From Microbacterium endophyticum (GTDB taxonomy: Bacteria; Actinomycetota; Actinomycetes; Actinomycetales; Microbacteriaceae), in the NCBI RefSeq assembly GCF_011047135.1, contig NZ_CP049255.1:806001-870000 (forward strand): 64,000 bases of DNA, in the 5' to 3' direction. The position numbers and the translations under genes are program-made. Positions 1 to 64,000 of the stretch are shown piece after piece. The notes below the pieces were generated by a model. The model did no database searches and was not told where the DNA came from. It worked only from the letters and a program-made list of their open reading frames with translations. Each line of letters begins with the position of its first letter. Position 1 is the first letter of the stretch.

Positions 1-347
1 TTGCCGACGGCAACAGAGCCAGCAACTCCGACGACAAACGGCGTTGTCGTATCGGCTTCGCCGAGAAACGCGCTCGTGTCGGCGCCGAGTCGCTTCGTTG
101 ACTTTGCATACAACGACAGCAGCCGGCTGAGTGGCGCGTATACCTCGCGCACTTCGTCGAGGTCGAGGCGGTCACCAATACCCCGCAGCTGCACGATTTC
201 GCTCTGCGTCAGCGGCTGCGGCATGTCGGCTGCCATCCGCGACCATTCGTCGCGGGCGATCTCGCGGTACAACGCCGCGGTCTCCAAAGGTTCGGGCACC
301 GCACCATCGTAGCCACGCTCGTCGGTTACGACAGTGCGATTGTGCAT
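1..347 (-). CDS. coaA: Pantothenate kinase type I, 5' part only (runs off window start)
   Basis: First enzyme of coenzyme A synthesis, phosphorylating pantothenate in the cytoplasm. Only the first 115 codons are present. Reading the reverse strand from ATG at 347 gives a continuous frame with the family's N-terminal block (LYREIARDEWSRM, then LRGIGDRLDLDEVREVYAPL) and ends at the window edge inside the P-loop (GVAGSVAVG, expected to continue KST). The start is the first ATG before the conserved region. The gene is divergent from the phosphatase gene at 460, and a palindromic repeat fills the space between them. Family assignment is firm; the rest of the gene is outside the window. Confidence 0.9.
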   Translation of the reverse strand, partial: MHNRTVVTDERGYDGAVPEPLETAALYREIARDEWSRMAADMPQPLTQSEIVQLRGIGDRLDLDEVREVYAPLSRLLSLYAKSTKRLGADTSAFLGEADTTTPFVVGVAGSVAVG

Positions 348-354
348 TCCATAC

Positions 355-421
355 CGTCGGAGAATCGCGTTCAGTCGGATGCCACGGCCCCAAACCGTCC
401 GACGGAACACGATTCTCCGAC
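355..421. repeat. Dispersed palindromic repeat, copy a
   Basis: Imperfect inverted repeat with 23-base arms at 357-379 and 398-420 (21 of 23 positions pair) and an 18-base loop. The core is CGGAGAATCGCGTT followed by GTCGGA, mirrored as TCCGAC...CGATTCTCCG. It lies between the divergent coaA and ppx-like starts. One of six copies in the window (others near 19.9, 21.2, 23.1, 38.6 and 48.6 kb). Confidence 0.85.
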
Positions 422-459
422 TGAACTCCGCAGACTCGGCGCACCGCTACTGTGTACAG

Positions 460-1386
460 GTGCGCCTCGGGGTCCTCGATATCGGATCGAACACTGTCAA
501 CCTGCTCGTTGCCGACGCTAGAACCGGCGTTCGGCCCGTCACATCGACGTCTTTTCGTCAGGTGTTGCGCCTCATGCGCTTTCTGGATGCCACCGGTGCC
601 ATAAACCCCGATGGGGTCGCAGCGCTCGAAGAGGCCGCAACTCTTGCGCGGCAGGCCGCTGAACGCGAAGGTGTCGAGGCGTTTCTCACGATCGCAACCT
701 CAGCGCTGCGCGAAGCGACGAACGGCCCCGAAACGATCGCTCGCGTTGAGGCCATCACGGGTGTGCCGCTGCAGGTTCTCGATGGACCCGGCGAAGCGCG
801 CTACACGTTCCTGGCGATCCGGCGCTGGTTCGGTTGGTCAGCCGGCAACATCCTCATGCTCGACATCGGTGGCGGTTCACTCGAGGTGGCGGCAGGAGCC
901 GATGAACTGCCCGATGTTGCACTGTCGGTGCCGCTCGGCGCCGGGCGCGTGACAGTTGAATTCTTGCCCGAAGATCCGCCGCAGGCGGCCGACATCCGTC
1001 GTCTTCGCGATCACGTTCGCGAGCAGTTGGCTCCCATCCGTGATGCGCTCGCGGACCGCCCGCAGCCCGATCACATCGTCGGTTCGTCGAAAACCATCCG
1101 CTCGTTGGCTCGCCTGGCGGGCACGACTCAACCCGGTTGGGCTGAAGAGGACCGTCTGATTCTTACGCGTTCAGCCTTGAAGAGCTGGATTCCGCGGATG
1201 GCGGCGATGCCGGCCGAGGCACGCCAACAGCTGCCCGGAATCACCCCGGAACGCACCTTTCAGATTGTCGGCGGTGCCGTTGTGCTGCACGCGACGATGA
1301 AAGCACTTGGCGTCGACGAACTCGAAGTGAGCCCCTGGGCTCTTCGCGAGGGCGTACTGCTGCGCTACCTCGAAACCGTCGATTGA
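460..1386 (+). CDS. Ppx/GppA-type exopolyphosphatase family protein
   Basis: Actin-like ATPase-fold phosphatase that hydrolyses polyphosphate and/or pppGpp. The protein starts MRLGVLDIGSNTVNLLV, the family phosphate-1 motif, and has the second nucleotide-binding motif MLDIGGGSLEVA near residue 132 and VGSSKTIRSLARL near 207; 308 residues is normal for the short actinobacterial forms (no C-terminal HD domain). The frame is open back to 334, but the GTG at 460 directly precedes the conserved N-terminus, whereas the longer version would translate through palindromic repeat copy a. Whether it prefers polyphosphate or pppGpp cannot be told from sequence. Convergent with the FMN reductase gene. Confidence 0.88.
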   Translation: MRLGVLDIGSNTVNLLVADARTGVRPVTSTSFRQVLRLMRFLDATGAINPDGVAALEEAATLARQAAEREGVEAFLTIATSALREATNGPETIARVEAITGVPLQVLDGPGEARYTFLAIRRWFGWSAGNILMLDIGGGSLEVAAGADELPDVALSVPLGAGRVTVEFLPEDPPQAADIRRLRDHVREQLAPIRDALADRPQPDHIVGSSKTIRSLARLAGTTQPGWAEEDRLILTRSALKSWIPRMAAMPAEARQQLPGITPERTFQIVGGAVVLHATMKALGVDELEVSPWALREGVLLRYLETVD

Positions 1387-1460
1387 CGATGCCTCAGGCT
1401 ACCGGCAGCGGGATGAGGAACACCGCCGGCAGCCCGAGGGAACTAGCGCCAGACCTGGGA

Positions 1461-1982
1461 CTACTCCCCGTGGCCTGCGAGCGAGGCAAACTTGGCGAAA
1501 TTCGATCGATACTCGGATGCCGCAGCCGCAACGAGCTCGTCAATCTTGTCCATCTGACTCGCCACGAAGTAGAAGCCACGACCAGGCACGATTGCTCCAA
1601 GTTCCACGAGCAGGGGTGCAAGATTCACAGTCGGACCCATCGAGTGCGTCAGGTCAGCACCTGTCAGCACTGGAATTGCGACAACGCCGGCAAGTCCGTT
1701 CGCGGGGTACCGATCGAGGAACGCCTTGAGCAGTCCGGTGTAGGTGGCTTTATACGTCGGAGACGCGAAAACGACCAGATCACTCTCAGCGACGTGGGAG
1801 TTGAGCGCGCTCATCTCTTCAGACGGCCACGCAAAGATTTCGCTCTGGTGGTCAGCCAGGTCGATGACTTTGAGGTCGTACGTGCCATCGGCAAACAAAT
1901 GCTCAACCAGAGTGGTTGCGACTTTGAGCGTGCGCGATTGGGGTTTGGGGTTGCCTACGACAACCGAAACTTTCACTGTCAT
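1461..1982 (-). CDS. NADPH-dependent FMN reductase family protein
   Basis: Flavodoxin-like reductase, 173 residues, cytoplasmic. It starts MTVKVSVVVGNPKPQSRT, the phosphate-binding loop typical of the FMN_red family (GxPxxxSRT), and has the second flavin-contact block DLVVFASPTYKATYTGLLK followed by FLDRY. The frame is open 30 codons further upstream, but those residues have no family character, so the ATG at 1982 is chosen. Members reduce FMN with NADPH to supply monooxygenases or reduce quinones and azo compounds; the partner is not visible here. Convergent with the Ppx-like gene and downstream of glmM with an untranslated gap of about 215 bases. Confidence 0.85.
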   Translation of the reverse strand: MTVKVSVVVGNPKPQSRTLKVATTLVEHLFADGTYDLKVIDLADHQSEIFAWPSEEMSALNSHVAESDLVVFASPTYKATYTGLLKAFLDRYPANGLAGVVAIPVLTGADLTHSMGPTVNLAPLLVELGAIVPGRGFYFVASQMDKIDELVAAAASEYRSNFAKFASLAGHGE

Positions 1983-2198
1983 GTTTGAACTCTCACACTT
2001 CCACCGGTCTACAGGAGTTGAGACGCTCGCGACGTGCACACGTGAAGCTGTGGCGGTCGCGTAGAGGGGCATCGGCTGATGCCCGCGTCTCTCACTTTTC
2101 CACCGAGATTTTGTGGCCCGGTGGCCCGCAACGGCTTACGTTGCCCGTCGATTCTACGAAGCGAGTGTTTCGAAGAAGTTACCGCGCTGCGTGCGCGG

Positions 2199-3554
2199 CT
2201 AGAGCGCGAGGCGTTCGCGCACCACTGCTGCGAGGTTCTGAGCGATGCGCTCCGCGACAGAAGCCTCGGATGCCTCAACCATCACTCGGACAAGCGGTTC
2301 GGTGCCCGAAGCTCGAAGCAAAACGCGCCCCTCGTCGCCGAGCTCGCGCTCCGCGTCGGCCACGGCCCGAGCGAGCCCCGAGTCGGCGACCCGGGTGCGA
2401 TCCACCCCGTCGACGTTGATGAGCACCTGCGGATACACCGTCATCACGGTCGCGAGATCAGCAAGCGAGCGTTTCTGGCGGGCCATCTCGGCCATGATGT
2501 GCAGACCGCTCAACAGGCCGTCTCCGGTCGTCGCGAATGCGCTCATGATGACGTGACCCGACTGCTCGCCGCCGAGGGAATACTTGCCCCGGTTCATCTC
2601 TTCGAGAACGTAGCGGTCGCCGACGGCAGTCGACAACACGTTGATGCCGTGATCGGCCATCGCGCGGTGGAGCCCGAGGTTACTCATGACGGTCGTGACG
2701 AGCGTGTCGGATGCCAGCACCCCACGTTCCTTCATGGCGACCGCGAGGATCGCCATGATCTGGTCGCCATCCACCGTGTTACCCAGCGCGTCGACAGCGA
2801 GGCAGCGGTCCGCATCACCGTCGTGCGCGATTCCGAGGTCGGCACCGAGCCGCACGACAGTTTCGGCGAGGACGTCGAGGTGGGTCGAACCCACGCCGTC
2901 GTTGATGTTGAGTCCGTCGGGGTCGGCACCGATGACGGTGACTTGGGCTCCGGCATCCTTGAATGTCTCGGGCGACACCCCGGATGCTGCGCCGTGCGCG
3001 CAATCGAGCACGACGTGAAGGCCATCGAGTCGGTGCGGCAGTGACTTCAGCAGGTGCAGCACGTAGCGGTCTTCAGCATCAGCGAATCGGCGGATGCGGC
3101 CGACGCCGGCGCCCGTCGGTTGGAACTTGGGGGCGGTGAGCGCCGCCTCGATGCGTTGCTCAACCTCATCGGGGAGCTTCACGCCGCCGCGTGCGAAAAT
3201 CTTGATCCCGTTGTCGGGGGCGGGGTTATGGGATGCCGAAACCATCACGCCGAAGTCAGCGTCGATGTCGGCTACCAAAAACGCCGCCGCGGGGGTGGGA
3301 AGAACCCCAGCGTCGAACACGTCGACACCCGATGAGGCCAAACCGGCAGACACAGCTGCGGCAAGGAATTCACCGGAGACCCGCGGATCGCGGGCAACCA
3401 CGGCTGTCAGACGCCGACCTTCGGCCTTGCGTGCTTCTGCCGTGCGGCCCTGGCCCAAAACGACAGCAGTCGCCTGGGCCAGGGTGAGCGCGAGGTCGGC
3501 GGTGAGGGAGCCATTTGCAAGACCCCGCACACCGTCCGTACCGAACAGCGCCAT
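2199..3554 (-). CDS. glmM: Phosphoglucosamine mutase
   Basis: Converts glucosamine-6-phosphate to glucosamine-1-phosphate for UDP-GlcNAc and peptidoglycan synthesis. The 451-residue protein shows FGTDGVRG at the N-terminus, the phosphoserine loop [12 protein letters not shown] (active Ser about 108), the metal loop HDGDADRC, the sugar loop GGEQSGH and the C-terminal phosphate-binding [12 protein letters not shown]. Full length for the family. It follows rpsI by 14 bases and is probably co-transcribed with rplM-rpsI, the standard actinobacterial arrangement, where coaA often comes next; here the FMN reductase and Ppx-like genes lie between glmM and coaA. Confidence 0.97.
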
Positions 3555-3568
3555 AAGTACCGGAGCGC

Positions 3569-4051
3569 TTAGCGCTTCGAGTACTGAGGAGCCTTGCGGG
3601 CCTTCTTGAGACCAGCCTTCTTGCGCTCTTTCACACGAGCGTCACGCGAAAGGAATCCGGCCTTCTTCAAGGTGGCGCGGTTGTTCTCTTCGTCGATCTG
3701 GTTGAGCGAGCGGGCAATGCCGAGACGCAGCGCGCCGGCCTGACCCGAAGGGCCACCACCAGAGATGCGAGCGATCACGTCGTAGCCGCCTTCGAGGCTC
3801 AGCACGGTGAAGGGGTCGTTGATCAGCTGCTGGTGCAGCTTGTTGGGGAAGTAGTCCTCGAACGTGCGGCCGTTGACCGTGATCACGCCGGAGCCGGGTA
3901 CCAACCGCACGCGGGCAATTGCCTGCTTGCGGCGGCCGACGGCTGCGCCGGGAACCGAGAGCACGGGGCGCTCTGCAGCAACGGCGGCCGGTTCGGCTGC
4001 GGACTCGGTGGAGTAGTTGGAGGTATCGATCGTCTCAGAGATCTGCGCCAT
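3569..4051 (-). CDS. rpsI: 30S ribosomal protein S9
   Basis: Small-subunit ribosomal protein whose C-terminal tail reaches the P-site tRNA. The 160-residue protein has [17 protein letters not shown], the [19 protein letters not shown] block and the invariant SKR end. An extra N-terminal stretch of about 35 residues rich in Ala, Glu and Ser precedes the conserved core, as is usual in Actinobacteria. It lies 29 bases downstream of rplM and 14 bases upstream of glmM, in the same direction. Confidence 0.97.
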
Positions 4052-4080
4052 GGTGATGTCCTGAATCCTTTAAGGAACGC

Positions 4081-4527
4081 CTACTGGGCGACCTGGTCGA
4101 AGGTGTACGTCGTGGGCTGCTGAGCGGCGTGCGGGTGCTCGGCACCGGCGTAAACCTTCAGCTTCGACAGCTGCTGGGCACCCAGGCTGTTCTTGGGGAG
4201 CATTCCGCGCACGGCCTTTTCAATGGCGCGCACGGGGTTCTTCTCGAGCAGCTCGGCGTAGGTGATCGACTTGAGTCCACCCGGGTAACCGGAGTGACGG
4301 TAAGCCTTCTTCTTCTCGAGCTTCTGGCCGGTGAGTGCAACAGCGCCAGCGTTGATGACGATGACGAAGTCACCGACGTCGACGTGGTTGGCGAAGGTCG
4401 GCTTGTGCTTGCCACGAAGGATCGTGGCAGCGTGCGATGCCAGGCGACCGAGAACGACGTCGGTTGCGTCAATCACGATCCAATCGCGCTGGATCTCACC
4501 AGTCTTGGGGGTATAAGTGCGCGTCAC
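4081..4527 (-). CDS. rplM: 50S ribosomal protein L13
   Basis: Early-assembling large-subunit ribosomal protein. The 148 residues contain [34 protein letters not shown], the [13 protein letters not shown] block and AVRGMLPKN, all hallmark L13 segments, at normal length. It is the first gene of the rplM-rpsI-glmM group; the promoter should lie in 4528-4690, upstream of its ATG at 4527. Confidence 0.97.
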
Positions 4528-4689
4528 TGTAGTGCTGCTTTCTTTGTCGAACGGAGAAGTTCGTGAATCCCGCTCCGGGGTGCTTGCAAATGACGGATGT
4601 CTCTACAAGACGCCAGTGGAGGGCTCACGTTCGTAGTACCTGGCTAGCGGGCACAGGCACCAAAGATCTACGATACCACGCTGCGGCGC

Positions 4690-5535
4690 TTAGACGTGAT
4701 CGCGCCAACTATGCTGCGGAGCGTAGCCGAGCATCCGGCGTGCTTTGTCGATTGAGAGCAGCGTGTCGTTCACGCCCACTTCGCGCAGAAGCGGCACATC
4801 AGGGAACACTTCGGCGAGCAGCTCTTCGTTGGATCGCGTCATGACGGTGTCGGCGGCGGCGATGATGAAGCGCTCGAATCCGGCCGGCGCAACCTCGAGA
4901 GCACGCTCCACTGCCTGCGCTCCGTCGCGGGCGTCGATGTAGCCCCAGAGGTTCCACTTGCGGATCATCGCGTCGGCATCGAACGAGGGAAACTCGGCGT
5001 AGTCCTCGGGGACCATGACGTTCGAAAAACGAAGCGCCGTGATCGAAAGCTCCGGGTTCCACCGCACGAGTTCGATGGCCATCTGCTCTTCGAGGTGCTT
5101 GACGAGCGAGTAGACCGACTCGGGGCGGGCGGGGTATTCCTCATCGACCGGCGCGTACGGAGGTGGCACATCGAACGGAAGACCGAGCACAGTCTCACTC
5201 GAGGCGTAGACGATCTTGGTGATCCCCAGGCGCGCTGCAGCCCAGAACACGTTGAACGTGCCCGGCATGTTGTTGTGGAACGTCGCAACGTCGGGGCGGA
5301 TGCCGGGGGCCGGAATTGCAGCGAGGTGCACAACAGCGTCGACACCATCGTGCTGGTCACCGACCGCGGTGAGCGCGTCGACGACTTGGCCGTAGTCGGT
5401 GAGATCGACCTGCACGAATCCCGGGCCACGGGTGCCGACGACATCCATCCCGATGACGGTGTGCCCTGCGGCGCGGAGCTCTCGGACGACAACGGCGCCG
5501 AGTTTTCCGGACGATCCCGTAACAGCGATTCTCAT
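4690..5535 (-). CDS. NAD-dependent epimerase/dehydratase (extended SDR)
   Basis: Extended short-chain dehydrogenase of 281 residues acting on a nucleotide sugar or similar substrate. The start ATG at 5535 has a good ribosome site (AGAGGA) just before it; the frame is open 49 codons further back without family similarity. The Rossmann loop VTGSSGKLG is at residues 5-13, a DLTDYGQV block follows, and the catalytic YSLVK (Tyr-x-x-x-Lys) lies near residue 145. Substrate cannot be predicted. It stands alone between the ribosomal operon and a small unknown gene. Confidence 0.85.
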   Translation of the reverse strand: MRIAVTGSSGKLGAVVVRELRAAGHTVIGMDVVGTRGPGFVQVDLTDYGQVVDALTAVGDQHDGVDAVVHLAAIPAPGIRPDVATFHNNMPGTFNVFWAAARLGITKIVYASSETVLGLPFDVPPPYAPVDEEYPARPESVYSLVKHLEEQMAIELVRWNPELSITALRFSNVMVPEDYAEFPSFDADAMIRKWNLWGYIDARDGAQAVERALEVAPAGFERFIIAAADTVMTRSNEELLAEVFPDVPLLREVGVNDTLLSIDKARRMLGYAPQHSWRDHV

Positions 5536-5615
5536 GCGTGGTTCCTCTCGACGGTGAGCGTGCGTTCTTCGAGCGTACGTGCCCCACCACCAACTCGCGA
5601 CTTGCGTGAGACGGC

Positions 5616-6056
5616 CTACCCCTGACGCTGTGCGAGCTCGCACAAGAGCGCTGGAGTGGCCGATGCGATGCGCTCGGCGCACTTTGCGCTGTCATATGGA
5701 CGTGCGCTCATCACAACAGGCTCGGCGTCCAGGGTGAGATACCAGCCGATGGTGCGGCGCGCGGCCGAATACGCGTAGGCATACGCGACTAATTCATCGC
5801 GTCGCGCGCGGATCTCAGCGACGTGAGCAAACGCATGTTCGCGACTCGGGTACACACGCACGGAGCGGCCAAGTTCACGCGAGTTCAACGCGTGCAGTCG
5901 CCAATAGGTTGCGCCCGGAGTCAGCACACCAGTTGCTTCGAATGCTGGCTCCATCCCGTGCGCGCGACGCACAGTGCTCGCGGCGAGGCACCAAGAAGCG
6001 AGCCTTCGCTCGTCGAGTCCGCTAAACGTCGCGAATGTGATCTTCGTCGCCCCCAT
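5616..6056 (-). CDS. Hypothetical protein, 146 residues
   Basis: Not recognised. A soluble, alanine- and arginine-rich protein with no membrane segment or signal peptide. The N-terminal part reads MGATKITFATFSGLDERR; the C-terminal part, with GWYLTLDAEPVVMSARPYDS followed by a short Ala/Ile helix, faintly recalls the strand pattern of YegP/DUF1508-type domains, but that is weak. The frame is open to an ATG at 6101, which would add 15 residues; the later ATG is preferred because the conserved-looking part starts there. Codon use matches its neighbours, so it is probably a real gene. Confidence 0.55.
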   Translation of the reverse strand: MGATKITFATFSGLDERRLASWCLAASTVRRAHGMEPAFEATGVLTPGATYWRLHALNSRELGRSVRVYPSREHAFAHVAEIRARRDELVAYAYAYSAARRTIGWYLTLDAEPVVMSARPYDSAKCAERIASATPALLCELAQRQG

Positions 6057-6394
6057 CACACACCGCCCGCCCCTCGAACGTCCATGGTCTGCAGGGATCA
6101 TGTCCGCGTTGGCCTATCGACTTCGGGTCCAAGAGGTGAACAGAAAGCATCGGGAAACAGTCGGGGGAACGTCGCGCGCCGCGCAACGCACAAAATCGGG
6201 CAGGTCAGCGGGGTTTTGGGACCCAAAGGGCGGCGCAATCGGTTCTGCCGACGCGGGCTTAACGCGCACGACTAAAAGTGCTCACATAGGTGAAACACGG
6301 GATAAACCTGACGCTGCTATACATGTCACGACGGCATCCTCTCGTCGCCGAAGCATCGCCACAGCTGCACCGGAACTCTTTTGGAAATGAGATC
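6057..6394. other. Gene-free spacer between two divergent small genes
   Basis: About 340 bases without a convincing gene. A 13-base near-palindrome (TTTGGG-A-CCCAAA) sits at 6215-6227. The region should hold the promoters of both flanking genes. No repeat-family copy or RNA gene was seen. Confidence 0.4.
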
Positions 6395-6661
6395 ATGCTT
6401 GCTGTTGAGTCAGCTCTCTCGACGTCGCACATCTTCTACCGCTCGCGCGCACGCTCTACTGCTGCGGCCGCACCGGCACCGTCGGCTCCGCGTCGACATA
6501 AGTCATCTCGCAAGCCGCCGCGGCGCCCGGGAACTCCCTGGTGGGCCTTCGCGGGGCTCGTGATGATCGCCGCTGGCGCTGCTGTTCTCGTCTACATGGC
6601 GCTGTTGCAAGACACCGGCGCCGACGCGCTGAGCGCGGCTCTCACCCAGCTCAGCTTGTAG
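6395..6661 (+). CDS. Small single-pass membrane protein, hypothetical
   Basis: 88 residues, function unknown. The N-terminal half is basic and rich in Ala, Ser and Pro; residues about 55-78 form one hydrophobic helix (WWAFAGLVMIAAGAAVLVYM), and a short tail follows. The ATG at 6395 is preceded by GGAAATGAG, a plausible ribosome site; the frame is open 35 codons further upstream, but that stretch looks like leader sequence. It ends 13 bases before the convergent ars regulator gene. Confidence 0.5.
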   Translation: MLAVESALSTSHIFYRSRARSTAAAAPAPSAPRRHKSSRKPPRRPGTPWWAFAGLVMIAAGAAVLVYMALLQDTGADALSAALTQLSL

Positions 6662-6674
6662 GCCCGTAGCGCGT

Positions 6675-7367
6675 TTACGAGATTCGGATGCGGGGCGCAA
6701 ACTCCGCGACGCGGTGCATCAGGTCGTCGAACGCGGCATCGAAGGCAGCGTCGCTTCCGACAGGTACCGGGTCGGGCACCGACCAGTGCAGCGGTGCCGG
6801 CGCGCTGCGTGGCGCACGCTCCTCGTAAGCACTGTCGCACACAGTGATGACGAGGTCGGTGTCGCGCACGACGTCGGTGACGCTGCGAGGTTTCGCGTCG
6901 CCGAGGTTCATGCCGTGGCGGCGCGCTGCACGCACGGCCCCGGCAGCAACGGCGGGTGCCGGATGCGTGCCGGCGGATGCCGTGGGCACACTGCTTTGCG
7001 TGCGCCACAGCATTTCGGCCAGCTGCGACCGTGCCGAGTTCGCGGTGCAGACGAAAACGACGCGGCGAGCGGCGGCATCCGCTGATGGCGCGAGGTGCGC
7101 GAGTGCTTCGCGGCGGAGCGACACGTAGCTGCGCCGCGCATCGCCTTCAGACCTGGTGCGCGTGATGAGGCCAGCGTTTTCGAGCACGCCGAGGTGGTGC
7201 GAGACGAGGTTTGAGGTCATGCCGAGGCGCTCACGCACTTCGGTGGGTGACAGGTCACCGAGCGTGAGCAGGTCGAGGAGGCGCAGCCGCGCGGGCTCGC
7301 CGAGAGCCGCGTGGCGTGCCGCTCGCGCCGCAAGAGAATTCACCTGTTCGTTCATTACCTCAATCAT
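6675..7367 (-). CDS. ArsR-type repressor fused to arsenate reductase (ArsR-ArsC)
   Basis: Two-domain protein of 230 residues. Residues about 10-85 are a winged-helix ArsR domain (recognition helix region TSNLVSHHLGVLENAGLITR). Residues about 100-230 are a low-Mr phosphatase-fold arsenate reductase with the catalytic loop CTANSARS (C-x5-R) and the acid segment VPDPVP. Arsenate reduction and repression are thus on one chain. The only two cysteines are in the reductase half (CTAN and ITVCDS); the DNA-binding half has none. Translation may start at ATG 7367, inside the operator, or at ATG 7355 (MNEQVN). It is divergent from the aquaglyceroporin gene across a shared palindrome, so it probably controls both directions. 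Confidence 0.88.
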   Translation of the reverse strand: MIEVMNEQVNSLAARAARHAALGEPARLRLLDLLTLGDLSPTEVRERLGMTSNLVSHHLGVLENAGLITRTRSEGDARRSYVSLRREALAHLAPSADAAARRVVFVCTANSARSQLAEMLWRTQSSVPTASAGTHPAPAVAAGAVRAARRHGMNLGDAKPRSVTDVVRDTDLVITVCDSAYEERAPRSAPAPLHWSVPDPVPVGSDAAFDAAFDDLMHRVAEFAPRIRIS

Positions 7368-7380
7368 CGTTGAGGTAATG
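7353..7380. promoter_or_regulatory. ArsR operator palindrome
   Basis: Perfect 11-base arms CATTACCTCAA and TTGAGGTAATG, separated by 6 bases, between the divergent arsR-arsC and aquaglyceroporin genes. It overlaps the first codons of the regulator. Form and position fit an ArsR-family operator. Confidence 0.75.
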
Positions 7381-7406
7381 TGAGTGCGTCAAGCCGAGGA
7401 GCCCCA

Positions 7407-8135
7407 GTGAATTTCGTACCGACGATCCGCCGCGCGGTGGCCGAGTTTCTCGGCACCGGCATGCTGGTGACGATTGTGGTGGGTTCGGGCATCGCCGCCG
7501 AGCGACTATCAGATGACCCCGGAGTGCAGCTTCTCGCGAACAGCATCGCCACGGCACTCGGACTCGCCGTGCTGATTCTCATGTTCGGGCGCATCTCGGG
7601 CGCGCACTTCAATCCCGTGGTGTCTCTTGTTGACGCAGCTCTCGGGCGGCGACACCACACCGGGCTGTCGCTTCCGATGACAGCGATCTATCTCGTCGCG
7701 CAATTCGCGGGCGGCATTACAGGCGCGGTTCTTGCCAACGCGATGTTCGCGCTGCCGACGTCGCTTTCGACAACCGATCGTGCAACGCCAGCAACATTCC
7801 TCGCCGAAATCGTCGCGACAGCGGGCCTCATTTTGCTCATCATCGCTCTTGCGCGCACCGGCCAAACATCAGCCGCAGCCCCGGCGATCGGTGCCTACAT
7901 CGGCGCTGCATATTGGTTCACGAGCTCAACATCGTTTGCCAACCCTGCCGTGACGATCGGGCGCATCTTCAGCGATTCGTTCGCCGGCATCGCCCCCGCA
8001 TCGGTACTGCTGTTCATCGCCGCGCAGCTCATCGGCGGGGCCGTTGGCGCGCTCCTTGCCATTGCCCTCTTCCCTCATGCCGACCGCGCCGCGGACGACA
8101 TGGTGATCCCCCACGAACCCGAACCAAAGGACTGA
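7407..8135 (+). CDS. MIP-family channel (aquaglyceroporin, probable arsenite channel)
   Basis: Six-helix major intrinsic protein of 242 residues. The two pore half-helix motifs are SGAHFNPVVS (NPV instead of NPA) near residue 70 and TSFANPAVTIGR (NPA) near residue 180. MIP channels in ars clusters let arsenite leave the cell by diffusion, coupled to ArsC-type reduction of arsenate; this one sits in exactly that context. GTG at 7407 is chosen because GAGGAG lies upstream of it; a GTG at 7380 would overlap the operator. The stop is one base before the next start, so the two genes are translationally linked. Confidence 0.85.
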   Translation: MNFVPTIRRAVAEFLGTGMLVTIVVGSGIAAERLSDDPGVQLLANSIATALGLAVLILMFGRISGAHFNPVVSLVDAALGRRHHTGLSLPMTAIYLVAQFAGGITGAVLANAMFALPTSLSTTDRATPATFLAEIVATAGLILLIIALARTGQTSAAAPAIGAYIGAAYWFTSSTSFANPAVTIGRIFSDSFAGIAPASVLLFIAAQLIGGAVGALLAIALFPHADRAADDMVIPHEPEPKD

Positions 8136-8136
8136 C

Positions 8137-9510
8137 ATGCACCTCGTCGCCATCGGCGGCAGTGACGCCGGCATCTCCGCCGCGCTTCGCGCCCGCGAAC
8201 TTGACCCCTCCGTCGACGTCACGGTTGTCGTGGCGGATGCGTATCCGAACTTTTCGATCTGCGGCATCCCGTATTACTTCTCGGGAGAAGTTGCGCCCTG
8301 GCAGTCGCTCGCACACCGCACGCACGCAGACCTCGAAGCCACCGGGATGAACCTGCGCCTCAACACGTTCGCGACGTCGATCGATGTCGCCGGCCAGCAG
8401 TTGGCCGTGCGCGATGAGACCGGCCAGCTGTCGAACATCGCGTACGACGAGCTGATCGTCGGCACCGGAGCCCTGCCGTCATATGCGGGCATCATGGGGC
8501 TCGACGAACTCACCCCCGAAGACGGCGTGCACGTCATCCACTCGATGGGTGACACCTTCGCGCTCGAACGCTTTCTCACCGAGCGCGGGCCGAAGACGGC
8601 GATCATCATCGGCGCCGGCTACGTCGGGCTCGAAATGGCCGAGGGCTTCACCGCCCGTGGCATCCGCGTTACCCAGCTCCAGCGCGGGCCTGAGGTGCTC
8701 TCGACCCTCGACCCCGAACTCGGCGCGCTCGTGCATTCTGAACTCACCGACCACGGCGTCGAGGTACACACCGACACGGTGGTGCACGGAGTCGAAAAGA
8801 GCGACAGTGGGCTGACCGTGCACGCCGAGCGCGGTGGCATCCGGGTCACTCATTCTGCCGAGGTCATACTCGCGGTGGTCGGCGTTCGCCCCAACACGAC
8901 GCTGCTGGCGGATGCCGGGGCCACCCTCGGGCCGGCAGGTGCCGTGTCCGTCGACGCACAGATGCGCACCGGACTCCCCCATGTGTTCGCCGCCGGTGAC
9001 GGCGTCGCCACACACCACAGGTTGCTCGGGCTCACGTATCTCCCCCTCGGCACGACGGCACATAAGCAGGGGCGCGTTGCGGGCGAAAACGCGCTGGGCG
9101 GCCAGGCGCAGTTCGCGGGGTCGGTCGGAACGCAGGTGGTCAAGGTCTTCGACCTGGTCGCATCCCGCACCGGTTTGCGACACGACGAGGCGGCCGCGGC
9201 CGGCTTCACCCCGCTGACGACCCAGGCAATCGCCGACGATCACAAGCGCTATTACCCCGGCGCGCAGCCCATCAGCATTCGCATCACTGGCGATGCGGGC
9301 TCCGGTCAGCTGCTCGGTGCACAGCTTGTCGGTCGCCTCGGAACGGAAACCGCAAAGCGCGTCGACACGTACGCGACGGCGCTCTTTGCCGGACTCACCG
9401 TCGAGCAGGTGAGCGACCTCGACCTGTCGTACACCCCGCCCCTCGGATCCCCCTGGGACGCCGTACAGGTCGCAACCCAAGCCTGGTCCCGCGCCGCCGC
9501 CGCTCGCTGA
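8137..9510 (+). CDS. FAD-dependent NAD(P)-disulfide oxidoreductase (CoA-disulfide-reductase-like) of ars cluster
   Basis: 457-residue flavoprotein. FAD-binding loop GGSDAGIS at residues 7-14, a single catalytic-type cysteine at position 42 in FSICGIPYYFSGEV (as in CoA-disulfide reductase and NADH oxidase), a second Rossmann loop (IIIGAGYVGLEMAEG) near 155, the FAD motif HVFAAGDGVA near 285 and a C-terminal dimerisation domain. It belongs to the single-cysteine branch, not the two-cysteine glutathione reductase branch. Proteins of this type are known next to ars genes in Actinobacteria, but their exact role is not established; reduction of a low-Mr thiol disulfide is a guess. It starts one base after the channel gene. 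Confidence 0.85.
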   Translation: MHLVAIGGSDAGISAALRARELDPSVDVTVVVADAYPNFSICGIPYYFSGEVAPWQSLAHRTHADLEATGMNLRLNTFATSIDVAGQQLAVRDETGQLSNIAYDELIVGTGALPSYAGIMGLDELTPEDGVHVIHSMGDTFALERFLTERGPKTAIIIGAGYVGLEMAEGFTARGIRVTQLQRGPEVLSTLDPELGALVHSELTDHGVEVHTDTVVHGVEKSDSGLTVHAERGGIRVTHSAEVILAVVGVRPNTTLLADAGATLGPAGAVSVDAQMRTGLPHVFAAGDGVATHHRLLGLTYLPLGTTAHKQGRVAGENALGGQAQFAGSVGTQVVKVFDLVASRTGLRHDEAAAAGFTPLTTQAIADDHKRYYPGAQPISIRITGDAGSGQLLGAQLVGRLGTETAKRVDTYATALFAGLTVEQVSDLDLSYTPPLGSPWDAVQVATQAWSRAAAAR

Positions 9511-9533
9511 GCCGCGGCCGGCGCGGAAGCGAC

Positions 9534-9923
9534 CTATTCCGGGGGCAATACGGTGAAGGCCACGAGCGTCTCGCCCTCGGCGAGCGCGTCGTCGAGTTGC
9601 GATTCCACGTCGGCGAACGGCCCGATGATCACAGAGCTTCCGAGCACGGCGATCGCGCGCACGCGCTCGTCACCGGTGTTTTCGAGTTGTACCGAGCGCA
9701 CAACGTCGAGTCGCTCAAGCGTCCGCACGAGCACGCGCGAAAGCCGCTCGCTGCCGCGAAAGGTGATCGACATTCGGCCGACTCCGTCGCGTACCGAGAG
9801 GGTGTGGAACGATTCGAAGCTCACCCCGCGGGTAGAAAACATGTTGGCGAGCGCTGTCACTGTGCCGCTGCGGTCAGCGACCGTGACGAAGGCCACCCAA
9901 CGGTCGTTGATGTCGGTCGTCAT
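9534..9923 (-). CDS. ACT-domain protein
   Basis: 129 residues, cytoplasmic. The first half (WVAFVTVADRSGTVTALANMFSTRGVSFESFHTL) is a clear ACT ligand-binding fold like the acetolactate synthase small subunit, and the second half may be a degenerate repeat. Start ATG at 9923 overlaps the stop of the upstream dehydrogenase-like gene (ATGA), so the two are co-translated. A regulatory role binding an amino acid or keto acid is inferred from the fold; no catalytic residues are seen. Confidence 0.75.
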   Translation of the reverse strand: MTTDINDRWVAFVTVADRSGTVTALANMFSTRGVSFESFHTLSVRDGVGRMSITFRGSERLSRVLVRTLERLDVVRSVQLENTGDERVRAIAVLGSSVIIGPFADVESQLDDALAEGETLVAFTVLPPE

Positions 9924-10987
9924 CGCGTCCACCCCTCGATCGCGCTGTTGATGTGGTGCCCGACCGCGGCCAAACGTTCTTCTTCGTCTTCGGCCAGGTC
10001 TTCGAGCAGCACATTTCGCCAGCCGTCGGGTCCCAACACGACGGGCACACCCATGGGGCCACACCAGGGCGACCCCTGCAGCGAAATTTCGCCGTCGAGC
10101 ATGACCTGACCGGCAACGACGATCTCACGCCCATCGAGCACGGTGTCAACAAGATCGACCGTCGCACTGGCCGTACCGAAAGCGGTCTTCGCGCCGGACT
10201 GATGCGTCAAGTAGGGCCGCACGACCGCCTGCAGGTCGGGCGCCCACGAGTCGGTCAACGCGAACGCGCCCGCGATATCGTCGGCCTCCACCGCTGCGAG
10301 CTGCGCTTTCGCGTCGGCTATTTCAGCGCCGAAACTTGCGAGTGTGCGTGGTCCGCGCAGCCCCGCGATCACGTCGCGGCGCTCCGCCACGTCGAGCCCA
10401 CGCAGGTGCACGCTCGACCACAGCGGCACGGCTCCGTCGCCGTGCTGGCCGCCGACGAATCCGCTCACGCGTTGACGACGGATGCCGAGGGCCGATGCGA
10501 TCTCTCGGCGAAAGCGGAGCGTATCGAGCCACGCACCCATGCCGATGACCCGGTGCCGCCCGATCTGCTCGGCCACGACGGCCACTCCGAGTTCGACGGG
10601 GTTCGAGACCACGACGACGACTTCGTGTCCGCTGCCGTTTTCGGCGATAGCGGCCGCGTAGTCCTGAAAGATCGAGAGGTTGTGGGCTGCGAGTCCGTCG
10701 CGGTCGACGACGCGACCCCCGCCTGTCGGAATCGTCTGGCCAGCCGCGAGCACGATCACGTCGGCGACGACTTCGTCGGGCGACGTAGCAACGTCGATCA
10801 GCGGGGCGTGCTCGTCATGCGCGTCGATCAGGTCGACGCGCAGCCCATGGGCGGCGCGCCCGGATGCGCCGCCCGCGCGACCCACGAGTTGCAACCGCGA
10901 TGTGGGGCGAAGCACCCGTCTTTCGATGAGCTCAGCGCAGATCGCCCGCCCGATATCGCCCGTTGCTCCCAGTACCGCAACATCCAT
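9920..10987 (-). CDS. Lactate/malate dehydrogenase family protein
   Basis: 355 residues with N-terminal NAD loop VAVLGATGDIG, VSNPVE (substrate/cofactor Asn), the LDTLRFR segment carrying the catalytic Asp and substrate Arg, and GGQHGDGAVPL with the catalytic His. All key residues of the 2-hydroxy acid dehydrogenase fold are therefore present, but the chain is longer than usual and diverged from housekeeping Mdh. Substrate is unknown. It overlaps an ACT-domain gene by four bases, an unusual pairing that suggests a regulated 2-oxo/2-hydroxy acid step. Confidence 0.8.
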   Translation of the reverse strand: MDVAVLGATGDIGRAICAELIERRVLRPTSRLQLVGRAGGASGRAAHGLRVDLIDAHDEHAPLIDVATSPDEVVADVIVLAAGQTIPTGGGRVVDRDGLAAHNLSIFQDYAAAIAENGSGHEVVVVVSNPVELGVAVVAEQIGRHRVIGMGAWLDTLRFRREIASALGIRRQRVSGFVGGQHGDGAVPLWSSVHLRGLDVAERRDVIAGLRGPRTLASFGAEIADAKAQLAAVEADDIAGAFALTDSWAPDLQAVVRPYLTHQSGAKTAFGTASATVDLVDTVLDGREIVVAGQVMLDGEISLQGSPWCGPMGVPVVLGPDGWRNVLLEDLAEDEEERLAAVGHHINSAIEGWTR

Positions 10988-11126
10988 GGTTCGACGCTAC
11001 CGGGCGGGCGCGGCGCTCCGAGCCACGGCATCCGCGAAACCCCTCGCGACGTGCCCGTTTTTGTGGGTGCGGAGCGCAAAACACCCACAAAGATAGGCGA
11101 GTCAGCAGACGAAAGAGGCGCGACAG

Positions 11127-11966
11127 CTACTGCAGCACGACGCCGCCGCCGCTGGCGCCGAGAACAGTACCGACGAGCGCGAGCGCCACGAACGACGCGT
11201 TGAACATAACGTGCACGAGCACAGCACCCCAGATGCGGCCGGTCAGCACGACGAGGGTGCCGTTCACAAGGCCGACGAGCAGCAGCGCGACGACGGCATC
11301 CCACGTGAGAGTGGCGGTGAGTGCGTGCGCCAGAACAAACACACCGGATGCCATCACCACAGCGAACACGCCCGCCAAAATGCGTGATTCCATCAGCCGC
11401 CGCAGCGCACTGTAGAGCGCGACGAGCAGCACAGCATGGAAGAAGAACTCTTCGAGCAGCGGCGAAATGACGACCGGACCGAGCAGTTCGGTGAGCCACC
11501 AGCTCCCCGAGAGCGAACCGTACGACGGGAAGGCGCCGTTGCCGCCGGCTGCCATCTCGAGAAAACCTTGGGCGAGGCGGAGCGCACCGCCGAGCACGAC
11601 GCCGTAGAGCACATCGACGGGTCGAAACTTCAGCAATCCCCGGGGTACAGATCGGGTGAAAGCGAGCGCAATCGGCACGAACATGCTCACCCAGATGGCG
11701 GCAGTACCGAGGATGGCGCCTCCTACTCCGCCGATGAACTGGTTGGCCGCGGTACCGACGAGAACGCCGACGCCGAGTGCGATGACGACCCAGCCGACGA
11801 TCTCCCAGCCCCAGCCGACGACCGATCTTCCGCCGTCGCGCCAACCGTTCCGCCCCGAGCCTCGGCGTGACCGCCGCCGGGCGCGCCGCTTCTCGCGATC
11901 GCGGTCGGGGGCCGCATCCGTGCCCTCGAGAGGGGCTTCTGCTGCGGGTGCATCGGTGTCAGACAT
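11127..11966 (-). CDS. CPBP-family intramembrane metalloprotease
   Basis: 279 residues, an acidic and basic cytoplasmic N-terminus of about 55 residues followed by about seven hydrophobic segments. Motif 1 reads LLEEFFFHAVLL (EExxxH; most members have EExxxR), motif 2 FVLAHAL and motif 3 HVMFNASF, which together make the Abi/CPBP metal site. The ATG at 11966 starts the run MSDTDAPAAEAP; the frame is open much further upstream, across the promoter of the divergent efe operon, so the long form is rejected. Role unknown; relatives process membrane proteins or prenylated peptides. Confidence 0.8.
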   Translation of the reverse strand: MSDTDAPAAEAPLEGTDAAPDRDREKRRARRRSRRGSGRNGWRDGGRSVVGWGWEIVGWVVIALGVGVLVGTAANQFIGGVGGAILGTAAIWVSMFVPIALAFTRSVPRGLLKFRPVDVLYGVVLGGALRLAQGFLEMAAGGNGAFPSYGSLSGSWWLTELLGPVVISPLLEEFFFHAVLLVALYSALRRLMESRILAGVFAVVMASGVFVLAHALTATLTWDAVVALLLVGLVNGTLVVLTGRIWGAVLVHVMFNASFVALALVGTVLGASGGGVVLQ

Positions 11967-12044
11967 CGCTGTCAGAGTACCGCGCCGCGACTCGCCCAGT
12001 GCAACGTCACGTTGTAGACCAGCCGCAAGAGGAGGTATTCTCGC

Positions 12045-12063
12045 TAAGGCTTGCCTAACCTCA
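12045..12063. promoter_or_regulatory. IdeR/DtxR-type iron box of efe operon
   Basis: TAAGGCTTGCCTAACCTCA matches about 15 of 19 positions of the classical iron box (TTAGGTTAGSCTAACCTAA). It lies 36 bases before the efeU start, so iron repression by a DtxR/IdeR protein is expected. Confidence 0.75.
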
Positions 12064-12098
12064 GTAAGCCTACCTACCCCACTGAAGGCAGTTGTTCC

Positions 12099-13070
12099 GT
12101 GCTCGCCACCTTTCTGATCGGCCTCCGCGAGGGCCTCGAGGCCGCTCTGGTCGTCGGCATTCTTGCGGCATATCTCGCACGCCTCGGCCGACGCGATGTG
12201 CTGCCGCGACTGTGGATCGGAGTCGCAGCCGCGATCGTGCTGTCGCTCGTCATCGGCGCGGTGCTTACGTTCGGCGCCTACAGTCTCACGTTCGAAGCGC
12301 AAGAGATCATCGGCGGCACACTGTCACTCGTCGCTGTCGGCATGGTCACCTGGATGATCTTCTGGATGCAGCGGGCAGCCCGCACCATGAAGCGCACATT
12401 AGAGGGTGAAGTCGATCGAGCCCTCGCCTCGGGCGCGCTCTGGGGCCTCGTCATCATCGGTTTCGTCTCGGTCGCTCGTGAGGGCATCGAGACCACGCTG
12501 CTCCTGTGGTCGATGGTGCAGTCGTTCGGCGATGCGCCCCTCGCCCTACTCGGCGCGCTCCTCGGCCTCCTCACCGCGGCGGGTCTCGGCTGGCTCATCG
12601 CTCGCGGGGCTGTGCGCCTCAACCTCCGCGTCTTCTTCGCGTGGACCGGCGCCTTTCTCATACTCGTCGCCGCAGGTGTTCTCGCCTACGCGATCCATGA
12701 CTTGCAGGAGGCGGGCGTCTTCCCGGGCCCCTTCACTGCGGCGGCTCCCCTCGATGCCCTCACCGGCGCGGTTGCTGTCGGCTGGGGCGCATTCCCCTTC
12801 GGCTGGGCCTTCGACGTCACCTCCTCCATCGCGCCGGGGAGCGCACTCGCCGCCATCCTGCAGGCCACCGTCGGCTTCATGCCCGAGATGAGCTGGCTCC
12901 AGGTCATCGCTTGGGTGCTCTACGTCGCCATCGTCGGCACAGTGTTTTTCCGAAACATGCGTCGCCCGGCATCCGTGTCAGTCCCGGCATCCGAATCAGC
13001 CCCGGCATCCGAATCTTCATCACCTGCAACCCCCGATCACGCCATTACTCCACAGCAAGGAGCATCATGA
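12099..13070 (+). CDS. efeU: Ferrous iron permease EfeU (FTR1 family)
   Basis: Seven-helix inner-membrane iron permease, 323 residues. Both iron-coordinating motifs are visible: REGLEAAL at residues 9-16 and REGIETTLLLW in the fourth segment. GTG at 12099, with AAGG 10-15 bases upstream, starts the protein at the conserved MLATFLIGLREG; the frame is open further upstream through the iron box. The C-terminal tail is Ser/Pro/Ala/Glu-rich and encoded by three 18-base repeats. Its TGA overlaps the efeO ATG, the mark of a tight efeUOB operon for ferrous and ferric iron uptake. Confidence 0.93.
   Translation: MLATFLIGLREGLEAALVVGILAAYLARLGRRDVLPRLWIGVAAAIVLSLVIGAVLTFGAYSLTFEAQEIIGGTLSLVAVGMVTWMIFWMQRAARTMKRTLEGEVDRALASGALWGLVIIGFVSVAREGIETTLLLWSMVQSFGDAPLALLGALLGLLTAAGLGWLIARGAVRLNLRVFFAWTGAFLILVAAGVLAYAIHDLQEAGVFPGPFTAAAPLDALTGAVAVGWGAFPFGWAFDVTSSIAPGSALAAILQATVGFMPEMSWLQVIAWVLYVAIVGTVFFRNMRRPASVSVPASESAPASESSSPATPDHAITPQQGAS
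12965..13018 (+). repeat. Three 18-base tandem repeats within efeU tail
   Basis: Units start CCCGGCATCCG and encode a Pro-Ala-Ser-Glu/Val-Ser low-complexity tail. In frame and probably only a linker expansion. Confidence 0.6.
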
Positions 13071-14299
13071 CCCGCACGACCCGTACCCTCGCAGGAGTCG
13101 CAGCCGTAGGCGCACTGTCACTGGTTCTCGCCGGCTGTGTCGCCAAGACGGATGCCGCATCCACCGACACGCTCACAGTGACCAGCACCGCAGATAGCTG
13201 CGAGGTCTCTGCCGCAACTGCCACGAGTGGCAACGTGACATTCGAGATCACGAACTCCGGATCCGACACGACGGAGTTCTACCTGCTCGCCGACGACGGG
13301 CTGCGGATCGTCGGAGAAGTCGAAAACATCGCGCCCGGGGCATCCCGCACGCTCACCGTGACCGCTCAGCCGGGTGACTACTACACGCTCTGCAAGCCGG
13401 GCATGGTCGGCGACGGCGTGGGACGTGCGAGCTTCTCGGTGACGGGTGACAAGGTCGAGGCGACGGGTGACGACGCCGAGCAGATGCAGCAGGCTGTCGA
13501 TCTTTATGGCTCGTTCGTGAAAGACCAGGTGGAGAAGCTGGTTCCGGCCGTTGACGAGCTGACTGCCGCGTACATCGCGGGCGATGACGAGAAGGCACGC
13601 GAGCTGTTCCCGCAGGCGCGCGCCTACTACGAGCGCATCGAGCCCGTTGCCGAATCGCTCGGAGACCTCGACCCGCGCATCGACTACCGCGAGGTCGACG
13701 CTGTCGCTGAGGGCCTCGACTGGACCGGTTTCCACCGCCTCGAAAAGGACCTGTGGGTGCCGGCCGACGATGCTCTCAACTCCGACGGTGAAACATCGGC
13801 CTACGAGAACTGGGCGCCGTCGACCGAAGCCGAGCGCGCTGACTATGCAGCCTTGCTCGTAGCCGACGTCGCAGAGCTCAACACCTACGTGCACTCCGAC
13901 GATTTCCAGACCGCGCTCGACACCCAGGGCATCGCCGGCATCTCAAACGGTGCGATCGCACTGCTCGATGAAGTCGCAACCGGCAAGATCTCGGGTGAAG
14001 AAGACTGGTGGAGCGGCACGGATCTGTACGACTTCGCCGCCAACGTCGAAGGCTCGAAGATGGCGTACTCGCTCGTCCGCGATCTGGCCGAGTCAAAGGG
14101 TGACGATGGCGAAGCCCTGGTCGCCCAGATCGATGAGGGCTACGCCAACCTCGAGGCAGACCTCGCGCAGTACGGCAGCCTCGAAGATGGCTTCGTGAAC
14201 TACTCAGAACTCACCGAAGCCAACAAGCGCGACCTCACCGACCTCATCAACACCCTGGCCGAGCCGCTTTCGCAGCTCACGGTGACAGTACTTTCATGA
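13067..14299 (+). CDS. efeO: EfeO iron-binding lipoprotein (cupredoxin + M75)
   Basis: 410 residues. The N-terminus has a signal peptide ending in the lipobox LVLAGC, so the protein is anchored outside the membrane. Residues about 40-130 resemble a cupredoxin-like EfeO N-domain (ATSGNVTFEITNSG); residues about 140-410 are the M75 (imelysin-like) domain with the metal motif HxxE in GFHRLEKDLW. It is thought to hand iron to EfeU. The start overlaps the efeU stop and its stop overlaps the efeB start, both as ATGA. Confidence 0.93.
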   Translation: MTRTTRTLAGVAAVGALSLVLAGCVAKTDAASTDTLTVTSTADSCEVSAATATSGNVTFEITNSGSDTTEFYLLADDGLRIVGEVENIAPGASRTLTVTAQPGDYYTLCKPGMVGDGVGRASFSVTGDKVEATGDDAEQMQQAVDLYGSFVKDQVEKLVPAVDELTAAYIAGDDEKARELFPQARAYYERIEPVAESLGDLDPRIDYREVDAVAEGLDWTGFHRLEKDLWVPADDALNSDGETSAYENWAPSTEAERADYAALLVADVAELNTYVHSDDFQTALDTQGIAGISNGAIALLDEVATGKISGEEDWWSGTDLYDFAANVEGSKMAYSLVRDLAESKGDDGEALVAQIDEGYANLEADLAQYGSLEDGFVNYSELTEANKRDLTDLINTLAEPLSQLTVTVLS

Positions 14300-15570
14300 G
14301 CGAAAACATCGAACGCGAGCCCGCGACTCCCACCGGCGGCCTCAGCCGCCGTGGCCTCATCGGCCTCCTCGGTGCGGGAGCCGCGGGCCTCGCGATCGGT
14401 GCGACGGGTGGTGCTCTCACAGCGACCGCCGTCTCAAAGCAGCAGGCGGATGCCACGGTCCACCCGTTTTACGGCGCCCACCAGGCGGGCATCACGACGC
14501 CGGTGCAAGACCACATGCAGTTCGCCTCGTTCGATCTCGCTGACGACGCGACGGCCGAAGACCTCCAGTCGCTGCTACAGGACTGGTCATATGCTGCGTC
14601 GCGCATGACACAGGGACTCGACGTCAGCGCCTCGGGCGCGGTCGGCGGGTCACCGCTTGCGCCGCCCGACGATACCGGTGAGGCACTGGGGCTGCCAGCG
14701 AGCGCCCTCACGCTCACCTTCGGTGTGGGGCCTGCGGTCTTCGACTCGCGCTTCGGCCTCGCGTCGAAGAAGCCCGCGCTGCTCGAAGACCTGCCGGCCT
14801 TCGTCGGCGATGCCCTCGACCCGCTGTCATCCGGCGGTGACCTGTGCATCCAGGCGTGTGCCGACGATCCGCAGGTCGCATTCCATGCGGTCCGAAACCT
14901 TACGCGTATTGCTTTCGGTCGAGCGCGGTTGCGCTGGTCGCAACTCGGATTCGGACGAACCTCCAAGACCACGAGCGCTCAGGCAACGCCCCGCAACCTA
15001 TTCGGCTTCAAAGACGGCACCGCCAACATTTTGGCCGACGACACGTCAGCTCTGAAGAAGCATGTGTGGGCGGCATCCGCCGAAAGTCCCGCGTGGCTTG
15101 CGGGCGGCAGCTACCTCGTCGCGCGACGCATTCGGCAGACGATCGAAACGTGGGACCGCGTGCGGCTCGAAGAGCAGGAACGCTCGGTTGGCCGCGACAA
15201 GGCCCACGGCGCCCCACTCTCGGGTGGCGACGAGTTCGCCGAGCCCGACTTCGAGGCGACCGGCGCCTCGGAGTCGACAGCGATTGATGCGAACTCACAC
15301 GTGCGGCTTGCGCACCCGGATATGAACAACGGCATCCGCATTCTTCGGCGGGGATATAACTTCGTCGACGGCAACGACCAGCTCGGTTCGCTCAACGCCG
15401 GACTGTTCTTTCTGTCGTACCAGCGATCGCCGGAGCAGTTCATCGCGATCCAGAAGAAGCTCTCGACCGACGTGATGGGTGAGTACCTCTCGCACGTCGG
15501 CTCCGGCGTGTGGGCGGTACCGCCGGGCGCTTCCAGCGGCTCCTACATCGGCGCCGGCCTCTTCTCCTAG
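14296..15570 (+). CDS. efeB: EfeB, Tat-exported DyP-type heme peroxidase
   Basis: 424 residues. The N-terminus carries a twin-arginine signal (LSRRGLIGLLGAG followed by an alanine-rich hydrophobic stretch), so it folds with heme before export. The DyP signature GFKDGTANI (GxxDG) near residue 240 and the distal C-terminal region with the proximal His identify the peroxidase. It is the third gene of efeUOB and is believed to oxidise ferrous iron or act on heme at the cell surface. The ATG overlaps the efeO stop. Confidence 0.93.
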   Translation: MSENIEREPATPTGGLSRRGLIGLLGAGAAGLAIGATGGALTATAVSKQQADATVHPFYGAHQAGITTPVQDHMQFASFDLADDATAEDLQSLLQDWSYAASRMTQGLDVSASGAVGGSPLAPPDDTGEALGLPASALTLTFGVGPAVFDSRFGLASKKPALLEDLPAFVGDALDPLSSGGDLCIQACADDPQVAFHAVRNLTRIAFGRARLRWSQLGFGRTSKTTSAQATPRNLFGFKDGTANILADDTSALKKHVWAASAESPAWLAGGSYLVARRIRQTIETWDRVRLEEQERSVGRDKAHGAPLSGGDEFAEPDFEATGASESTAIDANSHVRLAHPDMNNGIRILRRGYNFVDGNDQLGSLNAGLFFLSYQRSPEQFIAIQKKLSTDVMGEYLSHVGSGVWAVPPGASSGSYIGAGLFS

Positions 15571-15676
15571 CTCCACGCCGCCGCATATCTCCACGCCGCC
15601 GCATATCTCCACGCCGCCACCTATCTCCCCGCCGCCACCTATCTCCACGCCGCCACCTATCTCCACGCCGCCGCAG
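15571..15676. repeat. 18-base tandem repeat, six units, after efeB
   Basis: Six units of the form ATCTCCACGCCGCCRCMT start at the base after the efeB stop codon; the first unit lacks two bases and one carries CCCC for CCAC. No gene is assigned here. Read on the minus strand it would encode Gly-Gly-Val-Glu-Ile-like repeats, but that frame has no support as a gene. Confidence 0.85.
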
Positions 15677-15703
15677 CTAGCCGCGCGCATCCAGTCCCTC
15701 GCC

Positions 15704-15801
15704 TGCACTAACTCAGGCAGGGCTGCGCGCGTATCCGACGTCATCCGCGCAGATCCGCAGTTTCGAAGGTTCCTCTGCGGCGGATTGCCTGAGTTAGTGC
15801 A
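15704..15801. repeat. Inverted-repeat element, copy 1 (16-base ends)
   Basis: Ends TGCACTAACTCAGGCA (15704-15719) and its exact complement (15786-15801) enclose 66 bases, able to form a long-loop hairpin. The right end is preceded by CGGAT and followed by a GCCC-GGG run, as in copy 2. Confidence 0.85.
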
Positions 15802-15899
15802 CAAGCCCAGGGTTGCCGCCACCCCACGCTGCGTCGCTTCGCCGTGCACCTCGCGCCGTGCACCGCGCGGCTGTGCCCCCGCCGGCCCACTCACACACC

Positions 15900-15996
15900 T
15901 GCACTAACTCAGGCAGAATTCTTACGCACTACAGCTGTCTCCACAGAACGCCCGCGTCCCGCCAGCCACCCGCGACGGATTGCCTGAGTTAGTGCA
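15900..15996. repeat. Inverted-repeat element, copy 2 (16-base ends)
   Basis: The same 16-base ends as copy 1, at 15900-15915 and 15981-15996, enclosing 65 bases of different sequence. Preserved ends with unrelated interiors suggest a MITE-like or paired binding-site element. Confidence 0.85.
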
Positions 15997-16138
15997 CAGC
16001 CCCGGGATACACCGCACCGCGGCAAACCGCAGCACCGCACCACCGCCACACCCACGCCGACCCGGTAGGCTCGCCCTCGTGCCCCTCAGCGGGCACCCCA
16101 CTTGCTTCCGCGACCGATCCACATGGGAAGGCGCCTCG

Positions 16139-16735
16139 GTGCTCGAAATCCTCACCGTTTGCACCGGCAATATTTGCCGGTCCCCCCTTGCCGAGCTTCT
16201 GCTCCGCCAGCAGCTCGATGGCATTGCCACAGTTTCCAGCGCGGGGGTTCGCGCCATGGTCGGCGAAGGTATGCCCGACGAAGCTGCCGAGCTCGCCGCG
16301 AAGCGTGGCGTGCCTGCGTCCGATATCGCGCAGCACCGCGCGCGATGGCTCAACGAGTCGCACCTCAAGTCCCCCGACCTGGTGCTGGCTATGGCGCGCG
16401 AGCACCGCCGCGCTGTTGTGGAGCTGTCGCCGTCCCGCATCCGCTCCGCTTTCACCGCGCGCGAGTTCGAGCGCCTCGCCGAACGCGCAACGGATGCCTC
16501 GCTCATCGCCGCCGCGGATGCTGCCGGCTCCGATCCGCACGAGAGGTTCGCCGCCGTGTTGCAGCACCTCGCCGGGCGTCGCGGCCTCGTGGCTCCCCCG
16601 GCGGACCCGACCGACGATGACGTGGTCGACCCGTACCGCCGCTCGATCGATACCTATGAGCTCTCGGCCGCGCAGCTCGATCCCGCGCTTGCACAGGTCA
16701 TCCGCCTCACGAGGATCGCCGCGGGCAAGAAGTAG
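16139..16735 (+). CDS. Low-molecular-weight protein tyrosine phosphatase family protein
   Basis: 198 residues, cytoplasmic. The catalytic P-loop CTGNICRSP (C-x5-R-S) is near residue 8, and the acid Asp is expected in the VDPYRRSIDTY region, where low-Mr phosphatases have DPY. GTG at 16139 is the last possible start before the P-loop. Relatives dephosphorylate tyrosine kinases of polysaccharide export or act as arsenate reductases; the polysaccharide-type reading (GNICRSP) fits better. No partner kinase is in the window. Confidence 0.85.
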   Translation: MLEILTVCTGNICRSPLAELLLRQQLDGIATVSSAGVRAMVGEGMPDEAAELAAKRGVPASDIAQHRARWLNESHLKSPDLVLAMAREHRRAVVELSPSRIRSAFTAREFERLAERATDASLIAAADAAGSDPHERFAAVLQHLAGRRGLVAPPADPTDDDVVDPYRRSIDTYELSAAQLDPALAQVIRLTRIAAGKK

Positions 16736-16847
16736 CTCTTTATACGCCTGTCGCGCTGAAAACGCGACCCCCTGCCCGCCGAAGAGCCTCAGTCATAGTC
16801 TGAAAAAACTTCCGATCAGGAAGCCCAGACGAGTGAAGGGAATCCTC

Positions 16848-17018
16848 ATGGGACTCGACGACAAGATCAAGAACGCCGCAGAAGACGTCTCGGGCAAGGC
16901 CAAAGAGGCCACCGGTAAGGCGACCAACAACGAAGAGCTTGAGGCCGAAGGCAAGGGCGACCAGGCCAAAGCTGACCTCAAGAAGGCTGGCGAAAACGTG
17001 AAGGATGCCTTCAAGTAA
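16848..17018 (+). CDS. CsbD-family stress protein
   Basis: 56 residues, highly charged, MGLDDKIKNAAEDVSGKAKEA followed by a second K/E/A-rich segment with GKGDQAKADLKKAGENVKDAF. This is the CsbD pattern, a predicted small helical general-stress protein of unknown function. ATG at 16848 is preceded by GAAGGGAA. A strong terminator follows it. Confidence 0.85.
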   Translation: MGLDDKIKNAAEDVSGKAKEATGKATNNEELEAEGKGDQAKADLKKAGENVKDAFK

Positions 17019-17032
17019 GCCAGTATCACTCG

Positions 17033-17073
17033 AAAAGGGATTCTCGGGCTCAGGCTCGAGGATCCCTTTTTTG
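17033..17073 (+). terminator. Rho-independent terminator after csbD-like gene
   Basis: AAAGGGAT-rich stem (AAAGGGATTCTCG paired with CTCGAGGATCCCTTT) followed by a T run. Clear intrinsic terminator separating the CsbD gene from csoR. Confidence 0.85.
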
Positions 17074-17089
17074 CATTCTTACGCTAATT

Positions 17090-17113
17090 AATACCCTAGG
17101 GGGGTAGGCTATA
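17090..17113. promoter_or_regulatory. CsoR operator
   Basis: ATACCCTAGGGGGGTAGGCTAT just before csoR has the G-tract palindrome (TACCCT-AGGGGGGTA) expected of CsoR operators. Derepression by Cu(I) would turn on csoR-copZ-copA. Confidence 0.75.
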
Positions 17114-17117
17114 GCTC

Positions 17118-17399
17118 ATGAACGGGTACGCGAACAATAAAGATCAGCTCATGGCACGCCTCAAGCGCGCCGAGGGCCAGGTGCGCGGCATCGCCCGCAT
17201 GGTCGAAGAAGACACTTATTGCATGGACATCCTGACTCAGGTGTCTGCGGCGACGAAGGCTCTTGAGGCAGTTGCACTGTCGCTGCTCGGCGACCACCTC
17301 AGCCATTGCGTCGCCGAGGCGAGCGCTCAGGGCGGCCCCGTCGCCGAAGAGAAGATCCGCGAGGCGAACGAAGCGATCGCACGCCTCGTCCGTTCCTAG
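17118..17399 (+). CDS. csoR: Copper-sensing repressor CsoR
   Basis: 93-residue all-helical repressor. The Cu(I) ligands Cys35 (TYCMDIL), His60 and Cys64 (DHLSHC) are all present, making the classical C-H-C site, and GQVRGIARMVEED matches the first helix. It is the first gene of the copper operon csoR-copZ-copA and directly follows its own G-tract operator. No clear ribosome site is seen before the ATG, so a short or leaderless transcript is possible. Confidence 0.93.
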   Translation: MNGYANNKDQLMARLKRAEGQVRGIARMVEEDTYCMDILTQVSAATKALEAVALSLLGDHLSHCVAEASAQGGPVAEEKIREANEAIARLVRS

Positions 17400-17427
17400 C
17401 TCGCACAAACTCACGGAGGAAGACATC

Positions 17428-17646
17428 ATGAGCACCATCACCGTTCCCGTGCAGGGAATGACGTGCGGCCACTGCGTCTCGAGCGTCACCGAAGAGCTCA
17501 GCGAAATCGACGGCGTCACGGCTGTCGCGGTCGACTTGAACCCGGGCGGCACATCGCACGTCACGATCAGCGCGGCATCCGAGCTCGACGACGCCACCAT
17601 TGATCAGGCCGTCACCGAAGCGGGCTACGTCATCGCGAAGGCGTGA
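17428..17646 (+). CDS. copZ: Copper chaperone, HMA domain
   Basis: 72 residues forming one heavy-metal-associated fold with the Cu(I) motif [11 protein letters not shown]. It is preceded by GGAGGA. It delivers Cu(I) to the adjacent CopA ATPase or buffers it. The gene lies between csoR and copA, only a few bases from copA. Confidence 0.92.
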
Positions 17647-17650
17647 CGTC

Positions 17651-19852
17651 GTGAGCACCACCGAGGTCGAACTCGACATCACCGGTATGACGTGCGCATC
17701 ATGTGCCACGCGCATCGAGCGCAAGCTCAACAGGGTGCCGGGGGTCACAGCGAGCGTCAATTACGCCACCGAAAAGGCCCAGGTCAAAACAGAATCAGCG
17801 GATGCCGCAGCCCTCATCGCCGCGGTCGAGGCCGCCGGTTACGCGGCCCAAGTCCCCGCGCCACCAGCTGCCGAAGAGACGGCACAAGAGGTGCCGCGCG
17901 AAACCGAGACCGCGGCCCTCGGCCGACGGCTTCTCATCAGCGCGGCCCTTGCCCTGCCCGTCGCTGTGCTGTCGATGGTGCCGGCGTGGCAGTTCACTAA
18001 CTGGCAGTGGTTGGCGCTGACTCTGGCGGCCCCCGTCGCCGTGTGGGGCGCGTGGCCGTTCCATCGCGCTGCGGCGGTCAATGCGCGGCACGGCGGCGTC
18101 ACGATGGACACCCTCGTGAGCCTCGGGGTGATCGCGGCGTTCACGTGGTCGCTCTATGCGCTGTTCTTCGGCTCGGCGGGCGAGCCCGGCATGACGATGA
18201 GCTTTTCGCTGTTCGGCAATTCGCACGGCACCGAAGAGATCTACCTTGAAGTCGCAGCGCTCGTGACGGTCTTTCTTCTCGCCGGTCGCTACGTTGAGGC
18301 GCGGGCCAAGAAGTCGTCGGCCGAGGCCCTGCAGTCGCTGCTTCACCTCGGAGCCAAGACCGCCAACGTGATCGTTGACGGCGTCGAACGCCCCGTTCCG
18401 GTCGCGCAACTCGCTGTCGGCGACACCGTTGTGGTGCGTCCGGGCGAAAAGATCCCGTCCGACGGCTTAGTCGTTGAGGGAGCATCCGCGGTTGACGCCA
18501 GCATGCTGACCGGCGAATCTACCCCGGTCGAGGTCACAGAGGGCTCTCGCGTCGTTGGGGCGACCCTCAATGTGAGCGGTCGCCTCACGATCAACATCAC
18601 CCGCGTCGGCTCCGACACAGAGCTCGCACGAATGGGGCGTCTTCTCTCCGAAGCACAGACCGGAAAAGCCCAGGTGCAGCGCCTCGCCGATCGCGTATCT
18701 GCGATCTTCGTGCCGGTCGTTATCAGCCTCGCAGTCGCCACTTTTGTCGGCTGGCTGCTGATCGGTGGCGAACTCGATCAGGCCTTCACCGCTGCCGTCG
18801 CGACCCTCATCATTGCGTGCCCGTGCGCGCTCGGGCTCGCCACCCCGACCGCTCTCCTCGTCGGCACGGGCCGCGGTTCGCAACTCGGGATTTTGATCCG
18901 CGGACCGCAAGTGCTCGAGCAGACGCGCACCGTTGATACGATCGTGCTCGACAAGACTGGCACCATCACGACCGGCACCATGAGCGTCACCGAGGTGCTT
19001 CCCGCAGCGGGTATGGCCCGTGATGAACTGCTGCGTATTGCTGCCGCCGTCGAGGCCGGGTCGGAGCATCCGGTTGCTCGCGCGATCGTTGCCGCAGCGA
19101 ATACCGACCTCGCGACCAGCGGCGACTTTCTTTCACACCCGGGTTTCGGTGTGCAGGCCATTGTCGATGGCAGCCTCGTCGTTGCTGGCCGTGCCTCGTG
19201 GCTGCATGAGCAGTGGGCGATCGAGACGGATGCCGCGGCCGCCGCCGTTTACGAGCCACAGGGAGCCACGGTCATCGCCGTCGGTCGCGACGGCGCTTTC
19301 CTCGGGCTCATTGCCGTCGCCGACACGGTGAAGCCCACGAGTGCTGACGCCGTGGCACGGCTGAAGGCCCTCGGGCTCACCCCCGTGCTCTCAACGGGCG
19401 ACAACCCCGGCGCCGCAGCGCACGTAGCCGCCGCAGTGGGCATCGACGATGTGCGAGCGGGCGTCACGCCCGCGGGAAAGCTCGATACCGTCCGCGCACT
19501 ACAGGCCGATGGCCGCACGGTGGCAATGGTCGGTGACGGTGTGAACGATGCCGCTGCGCTCGCTGCCGCAGACCTCGGGCTTGCGATGGGCGGGGGAACA
19601 GACGCGGCCATCGCCGCAAGCGACATCACGATCGTCTCGGGCGATCTGCGGGTTGTGGCTGACGGCATCCGTCTGTCTCGCCGCACTCTCGGCACGATCA
19701 AAGGCAATCTGTTTTGGGCGTTCGCCTACAACGCGGCGGCAATCCCGTTGGCGATGCTCGGCCTCCTCAACCCACTGATCGCGGGAGCGGCCATGGCGCT
19801 CTCGTCGGTGTTCGTGGTCACGAACAGCCTGCGCCTGCGCCGCTTCACGTAG
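17651..19852 (+). CDS. copA: Copper-exporting P-type ATPase
   Basis: 733-residue P1B-1 ATPase. N-terminal metal-binding domain with GMTCASC, eight predicted membrane helices, transport motif CPC in [13 protein letters not shown], phosphorylation motif DKTGTIT, the HP motif in SEHPVARA and the hinge [13 protein letters not shown] and the CopZ/CsoR neighbours indicate Cu(I) export. The start GTG at 17651 is four bases after the copZ stop; the frame extends upstream into copZ but without family residues. Confidence 0.95.
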
Positions 19853-19910
19853 CCAAAGCCGCACGCACCCCAAGGCGGTCCCACCCGCACGAGGCCCCAC
19901 CTGCACGCAA

Positions 19911-19977
19911 CGTCGGAGAATCGCATTCAGTCGGATGCCCCGCCCCAATTCCCTCCGACTGAACGTGATTCTCCGCC
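19911..19977. repeat. Dispersed palindromic repeat, copy b
   Basis: Arms at 19913-19935 and 19954-19976, same family as copy a, with three or more mismatches. Lies between the convergent copA and quinone oxidoreductase genes. Confidence 0.85.
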
Positions 19978-20008
19978 CGAATGCCGCGGGCACAACACTG
20001 CGCCCATG

Positions 20009-20046
20009 CAAAAACGCCCGCCCCTTCCGAAGAAGGAGCGGGCGCT
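20009..20046 (-). terminator. Terminator of quinone oxidoreductase gene
   Basis: GC-rich hairpin (CGCCCGCTCCTTC paired with GAAGGGGCGGGCG on the minus strand) followed by a T run, just downstream of the minus-strand gene that ends at 20058. Confidence 0.85.
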
Positions 20047-20057
20047 GAGGGCCGAAG

Positions 20058-21035
20058 CTACGGCTTGAGCATGACCTTGCCCGCACGACCGGCGACAAAG
20101 TTTGCAGCAGCAGCGTCACGCACCTGGTCCAACGAGTACACAGCCTCGGTCGGCAACGAGATGGTGCCGTCTCCTACGCGCGTAAGAAGTTCGGTGAAGA
20201 GCTCGCCCCGGCGCTTCGGGTCGAGTGAGCCCATGACGCGGCTCCCCCAGAAGCCCTTCACGGTGATGTTTTTGAAGATGATCGAGCCTGAGCTGATCGT
20301 CATCGTGGGCGCGCCCATCGCACCGAACACAATGAGGGTGCCGTCTTCGCCGAGCTGCGAGACGACGTCGTTGCTGGCGTCGCCGCCGACCGAGTCGATA
20401 CCTACGACGATCTTGGCGCCACCGGTGATCTCTGCGACGCGGTCTTCCCAGCCTTCGCTCTCGGTCGAGACGACACCATCGATGCCCTGCGCGGCAAGTT
20501 CAGCAACACCGGCATCGCGACGCACGAGGCCGACGACCTTGACGCCACGGGTGGGCGCGAGCTGTGCGAGCAGACGGCCGACAGCACCGTTCGCGGCGGT
20601 TTGGATGATCCAGTCACCTTCGCTCAGGTCGAGCCAGTCGAGCAGCGCAAGCGCTGAGAAGGGCATCGAGACGAGCTGCGAGGCAACCTCGTCGGGCGCT
20701 GCATCGTCGACGGGGATCAGGCCCGCAGCCTTGGCGATGAAGTACTCGGCCCACACGCCGAATGTGCCGCCGGTGGCAACGCGCTGACCGACGGTGAGGT
20801 GATCGACGCCCTCACCGAGCGCGTCGATCACGCCGACTGCTTCGGTTCCGGCGCGGGCAGGAAGTTCGGGCTTGAAGCCATATGTGCCGCGGATCGTCCA
20901 CAGGTCGTGGTTGTGAACCGGAGACATCAGTGTGCGCACGCGCACCTCGCCGACTGAGGGCTCGGGGGTTGCTACATCTTCCACCGTCAAAACGTCCGAC
21001 GGTTCTCCGAATTCGTGATGGATCACAGCACGCAT
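20058..21035 (-). CDS. Zinc-free alcohol dehydrogenase-like quinone oxidoreductase
   Basis: 326-residue MDR-family enzyme. N-terminal GroES-like fold (MRAVIHHEFGEPSDVL), then the NADPH-binding domain (IIQTAANGAVGRLLAQLA, with AANGAVG as Rossmann loop). No zinc-ligand cysteines are present, so it belongs to the quinone/enoyl reductase branch. ATG at 21035 has an AGGAAGAAGGA ribosome site; upstream codons are rejected. Single gene with its own terminator; substrate unknown. Confidence 0.85.
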   Translation of the reverse strand: MRAVIHHEFGEPSDVLTVEDVATPEPSVGEVRVRTLMSPVHNHDLWTIRGTYGFKPELPARAGTEAVGVIDALGEGVDHLTVGQRVATGGTFGVWAEYFIAKAAGLIPVDDAAPDEVASQLVSMPFSALALLDWLDLSEGDWIIQTAANGAVGRLLAQLAPTRGVKVVGLVRRDAGVAELAAQGIDGVVSTESEGWEDRVAEITGGAKIVVGIDSVGGDASNDVVSQLGEDGTLIVFGAMGAPTMTISSGSIIFKNITVKGFWGSRVMGSLDPKRRGELFTELLTRVGDGTISLPTEAVYSLDQVRDAAAANFVAGRAGKVMLKP

Positions 21036-21143
21036 ATTTTTCCTTCTTCCTTTGTGAGGTACCAGGAACACAACGGCGTATCGCCGCGCGATATTCCACT
21101 TCGCATGTTCCTCCCCCACCCTGTGTGCCCGCTATGCCACACA

Positions 21144-21224
21144 CCACAAAAACGGAAAATCGCATTCAGTCGGATGCCTGGGCTCCAAACCCTCCGACGG
21201 AACGCGATTCTCCGACCGAACGAT
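21144..21224. repeat. Dispersed palindromic repeat, copy c (left bracket of protease gene)
   Basis: Arms at 21153-21174 and 21193-21214. About 80 bases, including the loop TGCCTGGGCTC-AAACCC, match copy d almost exactly in the same orientation. The copies lie on either side of the S53-like protease gene. Confidence 0.85.
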
Positions 21225-21231
21225 CGCCCGG

Positions 21232-23079
21232 CTATGCCCGGCGAGGGCGGCCGAACAACAGCCATACGCCCGCCAACATCACGATCAGCGCTCCGCCTCC
21301 GACCCACCCCGGTATGGGAGCGCTGCCACTTTCAGCGAGCATGACCGAAGAGCTCGCTGTCGGGGTGGAGCTCGGTGCGGGTGTCGGCACGAGACTCTCG
21401 ATGAAAGCGGCGGGCTGCACGAGCCCCGCACCGACTACTTCGGCGTCGGTGGGCCCGACCCATGGCGAGCTCAGCGGCTCGGCGGTGCTTGTGAGAGCAC
21501 CTACCAAGCGATCAATAGCGACATCCGGTGCCGCCTGCATCCCGAGCGCCAAAACGGCACCGATGACAGGTGTCGCCGCAGACGTTCCGTAGTACAGCCA
21601 CGAGTCACCGACTTCATCCCCGAAGAACGTCGTTGGGATTCCGTCGAGCCCGGTAATATTCGGCCCGGTTTTCCGCTGCGGTTCTGAAAGCCGATCAGGC
21701 ACGACTCCGACCGCGGGGTACGGCTCGAAGTACCGCACCGAAGGCCCTGTCGTGCTGAAGCACTCCACGATCCAGTTGTCGCAGAGTGTGTACTCGGGGT
21801 CGCTCATCGGCTGGGCAGCAACGGCGATCGAGCTGCTGTTCGCGGCTCGACCGATGAGGCTGCTGCCCGAGGTCACATCACCTTCGGACAGGTAATATTC
21901 GGCGGCAACGACGGGGCGTGGCATGTCGTCACTCATGAAGGCGAAGCGCACCGCGAGGGGTTCTGTGAGCGCAGGCCCCGTGCGAGCGATGACGAGATCA
22001 CGCGTAGTCGCTGTGCTGTCCGGAACGTCGAAGAACATTTCGCCGACAGACATTGGTAGCCCGGCTACCGACGGAAAGCCGAAGTATGTCTCATCGTGAA
22101 TGGCCCCGCTGTCGTCGAGCGTGAAAGCGATCAGTTCGGATTCGACGGCGTAGGGAGGGTCGGACCACTGCAAGGTGACGGTGGTGTCGGGTTCGGATGT
22201 GGGATCGACCCACAGCGTGTATCGAAGCGTGGGGTCCTCGCCAATTCCCGGGTCGAAATCGAGGCATTCCACTGCACGTGGCGCGTACGACGCCGCGACA
22301 GCCGCGGGGCAGGTGGTCGCTTGGTACGACGACGTCTGCCAGCTTCCGATGAGTGCACCCGCGCTTGGTTGCGGCGCACCATCGACGTTTTCTTCTCCGA
22401 CGTAGTTGTAGTTGCCTGCCGCGACGACATACGCGATACCGGTGGCTGCGGCGCGTTCGGCCGCCTGAGCTGAGAGCCCAGCAGTGTAGGCGGTGTCGAG
22501 ATCTAGGAGCATGTCATCGATGATGATGTCGACGCCCGCCGCGATCATGTCGTCGATCGCATCGGCAAGCACTTGATCGCCGGTGACCGCCGAGGTCGGG
22601 GAGCCGCCGGTCGTGAAAACGAGGGATGCCGCGGGCGCGATCGAGTGCACGATCTGCAGCATCGCGCGCCCTTCGTCATCTGCGGGAACGTCATCGTGCA
22701 AGACCCCCACGGGCTCGGTCCACCCACAGGGATTTTTCGCACCCGGCAGTGCACCACTCGCCACGTCCGCTGCGGCATCCGTCGCGACGGGTGAGGCGGC
22801 ATTGTCGAACGAGGTCGAAATCACCCCGATCGCAATGCCCAATCCGTCAAGACCAATGTCATGGAGCGCGTCGATGCCGAGCTCGTCGACGACGGCGTCA
22901 GTTGGTGCCGAGCTACATTCGGCCGCCTCCGTCACAGGTGGTGCCGAAAAAAGCGCGAGGCAGATCCCCGCGAGCACTGCCGAGGCGGCGGTCGCCAACA
23001 TCCGTGGGTTCTTCGACACCAAAGCTGCAACGAACATTCCTGCCGTCTCCCCACGAACTCCGAGAATATTGGGGCTCAT
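21232..23079 (-). CDS. Secreted, membrane-anchored S53-like (sedolisin-type) subtilase
   Basis: 615 residues. Signal peptide about residues 15-53 (an alternative ATG at 23037 starts just before it), catalytic domain about 55-545, a Ser/Pro/Thr linker and a C-terminal membrane helix ending in RPRRA. The nucleophile is in YYGTSAATPVIGA near residue 500. Where subtilisins have the His loop, this one has DDEGRAMLQIVHSIAP, as in S53-like members that use Glu (Glu136), and DIIIDDM (188-189) supplies Asp. A Glu-Asp-Ser triad is thus inferred. A large insert of about 200 residues splits the fold before the Ser block. Substrate unknown; the gene is bracketed by repeat copies c and d. Confidence 0.75.
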   Translation of the reverse strand: MSPNILGVRGETAGMFVAALVSKNPRMLATAASAVLAGICLALFSAPPVTEAAECSSAPTDAVVDELGIDALHDIGLDGLGIAIGVISTSFDNAASPVATDAAADVASGALPGAKNPCGWTEPVGVLHDDVPADDEGRAMLQIVHSIAPAASLVFTTGGSPTSAVTGDQVLADAIDDMIAAGVDIIIDDMLLDLDTAYTAGLSAQAAERAAATGIAYVVAAGNYNYVGEENVDGAPQPSAGALIGSWQTSSYQATTCPAAVAASYAPRAVECLDFDPGIGEDPTLRYTLWVDPTSEPDTTVTLQWSDPPYAVESELIAFTLDDSGAIHDETYFGFPSVAGLPMSVGEMFFDVPDSTATTRDLVIARTGPALTEPLAVRFAFMSDDMPRPVVAAEYYLSEGDVTSGSSLIGRAANSSSIAVAAQPMSDPEYTLCDNWIVECFSTTGPSVRYFEPYPAVGVVPDRLSEPQRKTGPNITGLDGIPTTFFGDEVGDSWLYYGTSAATPVIGAVLALGMQAAPDVAIDRLVGALTSTAEPLSSPWVGPTDAEVVGAGLVQPAAFIESLVPTPAPSSTPTASSSVMLAESGSAPIPGWVGGGALIVMLAGVWLLFGRPRRA

Positions 23080-23118
23080 CGTGGCAGATTCCTGCTGCGG
23101 TGAGGTAAACCGCCATCG

Positions 23119-23199
23119 ACCACAAAAACGGAGAATCGCGTTCCGTCGGATGCCTGGGCTCTAAACCCTCCGACGGAACGCGATTCTCCGACCGAACGA
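23119..23199. repeat. Dispersed palindromic repeat, copy d (right bracket of protease gene)
   Basis: Perfect 22-base inverted repeat: arms at 23129-23150 and 23169-23190, 18-base loop. The best-preserved copy of the family and nearly identical over about 80 bases with copy c. Confidence 0.9.
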
Positions 23200-23206
23200 C
23201 CGCTCG

Positions 23207-24259
23207 CTAGGTTCGCCTTCGGCTCACTGCGCGCTGCAGCAAGACGAAGACCAGCAGGATGCCGCCGGTAATAATCGTCGTCATCTCCGGTGCGATGCTG
23301 CCATCTCTCGTGATGAGTACGTTCATGAGGCCGAGCACCAGTGCGCCGATAACCGACCCGAGTACGTAACCCGCACCACCCGTGAGGAGTGTGCCGCCGA
23401 TGACGGTGGCGGCGATCGCGTCAAGCTCCCAGCCGACGCCGGTGATGTTCTGCGCGATACCGAGGCGTGAGGTGTAAACGACAGCGGCAACACCCGAGAG
23501 TGTTCCCGAGATCACGTAGACGAGCAGCTTCGTGCGGAACACCGAGAGCCCCATGAGGCTCGCAGACGATTCCGATCCACCGATCGCGTAGACCGTGCGG
23601 CCCGTGCGCGTGCGGTGTAGAACGAAGAACGCGATCAGCACGACCACGATGGCGATGATCACGCCGGGGGTGATGACGAGGTCGTTCACCTTCGGCCCAT
23701 CGATGATCTTGAACTGTGTGCCAAGAGCTCGAATCGGCGAGTCGTCGCCAAGGCGCTCGGGTGTCGTGCTCAGTACTGAGGCAAGGCCCCGTGCCAAGAA
23801 CATCATGGCGAGCGTCGCGATGAACGGTTGCACGTTGAAGTATTGGATCAGCACGCCCGCGATTAAGCCGAAGACGGTGCCTGAGACGATCATCATGGCG
23901 ATGACGACGAGCGGGTTCCACCCGGCGTTCGAGAGCATGACGCCGGCGACGCTCGAGAAGGCGATGACGGCGCCGACTGAAAGATCGATGCCACCGGTCA
24001 GAATCACGAACGTCATGCCGACGGCCATGATGATGAGGTGTGCATTGTTGACCAACAGGTTCGACAGGGTGCTGTACTGCACGATGCGACCGTAGGCCAC
24101 TTCGCCGAAGATCACCATCGAGGCGAAGATCACCACAGCTGCCATCGTCGGCAGAGCTGCCGGGTTTGTCGTGACGACGCGCACGATGCGCTGCCAGATT
24201 CCCGACGTCACGCCGCGTGGCGTGTCGGTCTTGTTCGTGGGTGCGTCGATCGTAGTCAT
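23207..24259 (-). CDS. yjfF: Sugar ABC transporter permease (YjfF-like)
   Basis: 350 residues, about nine or ten membrane helices, with the RbsC/YjfF-type signature ILTGGIDLSVGAVIAFSS and a C-terminal VIGGTLLTGGAGYVLGSVIGAL block. It is the second permease of a carbohydrate-uptake-transporter-2 system. Its start overlaps the stop of the other permease by four bases. The gene set receptor, ATPase, two permeases matches YtfQ-YtfR-YtfT-YjfF, which imports furanose sugars (galactofuranose in E. coli). Confidence 0.85.
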   Translation of the reverse strand: MTTIDAPTNKTDTPRGVTSGIWQRIVRVVTTNPAALPTMAAVVIFASMVIFGEVAYGRIVQYSTLSNLLVNNAHLIIMAVGMTFVILTGGIDLSVGAVIAFSSVAGVMLSNAGWNPLVVIAMMIVSGTVFGLIAGVLIQYFNVQPFIATLAMMFLARGLASVLSTTPERLGDDSPIRALGTQFKIIDGPKVNDLVITPGVIIAIVVVLIAFFVLHRTRTGRTVYAIGGSESSASLMGLSVFRTKLLVYVISGTLSGVAAVVYTSRLGIAQNITGVGWELDAIAATVIGGTLLTGGAGYVLGSVIGALVLGLMNVLITRDGSIAPEMTTIITGGILLVFVLLQRAVSRRRT

Positions 24260-25353
24260 GCCGATACCTCCTGCACGGGCGCGGGGGTCTTCTGTTGCGG
24301 AGGCGGCGAAGAAAGCGGCGGCTTTCTTCGTGTCATGAACCAGGCGCGCACTCGGCGAGACTGCAAGAGGCAGAGGGCCACGATCACGATCGCTTTGAAA
24401 GCGGGTGTCGCCGACGACGAGATGCCGAGGAACAGCACCGTCTTGTCGAGGGTTGCGATCAGCAAGGCTCCGACGACGGCACCTCCGAGTGAGAATTTAC
24501 CGCCGGCGAGAGAGGCCCCGCCGATGACGACGGCGAGGATAGCGTCGAGTTCCATTTGGTATCCGGTGCGCGAGATGTCGACCGTCATGACGGTTCCCAC
24601 CGAGAAGATTCCGGCGACTCCGGCAAGAGACGCGCTGGCGATGTAGACCGTCATCAGGAGCCCGCGCGGCTTGATTCCCGCCATGCGGCTCGCCTTGGGG
24701 TTGATTCCGATCGCTTCGATCATGAGGCCGAGAGCGCTTCGCCGAACGACGAGGCTCACGATGATCACGATGATGATCGCGAGCAAGAAAACGACCGGCA
24801 GACCGAAGATGAATCCGTTCGCGATCCAACGGAACGGTTCATTGGATGCCGCGGTGTTCTGCCCCGAGGTGATCACTTTGGCGATGCCACGGCCGGCGAG
24901 CATCATGATCAGTGTGCTGATGAACGGTTGCAAGCCGATGTAGGCGACCAACGCACCGTTCACAGCTCCGAGTACGGCGCTGATGAGAATGGCGAGCCCC
25001 ACGGCACCGAGCGCTGCGGCGACCGAAGTGGAGGCATCCACGTTACTCAGTAGCTGCATCGAGACAGCACCGGAGACCGCCATGATCGAGCCGACGGAGA
25101 GGTCGATTCCCCCTGTTGCGATCACGAGGGACATGCCGATGGCGATCATGAGGATCGGCGCCGAGTACCGCATGATGTCGATCAGGTTGCCCACGAGGTA
25201 TCCCGTCGATGGGCTCACGCTGATGGCGAGGTAGCTCGGGTCTTTCAAGACGTTCAGTAGCAGCAATGCCACGATCGCGATGATGCCCCAGAAGTAGGGC
25301 TTTCGGATGATGTCGCGCAGCACCGATGCTGCGCCACTGGTCTGCCCGCTCAT
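24256..25353 (-). CDS. ytfT: Sugar ABC transporter permease (YtfT-like)
   Basis: 365 residues with the same CUT2 permease architecture: VIATGGIDLSVGSIMAVSG and AVVIGGASLAGGKFSLGG are the loops that contact the ATPase. A proline-rich C-terminal tail follows the last helix. It overlaps the ATPase gene and the second permease gene by four bases each, so the three are co-translated. Confidence 0.85.
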   Translation of the reverse strand: MSGQTSGAASVLRDIIRKPYFWGIIAIVALLLLNVLKDPSYLAISVSPSTGYLVGNLIDIMRYSAPILMIAIGMSLVIATGGIDLSVGSIMAVSGAVSMQLLSNVDASTSVAAALGAVGLAILISAVLGAVNGALVAYIGLQPFISTLIMMLAGRGIAKVITSGQNTAASNEPFRWIANGFIFGLPVVFLLAIIIVIIVSLVVRRSALGLMIEAIGINPKASRMAGIKPRGLLMTVYIASASLAGVAGIFSVGTVMTVDISRTGYQMELDAILAVVIGGASLAGGKFSLGGAVVGALLIATLDKTVLFLGISSSATPAFKAIVIVALCLLQSRRVRAWFMTRRKPPLSSPPPQQKTPAPVQEVSA

Positions 25354-26945
25354 TGGTGCTCCTCACCGCTTGCTGCGGCGTACGTTTCCGCTTCGATCTC
25401 GCGTTCTTCGGCCTTCGCCTCGCCCACTCCGTGCGCGGCGATCACATCGACAATCTTTTGAGCTGTTACTCCCGGCTCGTTGATGATCTCACCAATCTTC
25501 TGGTGGTCCTTCAAGACCACGATCTTTTCGCTCAGCCGCACGACCTCTTCTAGCTCCGAAGAGATGAAGATGACCGAGACGCCGCCTTCGGCGAGCTTTG
25601 CCACGGCCTCTTGGATTTCGGCTTTCGCTCCAACGTCGATTCCGCGGGTGGGCTCGTCGAGAATCAGTAGCTCCGGTTCGGTGGCGAGCCACCGGCCGAG
25701 CAGTACTTTCTGCTGGTTTCCGCCCGAGAGCTCGCTGATCAAGCGCGACGGGTCTGCCGGGCGCACGTTGAGGGCCTTGATGTAGGTGTCGACGATTTCG
25801 TCTTTTTCGCGGCGCGACATCGGTCGCGCCCATCCGCGCTTGGCTTGCACGGCCAGCACGAGGTTTTCGCGCACCGTGAGGTCGGCAACGATTCCTTCGT
25901 CACGACGGTTCTCGGTGGAGTACGCGATGCGGTGGTCGAGCCCGTCGACGGGAGACGACAGCGTGATCTTTTCGCCCTTGATGGTGAGCGTTCCGGAGTC
26001 GGCTTTGTCTGCCCCGTAAAGGATGCGGGCAAGCTCGGTGCGTCCGGCACCCAGGAGCCCTGCGAAGCCGACGATTTCACCACGGTGAATGTCGAGGTCG
26101 GTGGCACCCATGCTGCCGCGCTTGCCGAATCCTTCGGCGCGCACGAGCGGTGCCGTCTCGCGGTCGCGTTCGCCGACCTGACGATTGCCACCGAGGGCTG
26201 CGAGTGACTCGAGGTCTTTACCGATCATCTTCGAGATGAGCTCGCCGCGGTCGAGTTCACGTGTCATATATTCGCCGACGTACTGGCCGTTGCGGAGCAC
26301 CGTCAAGCGGTCGCTGATGGCGTAGATCTGATCGAGAAAGTGGGAGACGAAGAGAATGGCGACGCCTTCGTCGCGAAGCGAGCGGATGACTGTGAACAAT
26401 CCCTCGACTTCTTTGGCGTCGAGGCTTGAGGTGGGCTCATCGAGAATGAGCACCTTGGCTTTGATGGCCATTGCGCGGCTGATGGCGACGAGCTGCTGCA
26501 TGGCGATCGACAGCGTCGACAGCGACTGATGCGTGTCGAGATAGTCGAGGCCGAGACGTGCGAGCGCCGAGCGCGCTGCCTGGTGAGTGGCACGCCAGTT
26601 CACCCCGAACACGCCGCGCACTTCGTGGCCGAGCATGACGTTCTCACCGATGGAGAGATTCGCACACAGGTTGACCTCTTGGTACACGGTCGATACGCCC
26701 GCCGCTTGCGCGTCAGCGGTGCCGTGGAGCTCACGCGTCTGTCCCGCGACGACAATCGAACCCGACGAGATTTTGTAGACACCGGTCAAGGCCTTGATGA
26801 GGGTGGATTTTCCCGCACCGTTCTCGCCCATGAGGGCGTGCACCTCGCCGGGAAAGAGGCGGAAGTCGACGTCGTCGAGCGCCTTTACGCCGGGAAATTC
26901 AATCGAGATGTGGTGCATCTCGACGATCGGCAGTGTTCCAGTCAT
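25350..26945 (-). CDS. ytfR: Sugar ABC transporter ATPase, two domains (YtfR-like, copy 1)
   Basis: 531 residues with two ATP-binding domains, as in RbsA, MglA and YtfR. Domain 1 has GENGAGKSTLIKAL and ILDEPTSSLD; domain 2 has the degenerate P-loop GLLGAGRTELARIL, LSGGNQQKVLLGRWL and LILDEPTRGID. ATG at 26945 starts the conserved part; a longer frame is rejected. It overlaps ytfT and follows the receptor gene with a 147-base gap. Powers import of the sugar caught by the receptor. Confidence 0.9.
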   Translation of the reverse strand: MTGTLPIVEMHHISIEFPGVKALDDVDFRLFPGEVHALMGENGAGKSTLIKALTGVYKISSGSIVVAGQTRELHGTADAQAAGVSTVYQEVNLCANLSIGENVMLGHEVRGVFGVNWRATHQAARSALARLGLDYLDTHQSLSTLSIAMQQLVAISRAMAIKAKVLILDEPTSSLDAKEVEGLFTVIRSLRDEGVAILFVSHFLDQIYAISDRLTVLRNGQYVGEYMTRELDRGELISKMIGKDLESLAALGGNRQVGERDRETAPLVRAEGFGKRGSMGATDLDIHRGEIVGFAGLLGAGRTELARILYGADKADSGTLTIKGEKITLSSPVDGLDHRIAYSTENRRDEGIVADLTVRENLVLAVQAKRGWARPMSRREKDEIVDTYIKALNVRPADPSRLISELSGGNQQKVLLGRWLATEPELLILDEPTRGIDVGAKAEIQEAVAKLAEGGVSVIFISSELEEVVRLSEKIVVLKDHQKIGEIINEPGVTAQKIVDVIAAHGVGEAKAEEREIEAETYAAASGEEHQ

Positions 26946-27092
26946 GTGGTGTTCCTGTTTTCTTTCCAAGCAGCTATCGCACACGGTGCGGCCGCGACGC
27001 GGTGCGGAGTACTCGGGTGAGTAGCTCCGCACCGCGCCGTTATCGGTGGTTAAGAGGTCGTTGCTTAACGAGGCCGCTTGTTACCTGAGGAA

Positions 27093-28094
27093 TCAGTACT
27101 GACGGTCCGCGAGAACTGCCTGAGCCGCCTCAGCGGAGTCGAACGCCTCGCTCGGAACGATGATGTACGAGTCAACGGTGTCGCCATCGAGTACCTTCTG
27201 CACAACGTCGAGTGCAGTCGGTCCGAAGAGCGGGTTGTACTCGTGCACGTAGCTCAGCTGACCATCGGCGAGAGCTTCCATGGCTGCCTTCGTGCCGTCG
27301 ATCGTGATGATCTTGACGTCTTCTCCGGGAACCAGACCAGCTTCTTCAACAGCCTGCGCGGCGCCGAGACCCATTTCGTCGTTCTGTGCGAACACGAGCT
27401 GGATGTCGTTGTTGTTGGCCTTCAGCATCGTCTCCATGACGCTCTTGCCCTCTTCGGCGGACCAGTTTGCCGTCTGAGCGTCAACCTGAACGAACTGCGA
27501 TTCGCTGTCCATGACGGAGTCCCAGCCCTCGTTGCGCTCGTTGACAACCGAGACACCAGCGGGGCCTTCGAGGGTCACGTAGTTCGCACCGTCGGGGAAT
27601 TCGGAAACAGCCCATTCGGCCGACTCTTTCGAAACCTCGAAGTTGTCGGGCGCGATGCGGGTGACGTAGAGGCTCGTGTCGTCGGGCTCGATGCCGCGGT
27701 CGATCAGGATGACCGGAATCTCGGCTTCCTGAGCACGTGAGAGCGAGTCTTCCCAGCCGGAACCTTCGGTTGCCGAGAGCAGGATGACGTCGACACCCTC
27801 ATCGACGAACGATGTGAACGCGTCGATCTGCGACTTCTGGTCGAGGTTGGTTGCGGGCGCGTACTTGAGGTCGAACCCAGCCGACTCGGTAAACGTGTCT
27901 TGGATGTTCGTCTCGTTTGCCTGACGCCATGCACCCTCGGGGCCCACTGCGACGAAGCCGACTGTGGTCAGGTCGCCGCTGCCGGCGTCTCCGCCTGCGT
28001 CGTCGCCGTTAGACGAGCAACCTGCCAGGCTGAGGGCGAGCGCTCCAGCGCCGACGAACCCCAAAATGCCGAGCATTTTCTTCTTGATAGCCAT
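27093..28094 (-). CDS. ytfQ: Sugar-binding lipoprotein (YtfQ-like)
   Basis: 333 residues. Signal peptide with lipobox LSLAGC, then a periplasmic-binding-protein type 1 fold (TVGFVAVGPEGAWRQANETN, VILLSATEGSGWEDSL, VILIDRGIEPDD, QLVFAQNDEMGLGAAQA). The FVAVGPEGAWR start and the ADRGI-like loop resemble furanose-binding YtfQ. It is the first gene after an intergenic region containing two palindromic operator sites, so it is probably the promoter-proximal gene for the importer. Confidence 0.88.
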   Translation of the reverse strand: MAIKKKMLGILGFVGAGALALSLAGCSSNGDDAGGDAGSGDLTTVGFVAVGPEGAWRQANETNIQDTFTESAGFDLKYAPATNLDQKSQIDAFTSFVDEGVDVILLSATEGSGWEDSLSRAQEAEIPVILIDRGIEPDDTSLYVTRIAPDNFEVSKESAEWAVSEFPDGANYVTLEGPAGVSVVNERNEGWDSVMDSESQFVQVDAQTANWSAEEGKSVMETMLKANNNDIQLVFAQNDEMGLGAAQAVEEAGLVPGEDVKIITIDGTKAAMEALADGQLSYVHEYNPLFGPTALDVVQKVLDGDTVDSYIIVPSEAFDSAEAAQAVLADRQY

Positions 28095-28175
28095 GAAATC
28101 TCCTCCTTGAGATCGCTCGCGCGGACAGGGCCGCTATGCGAACGACGACACACTCTTTGTGCTGACGTTCATAAT

Positions 28176-28201
28176 GTTAGCGGTAACTGTTACCGGTAAC
28201 A
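28176..28201. promoter_or_regulatory. LacI-type operator pair upstream of ytfQ-like gene
   Basis: TGTTACCGGTAACA at 28188-28201 is a perfect 14-base palindrome; directly beside it GTTAGCGGTAAC at 28176-28187 is a one-mismatch copy of the core. The same 14-mer occurs at 38500-38513 before the giant GH43 gene. Typical LacI-family form. Confidence 0.8.
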
Positions 28202-28259
28202 AGATTCTTCTATCTCATTTCGGTCACAGGCTTTTTACAGCAGCACACGCGGCACAAGT

Positions 28260-29774
28260 TCACTCATCCGCGGCGATCATCTCGACGATCGTGTCGACGG
28301 TGAGGCCGGGCCCGTTCGCCACTTCGCCGATCTTCTCGCGGTCTTTCAACACCACGATGCGGTCGCTGAGACGCACGATCTCTGCGAGTTCCGAAGAGAT
28401 GAAGACGATCGAGACGCCGCTGGTTGCGAGAGCCGCGATCCGCTGCTGAATATCGGTCTTCGCCGAGATATCGATTCCGCTGGTGGGCTCATCGAGCACG
28501 AGCACGCGTGGCCGTGTCGCCATCCACCTTGCCAACAGCACCTTCTGCTGCGTTCCACCGGAGAGTTCCCGCACGGGAGTGCGCGCCGACGGGGTTTTGA
28601 TCCGAAACGCCTCTATATACGAGTCGACGAGCTCTGCTGCTTCTCGCGACGAGAGCGGATGCGTCCACCCTCGCATTGCTTGGAGCGCGAGGGTGATGTT
28701 CTCGGCGACGGTCATCTCACCGATAAGTCCATCGTCGCTCAGGTGCTCACCCGATCGCGCAATGCGATGAGTGAGGCCCGCCCGCGGGTCAGTAAGGTGC
28801 GCCAGCCGCTCGTCGATCCAGATCTTTCCCGCGTCTGGACGCTCGACCCCGCTGATCAGGTCGGCGAGTTCCGACCTGCCCGAGCCGCGAAGACCGGCGA
28901 GCCCGACGATCTCACCCGAAAACAGCTCGAGGTTTGTCGAGCCGAGAGCGCCGCGTTTACCGAGGTCTTCGGCACGCAACACCGCTTTGCCGGTGGGCTC
29001 GTGGCGGTGCTCTTGTCGCTGCGAACCGAGAGCCTGCAGCGAAGTGATGTCAGAACCGATCATCTTCGAGATCAGGTCGGCACGATCGATCGAGCGGGTG
29101 AGGTATTCACCCTCTCGACGACCGTCACGCAGCACCGTCATGCGGTCGCTGATCGCATACACCTGCTCGAGAAAGTGTGAGATGAACAGGATCGCGACAC
29201 CGCGCGCTCGTAGCCGTTCGATGACCGAGAACAGCAGCGACACTTCTTGCGCGTCAAGGCTCGATGTCGGCTCGTCGAGTGCCACGACACGCGGTCGCCC
29301 CACCATGGCGCGCGCAATCGAGACGAGCTGCTGCGTCGCCGGTGGCAGCGATGACGGCAGCGCGTAGGGGTCAAGGTCAAGCCCCAACTCCCCCAGGGCT
29401 TCGACGGCACGCGTCCGGGTTGCGCGCCAGTTGATTCCGAAATGACCTTTGACTTCGCTACCGAGCATCACGTTCTCAGCGATGCTGAGCGTCGGCGAGA
29501 GAAAGCGATCTTGATAAACCGGCACGATTCCCGCGGCGAGACTGTCGGCGGTCGAACCGGTCTTCAACTCTTCACCGTCGATGCGGATGGTGCCGGACTG
29601 CATCCGTACGGCTCCCGTGAGCGCTTTCACAATCGTCGACTTGCCCGCACCGTTTTCGCCCATGAGAGCGTGCACTTCGCCGGGAAAGAGGCGCAGGTCC
29701 ACACCGTCGACGGCGACGCCCCCGGGGTACTCGACCCGAATGCTCTCCATCTCGACGAGAGGTCGCGTGTGCAT
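28260..29774 (-). CDS. Second two-domain sugar ABC ATPase (YtfR-like, copy 2)
   Basis: 504 residues, again with two ATPase domains: GENGAGKSTIVKAL and ALDEPTSSLD in the first, GLRGSGRSELADLI, LSGGTQQKVLLARWM and VLDEPTSGID in the second. Both N- and C-terminal halves look functional. ATG at 29774 has GAGGA at a normal distance. It lies between the LacI gene and the receptor gene of an importer that already has its own ATPase, and no third permease is near, so it may be a duplicate that serves the same or another permease pair. Confidence 0.85.
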   Translation of the reverse strand: MHTRPLVEMESIRVEYPGGVAVDGVDLRLFPGEVHALMGENGAGKSTIVKALTGAVRMQSGTIRIDGEELKTGSTADSLAAGIVPVYQDRFLSPTLSIAENVMLGSEVKGHFGINWRATRTRAVEALGELGLDLDPYALPSSLPPATQQLVSIARAMVGRPRVVALDEPTSSLDAQEVSLLFSVIERLRARGVAILFISHFLEQVYAISDRMTVLRDGRREGEYLTRSIDRADLISKMIGSDITSLQALGSQRQEHRHEPTGKAVLRAEDLGKRGALGSTNLELFSGEIVGLAGLRGSGRSELADLISGVERPDAGKIWIDERLAHLTDPRAGLTHRIARSGEHLSDDGLIGEMTVAENITLALQAMRGWTHPLSSREAAELVDSYIEAFRIKTPSARTPVRELSGGTQQKVLLARWMATRPRVLVLDEPTSGIDISAKTDIQQRIAALATSGVSIVFISSELAEIVRLSDRIVVLKDREKIGEVANGPGLTVDTIVEMIAADE

Positions 29775-29884
29775 GGATGTCCTCATTGAATCCGGTGGGG
29801 TGACAGGGTGACGGGGTTCTCGTGCGACCTGAGCATACGCCAGGCGCTGGCGCGACGACACGACTTGTCGCCTCTCGCGCGTAA

Positions 29885-30901
29885 CTACGTGGTGCGCGGC
29901 GGCCCGGTGGACTGCCGCACGAGAAGCTCGGCGGGAATCGCGGTGCGCTGGGGCACTTCGTTTCCCTCGACAGCGGCTCGGAGTGCTTCGACCACGCGCT
30001 CCCCGAGAGCTGCGAAGTCTTGGCGCACGGTCGTCAACGGCGGTAAGAAGTGACGTGAGACGGCGAGGTCATCGAACCCAACGATGCTGATGTCGCGCGG
30101 AACCGAGAAGCCGTTCTCGTGCAGCCCGTGAATCACCCCGAACGCCATCTCGTCGTTGGCGACGAACATGGCGGTGTAATCAGGGAGCGTCGTGAGAGTG
30201 CGGGCGAAGTCGTAACCGAAGTCGGCTGTCCAGTCGCCGATGACGATGGCACGCTCGTGGATTCCCCATGAGCGTGCTCGTGAGTGGAAGGCGCGCTCGC
30301 GCGCACGCGCGTCGAGCCAGTCGAGGGGCCCCGCCACGTGCAGCACATCACGATGACCGAGCGAGGCGAGATGGTCGACGGCGAGCCGAGTGCCCTGCTG
30401 CTGGTCGACCGCGACGGTGAGAAAAGTGGGGTCACGATCGGCTTTGATGACGAGCACGGGCACACCGATTGCCAGTGTCCGAAGCGTTGAGACCGACGAC
30501 GAGCGTGGCGCAATCACGCAAAGGGCATCGATACCGAGTGCTGTGAGGTGTTCCAACGCTTCTTGTGGACTCATCACATCGCTACCGAGAGCGATGGAGC
30601 TCACCGAATAGCCTGCCTGGCGCGCGGCGAGTTCTACCGAGCGGAGTGTCGAGGCTGGCCCGTTTTCGCTTGAGCTGTCGACGATTACGCCGATACGACG
30701 CGAGCGCTGCGACGCGAGAGCTCGCGCAGCGCTGTTGGGGCGATAGTTGAGTTCTTCGATCACCTCGAGAACGCGAGTGCGGGTCGACTCCCGAATGTTC
30801 GGGTAGTTGTTGAGCACGCGCGACACGGTCATGTGAGAGACGCCCGCAATATCTGCCACTTGCCGGATATTGGGTTTGTCTGACCCCGCGATTCCCGCCA
30901 C
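29885..30901 (-). CDS. LacI-family transcriptional regulator 1
   Basis: 338 residues. N-terminal helix-turn-helix and hinge (IRQVADIAGVSHMTVSRVLNN, then YRPNSAARALASQRS), followed by a sugar-binding domain (IGVIVDSSSENG, FVANDEMAFGVIHGLHENG, ISIVGFDDLAVSRHFLPPLTTV). It lies upstream of the furanose-type importer. The palindrome TGTTACCGGTAACA before the receptor gene and before the GH43 gene is its most likely target; that link is inferred from position. Confidence 0.9.
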   Translation of the reverse strand: MAGIAGSDKPNIRQVADIAGVSHMTVSRVLNNYPNIRESTRTRVLEVIEELNYRPNSAARALASQRSRRIGVIVDSSSENGPASTLRSVELAARQAGYSVSSIALGSDVMSPQEALEHLTALGIDALCVIAPRSSSVSTLRTLAIGVPVLVIKADRDPTFLTVAVDQQQGTRLAVDHLASLGHRDVLHVAGPLDWLDARARERAFHSRARSWGIHERAIVIGDWTADFGYDFARTLTTLPDYTAMFVANDEMAFGVIHGLHENGFSVPRDISIVGFDDLAVSRHFLPPLTTVRQDFAALGERVVEALRAAVEGNEVPQRTAIPAELLVRQSTGPPRTT

Positions 30902-30975
30902 TCGATCTCCACTCGCCGGTGAGCCCGGATTCGATCAGCATACGCTGCAGCACCTGAACTATGACCCGCAAATGC

Positions 30976-31012
30976 GGTGTGGCCTCCGGTAGACAACCCC
31001 GGAGGCCACACC
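30976..31012 (-). terminator. Hairpin downstream of giant GH43 gene
   Basis: Perfect 14-base stem GGTGTGGCCTCCGG / CCGGAGGCCACACC with a 9-base loop, just after the minus-strand gene ending at 31028. No T run follows, so it is a probable RNA 3' end or a U-less terminator. Confidence 0.65.
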
Positions 31013-31027
31013 AGATGAGCGTGCGGG

Positions 31028-34000
31028 CTAGACCATACGACGCCTGCGGGTCACGGCGATCATTCCGCCGATCACGAGCAGCATGATGGCTGCCAACAGA
31101 ATGCCGAGCGGCACCTGCGCACCGGTGACTGCCAGCACGCCCGGGGCCACGACCGACACCCCGATGACCAGGTCGTCATAACCGGGCGACGTGATGATCA
31201 AACGGTGCGCGCCGAGGGCGAAGTCCGACGGAATCGGTACCTCGAAGTACACCGAGCCCGAGGCATCCGCTGCCGGAATACCCGTGACCACGATCGGCTC
31301 ACTCCGAAGAGTTGCGCCAATCTGCTGGCCAGGAGCAAGACCCGTCACCGAGACCCGCAGCGTTCCGCCCTGTTCGACAGAACCGCCACCAGACAGCGAC
31401 ACATCAGCCCAGTCAGCTCCCGCGTCGGTTGGATCCGTCGGCTCTGTCGTCGGCTCCGGAGTGACTGTGCCGCTGCCGACGATCGGTCCGACCTCGGCTT
31501 CGACGGTCATACCGGGCCAGAGTGCCTTCGCACCCGTCACCTGCACACCGATCGTGGCGTCGACATCGGCGTCAGTGAGTTCGTAGGTGGCAGCTGTTGC
31601 GCCCGCTACGGCGGATCCGTTGCGGGTCCACTGGATGCCGGCTGCCGTCCATTCCTCGTTGATGTCGATGCTGAGCGTCTCGCCGACCTTGGTGTCACCA
31701 GTGATGGCAACCGTGAGCGGATTGGTGTCTTCCACTGTCTGTGCCGCAACGCTCGTGAGCGTCGGGGTCACCGTCTGGAAGAGTCCGTCTTCGCCGATCG
31801 TCAGCTTGTCGATCGTCGTCTCACGGTGGGTGCCATCGCCACCGGGCATTCCGAAGCGGTGGTACGCGATGTACCAGTCGTCGGTTCCCGGCACGTTGAT
31901 GATCGAGCTGTGACCGGTGCCCTTGATGCCGAGCGAGAGGTCTTTCTGCAAGATCACTCCGCGATAGGTCCAGGGGCCGTCGATGCTTGTCGCTGTCGCG
32001 TAGCCCACTCGGTAGTTCTCCGAACCGGTGTCATCGATCGAGTAGGTCAAGTGGTACAGACCATCTCGGTAGTTGACGAAAGCACCCTCACGGAAGTCGG
32101 TCAGACCGTTGATCCGTGAGATCGTGCCGGGCTCGAGCGACGTCATGTCGTCGCTGAGCTTGGCGTACACGGGCGAACCGTTGCCCCAGAAGAGGTAGTA
32201 GTCGCCCGATACCGGGTCGAGGAAGGCAGCAGGATCAATTGCTTGACCCGACGTGACCGTCTCGTTGTTGAGAACCATCGCCTCTGGCTGCGCCGTGAAC
32301 GGACCATCGGGGCTATCGGCGATGGCAACACCGATCGTCTTCCGGCCGTAGTCGTCGTTGTGACCGCTGAAGTAGAAGTAGTACTTTCCATCTTTTTCAG
32401 TGATCGTCGGCGCCCACGCGTTGCCGCTGGCCCACGGCACGTTGCCGTCTTCGCTGTCGAGCGTCAGGATCGGCGCTGCGGAGCGTGTCCACTCGACGAG
32501 GTCGGTCGAACTCCACACATAGAAGTCCTTTCCGCCCCAGCCGGAGTAACCGTCGGTTGTTGCGTAGATGTAGTACGTGCCACCGAAGACCGCGATGTTC
32601 GGGTCGGCGTAGTAGCCAGGCAAGACGGGGCTTGCCATGACCAGTGCCGACATCGTCCACTCGGTTACTTCGCCACCTTCTGCCGTGAGCGTGTACGTCA
32701 CGGGAGAAGAGAGGTCGACAGTCGTACCGGATGCCGGAGCAACCGTTGCGCCATCGCCCGATGCGAACACCGGGGTCAGTGCCGTCACGTCGGTTCCCGG
32801 CTTCACGGGGAAGACGACCGTGTGGGCCGTGCTGTCGATGATCGGTGCGACCTTGAGGGCATCGGCATCTTCGAGCGTGATGTCGACGAGCGCCGAGGCG
32901 TTACCCGACTGCGCCAGCACCTCGCCTGCGCTGAGCGCCCGATCGTAGATCGCGAACTCTCGCAACTGACCCTTCAAGCGGTTGTCGGCGTTGTACGCCG
33001 AGCGACCGAGGTAGTTCGCCGTGGTCGCGCCGCCACCGATGTCGCCCGGGTCGAGAGTGACCCCGGTCTTTTCCGCGACCTGGATGCCGTCGAGGTATAG
33101 ACGTGCGGTGGTGCCTTCGAGCGTGTACGTCAGGTGTGCCCACCGGCCGCGCTCGAGTTTTGTGCCTGAGTTGACGGTTTGCTCAGTGGACCAGTTACCC
33201 GACGCGATACTCGATCGGTATGTGCTGTCTCCCGTTGCGAAGAAGTAGCCGTTTCCGACGCCGCCGGAGTCGGTGTTACCCACGTTGTAGATGAAGTAGT
33301 TGCCGGACTGCGTCGGGTCGATCCAGACTTCGGTCTCCACGGTGACGTCTTCGACGCCGCTGAGGATGTTGTCGGGCAGATCGACGTACTGACCCGACGT
33401 ACCGTTCAGGCTGAGCGAGTCGTCAGCCGTCCAGGTTCCACCAGCGATCGTGGCGTCGTATCCGTTGCCCGAACTGTCGTGAAGCGTCGTGCCCTCACCG
33501 TCGGTGAAGTCATAGCGCAGAATCTCGCCGTCTTCGTTCGACTCGACGGGATCGGGGCCCTGAGCCTTGAGCTCCGACAGTGCCTCAAGCTCCGCGGCGG
33601 TGACCGGGACTACCGTGCCGTGGCGGGGGCTTGCGGGTAGATCGAAGCTTGCAGGAACCTTCCAGTCCGGGTTGGCGATGTCGTCGGAGTGCAGCGGAAT
33701 GTAGCCGCGTCCGCCGTACTCGTCGACGAAGAGGTAGTAACCGTCGCCGTTTACGTCGCCCTCGTTGGCCTTGAAGATCGAGGGACCTTCAACTGCCTGA
33801 GTTCCGGCATCGCGACCAATGCAAGAGTCGGTCATCGTCCATTCGTTGAGCGGTGCTCGCAGGCTTTCTGACGACTCCTGGATGATGTCGCTGCAACCGG
33901 TGGTTCCGGCGCCCTCGTCCTTCGTGAAGCGGTAGTAGACATCGTCGACTTCGAGCACTGTCGAGTCGATGCGGCTCGTACCGTCCTGCCAGATCTGCGG

Positions 34001-37000
34001 TTCGCTGAACGTCACGAAGTCACGAGTCGTGGCGTACATCATCCGGTTGTAGGTGCTTCCGGTGTGGTTCGTGTCGGCTGAGTCATACAGCTTCGATGCC
34101 CAGAACACGACGTACTCACCGATGGATTCATCGTAGTAGGCCTCCGGCGCCCACGTGTTTCCGGCCTCATCGGGCGAGACACGTACGTGACGCTGCTCAG
34201 ACCAGTTGATGAGGTCGGTGGATTCCCACACCTCGAGGTAGCGCGAGCCACTTCGCTGCGAGGCATCCCATGACGTTCCCCCACCGATCGAGAGGTCGGT
34301 GGCGATCAGGTAGAACTTGTCGCCCTCAGGAGAACGGATGACGAACGGGTCACGGAGGCCCTTGGTGCCGTATTCGGACTCGAGTACGGGCTGCCCGTCG
34401 TTGAGTTCGCTCCAAGAGAGAGCGTCGTTTCCGTCACTGGCAGCCATGTAGATCTTCTCACCCGCGAGGGTGTTGCCGGTGAAGTACGCGAAGGCGTAGC
34501 CCTCGTATTCCTGGTCGGCGAGCTTGGCCTTTACCGTGACGGGAATCTCGACCACCTCGGTGGCGCCGCCACGCGTGATGGTGGCGGTGAGAGTCACGTT
34601 CTTATCGGCCGAGGCCCGCGTGACGCGTCCCTTGGCGATCACATCGGGTTCGCCACCCGTCGACGTCCCCGAGGGCATGTCGGTTTCCGAGATGGCAGCT
34701 GTGTCAGATGACGACCATTCGATCTTCACGGTCTCGGCGCCGTCTTCGGCATCGAGACCCTGAATTTCGGCGAGCGTCTCGGGCAGCAGGATGTTGCCGG
34801 TGACGTCGCTGTTCTCACCTGCGAAGGGCAATCCCTTCACTGCCGCAGCAGTTCGGGTGACCCACTCGGTGTCGGCGTCGGCAGCTGTCGGGTCGAGTAC
34901 GCCCTCCATGACCGATGCGACCTGAGTTGCCGTCAGCGCTGAGCCGTAGACGCGCACATCGTCGACTGCACCGCCGTAGAACGGGTCGCCGTTGTAAGGT
35001 GAACGGCCGATTGCACCGCCGTTGGGCGAGGCGACTGCGGCGAGCGCCGAAGCCACGACAGCGGTGTTGGCCGAAGATACCGCGGTGCCGTTGACGTACG
35101 CGGTAATCTTCGATCCGCCGTCGAGCACGATGGCCAGGTGCGTCCAGTTACCCGTGGCCAGTTTCGCTGAGCGCGCGAGTGTCTCGGTCGCTCCGGCTTT
35201 CACGCCGGCTCGAGAGTCACCGCCGCAGAGTCCGCTGTCGAACAGGTAGGAGTTTCGCGAACGCGATTCGCCGAGTGAGATGTTCCACTCGCAGTTTCGT
35301 GCGTTGTCGGGCTTCAACCAGGCCGAGTACGTGATGTCTTCCTGATCGGCGTCGATGATACCGGTCGGCAGCCCCACCCATGCCGCACCTGACGTTGAGG
35401 TGCCACCGGGCAGGTCGAGTGCGCGTCCGTCACCGTTCGATCCGGTCACTGTCGCTGCTCCCGCACCGTTGATGGTGCCGTCGCGGCCGTTACCCGAAAG
35501 ATCGGCCACTGTTGCGCCGTTACCGGTTTCGGGCACGCTGTCGAAGTCGTACCAGAGCTGCAGGTCAGCGGGAGTCGCTGCGACGCGAAGCGTGGTGGTC
35601 TCGCGTGCGAGGCCTGCCGTGGCGGTGATCGTCACGTCGCCCTCGGCGACTGCCGTGACGAGCCCCGAGTTTGAGACTGTCGCGACGGTGTCGTCTGAGG
35701 TCGTCCATTCGACCGCCGGGATCGCACCGGAGCCGGCGACTGTGAACGCCACCTGCTCGGTCTCGCCCGGGCGAATGCCGGCGCGTGCGGTGTCGATGCT
35801 GAAGTCGGATGCCGCGGGGTCAGCCGCTGCAACGAAGGTCACCGTGGCGGGGGTAGCTGAGCCGTTGTCCATCCAGCCCTGCACCGTGACGATGTCGCCG
35901 ACAGCGCCAAGGGCCGAGAAGTCGGGGGTTTCCCATGAGACCTCGACCTCTTCGGTGCGGCCGCCGTCGTTTCCGAATGTTGCTGTCACGGTTTCGGGAA
36001 GCGATACGGCTGCGGGGCCACCGACGGGAACTTCGACCGTGCTGTTTTCAACAGCTGTGACGAGCAACTCGGGCTGGTAGGCGGTAGCGAGCCGGTCGTA
36101 TTCGGCACGCGTGATAGGCATCACTGTGCCGTGACGCGGCGAGTCGGGGAGCCCCGAGGAGTCCATTACAGTCCAGGTTTTCCCCTGGTCGGCGGAGGTC
36201 ATCGCTGCGTAACCCTGACCACCGTGGTAGCTCGGCTGGTCGATAAAGAGGTACCACTGGTCGGGGTTGTCGATCGAGGGGAAGACTGTGGGGCCTTCAC
36301 CGTTCGTGTAGGTCGAGATCGCACCGGTGGGGTTGGCGTACGACTGTCCGACACCAATATTCTCGGTAACGAGGCTCCACTGGTTCACATCATCGGTCGT
36401 GCTGAATGCCGTCCCGATGCCGTCGTGGATGATCGTGGCGCGCAGGTCGTTCGACTTCTGTAGCAGCACGTTCATCGGCCCTTCTTCCTTCGTGAAGCGG
36501 AAGTAGGTGTCGCCACTCTTGATGACCGACGAGTCGATCATGCCGTAGCCGCCTTCGCGACGCTCGGAGTCGATCCAAACCTGGGGCTCGCTGAACGAGA
36601 CGAAGTCACGCGTCGTTGCGTACATGATGCGGTTATACGAATCGGTGTTGTTGCGGCCGTCGACGCTGGCTGATTCGTACAGGTTAGAGGCCCAGTAAAC
36701 GAGGTATTCGCCGCGTGATTCGTCGTAGAACGCTTCAGGGGCCCAGGTGTTCCCGGCGAATTCGCTCGATACCTCGACGTGACGCTGATCAGACCAGTTC
36801 ACGAGGTCGGTGGATTCCCAGATTTCGAGGTAACGGCTGCCGTTCGTCTGCGCTTGCGCGAAGTTGACGCTCTCGGTGTTGAGGTCCGTGGCGAGCAGGT
36901 AGAAGCGGTCGCCCTCAGCCGAGCGGATGATGAACGGGTCGCGTACTCCTCCGGTGCCTTTATCAGACGACAGTACTGCGGCGCCGTCCTTGAGGTCATG

Positions 37001-38419
37001 CCAGTCGAGAGCGTCGGTTCCTTCGCTGACAGCGAGTCGTACTGATTCGCCGGCCGGCCCACCCTCACCGTTGAAGTAGGTGAAGAGGTACGCGGCGTTT
37101 TCGTCGGCACCCTGCGCTGCACGTACCGTCACGTCGAACGTGCGCGAGAGTGTGCCGCTGTGAGCGGTGAGCGCGACAGCCTGGTCGCTCCCGCCGCGCG
37201 TGACCACACCGGCGGCGATGTCGCCGTTGGCGCTGGTGGAGATGATGTTCTCGGGGTTTGCCGTCCACGTGATTTCCGTGCCATTGACAGCTCCGGTGTC
37301 AACGAGGGTGATGTTGCCACGGATATCGTCAGCGTTCGCAATCGCGAGCGCGTCGAGATCGGCTTGGCGCTCCCCTTCGGTGGCGTCCCGATTTTCAGGC
37401 ACCGTCACCTCGAATGTGCGGGTGTCGGTGACATCCCCCGATTTTGCGGTCGCCGTCAGCGTGACGGTGGCATCACCGTCACCGCGGCTCGGGCGTGCGA
37501 CGCGGCCGGTGTTACTCACGACGACGTCGTTGCTTGAGCTCCAGGTGACCGTGGAGCCGTAGCGGCTCGACGTCGGAAGCGTCAGGTTGCTCGTAACGTT
37601 CGACAGGTCGCCGAGGTCGATGAGGCTGAGATCACCGGCAACGCGTTCAGCAGGTGTCAGCGCGAGTGCCGAGACATCGGCGGCGGCGAGTGCCGAGTCG
37701 TAAATGCGGAAGTCGCGCACGTTGCCCTTGAGCAGTTTGTCGGCGGCGTAGTTCGACTTGCCGATGTTGTTCGAGGTCGTCACACCACCGCCGAGGCTTG
37801 CGGGTGTCGTCTCGATGCCTGTTGTCTGGCCAACCTGCACGCCGTCGAGGTACAGGGTGCCCGTCTGCGTTGCGCTGTCGAGCGTGTAGGCGATGCTCTT
37901 CCACACGCCGCGTGCGAGAGCTGTCGAATTGGTGGTGTTCTTTTCACCGCGCCAGTTATTGGGAGAAATCGTGGTGCGGTAGTTGTTTCCGGTGGCGAAC
38001 AGGTAGCCGTCGCCCGAGTCGCTCGTGGCCGGGGTACCGAGCCCATAAATGAAGTACGGGGTTGCCTGGTCGCTCGCGATCAGCACGTCCATGCTGATCG
38101 TGATCGAGTCGAGGCCTTCGAGCAGGTTGTTCGGCAGTTTCACGTAGTCATCGACGCCATCGAGGCGAATGCCTTCACCCGCGGCCAGCGCCGGGCTACC
38201 GACGATCGTGCCGTCTTTTCCGGCGCCCGAGCTGTCGTGCGCGACGGTGCCTTCGGTCTCATCGAGCGCGTAATGCGCGACGAGGCCATCGTCCGCTGCG
38301 ACTGCGGCGGCGGGCACGATGCCCGACAGGGCGAGGGTGGCGATTGCCGCCCCCGCGGTGAATCTCAGAGCCCTATTTCGGGAAAATGGGCGCGCTAAAG
38401 GCGTGCGAGAACGGTGCAT
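31028..38419 (-). CDS. Giant secreted, surface-anchored multi-GH43 arabinan/arabinogalactan-type glycosidase
   Basis: 2463 residues. Signal peptide (1-42), LamG (about 45-250), two atrophied bacterial Ig domains (255-435), GH43-like module 1 (about 438-783; GGVRDPFIIR), Big_4-type (785-855), Big_2-type (865-940), LamG 2 (950-1165), Ig-like (1185-1300), GH43-like module 2 (1305-1620; GLRDPFVIR), LamG 3 (1630-1845), Ig-like, GH43 module 3 (1933-2220; GYYADPNIAV), Ig-like modules, then LAVTG, a membrane helix and RRRR tail, the class E sortase signal. GH43 modules usually release arabinofuranose or xylose. Modules 1 and 2 are alike, module 3 differs, so they may cut different linkages. The LacI palindrome lies 81 bases upstream of the ATG at 38419. 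Confidence 0.85.
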   Translation of the reverse strand: MHRSRTPLARPFSRNRALRFTAGAAIATLALSGIVPAAAVAADDGLVAHYALDETEGTVAHDSSGAGKDGTIVGSPALAAGEGIRLDGVDDYVKLPNNLLEGLDSITISMDVLIASDQATPYFIYGLGTPATSDSGDGYLFATGNNYRTTISPNNWRGEKNTTNSTALARGVWKSIAYTLDSATQTGTLYLDGVQVGQTTGIETTPASLGGGVTTSNNIGKSNYAADKLLKGNVRDFRIYDSALAAADVSALALTPAERVAGDLSLIDLGDLSNVTSNLTLPTSSRYGSTVTWSSSNDVVVSNTGRVARPSRGDGDATVTLTATAKSGDVTDTRTFEVTVPENRDATEGERQADLDALAIANADDIRGNITLVDTGAVNGTEITWTANPENIISTSANGDIAAGVVTRGGSDQAVALTAHSGTLSRTFDVTVRAAQGADENAAYLFTYFNGEGGPAGESVRLAVSEGTDALDWHDLKDGAAVLSSDKGTGGVRDPFIIRSAEGDRFYLLATDLNTESVNFAQAQTNGSRYLEIWESTDLVNWSDQRHVEVSSEFAGNTWAPEAFYDESRGEYLVYWASNLYESASVDGRNNTDSYNRIMYATTRDFVSFSEPQVWIDSERREGGYGMIDSSVIKSGDTYFRFTKEEGPMNVLLQKSNDLRATIIHDGIGTAFSTTDDVNQWSLVTENIGVGQSYANPTGAISTYTNGEGPTVFPSIDNPDQWYLFIDQPSYHGGQGYAAMTSADQGKTWTVMDSSGLPDSPRHGTVMPITRAEYDRLATAYQPELLVTAVENSTVEVPVGGPAAVSLPETVTATFGNDGGRTEEVEVSWETPDFSALGAVGDIVTVQGWMDNGSATPATVTFVAAADPAASDFSIDTARAGIRPGETEQVAFTVAGSGAIPAVEWTTSDDTVATVSNSGLVTAVAEGDVTITATAGLARETTTLRVAATPADLQLWYDFDSVPETGNGATVADLSGNGRDGTINGAGAATVTGSNGDGRALDLPGGTSTSGAAWVGLPTGIIDADQEDITYSAWLKPDNARNCEWNISLGESRSRNSYLFDSGLCGGDSRAGVKAGATETLARSAKLATGNWTHLAIVLDGGSKITAYVNGTAVSSANTAVVASALAAVASPNGGAIGRSPYNGDPFYGGAVDDVRVYGSALTATQVASVMEGVLDPTAADADTEWVTRTAAAVKGLPFAGENSDVTGNILLPETLAEIQGLDAEDGAETVKIEWSSSDTAAISETDMPSGTSTGGEPDVIAKGRVTRASADKNVTLTATITRGGATEVVEIPVTVKAKLADQEYEGYAFAYFTGNTLAGEKIYMAASDGNDALSWSELNDGQPVLESEYGTKGLRDPFVIRSPEGDKFYLIATDLSIGGGTSWDASQRSGSRYLEVWESTDLINWSEQRHVRVSPDEAGNTWAPEAYYDESIGEYVVFWASKLYDSADTNHTGSTYNRMMYATTRDFVTFSEPQIWQDGTSRIDSTVLEVDDVYYRFTKDEGAGTTGCSDIIQESSESLRAPLNEWTMTDSCIGRDAGTQAVEGPSIFKANEGDVNGDGYYLFVDEYGGRGYIPLHSDDIANPDWKVPASFDLPASPRHGTVVPVTAAELEALSELKAQGPDPVESNEDGEILRYDFTDGEGTTLHDSSGNGYDATIAGGTWTADDSLSLNGTSGQYVDLPDNILSGVEDVTVETEVWIDPTQSGNYFIYNVGNTDSGGVGNGYFFATGDSTYRSSIASGNWSTEQTVNSGTKLERGRWAHLTYTLEGTTARLYLDGIQVAEKTGVTLDPGDIGGGATTANYLGRSAYNADNRLKGQLREFAIYDRALSAGEVLAQSGNASALVDITLEDADALKVAPIIDSTAHTVVFPVKPGTDVTALTPVFASGDGATVAPASGTTVDLSSPVTYTLTAEGGEVTEWTMSALVMASPVLPGYYADPNIAVFGGTYYIYATTDGYSGWGGKDFYVWSSTDLVEWTRSAAPILTLDSEDGNVPWASGNAWAPTITEKDGKYYFYFSGHNDDYGRKTIGVAIADSPDGPFTAQPEAMVLNNETVTSGQAIDPAAFLDPVSGDYYLFWGNGSPVYAKLSDDMTSLEPGTISRINGLTDFREGAFVNYRDGLYHLTYSIDDTGSENYRVGYATATSIDGPWTYRGVILQKDLSLGIKGTGHSSIINVPGTDDWYIAYHRFGMPGGDGTHRETTIDKLTIGEDGLFQTVTPTLTSVAAQTVEDTNPLTVAITGDTKVGETLSIDINEEWTAAGIQWTRNGSAVAGATAATYELTDADVDATIGVQVTGAKALWPGMTVEAEVGPIVGSGTVTPEPTTEPTDPTDAGADWADVSLSGGGSVEQGGTLRVSVTGLAPGQQIGATLRSEPIVVTGIPAADASGSVYFEVPIPSDFALGAHRLIITSPGYDDLVIGVSVVAPGVLAVTGAQVPLGILLAAIMLLVIGGMIAVTRRRRMV

Positions 38420-38499
38420 CTTTGCTGTCCTTCGGGGATCTCTCGGGCTGCATTGCTCGGGCGTGCGACAGGGGTGTCACGATCGTCGCCGGCCGGTTC

Positions 38500-38513
38500 T
38501 GTTACCGGTAACA
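38500..38513. promoter_or_regulatory. LacI-type operator before GH43 gene
   Basis: TGTTACCGGTAACA, identical to the site before the ytfQ-like gene, so the same LacI regulator probably controls enzyme and importer. Confidence 0.8.
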
Positions 38514-38613
38514 ATCTGTTGCCGAGCATAGAGGCCACGAAACCGCGGTGTCAACGTCGCGTGCGAAAGTCGCTCGAAAATTTTCGGGCACGCACCCGAC
38601 GCGCGCCTCGTAA

Positions 38614-38745
38614 CGTCGGAGAATCGCACCACGTCGGATGCTGCCCCCAGCATCCGTCCGACTGAACGCGATTCTCCGACCGAAGGCCGCCGCGAAAGGC
38701 TACGAGTCGTGCGGAAACAACGGTATGCGCCCGAGGGCATACAAC
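38614..38745. repeat. Direct repeat, left end of 10-kb cassette (includes palindromic repeat copy e)
   Basis: Bases 38632-38745 are identical to 48632-48745 (114 of 114), and the match extends left to 38614 with four mismatches. The block contains palindromic repeat copy e (arms 38614-38638 and 38657-38680) plus 46 bases identical to the phosphoribosyltransferase 3' end, including its stop codon. Confidence 0.92.
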
Positions 38746-38754
38746 ACCTCGAAG

Positions 38755-39798
38755 CTACGCGCCGCCTCGGGTGCGGCTGGGCGCGGCGGCACTCTGGCGC
38801 ACCACAACGGGCGGTCGCTCCGACGAATATTTACGTGTCGCTTCACCCGCAATCTCGGCGAGCATCAGACTGAAGCCGCGGCGGCCGAGTCGAGCGAAAT
38901 CTTGATCGACGGTGGTGAGCGGAGGTGACCAAAGCGCTGCTAACGGATGGTCGTCGAATCCGACAACCGAGATGTCTTCGGGAACGCTAAGTCCCGCGTC
39001 GGTGATACCACGGATGACGCCCATCGCAATTTCGTCGTTACCGCAGAACACCGCGGTGACATCGCGGGATGCCGCAATGCCCGCACCGACAGCCACGCCG
39101 CTGTGCGGGTCCCACGTCGCGTCGAGGATCACCGGCACATCACGCCCCGCTGTGCGCAGAGCACGCCGCCACCCGGTCGTTCGCCCGTCTTCTCGACGTG
39201 AAGCCGGCACCCGAACATGGTGCACCGTCGCGTGCCCGAGATCGAGCAGGTAGTTGGTGAGTTCTTCTGCCGCGCGAGTTTCATCGATAACGGCCTGTGG
39301 CACCGAGGTGTCCCGCACCCCCGACAGTGCGACGATCGGTACCTCGTGCGGCATTTGTGCCAGGGCAGCAACTCCGGGCGGGTCGAACTTCAGCACGATG
39401 ATCCCTGCAAGCGACTGAGAGAGGGTTGCAGCAATCGCTTTTTCAACGACTGCATCATCATTGCTCTCGACCACCGTGATCATGACGGTGTAGCCGCTTG
39501 CCCGGGCAGATTCTTCAACTCCGCGAATCGCCTCAGCGTACCCATATTGTGAGGTGTCCCCCGCGATAATCGCAATGACCTGCGGCCGCCGCGACGCGAG
39601 AGCGCGAGCTGCGGCCGATGGGCGAAAGCTCAGTTCTGCGATGGCCCGCTCGACGCGCTCCCGGCGCACGCGGCTCACTTTGGCGGCGCCCGTCAGCACC
39701 CGAGAAACCGTGGGCACCGATACATCGGCCAGGGCCGCGACGTCCGCAATGGTGACACGATTCGCCGCGGCATCATTGCGAACTTCGATGTGCGTCAT
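38755..39798 (-). CDS. LacI-family transcriptional regulator 2
   Basis: 347 residues. HTH and hinge VTIADVAALADVSVPTVSRVL, then FRPSAAARALASRRP; sugar-binding domain with VFCGNDEIAMGVIRGI and ISVVGFDDHPLAALWSPPLTTV. The ATG overlaps the permease stop (TAATG), so it is the last gene of the galactosidase-importer operon. The TGAAAGCGYTATCA triple site at 45224-45281 is the likely target. Its stop lies ten bases from the direct repeat at the cassette edge. Confidence 0.9.
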   Translation of the reverse strand: MTHIEVRNDAAANRVTIADVAALADVSVPTVSRVLTGAAKVSRVRRERVERAIAELSFRPSAAARALASRRPQVIAIIAGDTSQYGYAEAIRGVEESARASGYTVMITVVESNDDAVVEKAIAATLSQSLAGIIVLKFDPPGVAALAQMPHEVPIVALSGVRDTSVPQAVIDETRAAEELTNYLLDLGHATVHHVRVPASRREDGRTTGWRRALRTAGRDVPVILDATWDPHSGVAVGAGIAASRDVTAVFCGNDEIAMGVIRGITDAGLSVPEDISVVGFDDHPLAALWSPPLTTVDQDFARLGRRGFSLMLAEIAGEATRKYSSERPPVVVRQSAAAPSRTRGGA

Positions 39799-40673
39799 TA
39801 CTTCACGGCTCCACTGGTGATTCCCGAGATGATCTTTCGCTGCGCGATCATGAAGATGATCAGTAGCGGCAGGCTCATCAAAATGATGTACGAGAAGATC
39901 AAGTGCCAGTTTTGCAGGTACAGTCCTGAACTTGCGACCTGGTACAGGTTCAAGGGAAGTGTATCTAAGCGGCCTCCGACGACGAACAGTGCGTAAAAAA
40001 CATCGTTCCAGATATAGAGACAGATCAATATCGTCGCGGTGGCAAGAACCGGCATGAGCAGCGGCAGGATGATGCGGGTGAACACGCGAATCGGCGATGC
40101 CCCATCCATACGGGCAGCTTCTTCGAGTTCTACCGGAATTGTTCGAACAAACCCAGTGACAAAGAAAATAACGGTCGACAGATACATGCCCATGTACACG
40201 CAGATCATTCCGATTGCGGTTCCGGCAAGCCCGAGTTGGCGCAAGAGGAGCACTACGGTAACAACCGCTGGTGGCAACACGATCCCGCTGATTGCAAACG
40301 CGTAGACGATGGCGAGGGGTCGAGATGATCTGCGGCCGAGCACCCAGGCTGCCATCGACCCGAGGATGAGCACTCCGAGGACCGCGGGAACCATCACCAG
40401 CACGCTGCCGCCGAACGCTGCCGCCATCTTGCCGTCGCTGATGACCGTGGCGAAATTGTCGAAAAGCTGAAAGTTCGAAGGCAGCGCGAGGTTGGGATTG
40501 AGTGCTTCAGCCTGGTCTTTTGCGGCAGTCACAATCACCAGATAAAAGGGAACACCCAACAGCAGAACGGCCGAGAGAATCGCCGCGACTGGCTGAACCC
40601 AGTGCGCTCGGTGTCGGTGTTGCTGCGGTGACGTCGACTTCTTGCCGGTCACGAGGGTCATGGTGGCGCTCAC
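39798..40673 (-). CDS. Sugar ABC transporter permease (MalG type)
   Basis: 291 residues, six membrane helices, with the EAA loop VELEEAARMDGASPIRVFTRIILP that contacts the ATPase. CUT1 family. The GTG at 40673 overlaps the upstream permease stop by four bases (GTGA); ATG at 40661 is an alternative. No ATPase gene is in this operon, so a shared MsiK-like ATPase elsewhere is expected, as is common in Actinobacteria. Confidence 0.88.
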   Translation of the reverse strand: MSATMTLVTGKKSTSPQQHRHRAHWVQPVAAILSAVLLLGVPFYLVIVTAAKDQAEALNPNLALPSNFQLFDNFATVISDGKMAAAFGGSVLVMVPAVLGVLILGSMAAWVLGRRSSRPLAIVYAFAISGIVLPPAVVTVVLLLRQLGLAGTAIGMICVYMGMYLSTVIFFVTGFVRTIPVELEEAARMDGASPIRVFTRIILPLLMPVLATATILICLYIWNDVFYALFVVGGRLDTLPLNLYQVASSGLYLQNWHLIFSYIILMSLPLLIIFMIAQRKIISGITSGAVK

Positions 40674-41608
40674 AGTACGTCCTCTCGCTTGCGCAGCGTG
40701 CGAATAACGGGGAAAGCGAGCAGTCCAACGACGAGGAAGAGAATGAGGCTCATCGTCGTGGCCTGGGCAAAGAGTCCCTGTCCGAAGGTCCGGAAAATGA
40801 AGATGTTGAGCAGTTCTGTCGTGCCGCCCGGTCCACCGGCAGTGGTGGCCTGCACGATGTCGAAGCCGTTCATCGAGCCGAGGAGCGCAGTAGCGACGTT
40901 GAAGGTGACAGCCGGCGCGAGCAAAGGGAAGCGGATCTTTCGCAGCGTCATCCACCACCCGGCACCGTCAATGCGAGCTGCTTCGAGCACATCGCCGCTG
41001 ATCGTTTTGAGCCCGGCGAGATAAATCAGCATCGAAAGCCCCATCCACTTCCACGAGTGGATCAGAGCGACAACAACGATTGTCCAGGTTGTGCTGCCGA
41101 GCCATGCGATTTCGATGGGCTGGCCGGTGAAGAAGCCGAGGATTGCGTTGAGCGCACCGTCGGGCTTCAGCATCGCTTGGAAGATGTAGCCGACCGCGAG
41201 CGCCGACATGATCACCGGCACGAAGAATGCGACCCGCACGGCACGGTTGACTCGCGTATCCCGCTCGAGGAGAAGAGCGAGAGTGAACCCGAACACATTT
41301 TGGAAAATGGCGACAAGCACGGCATAGATGAGCGTGACGACGAGAGCGTTGACGAGAGTGCCGTCGGAGAACAGCGCCTCGAAGTTCGCGAAACCGACGA
41401 AGCCGATCGAAGACTTGAAGCTCGACCAGTTCGTGAATGCGTACACGAAGTTGAAGAGCGTAGGTATCACGAAGAAGACAATGAGTACCGCCATAGCTGG
41501 CAGCAGAAACCAGAGGGGGTGATTCTGATTCGCGCGGCGCGTGGGAGAGAACTCTTTGATTCCTTGAGCGCGCGCCGCACCTTTGGATAGTCCGAGTGTG
41601 GAAGTCAT
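40670..41608 (-). CDS. Sugar ABC transporter permease (MalF type)
   Basis: 312 residues, six membrane helices after a basic N-terminus, with EAA loop DVLEAARIDGAGWWMTLRKI. CUT1 family partner of the MalG-type permease. ATG at 41608 is chosen over an upstream ATG that lacks family residues. It lies 60 bases after the binding-protein gene. Confidence 0.88.
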   Translation of the reverse strand: MTSTLGLSKGAARAQGIKEFSPTRRANQNHPLWFLLPAMAVLIVFFVIPTLFNFVYAFTNWSSFKSSIGFVGFANFEALFSDGTLVNALVVTLIYAVLVAIFQNVFGFTLALLLERDTRVNRAVRVAFFVPVIMSALAVGYIFQAMLKPDGALNAILGFFTGQPIEIAWLGSTTWTIVVVALIHSWKWMGLSMLIYLAGLKTISGDVLEAARIDGAGWWMTLRKIRFPLLAPAVTFNVATALLGSMNGFDIVQATTAGGPGGTTELLNIFIFRTFGQGLFAQATTMSLILFLVVGLLAFPVIRTLRKREDVL

Positions 41609-41668
41609 GATTCCTCGCGGTCGTGGGTGCGGGATGCCGAAGCCACGCTCCGGCATCCCGCGGGGGCC

Positions 41669-42985
41669 TTAGAAGCCGGGGGCTCCGATAGCCTTCGCAA
41701 GCTCATCGAACTGCGACTGTGTTGTCTCCGCTACCTGAACCGGGGTTTGGGTGCCCTGGATCATGTCGCCGAGGTTGAGGTACAGGTCGGGGTTCGCGAT
41801 CGCGAGCGCCTGCATGGATCCGACCGAGTCGGTGAGAGAGTCGCTGACGGCGAGCAGTGCCGCAGGCACGTCGGATGGTGTCTTGACACCGTCTTGCAGC
41901 GACACAGTGGACTGCGCGGCAACGAAGTCTGCGTAGCCGTCACCCATCCAGTACGAAAGCAACTGGCGTGCGGCCGCCTCGCGCTTGTCATCTCCCGTGT
42001 TGAAAGCCACAAGCGCGTTCGACTGGTCGGGAATGAACGTACCGACGTTACCCGTGGGCGAGATCGGGAAGAATCCAATCTTCTGGTCAAGCTCGGCAGT
42101 GTCAGCAAGGGACTGCAGCTGGCCGAAGAATGAGTTGACTTGTACCGCCATAGCGGCATCTCCCGACAACAGCGCGGGACCCTGATCTTCGAACGTTGCC
42201 GTCTTGAGGTTGCTGTTGAAGAGTCCCTCGTCGATCAAATCCTGGTAGGTGTCGATGGCACCTTGGATCGTCGGATCGGTGAACTTCTCTTTGCCCGTGT
42301 TGACGCGCTCCCACAGACCGTCGGCTGCGGCGTCAGCAAGCTGCACCTGCACCCACCACTGCGTCGCCCAGGGTGTTCCGCCACCGAAGTCGAAGAACGG
42401 TGTCACTCCGCTGCTCTTCAGGCTGCGAGCATCCTTGAGGAAATCGTCCCAGTCCGTGGGAGTCTCAGTGATACCCGCCTTCGCGAAGACCTCTTTGTTG
42501 TAATAGACGCCTTCGACAGCAGGCGTGGTGATGAGCGCCGCGTAGCGGGTGTCGTCAAGAATTCCGGTGATGTCACGAATTCCGGGCTTGTATGAGTCAA
42601 GCCAGGGAGCATCATCGAGCGGTAACAGGTTCTTCGACGCGTTGAGCGCCGTGAGCTGCGACGCCGTGGGCTGCCAAAACGCGAGGTCAGGCATATCGCC
42701 GGTCGCGACTTTGGTCTGCACGCTCTGCTCGTACGGGTCGGGAATAGTGACGACATCCACCTTTGCTCCGGTGAGCTTCTCAAACCCCGCCACGACGCTG
42801 TCGGGCACCGTGTTGGAGTTCTGCGCGGCCCAAATAGTGAGAGTCGTGTCGGTCAGGTCGCTATCTTGGGCTGGCCAGTCGGCAGGCGAAGAGGATCCTT
42901 CACCATTGCCGGGGTCTGAGCAGCCAGCGAGGGCAAGTGCAGCTGTTGCGGTGAGTGCCACAGCTGCGGCGAAACGCTTCTTCAT
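41669..42985 (-). CDS. Sugar ABC transporter solute-binding lipoprotein
   Basis: 438 residues. Signal peptide with lipobox LALAGC, then the family 1 binding-protein fold (LTIWAAQNSNTVPDSVVAGFEK, LAFWQPTASQLTALN, YYNKEVFAKAGITETPTDWDDFLK). Binds an oligosaccharide outside the membrane for the MalFG-type permeases. Lies 47 bases after the alpha-galactosidase gene, in the same direction; an alpha-galactosyl disaccharide is the likely ligand (inferred). Confidence 0.88.
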   Translation of the reverse strand: MKKRFAAAVALTATAALALAGCSDPGNGEGSSSPADWPAQDSDLTDTTLTIWAAQNSNTVPDSVVAGFEKLTGAKVDVVTIPDPYEQSVQTKVATGDMPDLAFWQPTASQLTALNASKNLLPLDDAPWLDSYKPGIRDITGILDDTRYAALITTPAVEGVYYNKEVFAKAGITETPTDWDDFLKDARSLKSSGVTPFFDFGGGTPWATQWWVQVQLADAAADGLWERVNTGKEKFTDPTIQGAIDTYQDLIDEGLFNSNLKTATFEDQGPALLSGDAAMAVQVNSFFGQLQSLADTAELDQKIGFFPISPTGNVGTFIPDQSNALVAFNTGDDKREAAARQLLSYWMGDGYADFVAAQSTVSLQDGVKTPSDVPAALLAVSDSLTDSVGSMQALAIANPDLYLNLGDMIQGTQTPVQVAETTQSQFDELAKAIGAPGF

Positions 42986-43032
42986 CGAATTGCTCCTTAA
43001 TGTGTTTACAGTTTGACGTGATACGTGGGTGC

Positions 43033-45177
43033 TCATTGCCCGAGCGGGCTGACAATGAGGCGAAAGGTGCGCGCGGCAATCGTGGTATCGCTCGCGTGCA
43101 CGGTTAAGGTTCCGGTTGTGGCGTCCCACACGGTGGGCCACGCCGGAAGGTGTGAGGGGAAGATCGTCTCGACGCTCACGGTGCGACCCGCGAGATGGGG
43201 AAGCGATAGTTCTGTTGAGGTGGAGGATCCTCCGCGGTGCCACACCGATACGAGATCGTGCCCATCGGCGGCGAGACCGAGCGAGATCCATTCGTCTGTC
43301 CAGCCCGGAAGGCCAAGCGGCCAATACGGCGTGCTCACAATGATGTGCTGGCGCAATTGCTTCGCCATCCCAATCGCTTCGCTCACGAGCGCACGCTGTG
43401 GCCCACTCATGCGATTGAGGTAACCAGAGACGTAGTAGCGGCCGAGGAGACCGGTCACGAGACAGAATGCGATCTCTTCATCATTCATATCCGGTTGCGG
43501 GTAGGCCCAGCTCGCGGCCTGCTCGGGAACCATCGACAGCGGTGCCGCAGCAGCAATCGGCGGATAGCTCACGAAATCCTGCTGATCTGACGTCGACTGC
43601 ATCGCCATGCGCGAAAGCATCGCGTAGTCCATGCGCATCGCACCCGAACTACAGTTTTCGATGATGAGATCCGGATGCCGGTCAAGTAGCCTATCGAGCC
43701 ACGCAAGATGAGCACGGTTGTGCTGGAGCAGTCCGTCACCCGGGCTGTCTGCACCGAGATCGGTTCCCACACCCGGGTTGATGTTGTAGTCGAATTTGAA
43801 GAACTCGACGCTGAAATCAGCGATCAATCGATCCACGACAGCGTCGAGGTGGGCTACAGCCGCGGGATGCCGAAAGTCGAGGTGGAATCGGTCGTGCTCT
43901 ACAACGCGTACCCCGCGTCGCTGCAAGAAGGCTTCGGTCGGGAGTGTGTCCGCGAGAGGGCTTCGTATGCCTACGACCTCTGGTTCGAGCCAGAGTCCGG
44001 GTGCCATTCCGGCAGCCAGGATCGCATCAATCACTTCACGGAGACCACCCGGAAATCGACTTTCGGATGGCTTCCATTCACCGACAGAGTCCCACCAGTC
44101 GCCAGATTCGTCGTACCAGCCAGCATCGATGCAAAACACCTCGCATCCTGATTCAGCTGCGGCAGCAATGAGCGGAAGCAGCTTCTCCGTCGTCGGGTCT
44201 CCGTCGAGAGTGTTCATGTAGTCGTTGAAAACGACCGGCATCCGCTTATTGTCGACGTGGATTCGACGCAACTCGCGCCGGTATCCCGTGAGCTGGGCCA
44301 ACAGCGCGTCGCCGTCAACGCCAACGGTGATGGCAACCGGCACCGAGACAAACTCCTGGTCGGGTCCCAGAACGTGTAGCCAAGAAGAATCAGCATCTGT
44401 TGGGCCCGAGAGCGCAAGATACCCACCAGAGGTGTCTTCACCAACTTCCCAGCGCCAGGCACCGTTGTGCTCAATCTGCCACGCGAACCCGAGTTGAGCT
44501 TCGGCCGAAACAATGGCCGCAGTGGGCAGGTGATGCCCCGTCGACCAGGTACCTTGCGACGTTGCGGTGAGGCTTCCGCGCGGATTGTGACCGGTGAGGT
44601 GTTCAGACAGCCTCGGAAAATCAATACCTCGCAGCGCATTCCGCGCCCAGCGGCCTTCGCCGAGCCAGTCGCTTTTTCCTCGTAGAAGCTGCCACCCGTC
44701 GAGCGGATCGGCTCCATCTGCCATACGAGTGAAACCAGCATTCCATGATGCAACAGACATCAGCGCGAGCGGGCGTTCACTGTCGTTCTGCACAGCGACG
44801 CAGGAACGCACAGTGCGCGTGACCGCGTAGCTCTCCAGCCGAAGTTCCGAACGGATCTGCCCGGCACGCTGACAAATCCGAAGCTCCGGGCGTCCACTTT
44901 TTGAGATGCCTTCAGAGTGAGAGACATATCGAAACTGAGTGCCGAGAGTTGTGTGCGCGATGCGGGATGAGGCTGGCTGATGGCCTCCTGTCACCGAGTT
45001 CACCTCGATTACAGGCACACGGTGCACGGCGATCTCTCGGGAATCGAGGACATATCCAGCCACGTGCACAGGGGTTTCGGCATCCCATTCCAAGATGACT
45101 GCGAAGCCGCTGTCACCCCAGACAAGACGGTCCGCAGTCTCGGCGGCCGTTGTCTTCGTTGTCATCAGTGCACTCAT
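43033..45177 (-). CDS. GH36 alpha-galactosidase
   Basis: 714 residues, no signal peptide, so it acts in the cytoplasm on imported sugars. N-terminal beta-supersandwich, then a TIM barrel with VFCIDAGWYDESGDWWDSVG, nucleophile KFDYN (near residue 462) and the SSGAMRMDYAML plus TSDQQD block with the acid/base Asp near 530. ATG at 45177 with GGAGA ribosome site. First gene of the operon alpha-galactosidase, binding protein, two permeases, LacI. Hydrolyses terminal alpha-galactose. Confidence 0.92.
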   Translation of the reverse strand: MSALMTTKTTAAETADRLVWGDSGFAVILEWDAETPVHVAGYVLDSREIAVHRVPVIEVNSVTGGHQPASSRIAHTTLGTQFRYVSHSEGISKSGRPELRICQRAGQIRSELRLESYAVTRTVRSCVAVQNDSERPLALMSVASWNAGFTRMADGADPLDGWQLLRGKSDWLGEGRWARNALRGIDFPRLSEHLTGHNPRGSLTATSQGTWSTGHHLPTAAIVSAEAQLGFAWQIEHNGAWRWEVGEDTSGGYLALSGPTDADSSWLHVLGPDQEFVSVPVAITVGVDGDALLAQLTGYRRELRRIHVDNKRMPVVFNDYMNTLDGDPTTEKLLPLIAAAAESGCEVFCIDAGWYDESGDWWDSVGEWKPSESRFPGGLREVIDAILAAGMAPGLWLEPEVVGIRSPLADTLPTEAFLQRRGVRVVEHDRFHLDFRHPAAVAHLDAVVDRLIADFSVEFFKFDYNINPGVGTDLGADSPGDGLLQHNRAHLAWLDRLLDRHPDLIIENCSSGAMRMDYAMLSRMAMQSTSDQQDFVSYPPIAAAAPLSMVPEQAASWAYPQPDMNDEEIAFCLVTGLLGRYYVSGYLNRMSGPQRALVSEAIGMAKQLRQHIIVSTPYWPLGLPGWTDEWISLGLAADGHDLVSVWHRGGSSTSTELSLPHLAGRTVSVETIFPSHLPAWPTVWDATTGTLTVHASDTTIAARTFRLIVSPLGQ

Positions 45178-45223
45178 CGCTTCTCCATCGAATTACGGGA
45201 TCACCGAGGACTGTATGCGAATT

Positions 45224-45281
45224 TGAAAGCGCTATCAAGTTTGTGATGAAAGCGTTATCATTCAATCTGAAAGCGTTATCA
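45224..45281. promoter_or_regulatory. Three LacI-type operators in divergent promoter
   Basis: TGAAAGCGCTATCA at 45224-45237, then TGAAAGCGTTATCA at 45247-45260 and 45268-45281, spaced 23 and 21 bases (about two helix turns). They lie between the alpha-galactosidase operon and the surface glycosidase gene and so can control both. Confidence 0.82.
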
Positions 45282-45363
45282 CTATTTGCTTGTCATGAGC
45301 CCATCGCTGTTGCTAACGTGCCCAACGGCGCACACGCGCCGCCTCAACGAAGAGAACAGGTCA

Positions 45364-48300
45364 ATGGTGAAATCTCAGCCGATAACAGCGTGCGGCGTCG
45401 TAGCGGCGCTCGTCCTCACCCCCCTCGCGGCGCTTCCAGCATCCGCGGCAGACACGCAGACGCTTTCCGTCGACTTTTCGCACACGACGGGAGACTTCCG
45501 GGGAGGCGCAAGCGGCGCTCTCTACGGTCTCGGCGACGAAGGTGCACCAACCGAGGCGCTCTTGAACGGTGCCGCGATCACTAATGTGTCGCAGAAAGCA
45601 CCGTACGGCACTCAGCACCCGTCAGGTGACGCGCTGAAGGTCGAAGATGGTTTCTTCCAGAAGCACGGCGAAGACATGTACATCTACGTGCAGGATTACT
45701 ACCCCGATTGGCCCTATAACGGCGGCGCGCGGCCCGGTGATGACCGCACATACAACCTCAGCGACGGCAGTTACACCAATGGCGGCAACGGCATCTGGGA
45801 CTTCCTCGAGGTTACGGAGTTCGTCGCCGACGCTGTCGCATCCGATTCGTCATATCCCGAGAGCTACGTGTTCATCCCGTTCAATGAGCCCGACGGTGGC
45901 AATTGGTACCCCAACTGGGGAGCGCAGCAAGATCAGTTCCTTGCAGATTGGCAATCGATCTACGACACGATCCAGCGCGTGTGGAGCGACGCAGGCCTCG
46001 GGCACGCTCGCATAGGTGGTGGGGGCGATACTCGCTGGCAGCCCGAGCGAAGTGCCGACATTCTCTCGTTCGCCAAGGCAAACGACTCGTTGCCCGACGT
46101 ATTCATCTGGCACGAACTAGGCATCGATAATCTCGCAACATATCGTCAGCACTTCGCCGATTATCGGGCACTCGAAGTCTCTCTCGGGATCGACCCCATT
46201 CCGATCAACATCACTGAGTACGGGATGCTGCGCGATATGGGCGTACCCGGGCAGCTGGTGCAGTGGTTCGCGATGTTCGAAGACACCAAGGTCGACGCAC
46301 AGGTGGCGTACTGGAACTACGCAGGCAATCTATCCGACAACAGTGCACGCCCCAACGGAGCGAACGCCGGGTGGTGGATGTTCAATTGGTACGGCAATCT
46401 TGCCGGCAGCCAGACAGTTGCTGTCACTCCGCCACAGCTCAATGCAGCCGACACCCTTCAGGGCATTGGTGCTATCGACGCCGACAATAGGAAGGCAACT
46501 GTCTTGTGGGGCGGAACAGGCGACGACGTCACGCTCGAGCTTTCGGGGCTCGACCCCGAGGTCTTCGGTTCACGTGTTGATGTCGAGGTGCGCGAAACCA
46601 CACTGGCAGGTGCAGAAGGTCTCGCAAACACTCCCCGCGTTGTCGAGGCCTTCGATGGGGTATCAATCACCGATGGCGCAACATCGCTCACGGTGCCCAC
46701 ATACGACCGCTACGCCGGCTATCAGCTCGTCATCACTCCCGCACAAACGCGCGATGTGCAGGCGGAGGCTGCAAGCCAAGCGTGGAACGCGTCGAGCGAG
46801 GCCGAGGCGCTGCAGCTCACGTCAGCGCAGGCGTACACGCAAAATCCCACGGCCTCTGGTGGGTGGAAATTTCTCGCCTCGGGAGGTCGCGATGTTGGCT
46901 CATTCAACAGGGCATCGTCGAAAGCTGACTGGAGTGTCGACGTGCCCGCTGATGGCACATATCGATTGCAAGTGATCGGTTCAACCCCTGGAAAGCCTGG
47001 CCAGCATGCGATATTCGTCGACGGCGAGAGCGCAGGAATCATTCAGTACACGGCAGATCTCGCGCTCAACGACACGAGCCGTTGGCAGTACCGTGGCAGC
47101 GCCGAAAAGTTGGTCGAGCTCACGGCGGGCAGTCACGCATTGTCGTTTCGTGCGAGCGAAAACGGCTCGAGCGTGTTGCCAAATGCCGATATTTCACTCG
47201 ATAAGGTTTCGTTGACGCGCGTTGACGAGGGCGAAAAGATCACATATCCCGCGTCGACGTTCCGCCTGGTTGACGGCGCTGCGCTCGATTGGGACACGTC
47301 ACTGCAGCGCGGCTGGGCGAGCATTTCTGCCGATCAGCATGCCGATGTTTACCTGACCGCGATGGACACGGGCTACTACGACCTTGGCATCGACTGGGCG
47401 AGCAGCGATGCTGGCAACGTCACGGTCTCGGTCAATGGCCAAGTGTCGACGTTGGTGACGTCAACCGAGGCTGGGCGCTGGGCGTCAACGGCCCGCGTGC
47501 ACCTTGTCGAAGGCATCAACGAAGTCGAGTTGCATTCAGACGCGGCATCCATCGGAAAAGTTTCGACGCAGCGTGCGCGCGAAGCCGACGATGCACAGGT
47601 GTCGGTTGAGGCCGAAGCCGCCACTCTTGGAGGTACGGCATCTGTGTCGTCTGCCGCAGCCGGCAGCAATGCGTCTGGCGGCAAGTACGTCGGGTACGTC
47701 GGCAACGGCGCGGCCAACACGATCGCGATCAACCGCACGACAGGCATTGACCAGCCGGGCGACTACGACGTGACGGTGCACTACTCAAATGCCGAGGTTT
47801 CGGGCAGACATGATTACAACCCACAGGTTGTCGATCGACGCATCGATCTGGCAGAGGCCGGCAGTCCTGTGGGACAGGGCTACTTCCGCTACACCTACGC
47901 GTGGGAGAGTTTCTGGCAGCGAAGCGTTGCAGTTACGTTGCAGACTGGCGATCAACCGCTCGTGTTGGGAAACGCGTCTGCATACGCTCCCAACATTGAC
48001 CGTATTGTTGTGTCGCCGCGCGTGCTCGGCGCCCCGACGACGGACGCCCTGGCTACACCGTCGGGTGTGCTGACGCTCTCGAAAAACCAGACGACAGCGG
48101 GCGAAGAGGTATCGGTGTCGGGCAGCGAATTCTCCGCGGGCGATGTGGTCACCCTGACGCTCTACAGCGATCCGATCGAGCTCGGCTCGGTAACAGCTGG
48201 TGCCGACGGCACATTCGCCCTCGATGCGATGCTTCCGGTCGACGTCCCCGCCGGCAACCACACGCTTCGCGCCGTTGCTGACCCCTCGGGGACGCAAGCC

Positions 48301-48555
48301 GAAGCGTCGCTTTCGGTAGCTGCCGCTGCGGGAGGCGGCGGCAGCGGTAGCGGCGGCGGCGGCAGCGGCGGCAGCAGCGCAGGCGGTAGTACCGACGCCG
48401 GAGCCGCAGCCGTTGCTGGCCCGAACAGGGCGAGCTCGCAGAGCCCGCTCGCAGTCACAGGCGCAGCGATCGGCCCTTGGGCGTTCCTGATAGGCGTCGG
48501 CGCCATCGCCATAGGCGGACTGATCGTTTCAGCCCGGCGAGCGCGCCGCTCCTGA
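45364..48555 (+). CDS. Surface-anchored clan-A glycoside hydrolase with CBM modules (GH39-like)
   Basis: 1063 residues. Signal peptide (1-28), a TIM-barrel domain (about 30-360) with YVFIPFNEPDGGNWY (acid/base Glu) and PINITEYGML (nucleophile Glu), the spacing seen in clan A families such as GH39; a small beta domain; two carbohydrate-binding regions of CBM35/CBM6 type (about 450-620 and 740-880); a beta-sandwich; a Gly/Ser linker; LAVTG, membrane helix and RRARRS. ATG at 45364 is preceded by GAGAACAGG. It is divergent from the alpha-galactosidase operon and shares its triple operator. A galactosyl-arabinose-releasing role is my hypothesis; the exact family is not certain. Confidence 0.75.
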   Translation: MVKSQPITACGVVAALVLTPLAALPASAADTQTLSVDFSHTTGDFRGGASGALYGLGDEGAPTEALLNGAAITNVSQKAPYGTQHPSGDALKVEDGFFQKHGEDMYIYVQDYYPDWPYNGGARPGDDRTYNLSDGSYTNGGNGIWDFLEVTEFVADAVASDSSYPESYVFIPFNEPDGGNWYPNWGAQQDQFLADWQSIYDTIQRVWSDAGLGHARIGGGGDTRWQPERSADILSFAKANDSLPDVFIWHELGIDNLATYRQHFADYRALEVSLGIDPIPINITEYGMLRDMGVPGQLVQWFAMFEDTKVDAQVAYWNYAGNLSDNSARPNGANAGWWMFNWYGNLAGSQTVAVTPPQLNAADTLQGIGAIDADNRKATVLWGGTGDDVTLELSGLDPEVFGSRVDVEVRETTLAGAEGLANTPRVVEAFDGVSITDGATSLTVPTYDRYAGYQLVITPAQTRDVQAEAASQAWNASSEAEALQLTSAQAYTQNPTASGGWKFLASGGRDVGSFNRASSKADWSVDVPADGTYRLQVIGSTPGKPGQHAIFVDGESAGIIQYTADLALNDTSRWQYRGSAEKLVELTAGSHALSFRASENGSSVLPNADISLDKVSLTRVDEGEKITYPASTFRLVDGAALDWDTSLQRGWASISADQHADVYLTAMDTGYYDLGIDWASSDAGNVTVSVNGQVSTLVTSTEAGRWASTARVHLVEGINEVELHSDAASIGKVSTQRAREADDAQVSVEAEAATLGGTASVSSAAAGSNASGGKYVGYVGNGAANTIAINRTTGIDQPGDYDVTVHYSNAEVSGRHDYNPQVVDRRIDLAEAGSPVGQGYFRYTYAWESFWQRSVAVTLQTGDQPLVLGNASAYAPNIDRIVVSPRVLGAPTTDALATPSGVLTLSKNQTTAGEEVSVSGSEFSAGDVVTLTLYSDPIELGSVTAGADGTFALDAMLPVDVPAGNHTLRAVADPSGTQAEASLSVAAAAGGGGSGSGGGGSGGSSAGGSTDAGAAAVAGPNRASSQSPLAVTGAAIGPWAFLIGVGAIAIGGLIVSARRARRS

Positions 48556-48561
48556 ATCATG

Positions 48562-48595
48562 CTGAGGACCGGGTCGTTTGCGGCCCGGTCCTCAG
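48562..48595 (+). terminator. Terminator-like hairpin after surface glycosidase gene
   Basis: Perfect stem CTGAGGACCGGG / CCCGGTCCTCAG with a 10-base loop, six bases after the stop codon. Only a weak T-rich tail (TGATTTC). Confidence 0.75.
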
Positions 48596-48613
48596 TGATT
48601 TCGCACTCCGAAG

Positions 48614-48745
48614 CGTCGGAAAATCGCCCTCCGTCGGATGCTGCCCCCAGCATCCGTCCGACTGAACGCGATTCTCCGACCGAAGGCCGCCGCGAAAGGC
48701 TACGAGTCGTGCGGAAACAACGGTATGCGCCCGAGGGCATACAAC
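48614..48745. repeat. Direct repeat, right end of 10-kb cassette (includes palindromic repeat copy f)
   Basis: Same block as 38614-38745, exactly 10,000 bases further on. Here its right 46 bases are the genuine 3' end of the phosphoribosyltransferase gene. The left part is palindromic repeat copy f. Confidence 0.92.
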
Positions 48746-49278
48746 CTGTCGCTGTAGTCGTCGAGCACGTCGGGCCACCCGTCACCCTCGACGAGCAGCG
48801 AACCCACCCCCACGATGTCGGCGCCGGCGCGTTGCAGCAGCGTGAGCGCTGCCTTGACCGAAGACCCCGACGAAATCACGTCGTCGACGAACAGCACGCG
48901 GCGCGCGGCGACCGACGCGAGGCGTGCCCGGTCGAGCAAAAGCGACTGTGAATTCGTCGATGTAATCGCATGCACGGGCTCTTCGAGCGCATCACCGAGG
49001 TGCACTTTGCGGGTCTTCTGCAAGATGAGGTAGTCGTCGAGGCCGAGGGCACGCGTGACAGCGATGGCGATCGGGATGCCGAGGGTCGCTGGCGCCACCA
49101 CGATCTCTGGTCGCATCTCGTCGAAGTGTTGGGCAAGCTCCCGGCCTGCGGTGTCAACGAACGAGACGCCGTGGTCGATCACCATCATGAGCGCGATCGA
49201 GAGGTCTGATCCCACAGGGATGACCGGGAGTGTGATGCGTTGGCTACCGACCTGCGCATCGAACGTTTCTGGAACCAT
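48700..49278 (-). CDS. Phosphoribosyltransferase (purine type)
   Basis: 192 residues with the PRPP-binding signature VLFVDDVISSGSSVKAAL near residue 130 and PEIVVAPATLGIPIAIAVTRALG near 60, plus DYLILQKTRKVHLGD. Similar in length and order to xanthine/adenine phosphoribosyltransferases; the exact base is not predictable. ATG at 49278. Its last 15 codons (with stop) lie inside the 114-base direct repeat; the gene here is intact and a fragment of it lies at 38700-38745. Confidence 0.82.
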   Translation of the reverse strand: MVPETFDAQVGSQRITLPVIPVGSDLSIALMMVIDHGVSFVDTAGRELAQHFDEMRPEIVVAPATLGIPIAIAVTRALGLDDYLILQKTRKVHLGDALEEPVHAITSTNSQSLLLDRARLASVAARRVLFVDDVISSGSSVKAALTLLQRAGADIVGVGSLLVEGDGWPDVLDDYSDRLYALGRIPLFPHDS

Positions 49279-49481
49279 GATCTGACGCTATGCCCTGTCG
49301 GTTTCGGGACTGTTTCGCCGCGGCATCCTGTCTTCGCGCCGGTCTCAGCCCGGGTCGCGTTGCGTGACGCACTAGTCTGGCTTCGTACCTTTCGCGCAGA
49401 CGCCTGGCGACACGTTGCCGCGTGTGCGCACGAGCACCGCACCTCACGTTTGAGTTCGCCGCACGATTCCGAGGACGCCGT

Positions 49482-50432
49482 ATGAGCACCCGCCGCAGCC
49501 GCCGCACGCCGCGACCCCCGCACGAAGCACGCAGGTGGGTGGCATGGGTCATCGTTGCGGTACTCGCGGTCGGTGTGGGCGCGCTGTCGATATTCGCGTT
49601 GCAACAGTCCAGAGAAGATCCGTACGCGGGTGAGACCGTCGCCCCGGTTCCCACGTTCGCTCCGCAGTCGACGTCAACGCCCGATTCATCGCCGTCGGCC
49701 GAAGCACCGGCCGCAGTAGAGAACGACCCGTCGACGGCGCGCTTTCTCGCGGTCGGCGACGACGCCATTTGGCGCGCTGTCGCGGGGTCGTGCACGGGCG
49801 CCGACCCACTGCTTGAAAAGTCCACCGATGGCGGCGCCACTTTTGCCGACATCACGCCGCTCTACCGCGGCGTAACGCAGATTTTGTCACTCGACGGCTT
49901 TGCCGGCACCGAGGCCGAGATCGTTGCCACCGCCTCTGTTGAAGACGACGACACCGACTGCACCCCGCAGGCGCTTCGCACCTTCACACAGGGTCGATTC
50001 TGGGACTTCTACCCCGAGATTCTTGCCGCTTCCACCTATCTCGACCCAGAGAACCCGGGCCAGGTGGTGACTCCCACCGGCGATGTTGCCGCTCCCTGCG
50101 CGTCGCCGACCGCGCTTCGAAGCGTCAACGGCACTGTCGCCGTCACCTGCGACGACGGCACAGCATCGGTGCTCGGCGCCGACCAAACGTGGTCGCAGCT
50201 ACCGGTGTCGGCAGCGTTGACAGTCGGCCTCACATCCGACACGCTCGCAGTGGCGACAACGGATGCCTCGTGCTCGGGCATCGTGGTCACGCGCTTTGCT
50301 ACCGGCGACCTTTCGACGCCTGAGGCGACCCAGTGCGCCGAGGGCACCGACCCCGCTCAGCCCGTCGCGGTAGCACCCGACGGCGCCGCCACTCTCGTGT
50401 GGGCCGGCGACGCACTCGTCACTCTCGGCTAG
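49482..50432 (+). CDS. Hypothetical membrane-anchored extracytoplasmic protein
   Basis: 316 residues, not recognised. Basic N-terminus, one membrane helix (WVAWVIVAVLAVGVGALSIF, about 18-40), a Ser/Pro/Thr/Ala linker, then a beta-rich outer domain with RFLAVGDDAIWRAVAGSC and EKSTDGGATFADI, which recalls BNR/sialidase-type or YCF48-like propeller repeats. Four or more cysteines in the outer part may form disulfides. ATG at 49482; upstream in-frame codons are rejected. Its 3' end overlaps that of the convergent ABC ATPase gene by about 14 bases. Confidence 0.6.
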   Translation: MSTRRSRRTPRPPHEARRWVAWVIVAVLAVGVGALSIFALQQSREDPYAGETVAPVPTFAPQSTSTPDSSPSAEAPAAVENDPSTARFLAVGDDAIWRAVAGSCTGADPLLEKSTDGGATFADITPLYRGVTQILSLDGFAGTEAEIVATASVEDDDTDCTPQALRTFTQGRFWDFYPEILAASTYLDPENPGQVVTPTGDVAAPCASPTALRSVNGTVAVTCDDGTASVLGADQTWSQLPVSAALTVGLTSDTLAVATTDASCSGIVVTRFATGDLSTPEATQCAEGTDPAQPVAVAPDGAATLVWAGDALVTLG

Positions 50433-52044
50433 CGCCCCGCGGCCGGTCGGGCGGCACGGCAGCCAGTAGTTCGCGGGTGTAGGGGTCTTTCGGGTTGGCA
50501 AACAGTTCTGCGGCGGGTCCGGATTCGGCGATGGTGCCGTTTTTGAGCACGACGACGTCGTGGCTCATCTCTTGCACGATGGCCAGGTCGTGCGCGATAA
50601 AGAGGTAGGTGAGTCCCACTTCTTGCTGCAGCCGCCGCAGCAGCGCGAGCACGCGCGCTTGCACTGAGACATCGAGCGACGCCGTGGCCTCGTCGAAGAT
50701 GATGAGCTCGGGTTCGAGTGCCAGCGCGCGGGCGATTGACACGCGTTGGCGTTGACCGCCCGAGAGCTCGTGCGGGTAGCGCCCACCGAACTGCTCGTCG
50801 AGGTCGACGAGCGCCAGCAGTTCCGCGACCCGCTCGCGCCGCTCCCGGTCTGTCGCGCCGCCGAGCTTGTGCACGCGGAGCGGCTCGAGAATCGCATCAG
50901 CGACGGTGCGGCGAGGGTCAAGAGACGAGAACGGGTCTTGAAACACCATGGCGATCCGTCGCCGTTTGGCGCGCTTTGACTTCAGTACGTCGGCGCCGCC
51001 GAGCGTGGCTGTGCCGGCGCGGGTTTTGACGAGCCCGGTGAGGGCATTCGCGATGGTTGATTTACCCGAGCCAGATTCGCCCACGAGGGCGAGAGTTGTG
51101 CCGGGTCGCACTGTGAACGACACGTCGTTCACGGCATGCACGACACGTTTTCCGGCCGGGGTCGACACCGAGAACCGCACGTCGAGCCCCGACACTTCGA
51201 GCCGGGCGCTCGCGGGTGCGTGCGCGATGGGGGCTGTGGGTCCGGCACCCGCGCGAATTGCAGGGCGCGCAACGAGCAGCTCACGCGTGTAGGCATGCTG
51301 CGGGTCGTCGTAGACGTCGAGCACCGAGCGTTGCTCAACGGCTTCACCGCGGCGCAGCACGAGCACGTCGTCGGCTACTTGCCCGATCACGCCGAGGTCG
51401 TGGCTGATCCACACGACCGCGGTGCCGCGGTCACGCTGCAGCGTACTGACGAGGTCGATGATCTGCGCCTGGGTCGTCACATCGAGTGCTGTTGTTGGTT
51501 CGTCTGCGACGAGCAGCGCGGGGTCGCACGCGAGGGCAATAGCGATCATCACGCGCTGGCGTTGTCCGCCCGAGAGTTGGTGCGCATACGAATCGACGCG
51601 CTCTGAGGGCTGTGGGATGCCGACGGCCTCCAGCAGTTCGATTGCTCGAGTGCGAGCGGCTTTCGGCGTAAGGCCCCGGTGCGCTTGCAGCGACTCGGTG
51701 ATTTGCCGCCCGATGGTGAGGAGCGGGTTGAGCGATGTGCTCGGGTCTTGGAACACGAACCCCACGGCGTCGCCGTGCACACGGCGGAGCATCGTGGGCG
51801 TTGCGCCAACAAGTTCGCGCGCGACATCACCCGGGCGTTGCATAATGCTCGACCCGGTCACGACGGCGCCCGGCGCGTCGATGAGTCCCGTGGCGGCGAG
51901 CACCGTCATCGATTTTCCAGACCCCGACTCCCCCACGATTCCGAGGGTCTGTTCGGGCTCGACGGCAAAGCCGAGTCCGCGCACGATTTCGGCTTTGCCG
52001 ATTGAGACGCGTAGGTCGTCCACTTTCAAAACAGGCACACTCAT
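50419..52044 (-). CDS. Peptide ABC transporter ATPase, DppD-DppF fusion type
   Basis: 541 residues, two ATPase domains in tandem, the DppD and DppF type. First domain: GIVGESGSGKSMTVLA, LSGGQRQRVMIAIAL, LLVADEPTTALD. Second: ALVGESGSGKSTIANAL, LSGGQRQRVSIARAL, LIIFDEATASLD. Both appear active (the second D-loop box has EA instead of EP). Start overlaps the permease stop (ATGA). Powers the dipeptide-type importer. Confidence 0.92.
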   Translation of the reverse strand: MSVPVLKVDDLRVSIGKAEIVRGLGFAVEPEQTLGIVGESGSGKSMTVLAATGLIDAPGAVVTGSSIMQRPGDVARELVGATPTMLRRVHGDAVGFVFQDPSTSLNPLLTIGRQITESLQAHRGLTPKAARTRAIELLEAVGIPQPSERVDSYAHQLSGGQRQRVMIAIALACDPALLVADEPTTALDVTTQAQIIDLVSTLQRDRGTAVVWISHDLGVIGQVADDVLVLRRGEAVEQRSVLDVYDDPQHAYTRELLVARPAIRAGAGPTAPIAHAPASARLEVSGLDVRFSVSTPAGKRVVHAVNDVSFTVRPGTTLALVGESGSGKSTIANALTGLVKTRAGTATLGGADVLKSKRAKRRRIAMVFQDPFSSLDPRRTVADAILEPLRVHKLGGATDRERRERVAELLALVDLDEQFGGRYPHELSGGQRQRVSIARALALEPELIIFDEATASLDVSVQARVLALLRRLQQEVGLTYLFIAHDLAIVQEMSHDVVVLKNGTIAESGPAAELFANPKDPYTRELLAAVPPDRPRGASRE

Positions 52045-52961
52045 CGGTTCCTCCGCGCTTCAATCAGCGAGCGCTGTCTGGGGTCGAGTACGTCACGTAA
52101 GCCGTCTCCGACGAGGTTGAAGGCGAGGGCGGTGACGAAAATGGCAGCTCCCGGGAAGACGCTCATCCACCAGGCCTGGCTCAAAAAGCCTTGAGCGGTG
52201 AACAGCATCCCTCCCCATGAGGGCTCGGGCGGCTGAATACCGAGGCCCAAGAACGAGAGGGCTGCTTCAGACAAAATCGCGAAGGCCAGCGAGAGCGACG
52301 CCTGCACCACGATGGGGCCGGTGATGTTGGGCAGCACGTGGCGCCACAGGATGAGGGGCGCCGGTGTTCCCATCGTCTGCGACACCTGCACGAAGGGTGA
52401 GACGCGCACCGATAGGGTGCTGGCGCGTGTGACGCGAGCGAATATGGGCGTGTAGACGATGCCGATCGCGATCATCGTGGTGAGCATTCCGGGCTCGAAA
52501 ATCGCGACGATCGCGAGCGCGAGCAGCAACACCGGAAAGGCAAACATCACGTCGACCACCCGCATGAGCGCCGAGTCGACGAAGCCGCCCGTGTAGCCGG
52601 CGACGACTCCCGAGGTCACTCCGAGTACGAGCGCGAAGGTGACAGCGACGAGGGCGATCAACAGCGACGGGGTTGCCGCGTACATCACCCGGGAGAGCAC
52701 ATCGCGGCCGAGTTCGTCGGTACCGAACCAGTGGGCGGCACTCGGCGGTTGCAGTTGGTTTGCAACGTCGATGTCGTTGACACCGAAAGGCGCGATCCAC
52801 TGCGCGAGCACCGCGACCGCGATGATGACGAGCAGGATGCTGGCACTCACAACCGTGAGCGGGTTTCGCGCCAGCAGTCGCCACGATGAGAGGCGGGGGC
52901 GGTTGACGTCGCGCGGCTCGTTGCCGCTGAGGTCTTCGACGAGGGGCTGATCAGAACTCAT
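52041..52961 (-). CDS. Peptide ABC transporter permease (DppC type)
   Basis: 306 residues, basic N-terminus and about six helices, with GTDELGRDVLSRVMYAATPSLLIA and the EAA-like loop VQVSQTMGTPAPLILWRHVLPN. Pairs with the DppB-type permease. Overlaps its neighbours on both sides by four bases. Confidence 0.92.
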   Translation of the reverse strand: MSSDQPLVEDLSGNEPRDVNRPRLSSWRLLARNPLTVVSASILLVIIAVAVLAQWIAPFGVNDIDVANQLQPPSAAHWFGTDELGRDVLSRVMYAATPSLLIALVAVTFALVLGVTSGVVAGYTGGFVDSALMRVVDVMFAFPVLLLALAIVAIFEPGMLTTMIAIGIVYTPIFARVTRASTLSVRVSPFVQVSQTMGTPAPLILWRHVLPNITGPIVVQASLSLAFAILSEAALSFLGLGIQPPEPSWGGMLFTAQGFLSQAWWMSVFPGAAIFVTALAFNLVGDGLRDVLDPRQRSLIEARRNR

Positions 52962-53923
52962 GCGACACGAATCCTCGGGTCGACGACGGCGTAGAGCACG
53001 TCGACAAGCAGGTTCACCGCGATGAACATCACGGCGATCAAGAGCACGGCACCCTGAATCAGCGGGTAGTCACGTGAGGCCACGGCGTCGTAAACGAGGC
53101 GCCCGAGTCCCGGCCAGGCGAAGACCACTTCGACCACGATGACTCCACCGAGGATCGTGGCGAGTTGGATGCCGGCAATCGTCAGCACCGGAACAAGGGC
53201 GCTCCGCACGATGTGTCGAAAGGTCACGATGTGCGGTGCGAGGCCTTTCGAAATCGCCGTGCGAATGTAGCCAGCGGTTGCAACGTCCAACACGGCGGCG
53301 CGAATGTAGCGGGTCATGATGGCGCCCGCGACGATTCCGACGGTCACCGCCGGCAGCGTGACCTGCCTTAACCACCCGATGGGGTCTTCGGTCAGGGGCG
53401 TGTACCCACTGGAAGGGAGCAGCCCGAGGGTCACCGAGAACAGCGAGATCAGCAGCATCCCGAGCCAGAAGTCCGGCACCGAAACACCGATCTGGCTCGT
53501 GATGCGCACGATGATGTCACTCACTTTGCCTTCGTGCAGGGCCGACCAGATTCCCGCGGGAACCGACAACACGAGCGCGATCAACAAGCCAGCGACAGCG
53601 AGCGAGATGGTTGCGGGCAACCGTTCGAGCAAGATCTCGGTAACGGGTTGCCCGTTTCGAAAGCTCACGCCGAGGTCACCTGTGATGGCTCCCCCGAGGT
53701 ACGAGAAGAACTGCTCGAGCACGGGGCGATCGAGCCCGGATGCTGCGCGCAACGCCTCGTACGCTTCGGGGGTGTAGCGGGTACCCAGGGCCAAACGCAC
53801 GGGGTCTCCGGGTACGAGCTGAATCAGTACGAAGACCACGATGATCACCCCCAGCAGCACGATCGCCGAGGAGAGAAGACGCGTTCCTACGAACCTCATC
53901 ACTCTCGCGGGTGCGATGTTCAC
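52958..53923 (-). CDS. Peptide ABC transporter permease (DppB type)
   Basis: 321 residues, six helices, N-terminal VFVLIQLVPGDPVRLALG and the loop IRTAISKGLAPHIVTFRHIVRSALVP. Inner-membrane channel subunit for peptide-like substrates. It overlaps the DppC-type gene by four bases and follows the binding-protein gene by 43 bases. Confidence 0.92.
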   Translation of the reverse strand: MNIAPARVMRFVGTRLLSSAIVLLGVIIVVFVLIQLVPGDPVRLALGTRYTPEAYEALRAASGLDRPVLEQFFSYLGGAITGDLGVSFRNGQPVTEILLERLPATISLAVAGLLIALVLSVPAGIWSALHEGKVSDIIVRITSQIGVSVPDFWLGMLLISLFSVTLGLLPSSGYTPLTEDPIGWLRQVTLPAVTVGIVAGAIMTRYIRAAVLDVATAGYIRTAISKGLAPHIVTFRHIVRSALVPVLTIAGIQLATILGGVIVVEVVFAWPGLGRLVYDAVASRDYPLIQGAVLLIAVMFIAVNLLVDVLYAVVDPRIRVA

Positions 53924-53966
53924 GTCGCGTCTCCTCTCACTCGGTGGTCGTCTGGTGTGGTGTGGC

Positions 53967-55493
53967 TCAGTCGGTCAGCGACGTGTCGCGGAAGCGAATA
54001 GCGGCATCCGCGCGCGTTTCGTAGCCGGTCACCGAGGGCGACCATGACTGAATAACCGACGGGTTGTAGAGGTAGATGTAGCTCACTTCGTCAGCGATGA
54101 TCGTCGCCGCGTCAGCATAGAGCTCAGCGCGCGCTGCCTGGTCGGTTTCGGTGCGACCGGCGTCCAGCAGCGAATCGACCTCGGTGTTCGAGTACTTCTG
54201 CGCGTTGCTCACACCGTCGGTGTGGTGCTGTGCGTAGTAGAAGTCATCGGGGTCGATGTTGCCGAGCCATCCCATCATCAACATGTCGAAGTTGCCGGAG
54301 TTCTGCTCGTCGAGCCAGGTCGAGAAGTCGGGCTGGCTGATCGTCACGTCGATGCCGAGGGGCTCGAGGTTCGCGGCGATGATCTGAGCGGCTGTCACCG
54401 TTTCGGGGTAGTCGCTCGTCGCGAGCATTTCGAGCGTGCCACCGGTGAAGCCGGCTTCGTCGAGCAGCGACTGGGCCTTGTCGAGGTCGGTGGAGTACTG
54501 GTCGTACTCGGTGTACCAAATGCTCTGCTCGGGAATCGCGAGCTGGTTTTCAGCGGCGGTACCGAAGCTCACGGCCTGCACGATCGCGTCGCGGTCGATT
54601 GCATACGCGATCGCTTGGCGCACCCGTACATCGTTCCACGGCTCGCGCGCCTCGTTGAGGGCGAGGTACCAGTAGTCGTTCGATGGCGTCATTCCGAGGG
54701 TGAGCTCGTCGGAGCTTTCGAGGTCGGTGACCTGCTGCGTGGGCACGACGTCGGTCCAGTCGATATCGCCGGCCTGCAGGGCTGCGAGTGCCGTGGACGG
54801 CTCCGAGATGAAGCGGTACTCGACACCGGCGAGTTCGGGGGCACCGCCCCAGTAGTCGGGGTTTGCCGTGAGCGTGATGTGGTCTCCGGTCACGTAGTCC
54901 TCGAGCGAGAACGGTCCGGTACCGATCGGGTCGGTGGTGATGTCTCCCGACTCGACGTTGTCTTGGCTGACGATCGCCATGCCCTTGAACCCGCCGAGGT
55001 TCGAGAGCAGGTTGGGGCTTGGCTGCCCCACGGTGATCACGACGGTGTCGTCGTCGGGGGCAGAGATGTCGGTGATGGCCGAGAAGCGCCAGGCGTTGGC
55101 GAGTTGTTCATCGATGATGCGGTTGTACGAGTAGACGACGTCGGCGCTGGTGAAGTCCGATCCGTCGTGAAATGTCACGCCGTCGCGCAGGTCGAAGGTC
55201 CAGGTGAGTTGGTCATCGCTCACTTCCCAGCTCTCGGCGAGCGCGGGCTGCATTTCGAGGTTCTCGTCGGGCTCGACGAGCGTGTCGAAGACATTCTCGA
55301 GTACTTCGAACGAAAAGTACGAGCTTGTACGCTGCGGGTCGAGCTGGTCGGGTTCGCCGCCGATCGCGGCGATGAGCGTCGAGCCGTCTGACGACGAGCC
55401 GTTGATGTCGACGCTTTCGCCGGCCGAGCACCCGGCAAGAGCGAGCATCGTTGCCGCTCCGGCGGCGATGCTCCAGGTGATGCGCTTGTTCAT
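53967..55493 (-). CDS. Peptide ABC transporter binding lipoprotein (DppA type)
   Basis: 508 residues. Signal with lipobox MLALAGC, then the SBP family 5 fold (AIGGEPDQLDPQRTSSYFSFEVLEN, LTWTFDLRDGVTFHDGSDFTSADVVYSY, WYLALNEAREPWNDVRVRQAIAYAID). Outer lipoprotein that captures peptides or other amides. First gene of the four-gene dpp-type operon and divergent from the DUF1028 gene. Confidence 0.92.
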   Translation of the reverse strand: MNKRITWSIAAGAATMLALAGCSAGESVDINGSSSDGSTLIAAIGGEPDQLDPQRTSSYFSFEVLENVFDTLVEPDENLEMQPALAESWEVSDDQLTWTFDLRDGVTFHDGSDFTSADVVYSYNRIIDEQLANAWRFSAITDISAPDDDTVVITVGQPSPNLLSNLGGFKGMAIVSQDNVESGDITTDPIGTGPFSLEDYVTGDHITLTANPDYWGGAPELAGVEYRFISEPSTALAALQAGDIDWTDVVPTQQVTDLESSDELTLGMTPSNDYWYLALNEAREPWNDVRVRQAIAYAIDRDAIVQAVSFGTAAENQLAIPEQSIWYTEYDQYSTDLDKAQSLLDEAGFTGGTLEMLATSDYPETVTAAQIIAANLEPLGIDVTISQPDFSTWLDEQNSGNFDMLMMGWLGNIDPDDFYYAQHHTDGVSNAQKYSNTEVDSLLDAGRTETDQAARAELYADAATIIADEVSYIYLYNPSVIQSWSPSVTGYETRADAAIRFRDTSLTD

Positions 55494-55510
55494 GATGAGC
55501 CAATCGGGTC

Positions 55511-55577
55511 TGTGATCACAGGTTCAGTATGTCGCAACCATCATTTTGCTGATGATTCGATCAGTATGTGCAACTAT
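55511..55577. promoter_or_regulatory. Candidate regulator sites between dpp operon and DUF1028 gene
   Basis: Palindrome TGTGATCACA at 55511-55520 and a near-direct repeat TCAGTATGT-GCAAC at 55524-55538 and 55561-55575 lie in the divergent promoter region. Could be bound by the nearby XRE-cupin regulator; position only. Confidence 0.4.
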
Positions 55578-55655
55578 TGACGCACCTGACAAGTCACCGG
55601 CGAAGATGAAACACGATCGTCACATTCGCCACCGGCATCCGTCGAGAGGATATTC

Positions 55656-56321
55656 GTGACATTCACCGTGCTCGCTCGCGATCGAGTCCATGGACTCATC
55701 GGGGCCGCAACGGCCAGCAAATCCTTGGCCGTGGGCAACGCGGTCATTGCGCTGCGCCCGGGCGTAGGTGCCGTCGCGAGCCAGGCCTGGACCAACGCCG
55801 CACTGCGCGGGCAGATGCTCGATGCGATGGCCGCGGGCGATTCGGCCAGCGAGGCGGTTGCGCGCGTGCACGAATGGGATGCCTCCCCCGAGTTTCGCCA
55901 GGTGGCCGCCCTCGACTGGACATCGGTGCCCGCCGCCGCCACTGGCGATGCCACGACCGCGTGGGCCGGGCACGCCGCCGTTGGCGACGTTGTTGTCGTC
56001 GGCAATCTCTTGGCCTCGGCCACAGTTCTCGGCGCGATGTCGGCCGAGATGGCCCGCCCCTGGCCCGCTGACGGTGGCGAAGATGATGCGGCGGCATTTG
56101 CACGGCGTCTCGTGCGTGCGCTGGTCGCCGCCGATGCGGCCGGTGGCGATGTACGCGGCCGGCAGAGCGCTGCGGTGCTCGTTGCACGCCAGGCCGATGC
56201 GGGGCCGATCAGCATTGATTTACGAGTCGACGACCACGCCGACCCCATGACAGAGCTTGATCGTCTGGTCTCGCTTCGCGCCACTGACCTGATGGAGCGT
56301 GTCAGCGCTCGAACGGAGTGA
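55656..56321 (+). CDS. DUF1028 family protein
   Basis: 221 residues. The N-terminus MTFTVLARDRVHGLIGAATASKSLAVGNAV, the GVGAVASQAWTN segment and AAGGDVRGRQSAAVLVA match DUF1028, a predicted Ntn-hydrolase-type fold of unknown activity often encoded beside peptide transporters. GTG at 55656 has GAGAGGA upstream. Divergent from the dpp-type operon; its 3' end overlaps the convergent XRE gene by 20 bases. Confidence 0.85.
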   Translation: MTFTVLARDRVHGLIGAATASKSLAVGNAVIALRPGVGAVASQAWTNAALRGQMLDAMAAGDSASEAVARVHEWDASPEFRQVAALDWTSVPAAATGDATTAWAGHAAVGDVVVVGNLLASATVLGAMSAEMARPWPADGGEDDAAAFARRLVRALVAADAAGGDVRGRQSAAVLVARQADAGPISIDLRVDDHADPMTELDRLVSLRATDLMERVSARTE

Positions 56322-56904
56322 CGGCGCCGAGTACGACAGTCTCGCTGTCGTGGCCATTGGCCCACCAGTGCGAGGTAGAGCAGCTGTAGCTCACGGTATC
56401 GCCGGCGTGCAGTTCGACGCGTTGGTCGCCGTGCACGACGATGAGCACGCCCAATTCCACCGTCACGCATTCAGTGCCGATGTGGCGAAAGGGTTGTTCT
56501 TCGTTCGAGAATCCGGCGGGCAGCGTCGATTTGATGAGCTGCAGCATCGATTCGCCGCGCGGAGTAAGTAGTTCACGCACCACGCGCTGGGCGGCTGGGG
56601 TGTCGGGTGGCACGGGCAGCAGGTGACGGCGGGCCGCGGGTACCACGGCGAGGTCGGCGGCGGGTTCGTCGAGCAGTTGGCTTGCGGGCACACCGAGTGC
56701 ACCGGCTAGTCGCTGCAGCGATTGCAGCGACGGATTGCCGAGGCCTCGTTCGAGTTGGCTGATGAGGCCGAAGCTCACACCGGCACGTTTCGAGAGGGCG
56801 TCAACCGAGAGTTCGAGGCGCTTCCGGGCCGCACGAACAGCGGCCCCGAGGGCTTCAACCGCCCGGCCGTCCTCGCTCTCGTCACGTTCAGACACGTGCT
56901 TCAC
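56302..56904 (-). CDS. XRE-family regulator with C-terminal cupin
   Basis: 200 residues. N-terminal Cro/C1 helix-turn-helix (VRAARKRLELSVDALSKRAGVSFGLISQLERG), then a cupin sensor domain (HIGTECVTVELGVLIVVHGDQRVELHAGDTVSY). This XRE-cupin layout is used by regulators that sense small amines or amides. Next to the dpp-type operon and amidohydrolase, so it is a good candidate for their regulator. Overlaps DUF1028 gene 3' ends. Confidence 0.88.
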   Translation of the reverse strand: MKHVSERDESEDGRAVEALGAAVRAARKRLELSVDALSKRAGVSFGLISQLERGLGNPSLQSLQRLAGALGVPASQLLDEPAADLAVVPAARRHLLPVPPDTPAAQRVVRELLTPRGESMLQLIKSTLPAGFSNEEQPFRHIGTECVTVELGVLIVVHGDQRVELHAGDTVSYSCSTSHWWANGHDSETVVLGAVTPFER

Positions 56905-56958
56905 CCTATCGGCGCGTCAGTATGGTGGAGGTTCACCCACCCCATCAGAGGCGCACTA

Positions 56959-57630
56959 GTGAGCACGATTCATACCGGCAGCAGAATTTCACTGCGCCCG
57001 TCTCTTCGCGCGCAGAGCTGGTCTTTCATGATCGGTTCGGCGTTTTTCGCGTTCGGTTCGGCACCGTTTTTCGCCGCATGGATGCCGTCGGCACTTGCCA
57101 ATTCGTCGTACTTTGTCGGCGCGATCTTTTTCACGGTTGCGGCCGGCATGCAGCTTCTTCTCACCGGCTCGCCTAACCGTGCGGCGCAAGATGAGCAGCC
57201 CACAGCCGCCGGCATCGTTGTGCGCGCGATGTGGTTGTCGGCCGCGGTGCAGCTCATCGGCACAGTGTTGTTCAACGCCAGCACGGGCGCTGCCCTCCAA
57301 GCTTCAACGGTCACCGCCGAACGCGACTACGTGTGGGCTCCGGATGCCGCGGGCTCGCTGGCCTTCCTTCTCAGCAGCCTGCTGGCCCTGGTGCCGCTTG
57401 TGCGCGAGCGCGAGCTGTGGGCGCCGCGTGACACCGCATGGTGGAGCACTCTCCTCAACCTGGGCGGGTCGGTGGCCTTCGGCGTCTCGGCTGTCGCTGC
57501 GATCGTCACGTCAACGGGCGGCGTGCGAAACGCCACGCTTGCGGGCAACTCAACTTTTATCGGCGCACTCTGCTTCTTCATCGCCGCCGCCGTGCTCCTG
57601 CCGTCGGCGCGCAAGAGGCGTGCCGGCTGA
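56959..57630 (+). CDS. YrhK-like integral membrane protein, hypothetical
   Basis: 223 residues, about five membrane helices. Two segments (WSFMIGSAFFAFGSAPFFA plus SSYFVGAIFFTVAAGMQ; then TAWWSTLLNLGGSVAFGVSAVAA plus STFIGALCFFIAAAVLL) resemble YrhK-like repeats. No catalytic residues are seen. GTG at 56959 is preferred; the frame is open into the XRE gene. Function unknown. Confidence 0.7.
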   Translation: MSTIHTGSRISLRPSLRAQSWSFMIGSAFFAFGSAPFFAAWMPSALANSSYFVGAIFFTVAAGMQLLLTGSPNRAAQDEQPTAAGIVVRAMWLSAAVQLIGTVLFNASTGAALQASTVTAERDYVWAPDAAGSLAFLLSSLLALVPLVRERELWAPRDTAWWSTLLNLGGSVAFGVSAVAAIVTSTGGVRNATLAGNSTFIGALCFFIAAAVLLPSARKRRAG

Positions 57631-57631
57631 G

Positions 57632-58972
57632 CTAACCCCGCGCGTGCACGACCGCGCCACGCGCGAAGACCATACGGATGTCGTCTGCCCGCGACCGCAA
57701 CACAATCCCCGTTGCCGCGTCGACCCCGGGCCGCCACCACGGGCCCGAAGTGTCGACGAGCACGAGGTCGGCGTCTTTGCCGACTTCGATCGAGCCGATG
57801 CTGTCGTCGAGCCCGAGCACGCGTGCACCTTCGACGGTGGCGACGGCCAAGGCATCCGCTGCCGTGAGGCGTGATGAGCCACTACCCGCCGACCGGTCGA
57901 ACGCGAGCGCGTGCCGCATCTCGCCGACCATGTCGGTCGTCGTGTTGAGCGACGCGTTGTCGAGCCCGAAGCCGACAGTCACGCCCGAGGCGCGCAGCTC
58001 CCCCAGGGCACTGTGTGACCCGCCGCCGAACATCGTCGATGCAGCGCAGTGCGCAGCTCCGACTCCCCCCGCGGCGAGCGCATCACGCTCAGCCGAGTCA
58101 GTAAACGTCAGGTGCGCACCCACCGTGCGCCCCGCATAAACCCCAAGCCGTTCGAGGCGCGCGATCGCCCGCTCGCCATCGACGCCGGCATCTCCCGGCT
58201 CCGAAGCGCACAGGTGCGTCGTGAAACCCTGGCCCACGTTCGCCGCGATGGCAGCGAGCCCGCGCAACAGCTCGTCACTTGCCATTTCGGGCAGTTCGGC
58301 GCTCGTCCACACCGGAACCCGAGAGCTCGACAGCGACGTAGCCCACCGGGCGAACTCGAGCACGTCGGCTGTTGCGCCATAGAGCCGCTCGGCAGCAAAC
58401 CCCACCCGCAACGACTCCGCAGCCGCAGCAAGGGCAGGACCCCAGGCGGAGGGCACGGCATCCGACACCATCGGAGCCACGATCCACCGCAACCCGCTCT
58501 GTTCGGCGACCGCGAGTGTGGTCTCGAGCGCCGCGCGCGAACGCGCAGACCCGGCATCTCCCACACCCCAGCAGTCGAGCACCGTCGTGATTCCGGCCCG
58601 CCGCAGGTCGCCCGCGGCGAGGGTCGCAGCTGTTCCCACATCGTCGTTCGACAGCCCGAGCACGCTCTCGTAGTACACACGAAACAGCCAGTCGAAGAAC
58701 TCCCGGGCTTCGCCTGCCTCACCGCGCGCGAGGGTATCCGCTGTGTGCTGGTGCACGCTCACAAACCCCGGATGCACGATCCCCCCACCGGCCGAGACCC
58801 ACTGTTCCGCGTGTACACCATCGGGCACAGGCCCCGCAGCAACCGCAGCGATGAGCCCGTCCGAAATCCCGATCCACCCCGACACGACGTCGCGCGCGGG
58901 GTTCATGGTTACGACCGTCGCGTCAGCAATAACGGTGTCGAAAACCCTACGGATGCCCAGCTCGTCGCTCAT
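57632..58972 (-). CDS. Amidohydrolase (cytosine deaminase/chlorohydrolase-like)
   Basis: 446 residues of the metal-dependent hydrolase superfamily. Metal site HQH in HPGFVSVHQHTADTLARG (near residue 75), His in FTTHLCASE, His in GVGAAHCAAST and Asp in GFGLDNASLN; the C-terminal barrel end reads SIGSIEVGKDADLVLVD. The pattern fits subtype III amino- or amidohydrolases acting on a cyclic or aromatic amine. The first 11 bases of the gene lie inside the 55-base direct repeat. ATG at 58972. Confidence 0.85.
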   Translation of the reverse strand: MSDELGIRRVFDTVIADATVVTMNPARDVVSGWIGISDGLIAAVAAGPVPDGVHAEQWVSAGGGIVHPGFVSVHQHTADTLARGEAGEAREFFDWLFRVYYESVLGLSNDDVGTAATLAAGDLRRAGITTVLDCWGVGDAGSARSRAALETTLAVAEQSGLRWIVAPMVSDAVPSAWGPALAAAAESLRVGFAAERLYGATADVLEFARWATSLSSSRVPVWTSAELPEMASDELLRGLAAIAANVGQGFTTHLCASEPGDAGVDGERAIARLERLGVYAGRTVGAHLTFTDSAERDALAAGGVGAAHCAASTMFGGGSHSALGELRASGVTVGFGLDNASLNTTTDMVGEMRHALAFDRSAGSGSSRLTAADALAVATVEGARVLGLDDSIGSIEVGKDADLVLVDTSGPWWRPGVDAATGIVLRSRADDIRMVFARGAVVHARG

Positions 58973-59016
58973 TCACCGCACGCTACGCGCTCCCCGTTTC
59001 GCCACGGTTACCGCAG
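58962..59016. repeat. Direct repeat, left end of RelA/SpoT cassette
   Basis: 55 bases matching 60209-60263 at 53 positions. It carries the first 11 bases of the amidohydrolase gene and its upstream region. The copies bracket the RelA/SpoT and 73-residue genes. Confidence 0.9.
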
Positions 59017-59071
59017 AAGTAGCTAGCCCAGGTGGTGCGCCCGCTGAAGAGCGCTCCGAGCAAACCGGCTT

Positions 59072-59293
59072 TTACGCGCTTAAGCGATCACGCTCGAAAT
59101 AGCGCGCGTGGGTGCGGTGCACAGTTTCGATCGAGTCGCTGTTGAGAGACACGATTTCCCAGCCATCATCCGCTCGGTTCTGTTCCAGCTGAAGGCGGTA
59201 GCGCAGTGCTTCGCGGTGACCATCCGGCCCGGCAAAACTGTGAACGTGACGTTCGCCACTCAAACGGTTGTACTCGATAACAAATCCGGCCAC
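59072..59293 (-). CDS. Small partner protein of RelA/SpoT gene, hypothetical
   Basis: 73 residues, no membrane segment. GTG at 59293 gives MAGFVIEYNRLSGERHVHSF; AAGGAG lies just upstream. A longer frame to 59377 overlaps the upstream gene and is rejected. The sequence is charged (REALRYRLQLEQ, ARYFERDRL) with one probable helix between beta strands. It starts four bases after the RelA/SpoT stop codon, so the two are co-translated. A partner, antitoxin or modulator role is suggested by the arrangement alone; the family is not known to me. Confidence 0.65.
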   Translation of the reverse strand: MAGFVIEYNRLSGERHVHSFAGPDGHREALRYRLQLEQNRADDGWEIVSLNSDSIETVHRTHARYFERDRLSA

Positions 59294-59297
59294 GACT

Positions 59298-60125
59298 TCA
59301 GACTCCTTCCGAGCCTCGTTGTCCTTCACGAAATGTCTTGCGCAACATCTCCAGCCCATTCTGGAGTTCTTGCTCATTTCTCAAATTTCGTGCCTTCAAC
59401 GTTTCTACTCTACGGGCTACGTCACGGTACTGTGCGCGGGTTCTCACGATGATGGGCGTTTCTTCTAAGTTCAACTCAAGCAGGGAAATTTCGTTCCGGT
59501 CTTTTTCGATTTGAGAAATGCGCAGCTCCGAGACGGCTCGCAAAGAGCGCACGATTTTCTTTTCAATTGGGTCTGCGGGAAGTGCGTCGTACCGAATCTG
59601 TCGACCGTAGAGGTCGGCGGCCACCTCGTACATGTTCGCCCAGTCACCCTGGAGGTGTGTGCGTACCTGTACTTCTACCCGCGCTTCGAGCTTCAGCCAG
59701 ATGTGAACCGCTCGATACCCGCTGTGTGGCGTGGCGCGCATGTCTCGTACGCAGTCATCGAGCTTGTGTTCGAAACGACCCGTGATCGCGTTTACTACCG
59801 CGTCTTGTTCGTCAAGAGTCATTTCCGCTTCAAAGCGAACGCCAGCAACGTCCTGCACACTTGGCAACGGGGTGTCGGTGTCTCTATTGAGCTTCTGACG
59901 AAGCGTGTCGAGGGTCTTAGGTCGCGAAGTGACTTCAAAGGGTCGCTCACCAAGGATTGGGGTCCAGTCCAGCGTCGAGACTACGAATTGAACGTGCTCA
60001 GCCAGATCGTTGTACCAAAGCATGACGGCACCATACGAGGGGAGTCCCTGCTCCGGCGTCGTGCCGTCGCGAATGTGTCGACTCAGCCGTTTCAGCTGAT
60101 TCTTTGACCACGGCAGCGGCTCCAT
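59298..60125 (-). CDS. RelA/SpoT synthetase-domain protein (small alarmone synthetase-like)
   Basis: 275 residues. Residues about 35-180 form the RelA/SpoT nucleotidyltransferase fold: RPKTLDTLRQKL (67-79, ATP side), VQDVAGVRF (90-98), HSGYRAVHIWLKL (134-146, GYR plus His), VEVQVRTHLQGDWANMYE (150-167, the E-x-Q-x-R-T block). No HD hydrolase or TGS/ACT domains, so it is a stand-alone synthetase type. Residues about 195-270 are a highly charged helical segment, likely a coiled coil. Visible G+C is lower than in neighbours. Could make (p)ppGpp or another pyrophosphorylated product, or be a toxSAS-type toxin. Lies with its partner between 55-base repeats. Confidence 0.82.
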   Translation of the reverse strand: MEPLPWSKNQLKRLSRHIRDGTTPEQGLPSYGAVMLWYNDLAEHVQFVVSTLDWTPILGERPFEVTSRPKTLDTLRQKLNRDTDTPLPSVQDVAGVRFEAEMTLDEQDAVVNAITGRFEHKLDDCVRDMRATPHSGYRAVHIWLKLEARVEVQVRTHLQGDWANMYEVAADLYGRQIRYDALPADPIEKKIVRSLRAVSELRISQIEKDRNEISLLELNLEETPIIVRTRAQYRDVARRVETLKARNLRNEQELQNGLEMLRKTFREGQRGSEGV

Positions 60126-60156
60126 GACCGAAGCGTACCGAAGACAGCCCTTCGCA

Positions 60157-60219
60157 TTAGTTCGCCGGAAACCCGATCAGCCTATTCACGTTCTGAAGTC
60201 CGCGTTCGTCGTCGCTCAT
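60157..60219 (-). pseudogene. 20-codon remnant with amidohydrolase gene start
   Basis: The right-hand repeat holds a second copy of the amidohydrolase ATG and next codons. From ATG at 60219 it reads MSDDERGLQNVNRLIGFPAN and stops at 60157, losing the gene after 11 bases. Consistent with displacement of the gene start by inserted DNA. Confidence 0.65.
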
Positions 60220-60263
60220 TCACCGCACGCTACGCGCTCCCCGTTTCACCGCGGTTACCGCAG
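60209..60263. repeat. Direct repeat, right end of RelA/SpoT cassette
   Basis: Second copy of the 55-base block (two mismatches with 58962-59016). It lies between the hsp20 terminator and the RelA/SpoT gene. Confidence 0.9.
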
Positions 60264-60283
60264 CGCCCTGCACGCCGTGCCGC

Positions 60284-60330
60284 AAAAAGGCGTGGGGTGA
60301 AGCCCGACGAACGGACTCCACCCCACGCGG
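60284..60330 (-). terminator. Terminator of hsp20 gene
   Basis: On the minus strand GCGTGGGGTGGAG and CACCCCACGC pair, followed by a T run (AAAAAGG on the plus strand). Located 14-60 bases after the hsp20 stop. Confidence 0.8.
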
Positions 60331-60343
60331 GATGAGCACTGGG

Positions 60344-60778
60344 TTAACTTGCGATGGTTTTCTGCTTCTCAGCCCCGGCGTTCTGCGAGTGCACAGCGAT
60401 CTTTCGCGGCTTTGCTTTCTCGCTCACCGGAATGATCACGCTGAGCACCCCGTTGTCATACGACGCTGAGATGCCGGCGGTGTCGACGCCCTCGCCGATG
60501 CTGAACTGACGCAGGTAGCTGCCAGCGGGTCGCTCCTGCGCAAGCCACTTGGCGCCGTCGGCCGAACCGACCGTCCGCTGCGCGCGGATGGTGAGCAGCT
60601 GACCGTCAACGTCAACGTCGACCGAGCCCGGGTCGACGCCTGGCAGATCCGCGTTCAGCACATAGTGATCCTGGTCTCGGTAGAGATCCACGGGCATCAC
60701 TCGGGGCCCCGAACGTGCCTGAAGCAGGCCAGACGCGAGGCGGTCCAGCTCGCTGAAAGGATCAAAAGACATAGCCAT
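60344..60778 (-). CDS. Hsp20/alpha-crystallin family small heat-shock protein
   Basis: 144 residues. Alpha-crystallin domain from about residue 35 (MPVDLYRDQDHYVLNADLPGVDPGSVDVDVDGQLLTIRAQR) with the conserved GVLSVIIP strand near the C-terminus. ATP-independent holdase that binds unfolding proteins as oligomers. The promoter region contains both an HspR (HAIR) and an HrcA (CIRCE) operator. Monocistronic with its own terminator. Confidence 0.93.
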   Translation of the reverse strand: MAMSFDPFSELDRLASGLLQARSGPRVMPVDLYRDQDHYVLNADLPGVDPGSVDVDVDGQLLTIRAQRTVGSADGAKWLAQERPAGSYLRQFSIGEGVDTAGISASYDNGVLSVIIPVSEKAKPRKIAVHSQNAGAEKQKTIAS

Positions 60779-60807
60779 GATGAATCAATCTCCTTCCGAA
60801 TCGAAGA

Positions 60808-60828
60808 CTTGAGTGCTCATCACTCAAG
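60808..60828. promoter_or_regulatory. HAIR element (HspR operator)
   Basis: CTTGAGT-N7-ACTCAAG, a perfect match to the HspR-associated inverted repeat, 30 bases before the hsp20 start. Confidence 0.88.
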
Positions 60829-60838
60829 TACGAATAAT

Positions 60839-60865
60839 TTAGCACTCTCACCATTAGAGTGCTAA
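60839..60865. promoter_or_regulatory. CIRCE element (HrcA operator)
   Basis: TTAGCACTC-N9-GAGTGCTAA, a perfect CIRCE, 11 bases upstream of the HAIR. Together they predict double heat-shock control. Confidence 0.9.
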
Positions 60866-60911
60866 GTGCCAAAAGCTCAAAATTTCCTGAGTTTTACGCC
60901 GGAATTCCGGG

Positions 60912-61706
60912 CTACCGCACCCCATACAAAACATGGTCATCGAGGTACTGCCACACGGTACCTACCTGCGCAAAGCCGGCACTCCGCAGCGTCTCCAGGT
61001 GAAAGCCCAGCGTCACTTTCAGTGGCGGTTCGTGGAGTTCACTCCCCCACACGGCATCGCGCGCGGCAAGCTCCGTGCCGTACGCACCCGATGCCGCCAC
61101 GGCATCCCACCATTCGTCCCACGTGTCGACACCCGCGCCAAACGTGTCGCGCTGCATATCGGCGTCGTCGCTCAGCGCGAAGGCGCGCATGGCCGGCTCG
61201 CTCACGGCGTCGTAGCTCAGGTGGTCGCCGTTCAGCACGATTCCGCCCGGTCGCGCGAGACCCGAAAGCGCGAAGTACACGCGCACCAGCGCATCGGGGC
61301 TCAGCCAGTGCAGTGCCGTCGAGCTCACAACAGCATCGAACTCACCCGCAACAATCGCCGGATGCCTCACCCACACATCCGAGTCGAGGTCGATCTGTGC
61401 CACCTCAACGCGGGCGTCTCCAGCCCATGCGTCGCGCGCGAGCGCCAACAGGGCGGGGTCTTTGTCTGCGATCACCACATGTGCCGTCGGCACGTGTTCG
61501 AGCACCGCTGCCCCGAGAGACCCGGCCCCGCCCGCAAGATCCAACACGCGCGGCTCGGCCACCCCGGCGCACACGTGGGCCACAGTGCGCCCGATCGTGT
61601 CAAAGCGCTCAGCGCGCCGACGAATGTATCCGGTCTGTTGCGCATCCCAGCGCGCGATCACCTCGCGGGCAACCAAAGCCCGATCAACCGTTGTGTTCTC
61701 ACTCAT
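60912..61706 (-). CDS. Class I SAM-dependent methyltransferase
   Basis: 264 residues. SAM-binding loop VLDLAGGAGSLGAAV (motif I), ADKDPALL (acidic end of strand 2) and FDAVVSSTALHWL. The TGA of the ATPase gene overlaps the ATG at 61706 (TGATG), so it is in the ABC operon. Substrate is unknown; methylation of a metal-chelating molecule or a tetrapyrrole is conceivable only from context. A TTG at 61709 is a possible start. Confidence 0.8.
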   Translation of the reverse strand: MSENTTVDRALVAREVIARWDAQQTGYIRRRAERFDTIGRTVAHVCAGVAEPRVLDLAGGAGSLGAAVLEHVPTAHVVIADKDPALLALARDAWAGDARVEVAQIDLDSDVWVRHPAIVAGEFDAVVSSTALHWLSPDALVRVYFALSGLARPGGIVLNGDHLSYDAVSEPAMRAFALSDDADMQRDTFGAGVDTWDEWWDAVAASGAYGTELAARDAVWGSELHEPPLKVTLGFHLETLRSAGFAQVGTVWQYLDDHVLYGVR

Positions 61707-62491
61707 CAAAGTTCCTTCTTTCCCATAAATTCATCAACAACATCAGCCGGCAACCGAAACGTCAGCGACCGCACACCGCCCTCGCCCTGTGTCGTCACCA
61801 CCTCGACGCCATAGACCTCATCGAGCACCGCGGGCACGAGCACCTCGTCGGCGCTGCCCGCCGCCGCCACTCGCCCCTCGTTGAGCACAACCACGTGGTC
61901 GCACACGTGGGCTGCCAGGTCGAGATCGTGCAGCACGATCACCACCGTGGGCGCGATGTCTCGCAGCATTGCGGCGAGCTCGAGGCGGTGGCGCACATCG
62001 AGGTGGTTGGTGGGCTCATCCAGCAGCACGATCTCAGCGTTTTGTGCGATCGCGCGGGCGATAGACACGCGCTGGCGTTCTCCGCCAGACAGGGTTCCGA
62101 GCGCCGACTGCGCACGGTCGCCGAGCCCGACGGCATCGAGTGCCTGCGCCACGTCGAGGTCGAACGAAGCGCCACCCCGGCCGCGTGCGATCCCGGCGAG
62201 CGCCACTTCGTCGGCCACTCGCAGGGCGGGGTCGCCGCCTACGTTCTGGCCGACAAACGCCACCCGTTGTGCGATCGAGCGCCGGGGCACTCGCCGCAGG
62301 TCACGGCCGTCCAGCAGCACCCGGCCAGCGCTCACGGGCACCGCCCCAAGCATGGCGCGCAGCAGCGTCGACTTGCCGCTGCCGTTCGGCCCCACGATTC
62401 CGGTCACGGTGCCGGGGCAGACGGCGAGGTCGATACCGCTCAGCACCTCGCGGCGACCGAACCGTACCGCCACGCCGCCTGCCGTGATCAC
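61706..62491 (-). CDS. Iron-chelate/corrinoid-type ABC transporter ATPase (FecE type)
   Basis: 261 residues. Walker A GPNGSGKSTLLRAML, signature LSGGERQRVSIARAI, Walker B VLLDEPTNHLD and switch VLHDLDLAAHVCD. FecE/BtuD family. It overlaps the binding-protein gene by four bases and the methyltransferase gene by one. Powers import of an iron chelate, heme or corrinoid; not distinguishable by sequence. Confidence 0.88.
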   Translation of the reverse strand: MITAGGVAVRFGRREVLSGIDLAVCPGTVTGIVGPNGSGKSTLLRAMLGAVPVSAGRVLLDGRDLRRVPRRSIAQRVAFVGQNVGGDPALRVADEVALAGIARGRGGASFDLDVAQALDAVGLGDRAQSALGTLSGGERQRVSIARAIAQNAEIVLLDEPTNHLDVRHRLELAAMLRDIAPTVVIVLHDLDLAAHVCDHVVVLNEGRVAAAGSADEVLVPAVLDEVYGVEVVTTQGEGGVRSLTFRLPADVVDEFMGKKEL

Positions 62492-63480
62492 GACAGGTCG
62501 GCTAGCGCGTCAGCGAGCACTGCGGGCCCGCGAGTCGACAGGATGCTGGGCGGGTCTGTGTAGGGAAACGCCAGCACGATCACGCGATCGTTCTTCACTG
62601 CCGAGAGCGAGTCGACGCCGGGAGAGGAGAGAAAGGCATCCTTCGTCTCGTTGGGGTCGGCAGCCGAGGAGAGCAGCACGATCGTTTCGGGGTCTCGCGA
62701 GATGACGTCTTCGATGTTCACGTCGAAGACGCGCTCGTCTTGGTCGGCGTAGACGTTCTCAAGGCCCGCCGCAGCGAACACCGGGGTCACCATGCTGGGC
62801 CCACCGTAGGGCGAGAGAACTGTGCCACCCGATGAGACGTAGAGCGCAGCCGCGGTACCGACCGATGTCGACGGCACCGATGCGAGGTCGGCTTTCGCCC
62901 CGGCGATCACGTCGGCCGCCTGGTCCTGCTCTCCCAGCAGCTCGCCGCAGGTGGTGATCTCGTTCCACACGCGGTCGAACGTGGCAGTTTCGAGCAGCTC
63001 CGGCGGCGGGTCGGAGCAGTACGCGGTCGGTGTGTACAGCGCGATGCCGGCGGCCGCCAGTGCATCACGATCGACGGCGTTTTCGGGTGCGATCACGAGG
63101 TCTGGGTCTGCACCGATGATGGCTTCTTGCGACACGACCGAACCGCCGGTGGCGTTCTTCTCGGTCGAGAGCACGTCGAGGTTCGCCAGCGCCGTGTAGG
63201 TGGTGTCGTCGTAGAGGCCTTCTTGCGGTGTTGAAGTGACAGCGACCACGCGATCAATCGCATCGAGCGCTTCGATGTCGGCGAGCGCGTCATTGTTTAC
63301 GAGCACGATGCGTTTCGCGGGCCCATCGAGCGTCACCTGCGATCCGCAGTTGTCGAGAGTGATGGCAGCAGAAGCCGACGAAGAGCCAGAGGCATCAGCC
63401 GCTGTGGAGCAACCGGCGAGCATAAGCACGGCGCCGGTCGCGAGGGCCAGAGCGGCCCAGGGGCGGGCAGGGGTCATCAT
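62488..63480 (-). CDS. Iron-chelate-type ABC binding lipoprotein (FecB/BtuF type)
   Basis: 330 residues. Lipobox VLMLAGC, then the TroA-like fold (GPAKRIVLVNNDALADIEALDAIDRVVAVT, EAIIGADPDLVIAPEN, AAGLENVYADQDERVFDVNIEDVISRDPETIVL). ATG at 63480; upstream frame is rejected. Several cysteines (AYCSDPP, TTCGEL) in the mature part are unusual for this fold and may form a disulfide. 38 bases after the permease gene. Confidence 0.85.
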   Translation of the reverse strand: MMTPARPWAALALATGAVLMLAGCSTAADASGSSSASAAITLDNCGSQVTLDGPAKRIVLVNNDALADIEALDAIDRVVAVTSTPQEGLYDDTTYTALANLDVLSTEKNATGGSVVSQEAIIGADPDLVIAPENAVDRDALAAAGIALYTPTAYCSDPPPELLETATFDRVWNEITTCGELLGEQDQAADVIAGAKADLASVPSTSVGTAAALYVSSGGTVLSPYGGPSMVTPVFAAAGLENVYADQDERVFDVNIEDVISRDPETIVLLSSAADPNETKDAFLSSPGVDSLSAVKNDRVIVLAFPYTDPPSILSTRGPAVLADALADLS

Positions 63481-63518
63481 GTGGTGTTTCCTTTCAGGTG
63501 AAACAGGGTGAAAAAAGT

Positions 63519-64000
63519 TCAGTCGCCCGCGCGGCCCGAGCGGCGCAGCAGAAACAGCAAGAAGGGCGCGCCGATCACGCCGGTCACAACGCCCACGGGA
63601 ATCTCTTGCGGAGAGAGCGCTGTTCGCGCCACGCTGTCGGCAAGTACGAGCAGCCCGGCACCGAGGGCGGCGCTCGCGGGCAGCACGAGTCGGCCGCGAC
63701 CACCGACGATCGCGCGGGCGAGGTGCGGCACGACAAGGCCGATAAAGCCGACCCCGCCCACTCCCGCAACAACGACACCCACCAGAGCGGATGCCGCAGC
63801 CATCAACCCGAACCGCCACTTCTCCGGGTCGAGCCCGGCTGCGAGCGCCGAGTCGTCACCCGAGGCGAGGGCGTCGATGCGCGGGCCGAGGCTGGTGAAA
63901 AAGATCGCTGCCGCAGCGACGGTCACGAAGGCCGCGATCAGCACGGTGGGCTGCACCGTCGCAATAGACCCGAGCAGCCAGAAGAGCACCGACCGCGCGG
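63519..64000 (-). CDS. FecCD-family ABC permease, 3' part (runs off window end)
   Basis: The last 160 codons of an iron-chelate-type permease; the frame is open to the window edge, where RSVLFWLLGSIATVQP is a family hallmark. GVGGVGFIGLVVPHLAR and PQEIPVGVVTGVIGAPFLLFLLRR are typical C-terminal FecCD blocks. The gene start and promoter lie outside. First visible gene of the operon with binding protein, ATPase and methyltransferase. Confidence 0.92.
   Translation of the reverse strand, partial: ARSVLFWLLGSIATVQPTVLIAAFVTVAAAAIFFTSLGPRIDALASGDDSALAAGLDPEKWRFGLMAAASALVGVVVAGVGGVGFIGLVVPHLARAIVGGRGRLVLPASAALGAGLLVLADSVARTALSPQEIPVGVVTGVIGAPFLLFLLRRSGRAGD

What the first reader, a model, noticed from the sequence alone, without database searches (positions are those of the whole stretch)
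38614..48745. 10-kb glycan-utilisation block bracketed by identical 114-bp direct repeats with a gene 3' end inside
Seen: 38632-38745 and 48632-48745 are identical, exactly 10,000 bp apart. Between them lies a complete unit: LacI, two permeases, binding protein, alpha-galactosidase and the surface glycosidase. The repeat contains the last 46 bases of the phosphoribosyltransferase gene, which is intact on the right and only a fragment on the left. Duplicating a gene's 3' end is typical of site-specific integration. Inference: the block was acquired or moved as a cassette, at the expense of a former junction between the GH43 gene and the phosphoribosyltransferase.
Basis: partly seen in the sequence, partly recalled or inferred. 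Interest (0 to 1): 0.75.

Follow-up and report, generated by a model that had tools for sequence, protein, structure and literature searches.

The report
Swappable sugar-use block between repeats
A 10-kb set of genes for using a plant sugar sits between two copies of a DNA hairpin joined to the tail of a neighbouring gene, and a sister species has a different sugar-gene set between the same two copies, so this looks like a docking site where gene sets are swapped without an obvious recombinase.

Summary
The repeat is real. 38632-38745 and 48632-48745 are identical, and an imperfect stretch extends both copies to 132 bp (from 38614 and 48614). It has two parts: a ~70-bp hairpin from a family dispersed in this genome (12 places), and the last 46 bp of the phosphoribosyltransferase (PRT) gene, intact only on the right. 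The decisive comparison is Microbacterium halimionae (G114): same left flank (giant GH43 gene), same right flank (PRT), both repeat copies (its left copy keeps 129 bp of PRT 3' end), but a different 10-kb cassette between them. Neither genome shows a match to the other's cassette. A second cassette in the window (one gene, 21232-23079) is bracketed by a duplicated hairpin; G114 has one hairpin and no gene there. Repeat tails agree within a species rather than by side, so they were exchanged or converted after the split. No tyrosine or serine recombinase lies near the block. Best reading: an integrase-less cassette-exchange site, most like a minimal mobile element, with recombination at the hairpin-PRT repeats. 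The cargo has the gene set of bifidobacterial arabinogalactan side-chain clusters, so the 'alpha-galactosidase' may be a beta-L-arabinopyranosidase.

The parts
38614..38745 (+). Left copy of the repeat: hairpin (38614-38683), spacer, and a 46-bp orphan fragment of the PRT gene 3' end (38700-38745)
48614..48745 (+). Right copy of the repeat: hairpin (48614-48683), spacer, and the true last 46 bp of the PRT gene (48700-48745)
48700..49278 (-). Phosphoribosyltransferase gene (192 aa), intact; its 3' end is duplicated at the left repeat
   Evidence: PF00156; 15 of 366 genus genomes at E <= 1e-12, own included
38755..39798 (-). LacI-family regulator of the cassette
39798..40958 (-). ABC sugar permease (mechanical ORF overlapping the next; the true start is probably further in)
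40670..41656 (-). ABC sugar permease
41669..43324 (-). Extracellular solute-binding protein (mechanical ORF overlapping the next gene; true start probably further in)
43033..45177 (-). GH36-type enzyme; closest NCBIfam model beta-L-arabinopyranosidase BAD1528 (below its cut-off)
45286..48555 (+). Surface glycosidase: GH39-like region (by matches to 5u22 and 8uwt), CBM35, LAVTG-like sorting tail (below model cut-off)
31028..38419 (-). Left flank: 2463-aa GH43 surface protein (BAD1527-like region below cut-off, GH43, LAVTG tail above cut-off), conserved in G114
21143..21230 (+). Second cassette, left hairpin repeat (82 of 88 identical to the right copy)
21232..23079 (-). Second cassette: single gene with a Peptidase_S8 match, not in G114 at this site or by genome search
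23119..23206 (+). Second cassette, right hairpin repeat; G114 has one hairpin and no gene here

Best explanation
The GH43-PRT interval is a cassette-exchange site without its own recombinase. Shown: two sister Microbacterium species carry unrelated ~10-kb sugar-utilisation cassettes between the same two flanking genes, each bracketed by a direct repeat made of a dispersed hairpin plus the 3' end of the PRT gene; and repeat tails agree within a species, not by side. Inferred: incoming DNA that carries a cassette with a hairpin-PRT tail recombines, by the cell's general (RecA-type) recombination, with the resident hairpin-PRT copy, and resident cassettes are lost by recombination between the two direct copies. 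Crossovers or conversion inside the repeat keep each side's own left arm but mix the tails. The cargo in the window probably releases, imports and splits an arabinose- or galactose-capped disaccharide from plant arabinogalactan (inferred from gene content).
For: Synteny: window 25391-38745 aligns to G114 at 88% up to the end of the left repeat and 48602-50422 at 89%, while the block between aligns to nothing in the 40 kb compared; the two cassettes share no blastn match at E 0.01 and have different genes. The window block has no match in G114 at E <= 1e-20 (81 of 366 genomes matched, all 81 listed, G114 not among them), and 6,550 bp of the G114 cassette have none in G000. Site patterns over 132 bp: 7 sites shared by both copies within a species, 1 shared by side, 0 crossed. 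In G000 the bracketing pair 844613/854613 are each other's best match among 23 hairpins, while hairpins at other places pair with their orthologue. A second hairpin-bracketed cassette has a one-hairpin site without the gene in G114. 3 of 9 large indels in 121 kb compared lie at hairpins. No tyrosine or serine recombinase near by. Precedent for integrase-less hotspots: PMC5635113 (passages); definition of minimal mobile elements in PMC3082526 (passages).
Against: Only two genomes hold the locus, so there are no population data and no one-copy empty site at the main locus. In G114 the two bracketing hairpins are not each other's best match (87% to each other, 89% to G000_844613). Flank identity shows no step or dip at the repeat, so there is no footprint of imported flanks. 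Relatives of the operon in 14 other genomes, taken with at least 3.9 kb of flank on each side, have no hairpin (one match, E 0.88) and no bracketing repeat beyond one chance-sized 26-bp match, so the repeat does not travel with this operon in general. The third hairpin-side indel (G114, ~600 bp) duplicates nothing. The hairpin enrichment is weak if indels fall only in intergenic DNA (p 0.026 against 3.6e-5); the 10% intergenic share is assumed, the indel list was made by hand, and the regions were chosen for their hairpins. Gene conversion alone would also give the site pattern. How the first left PRT fragment arose is not explained.
Confidence: 0.58

Rival explanations
1. Site-specific integration of a genomic island at the 3' end of the PRT gene by a recombinase that is now lost or acts in trans; the 132-bp repeat is attL/attR.
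For: Duplicated gene 3' end, with the intact gene on one side and a fragment on the other; different cargo at the same site in G114.
Against: No integrase or other mobility domain in the ORFs scanned of either cassette. G000 has four PF00589 and three PF00239 matches, none within about 0.49 Mb of the block. The duplicated PRT length differs, 46 versus 129 bp. No match of the repeat in 72,556 plasmid or 50,697 phage records (records near the window's genome may be left out).
Confidence: 0.15
2. Tandem-array loss: the ancestor carried several cassettes in series, each ending in a hairpin-PRT tail, and each species lost different ones by recombination between direct repeats.
For: Both species have the same repeats around different cargo, and the repeat lengths differ. 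The second locus fits simple loss in G114 as well as gain in G000.
Against: No array of two cassettes was seen. The 114-bp identity in G000 is too young for an unaltered ancestral pair (0 of 114 differences; chance 4.7e-7 at an assumed 12% divergence), so conversion must be added.
Confidence: 0.15
3. Unrelated insertions in a generally plastic region; the repeats are an old local duplication kept alike by gene conversion and play no part in cassette movement.
For: Other large indels near by show no repeats at their edges (50422/56947, 2144/2194). All 7 species-type sites could be conversion.
Against: Both boundaries of both different cassettes coincide with the repeats, and the second cassette shows the same architecture.
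Confidence: 0.12

Closest known systems
Minimal mobile elements (Neisseria; definition seen in passages of PMC3082526)
   Same: Different whole-gene cassettes between the same two conserved genes in related bacteria; incorporation by homologous recombination is the proposed route.
   Different: Here the cassettes are bracketed by a direct repeat (dispersed hairpin plus a duplicated gene 3' end), which the definition seen does not include; found between two species, not among strains of one.
Integrase-less HGT hotspots (PMC5635113, passages)
   Same: Variable cargo at a fixed chromosomal spot without recognised mobility genes.
   Different: Those are explained by double recombination in flanking core genes; here the boundaries fall in a short repeat and flank identity shows no footprint.
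Genomic islands integrated in gene 3' ends (general knowledge, recalled)
   Same: Direct repeats, one intact gene and one 3' fragment.
   Different: No integrase found, and the repeat contains a dispersed palindrome.
Bifidobacterial GAfase/AAfase clusters (PMC10688797, passages)
   Same: Same gene set: GH39, GH36, solute-binding protein, two permeases, LacI.
   Different: Different genus; here it sits in an exchange site. Substrate not tested.

Membership tests
Minimal mobile element | Different gene cassettes between the same two conserved genes in related genomes | tested here: met
   G000 and G114 only; between species, n = 2
Minimal mobile element | Incorporation by homologous recombination | tested here: inconclusive
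   Within-species agreement of repeat tails, but no footprint in the flanks; no experiment
Site-specifically integrated genomic island | Direct repeats with a duplicated gene 3' end | tested here: met
Site-specifically integrated genomic island | Integrase gene in the element | tested here: not met
   ORFs scanned; whole genomes, PF00589 and PF00239
Integron gene cassette | Nearby integrase of the tyrosine-recombinase kind | tested here: not met
   No PF00589 match within about 0.49 Mb of the block in G000; attC consensus was not searched
Composite transposon / insertion sequence | Transposase genes in or at the ends of the block | tested here: not met
   No transposase domain in the main ORFs scanned
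GAfase/AAfase arabinogalactan side-chain cluster | Gene set GH39 + GH36 + SBP + two permeases + LacI | tested here: met
   against the set described in PMC10688797; the GH39 assignment rests on sequence matches to 5u22 and 8uwt
GAfase/AAfase arabinogalactan side-chain cluster | Asn- or Tyr-type specificity residue of the GH39 enzyme, and enzyme activity | not tested

The most novel reading that the evidence does not exclude
The dispersed hairpin is the functional docking site of an unrecognised cassette system in Microbacterium: gene cassettes enter and leave next to hairpins, duplicating hairpin and adjoining sequence, with a host factor (structure-specific nuclease, Xer-type recombinase or RecA) acting in trans. 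The near-equal cassette units of 10,000 and 10,002 bp in two species would point to delivery of DNA of fixed size.
Probability: 0.12. Interest if true: 0.75.

Novelty: new variant of a known kind. Interest (0 to 1): 0.5.

Why it matters
Many bacterial hotspots of gene turnover lack integrases and their mechanism is inferred mainly from statistics over many genomes (PMC5635113, passages). This site gives a small, testable case: two species, same flanks, two cargoes, and a marked repeat whose left arm and tail record where exchange happened. It also links niche adaptation (probable use of plant arabinogalactan side chains) to a defined swap site.

Tried and rejected
tRNA target: none in the window. 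Known RNA family for the hairpin: no Rfam match at gathering score. Covariation in the hairpin: 0 of 17 pairs with changes on both sides; 95.7% of cells pair, but the arms are conserved as sequence. Repeat carried on plasmids or phages: no match; the GH36 protein has relatives on 9 plasmid records, all under 60% identity. The operon bringing its own repeat: a first test on 15 loci had flanks too short to pass the surface gene, so I repeated it on 14 of the 15 with longer flanks (G303, on a short contig, not refetched): no hairpin better than E 0.88, no bracketing repeat except one 26-bp match in G344. Donor footprint in flanks: none seen. Terminator role of the hairpin: no scan hit in it; the two minus-strand hits at the repeats lie in the PRT-derived tail, and the region had fewer hits (5) than shuffles (mean 8.2). 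The 13 other PRT-bearing genomes: no second PRT copy, GH43 or neighbour match better than E 0.017 in stretches of 7-20 kb, and one weak hairpin match (G301, E 0.027) that is not at the PRT end. Literature on such palindromes in Microbacterium or Actinobacteria: three narrow all-terms searches gave 0 papers, so absence is claimed for those term sets only; a search for M. halimionae gave 12 papers, of which 10 were seen as listing only.
Full report
1. The observation. The two 114-bp copies are identical and exactly 10,000 bp apart. Chance is not a serious option for a 114-bp exact match. With mismatches the homology reaches further left; I use the gap-free 132-bp pair 38614-38745 and 48614-48745, which differ at 4 sites, all in the first 18 bp. 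The last 46 bp of each copy are the 3' end of the PRT gene (48700-49278, minus strand), which is whole only on the right.

2. A hidden component. A search of the window's own genome (G000, one contig of 2,916,114 bp) with the right copy returned 17 matches; 15 of them lie within the first 91 bases of the query and only the two repeat copies run to its end. The short ones are members of a palindromic family. A covariance model built from 11 copies finds 12 places in G000, 6 of them in this window, and 11 places in G114 (each place is matched on both strands). In a wider set 20 of 118 genomes, G000 included, have it at E <= 1e-4, all in one genus of the 31 genera searched (strict filters). The arm 11-mer CGGAGAATCGC occurs 19 times in G000 and 18 in G114, against 0 for the reversed control. 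Arms are conserved as sequence; pair counts give no covariation support. No Rfam family matches at gathering score.

3. The decisive relative. Of 366 genus genomes, 15 (own included) encode a PRT relative at E <= 1e-12; G114 is by far the closest (97% protein identity; the next 74-77%). Its region aligns with window 25391-38745 (88%) and with 48602-50422 (89%), but not with the block between. Instead it has a different block: IclR regulator, two permeases, an FAD-dependent oxidoreductase, a 1021-aa protein with a GH31 C-terminal domain, and a probable binding protein (only 125 residues of it were scanned, SBP_bac_8 at E 7e-4, under the cut-off). The two blocks share no blastn match at E 0.01; tblastx gives scattered protein-level matches, best E 1e-26, the longest between permease genes. 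The left copy in G114 is also hairpin plus PRT 3' end, but it holds 129 bp of PRT (the equivalent of window 48700-48828) where G000 holds 46. The window block has no match in G114 and the tested 6,550 bp of the G114 cassette have none in G000. In the other 13 PRT-bearing genomes the fetched stretches show neither these neighbours nor a second PRT copy.

4. History of the repeat. Over 132 bp, 7 sites separate the species with both copies alike, 1 separates left from right, 0 are crossed; single-copy changes are 7 (G114 left), 6 (G114 right), 0 (G000 left), 1 (G000 right), and 2 sites are complex. In the further 83 bp of PRT present in G114's left copy, 3 sites group the two G114 copies, 1 groups G114 left with G000, 2 are private to G114 left. 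So the tails were duplicated or converted within each lineage, while the first ~18 bp keep some left/right identity (few sites). That is what crossing-over or conversion inside the repeat would leave. In G000 the event is recent: 0 of 114 differences, where an assumed 12% divergence would give 13.7 (probability 4.7e-7); in G114 the copies differ at 16 of 132. Most hairpins at other positions are the best match of their counterpart in the other species, so they are old residents. In G000 844613/854613 are each other's best match (93%, against 85-89% to G114); 827149/829125 are 94% alike, with 829125 slightly closer to G114 (96%). In G114 the bracketing pair is 87% alike and both copies are marginally closer to G000_844613 (89%) over the 71-bp hairpin, which does not single out that pair.

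5. A second case. At 21143-21230 and 23119-23206 a hairpin with its 5' neighbour is duplicated (82 of 88 identical) around a single gene (21232-23079, Peptidase_S8 match). G114 has one hairpin there and no gene. The gene has relatives in 13 other genus genomes of 366 at E <= 1e-30, none above 54% identity. Gain in G000 and loss in G114 both fit. A third difference, about 600 bp with an acetyltransferase gene in G114, lies directly beside a hairpin but duplicates nothing. Counting large indels by hand in 121 kb of compared DNA, 3 of 9 lie at hairpins (p 3.6e-5 over all DNA, 0.026 if indels fall only in an assumed 10% intergenic share). The compared regions were chosen because they hold hairpins or the window, so this is suggestive only.

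6. Mechanism. No recombinase domain was found in the ORFs scanned of either cassette. G000 has four PF00589 matches: two with counterparts in G114 at nearly the same scores (XerC/XerD-like by recall), one with a possible counterpart at lower score, and one partial; the nearest is about 0.49 Mb from the block. It has three PF00239 (resolvase) matches, the nearest about 0.79 Mb away. Flank identity varies from 82 to 97.5% per kb with no dip at the junctions. I therefore favour general recombination acting on the hairpin-PRT repeat as a homology anchor, as proposed for minimal mobile elements (PMC3082526, passages) and, at core-gene flanks, for integrase-less hotspots (PMC5635113, passages). The step from anatomy to this mechanism is inference. 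Where the first left PRT fragment came from is not explained by it.

7. Cargo. The 714-aa enzyme matches the NCBIfam model of beta-L-arabinopyranosidase BAD1528 at 607 bits (cut-off 1100, so not a member by that rule), and PDB alpha-galactosidases at up to 93 bits. The surface protein matches 5u22 and 8uwt, named in the table N2152 and 'Possible beta-xylosidase diverged, family 5/39', and has CBM35 and a LAVTG-like tail under its cut-off; a protein search gave 417 relatives at E <= 1e-20, 120 of them listed, the named ones from actinobacteria such as Agromyces, Glycomyces and Microbacterium. LacI, two permeases, binding protein, GH36 and GH39 together are the gene set that PMC10688797 describes for beta-L-Arap-(1->3)-L-Ara and alpha-D-Gal-(1->3)-L-Ara use in bifidobacteria (passages). 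The part from LacI into the GH36 gene exists at 72-74% nucleotide identity in 13 other genus genomes as one match of at least 5.7 kb, and in two more in pieces. In 14 of these 15 I read 20 kb: 12 also hold a relative of the surface enzyme beside it (37-70% identity), and none has a convincing hairpin or bracketing repeat. So the operon itself is ordinary; its placement is the point. The GH43 neighbour on the left carries a BAD1527-like region under that model's cut-off, and BAD_1527 itself is an arabinofuranosidase that did not act on larch arabinogalactan (PMC11264647, passages), so I do not claim that the neighbour acts on the same substrate.

8. Verdict. It is most like known integrase-less exchange sites, with an unusual repeat. 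Limits: two genomes, no reads, no experiment.

Noticed in passing
window 38745/48745; G114:C1 1151631-1161633: The repeat unit is 10,000 bp in G000 and 10,002 bp in G114 although the cassettes are unrelated. The second cassette unit is 1,976 bp, so there is no general size rule.
   Followed up: partly
window 50423-56946: A block with a dipeptide-type ABC transporter is present here and missing from G114 at this place, with no repeat seen at its edges.
   Followed up: partly
window 31028-38419: A 2463-aa surface protein with three Laminin_G_3 stretches, GH43, a BAD1527-like region, Ig-like domains and a LAVTG sorting tail.
   Followed up: no
G114:C2 801487-802091: An acetyltransferase gene inserted directly beside a hairpin that stands without it in G000.
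   Followed up: partly
G000:C1 2886291-2899573: A phage-type integrase, a resolvase (2892274) and a partial integrase match within about 13 kb, 2.03 Mb from the block along the contig: possible remnant of an integrated element.
   Followed up: no
window 2144-2194: G114 has about 5.8 kb extra here; not examined further.
   Followed up: no
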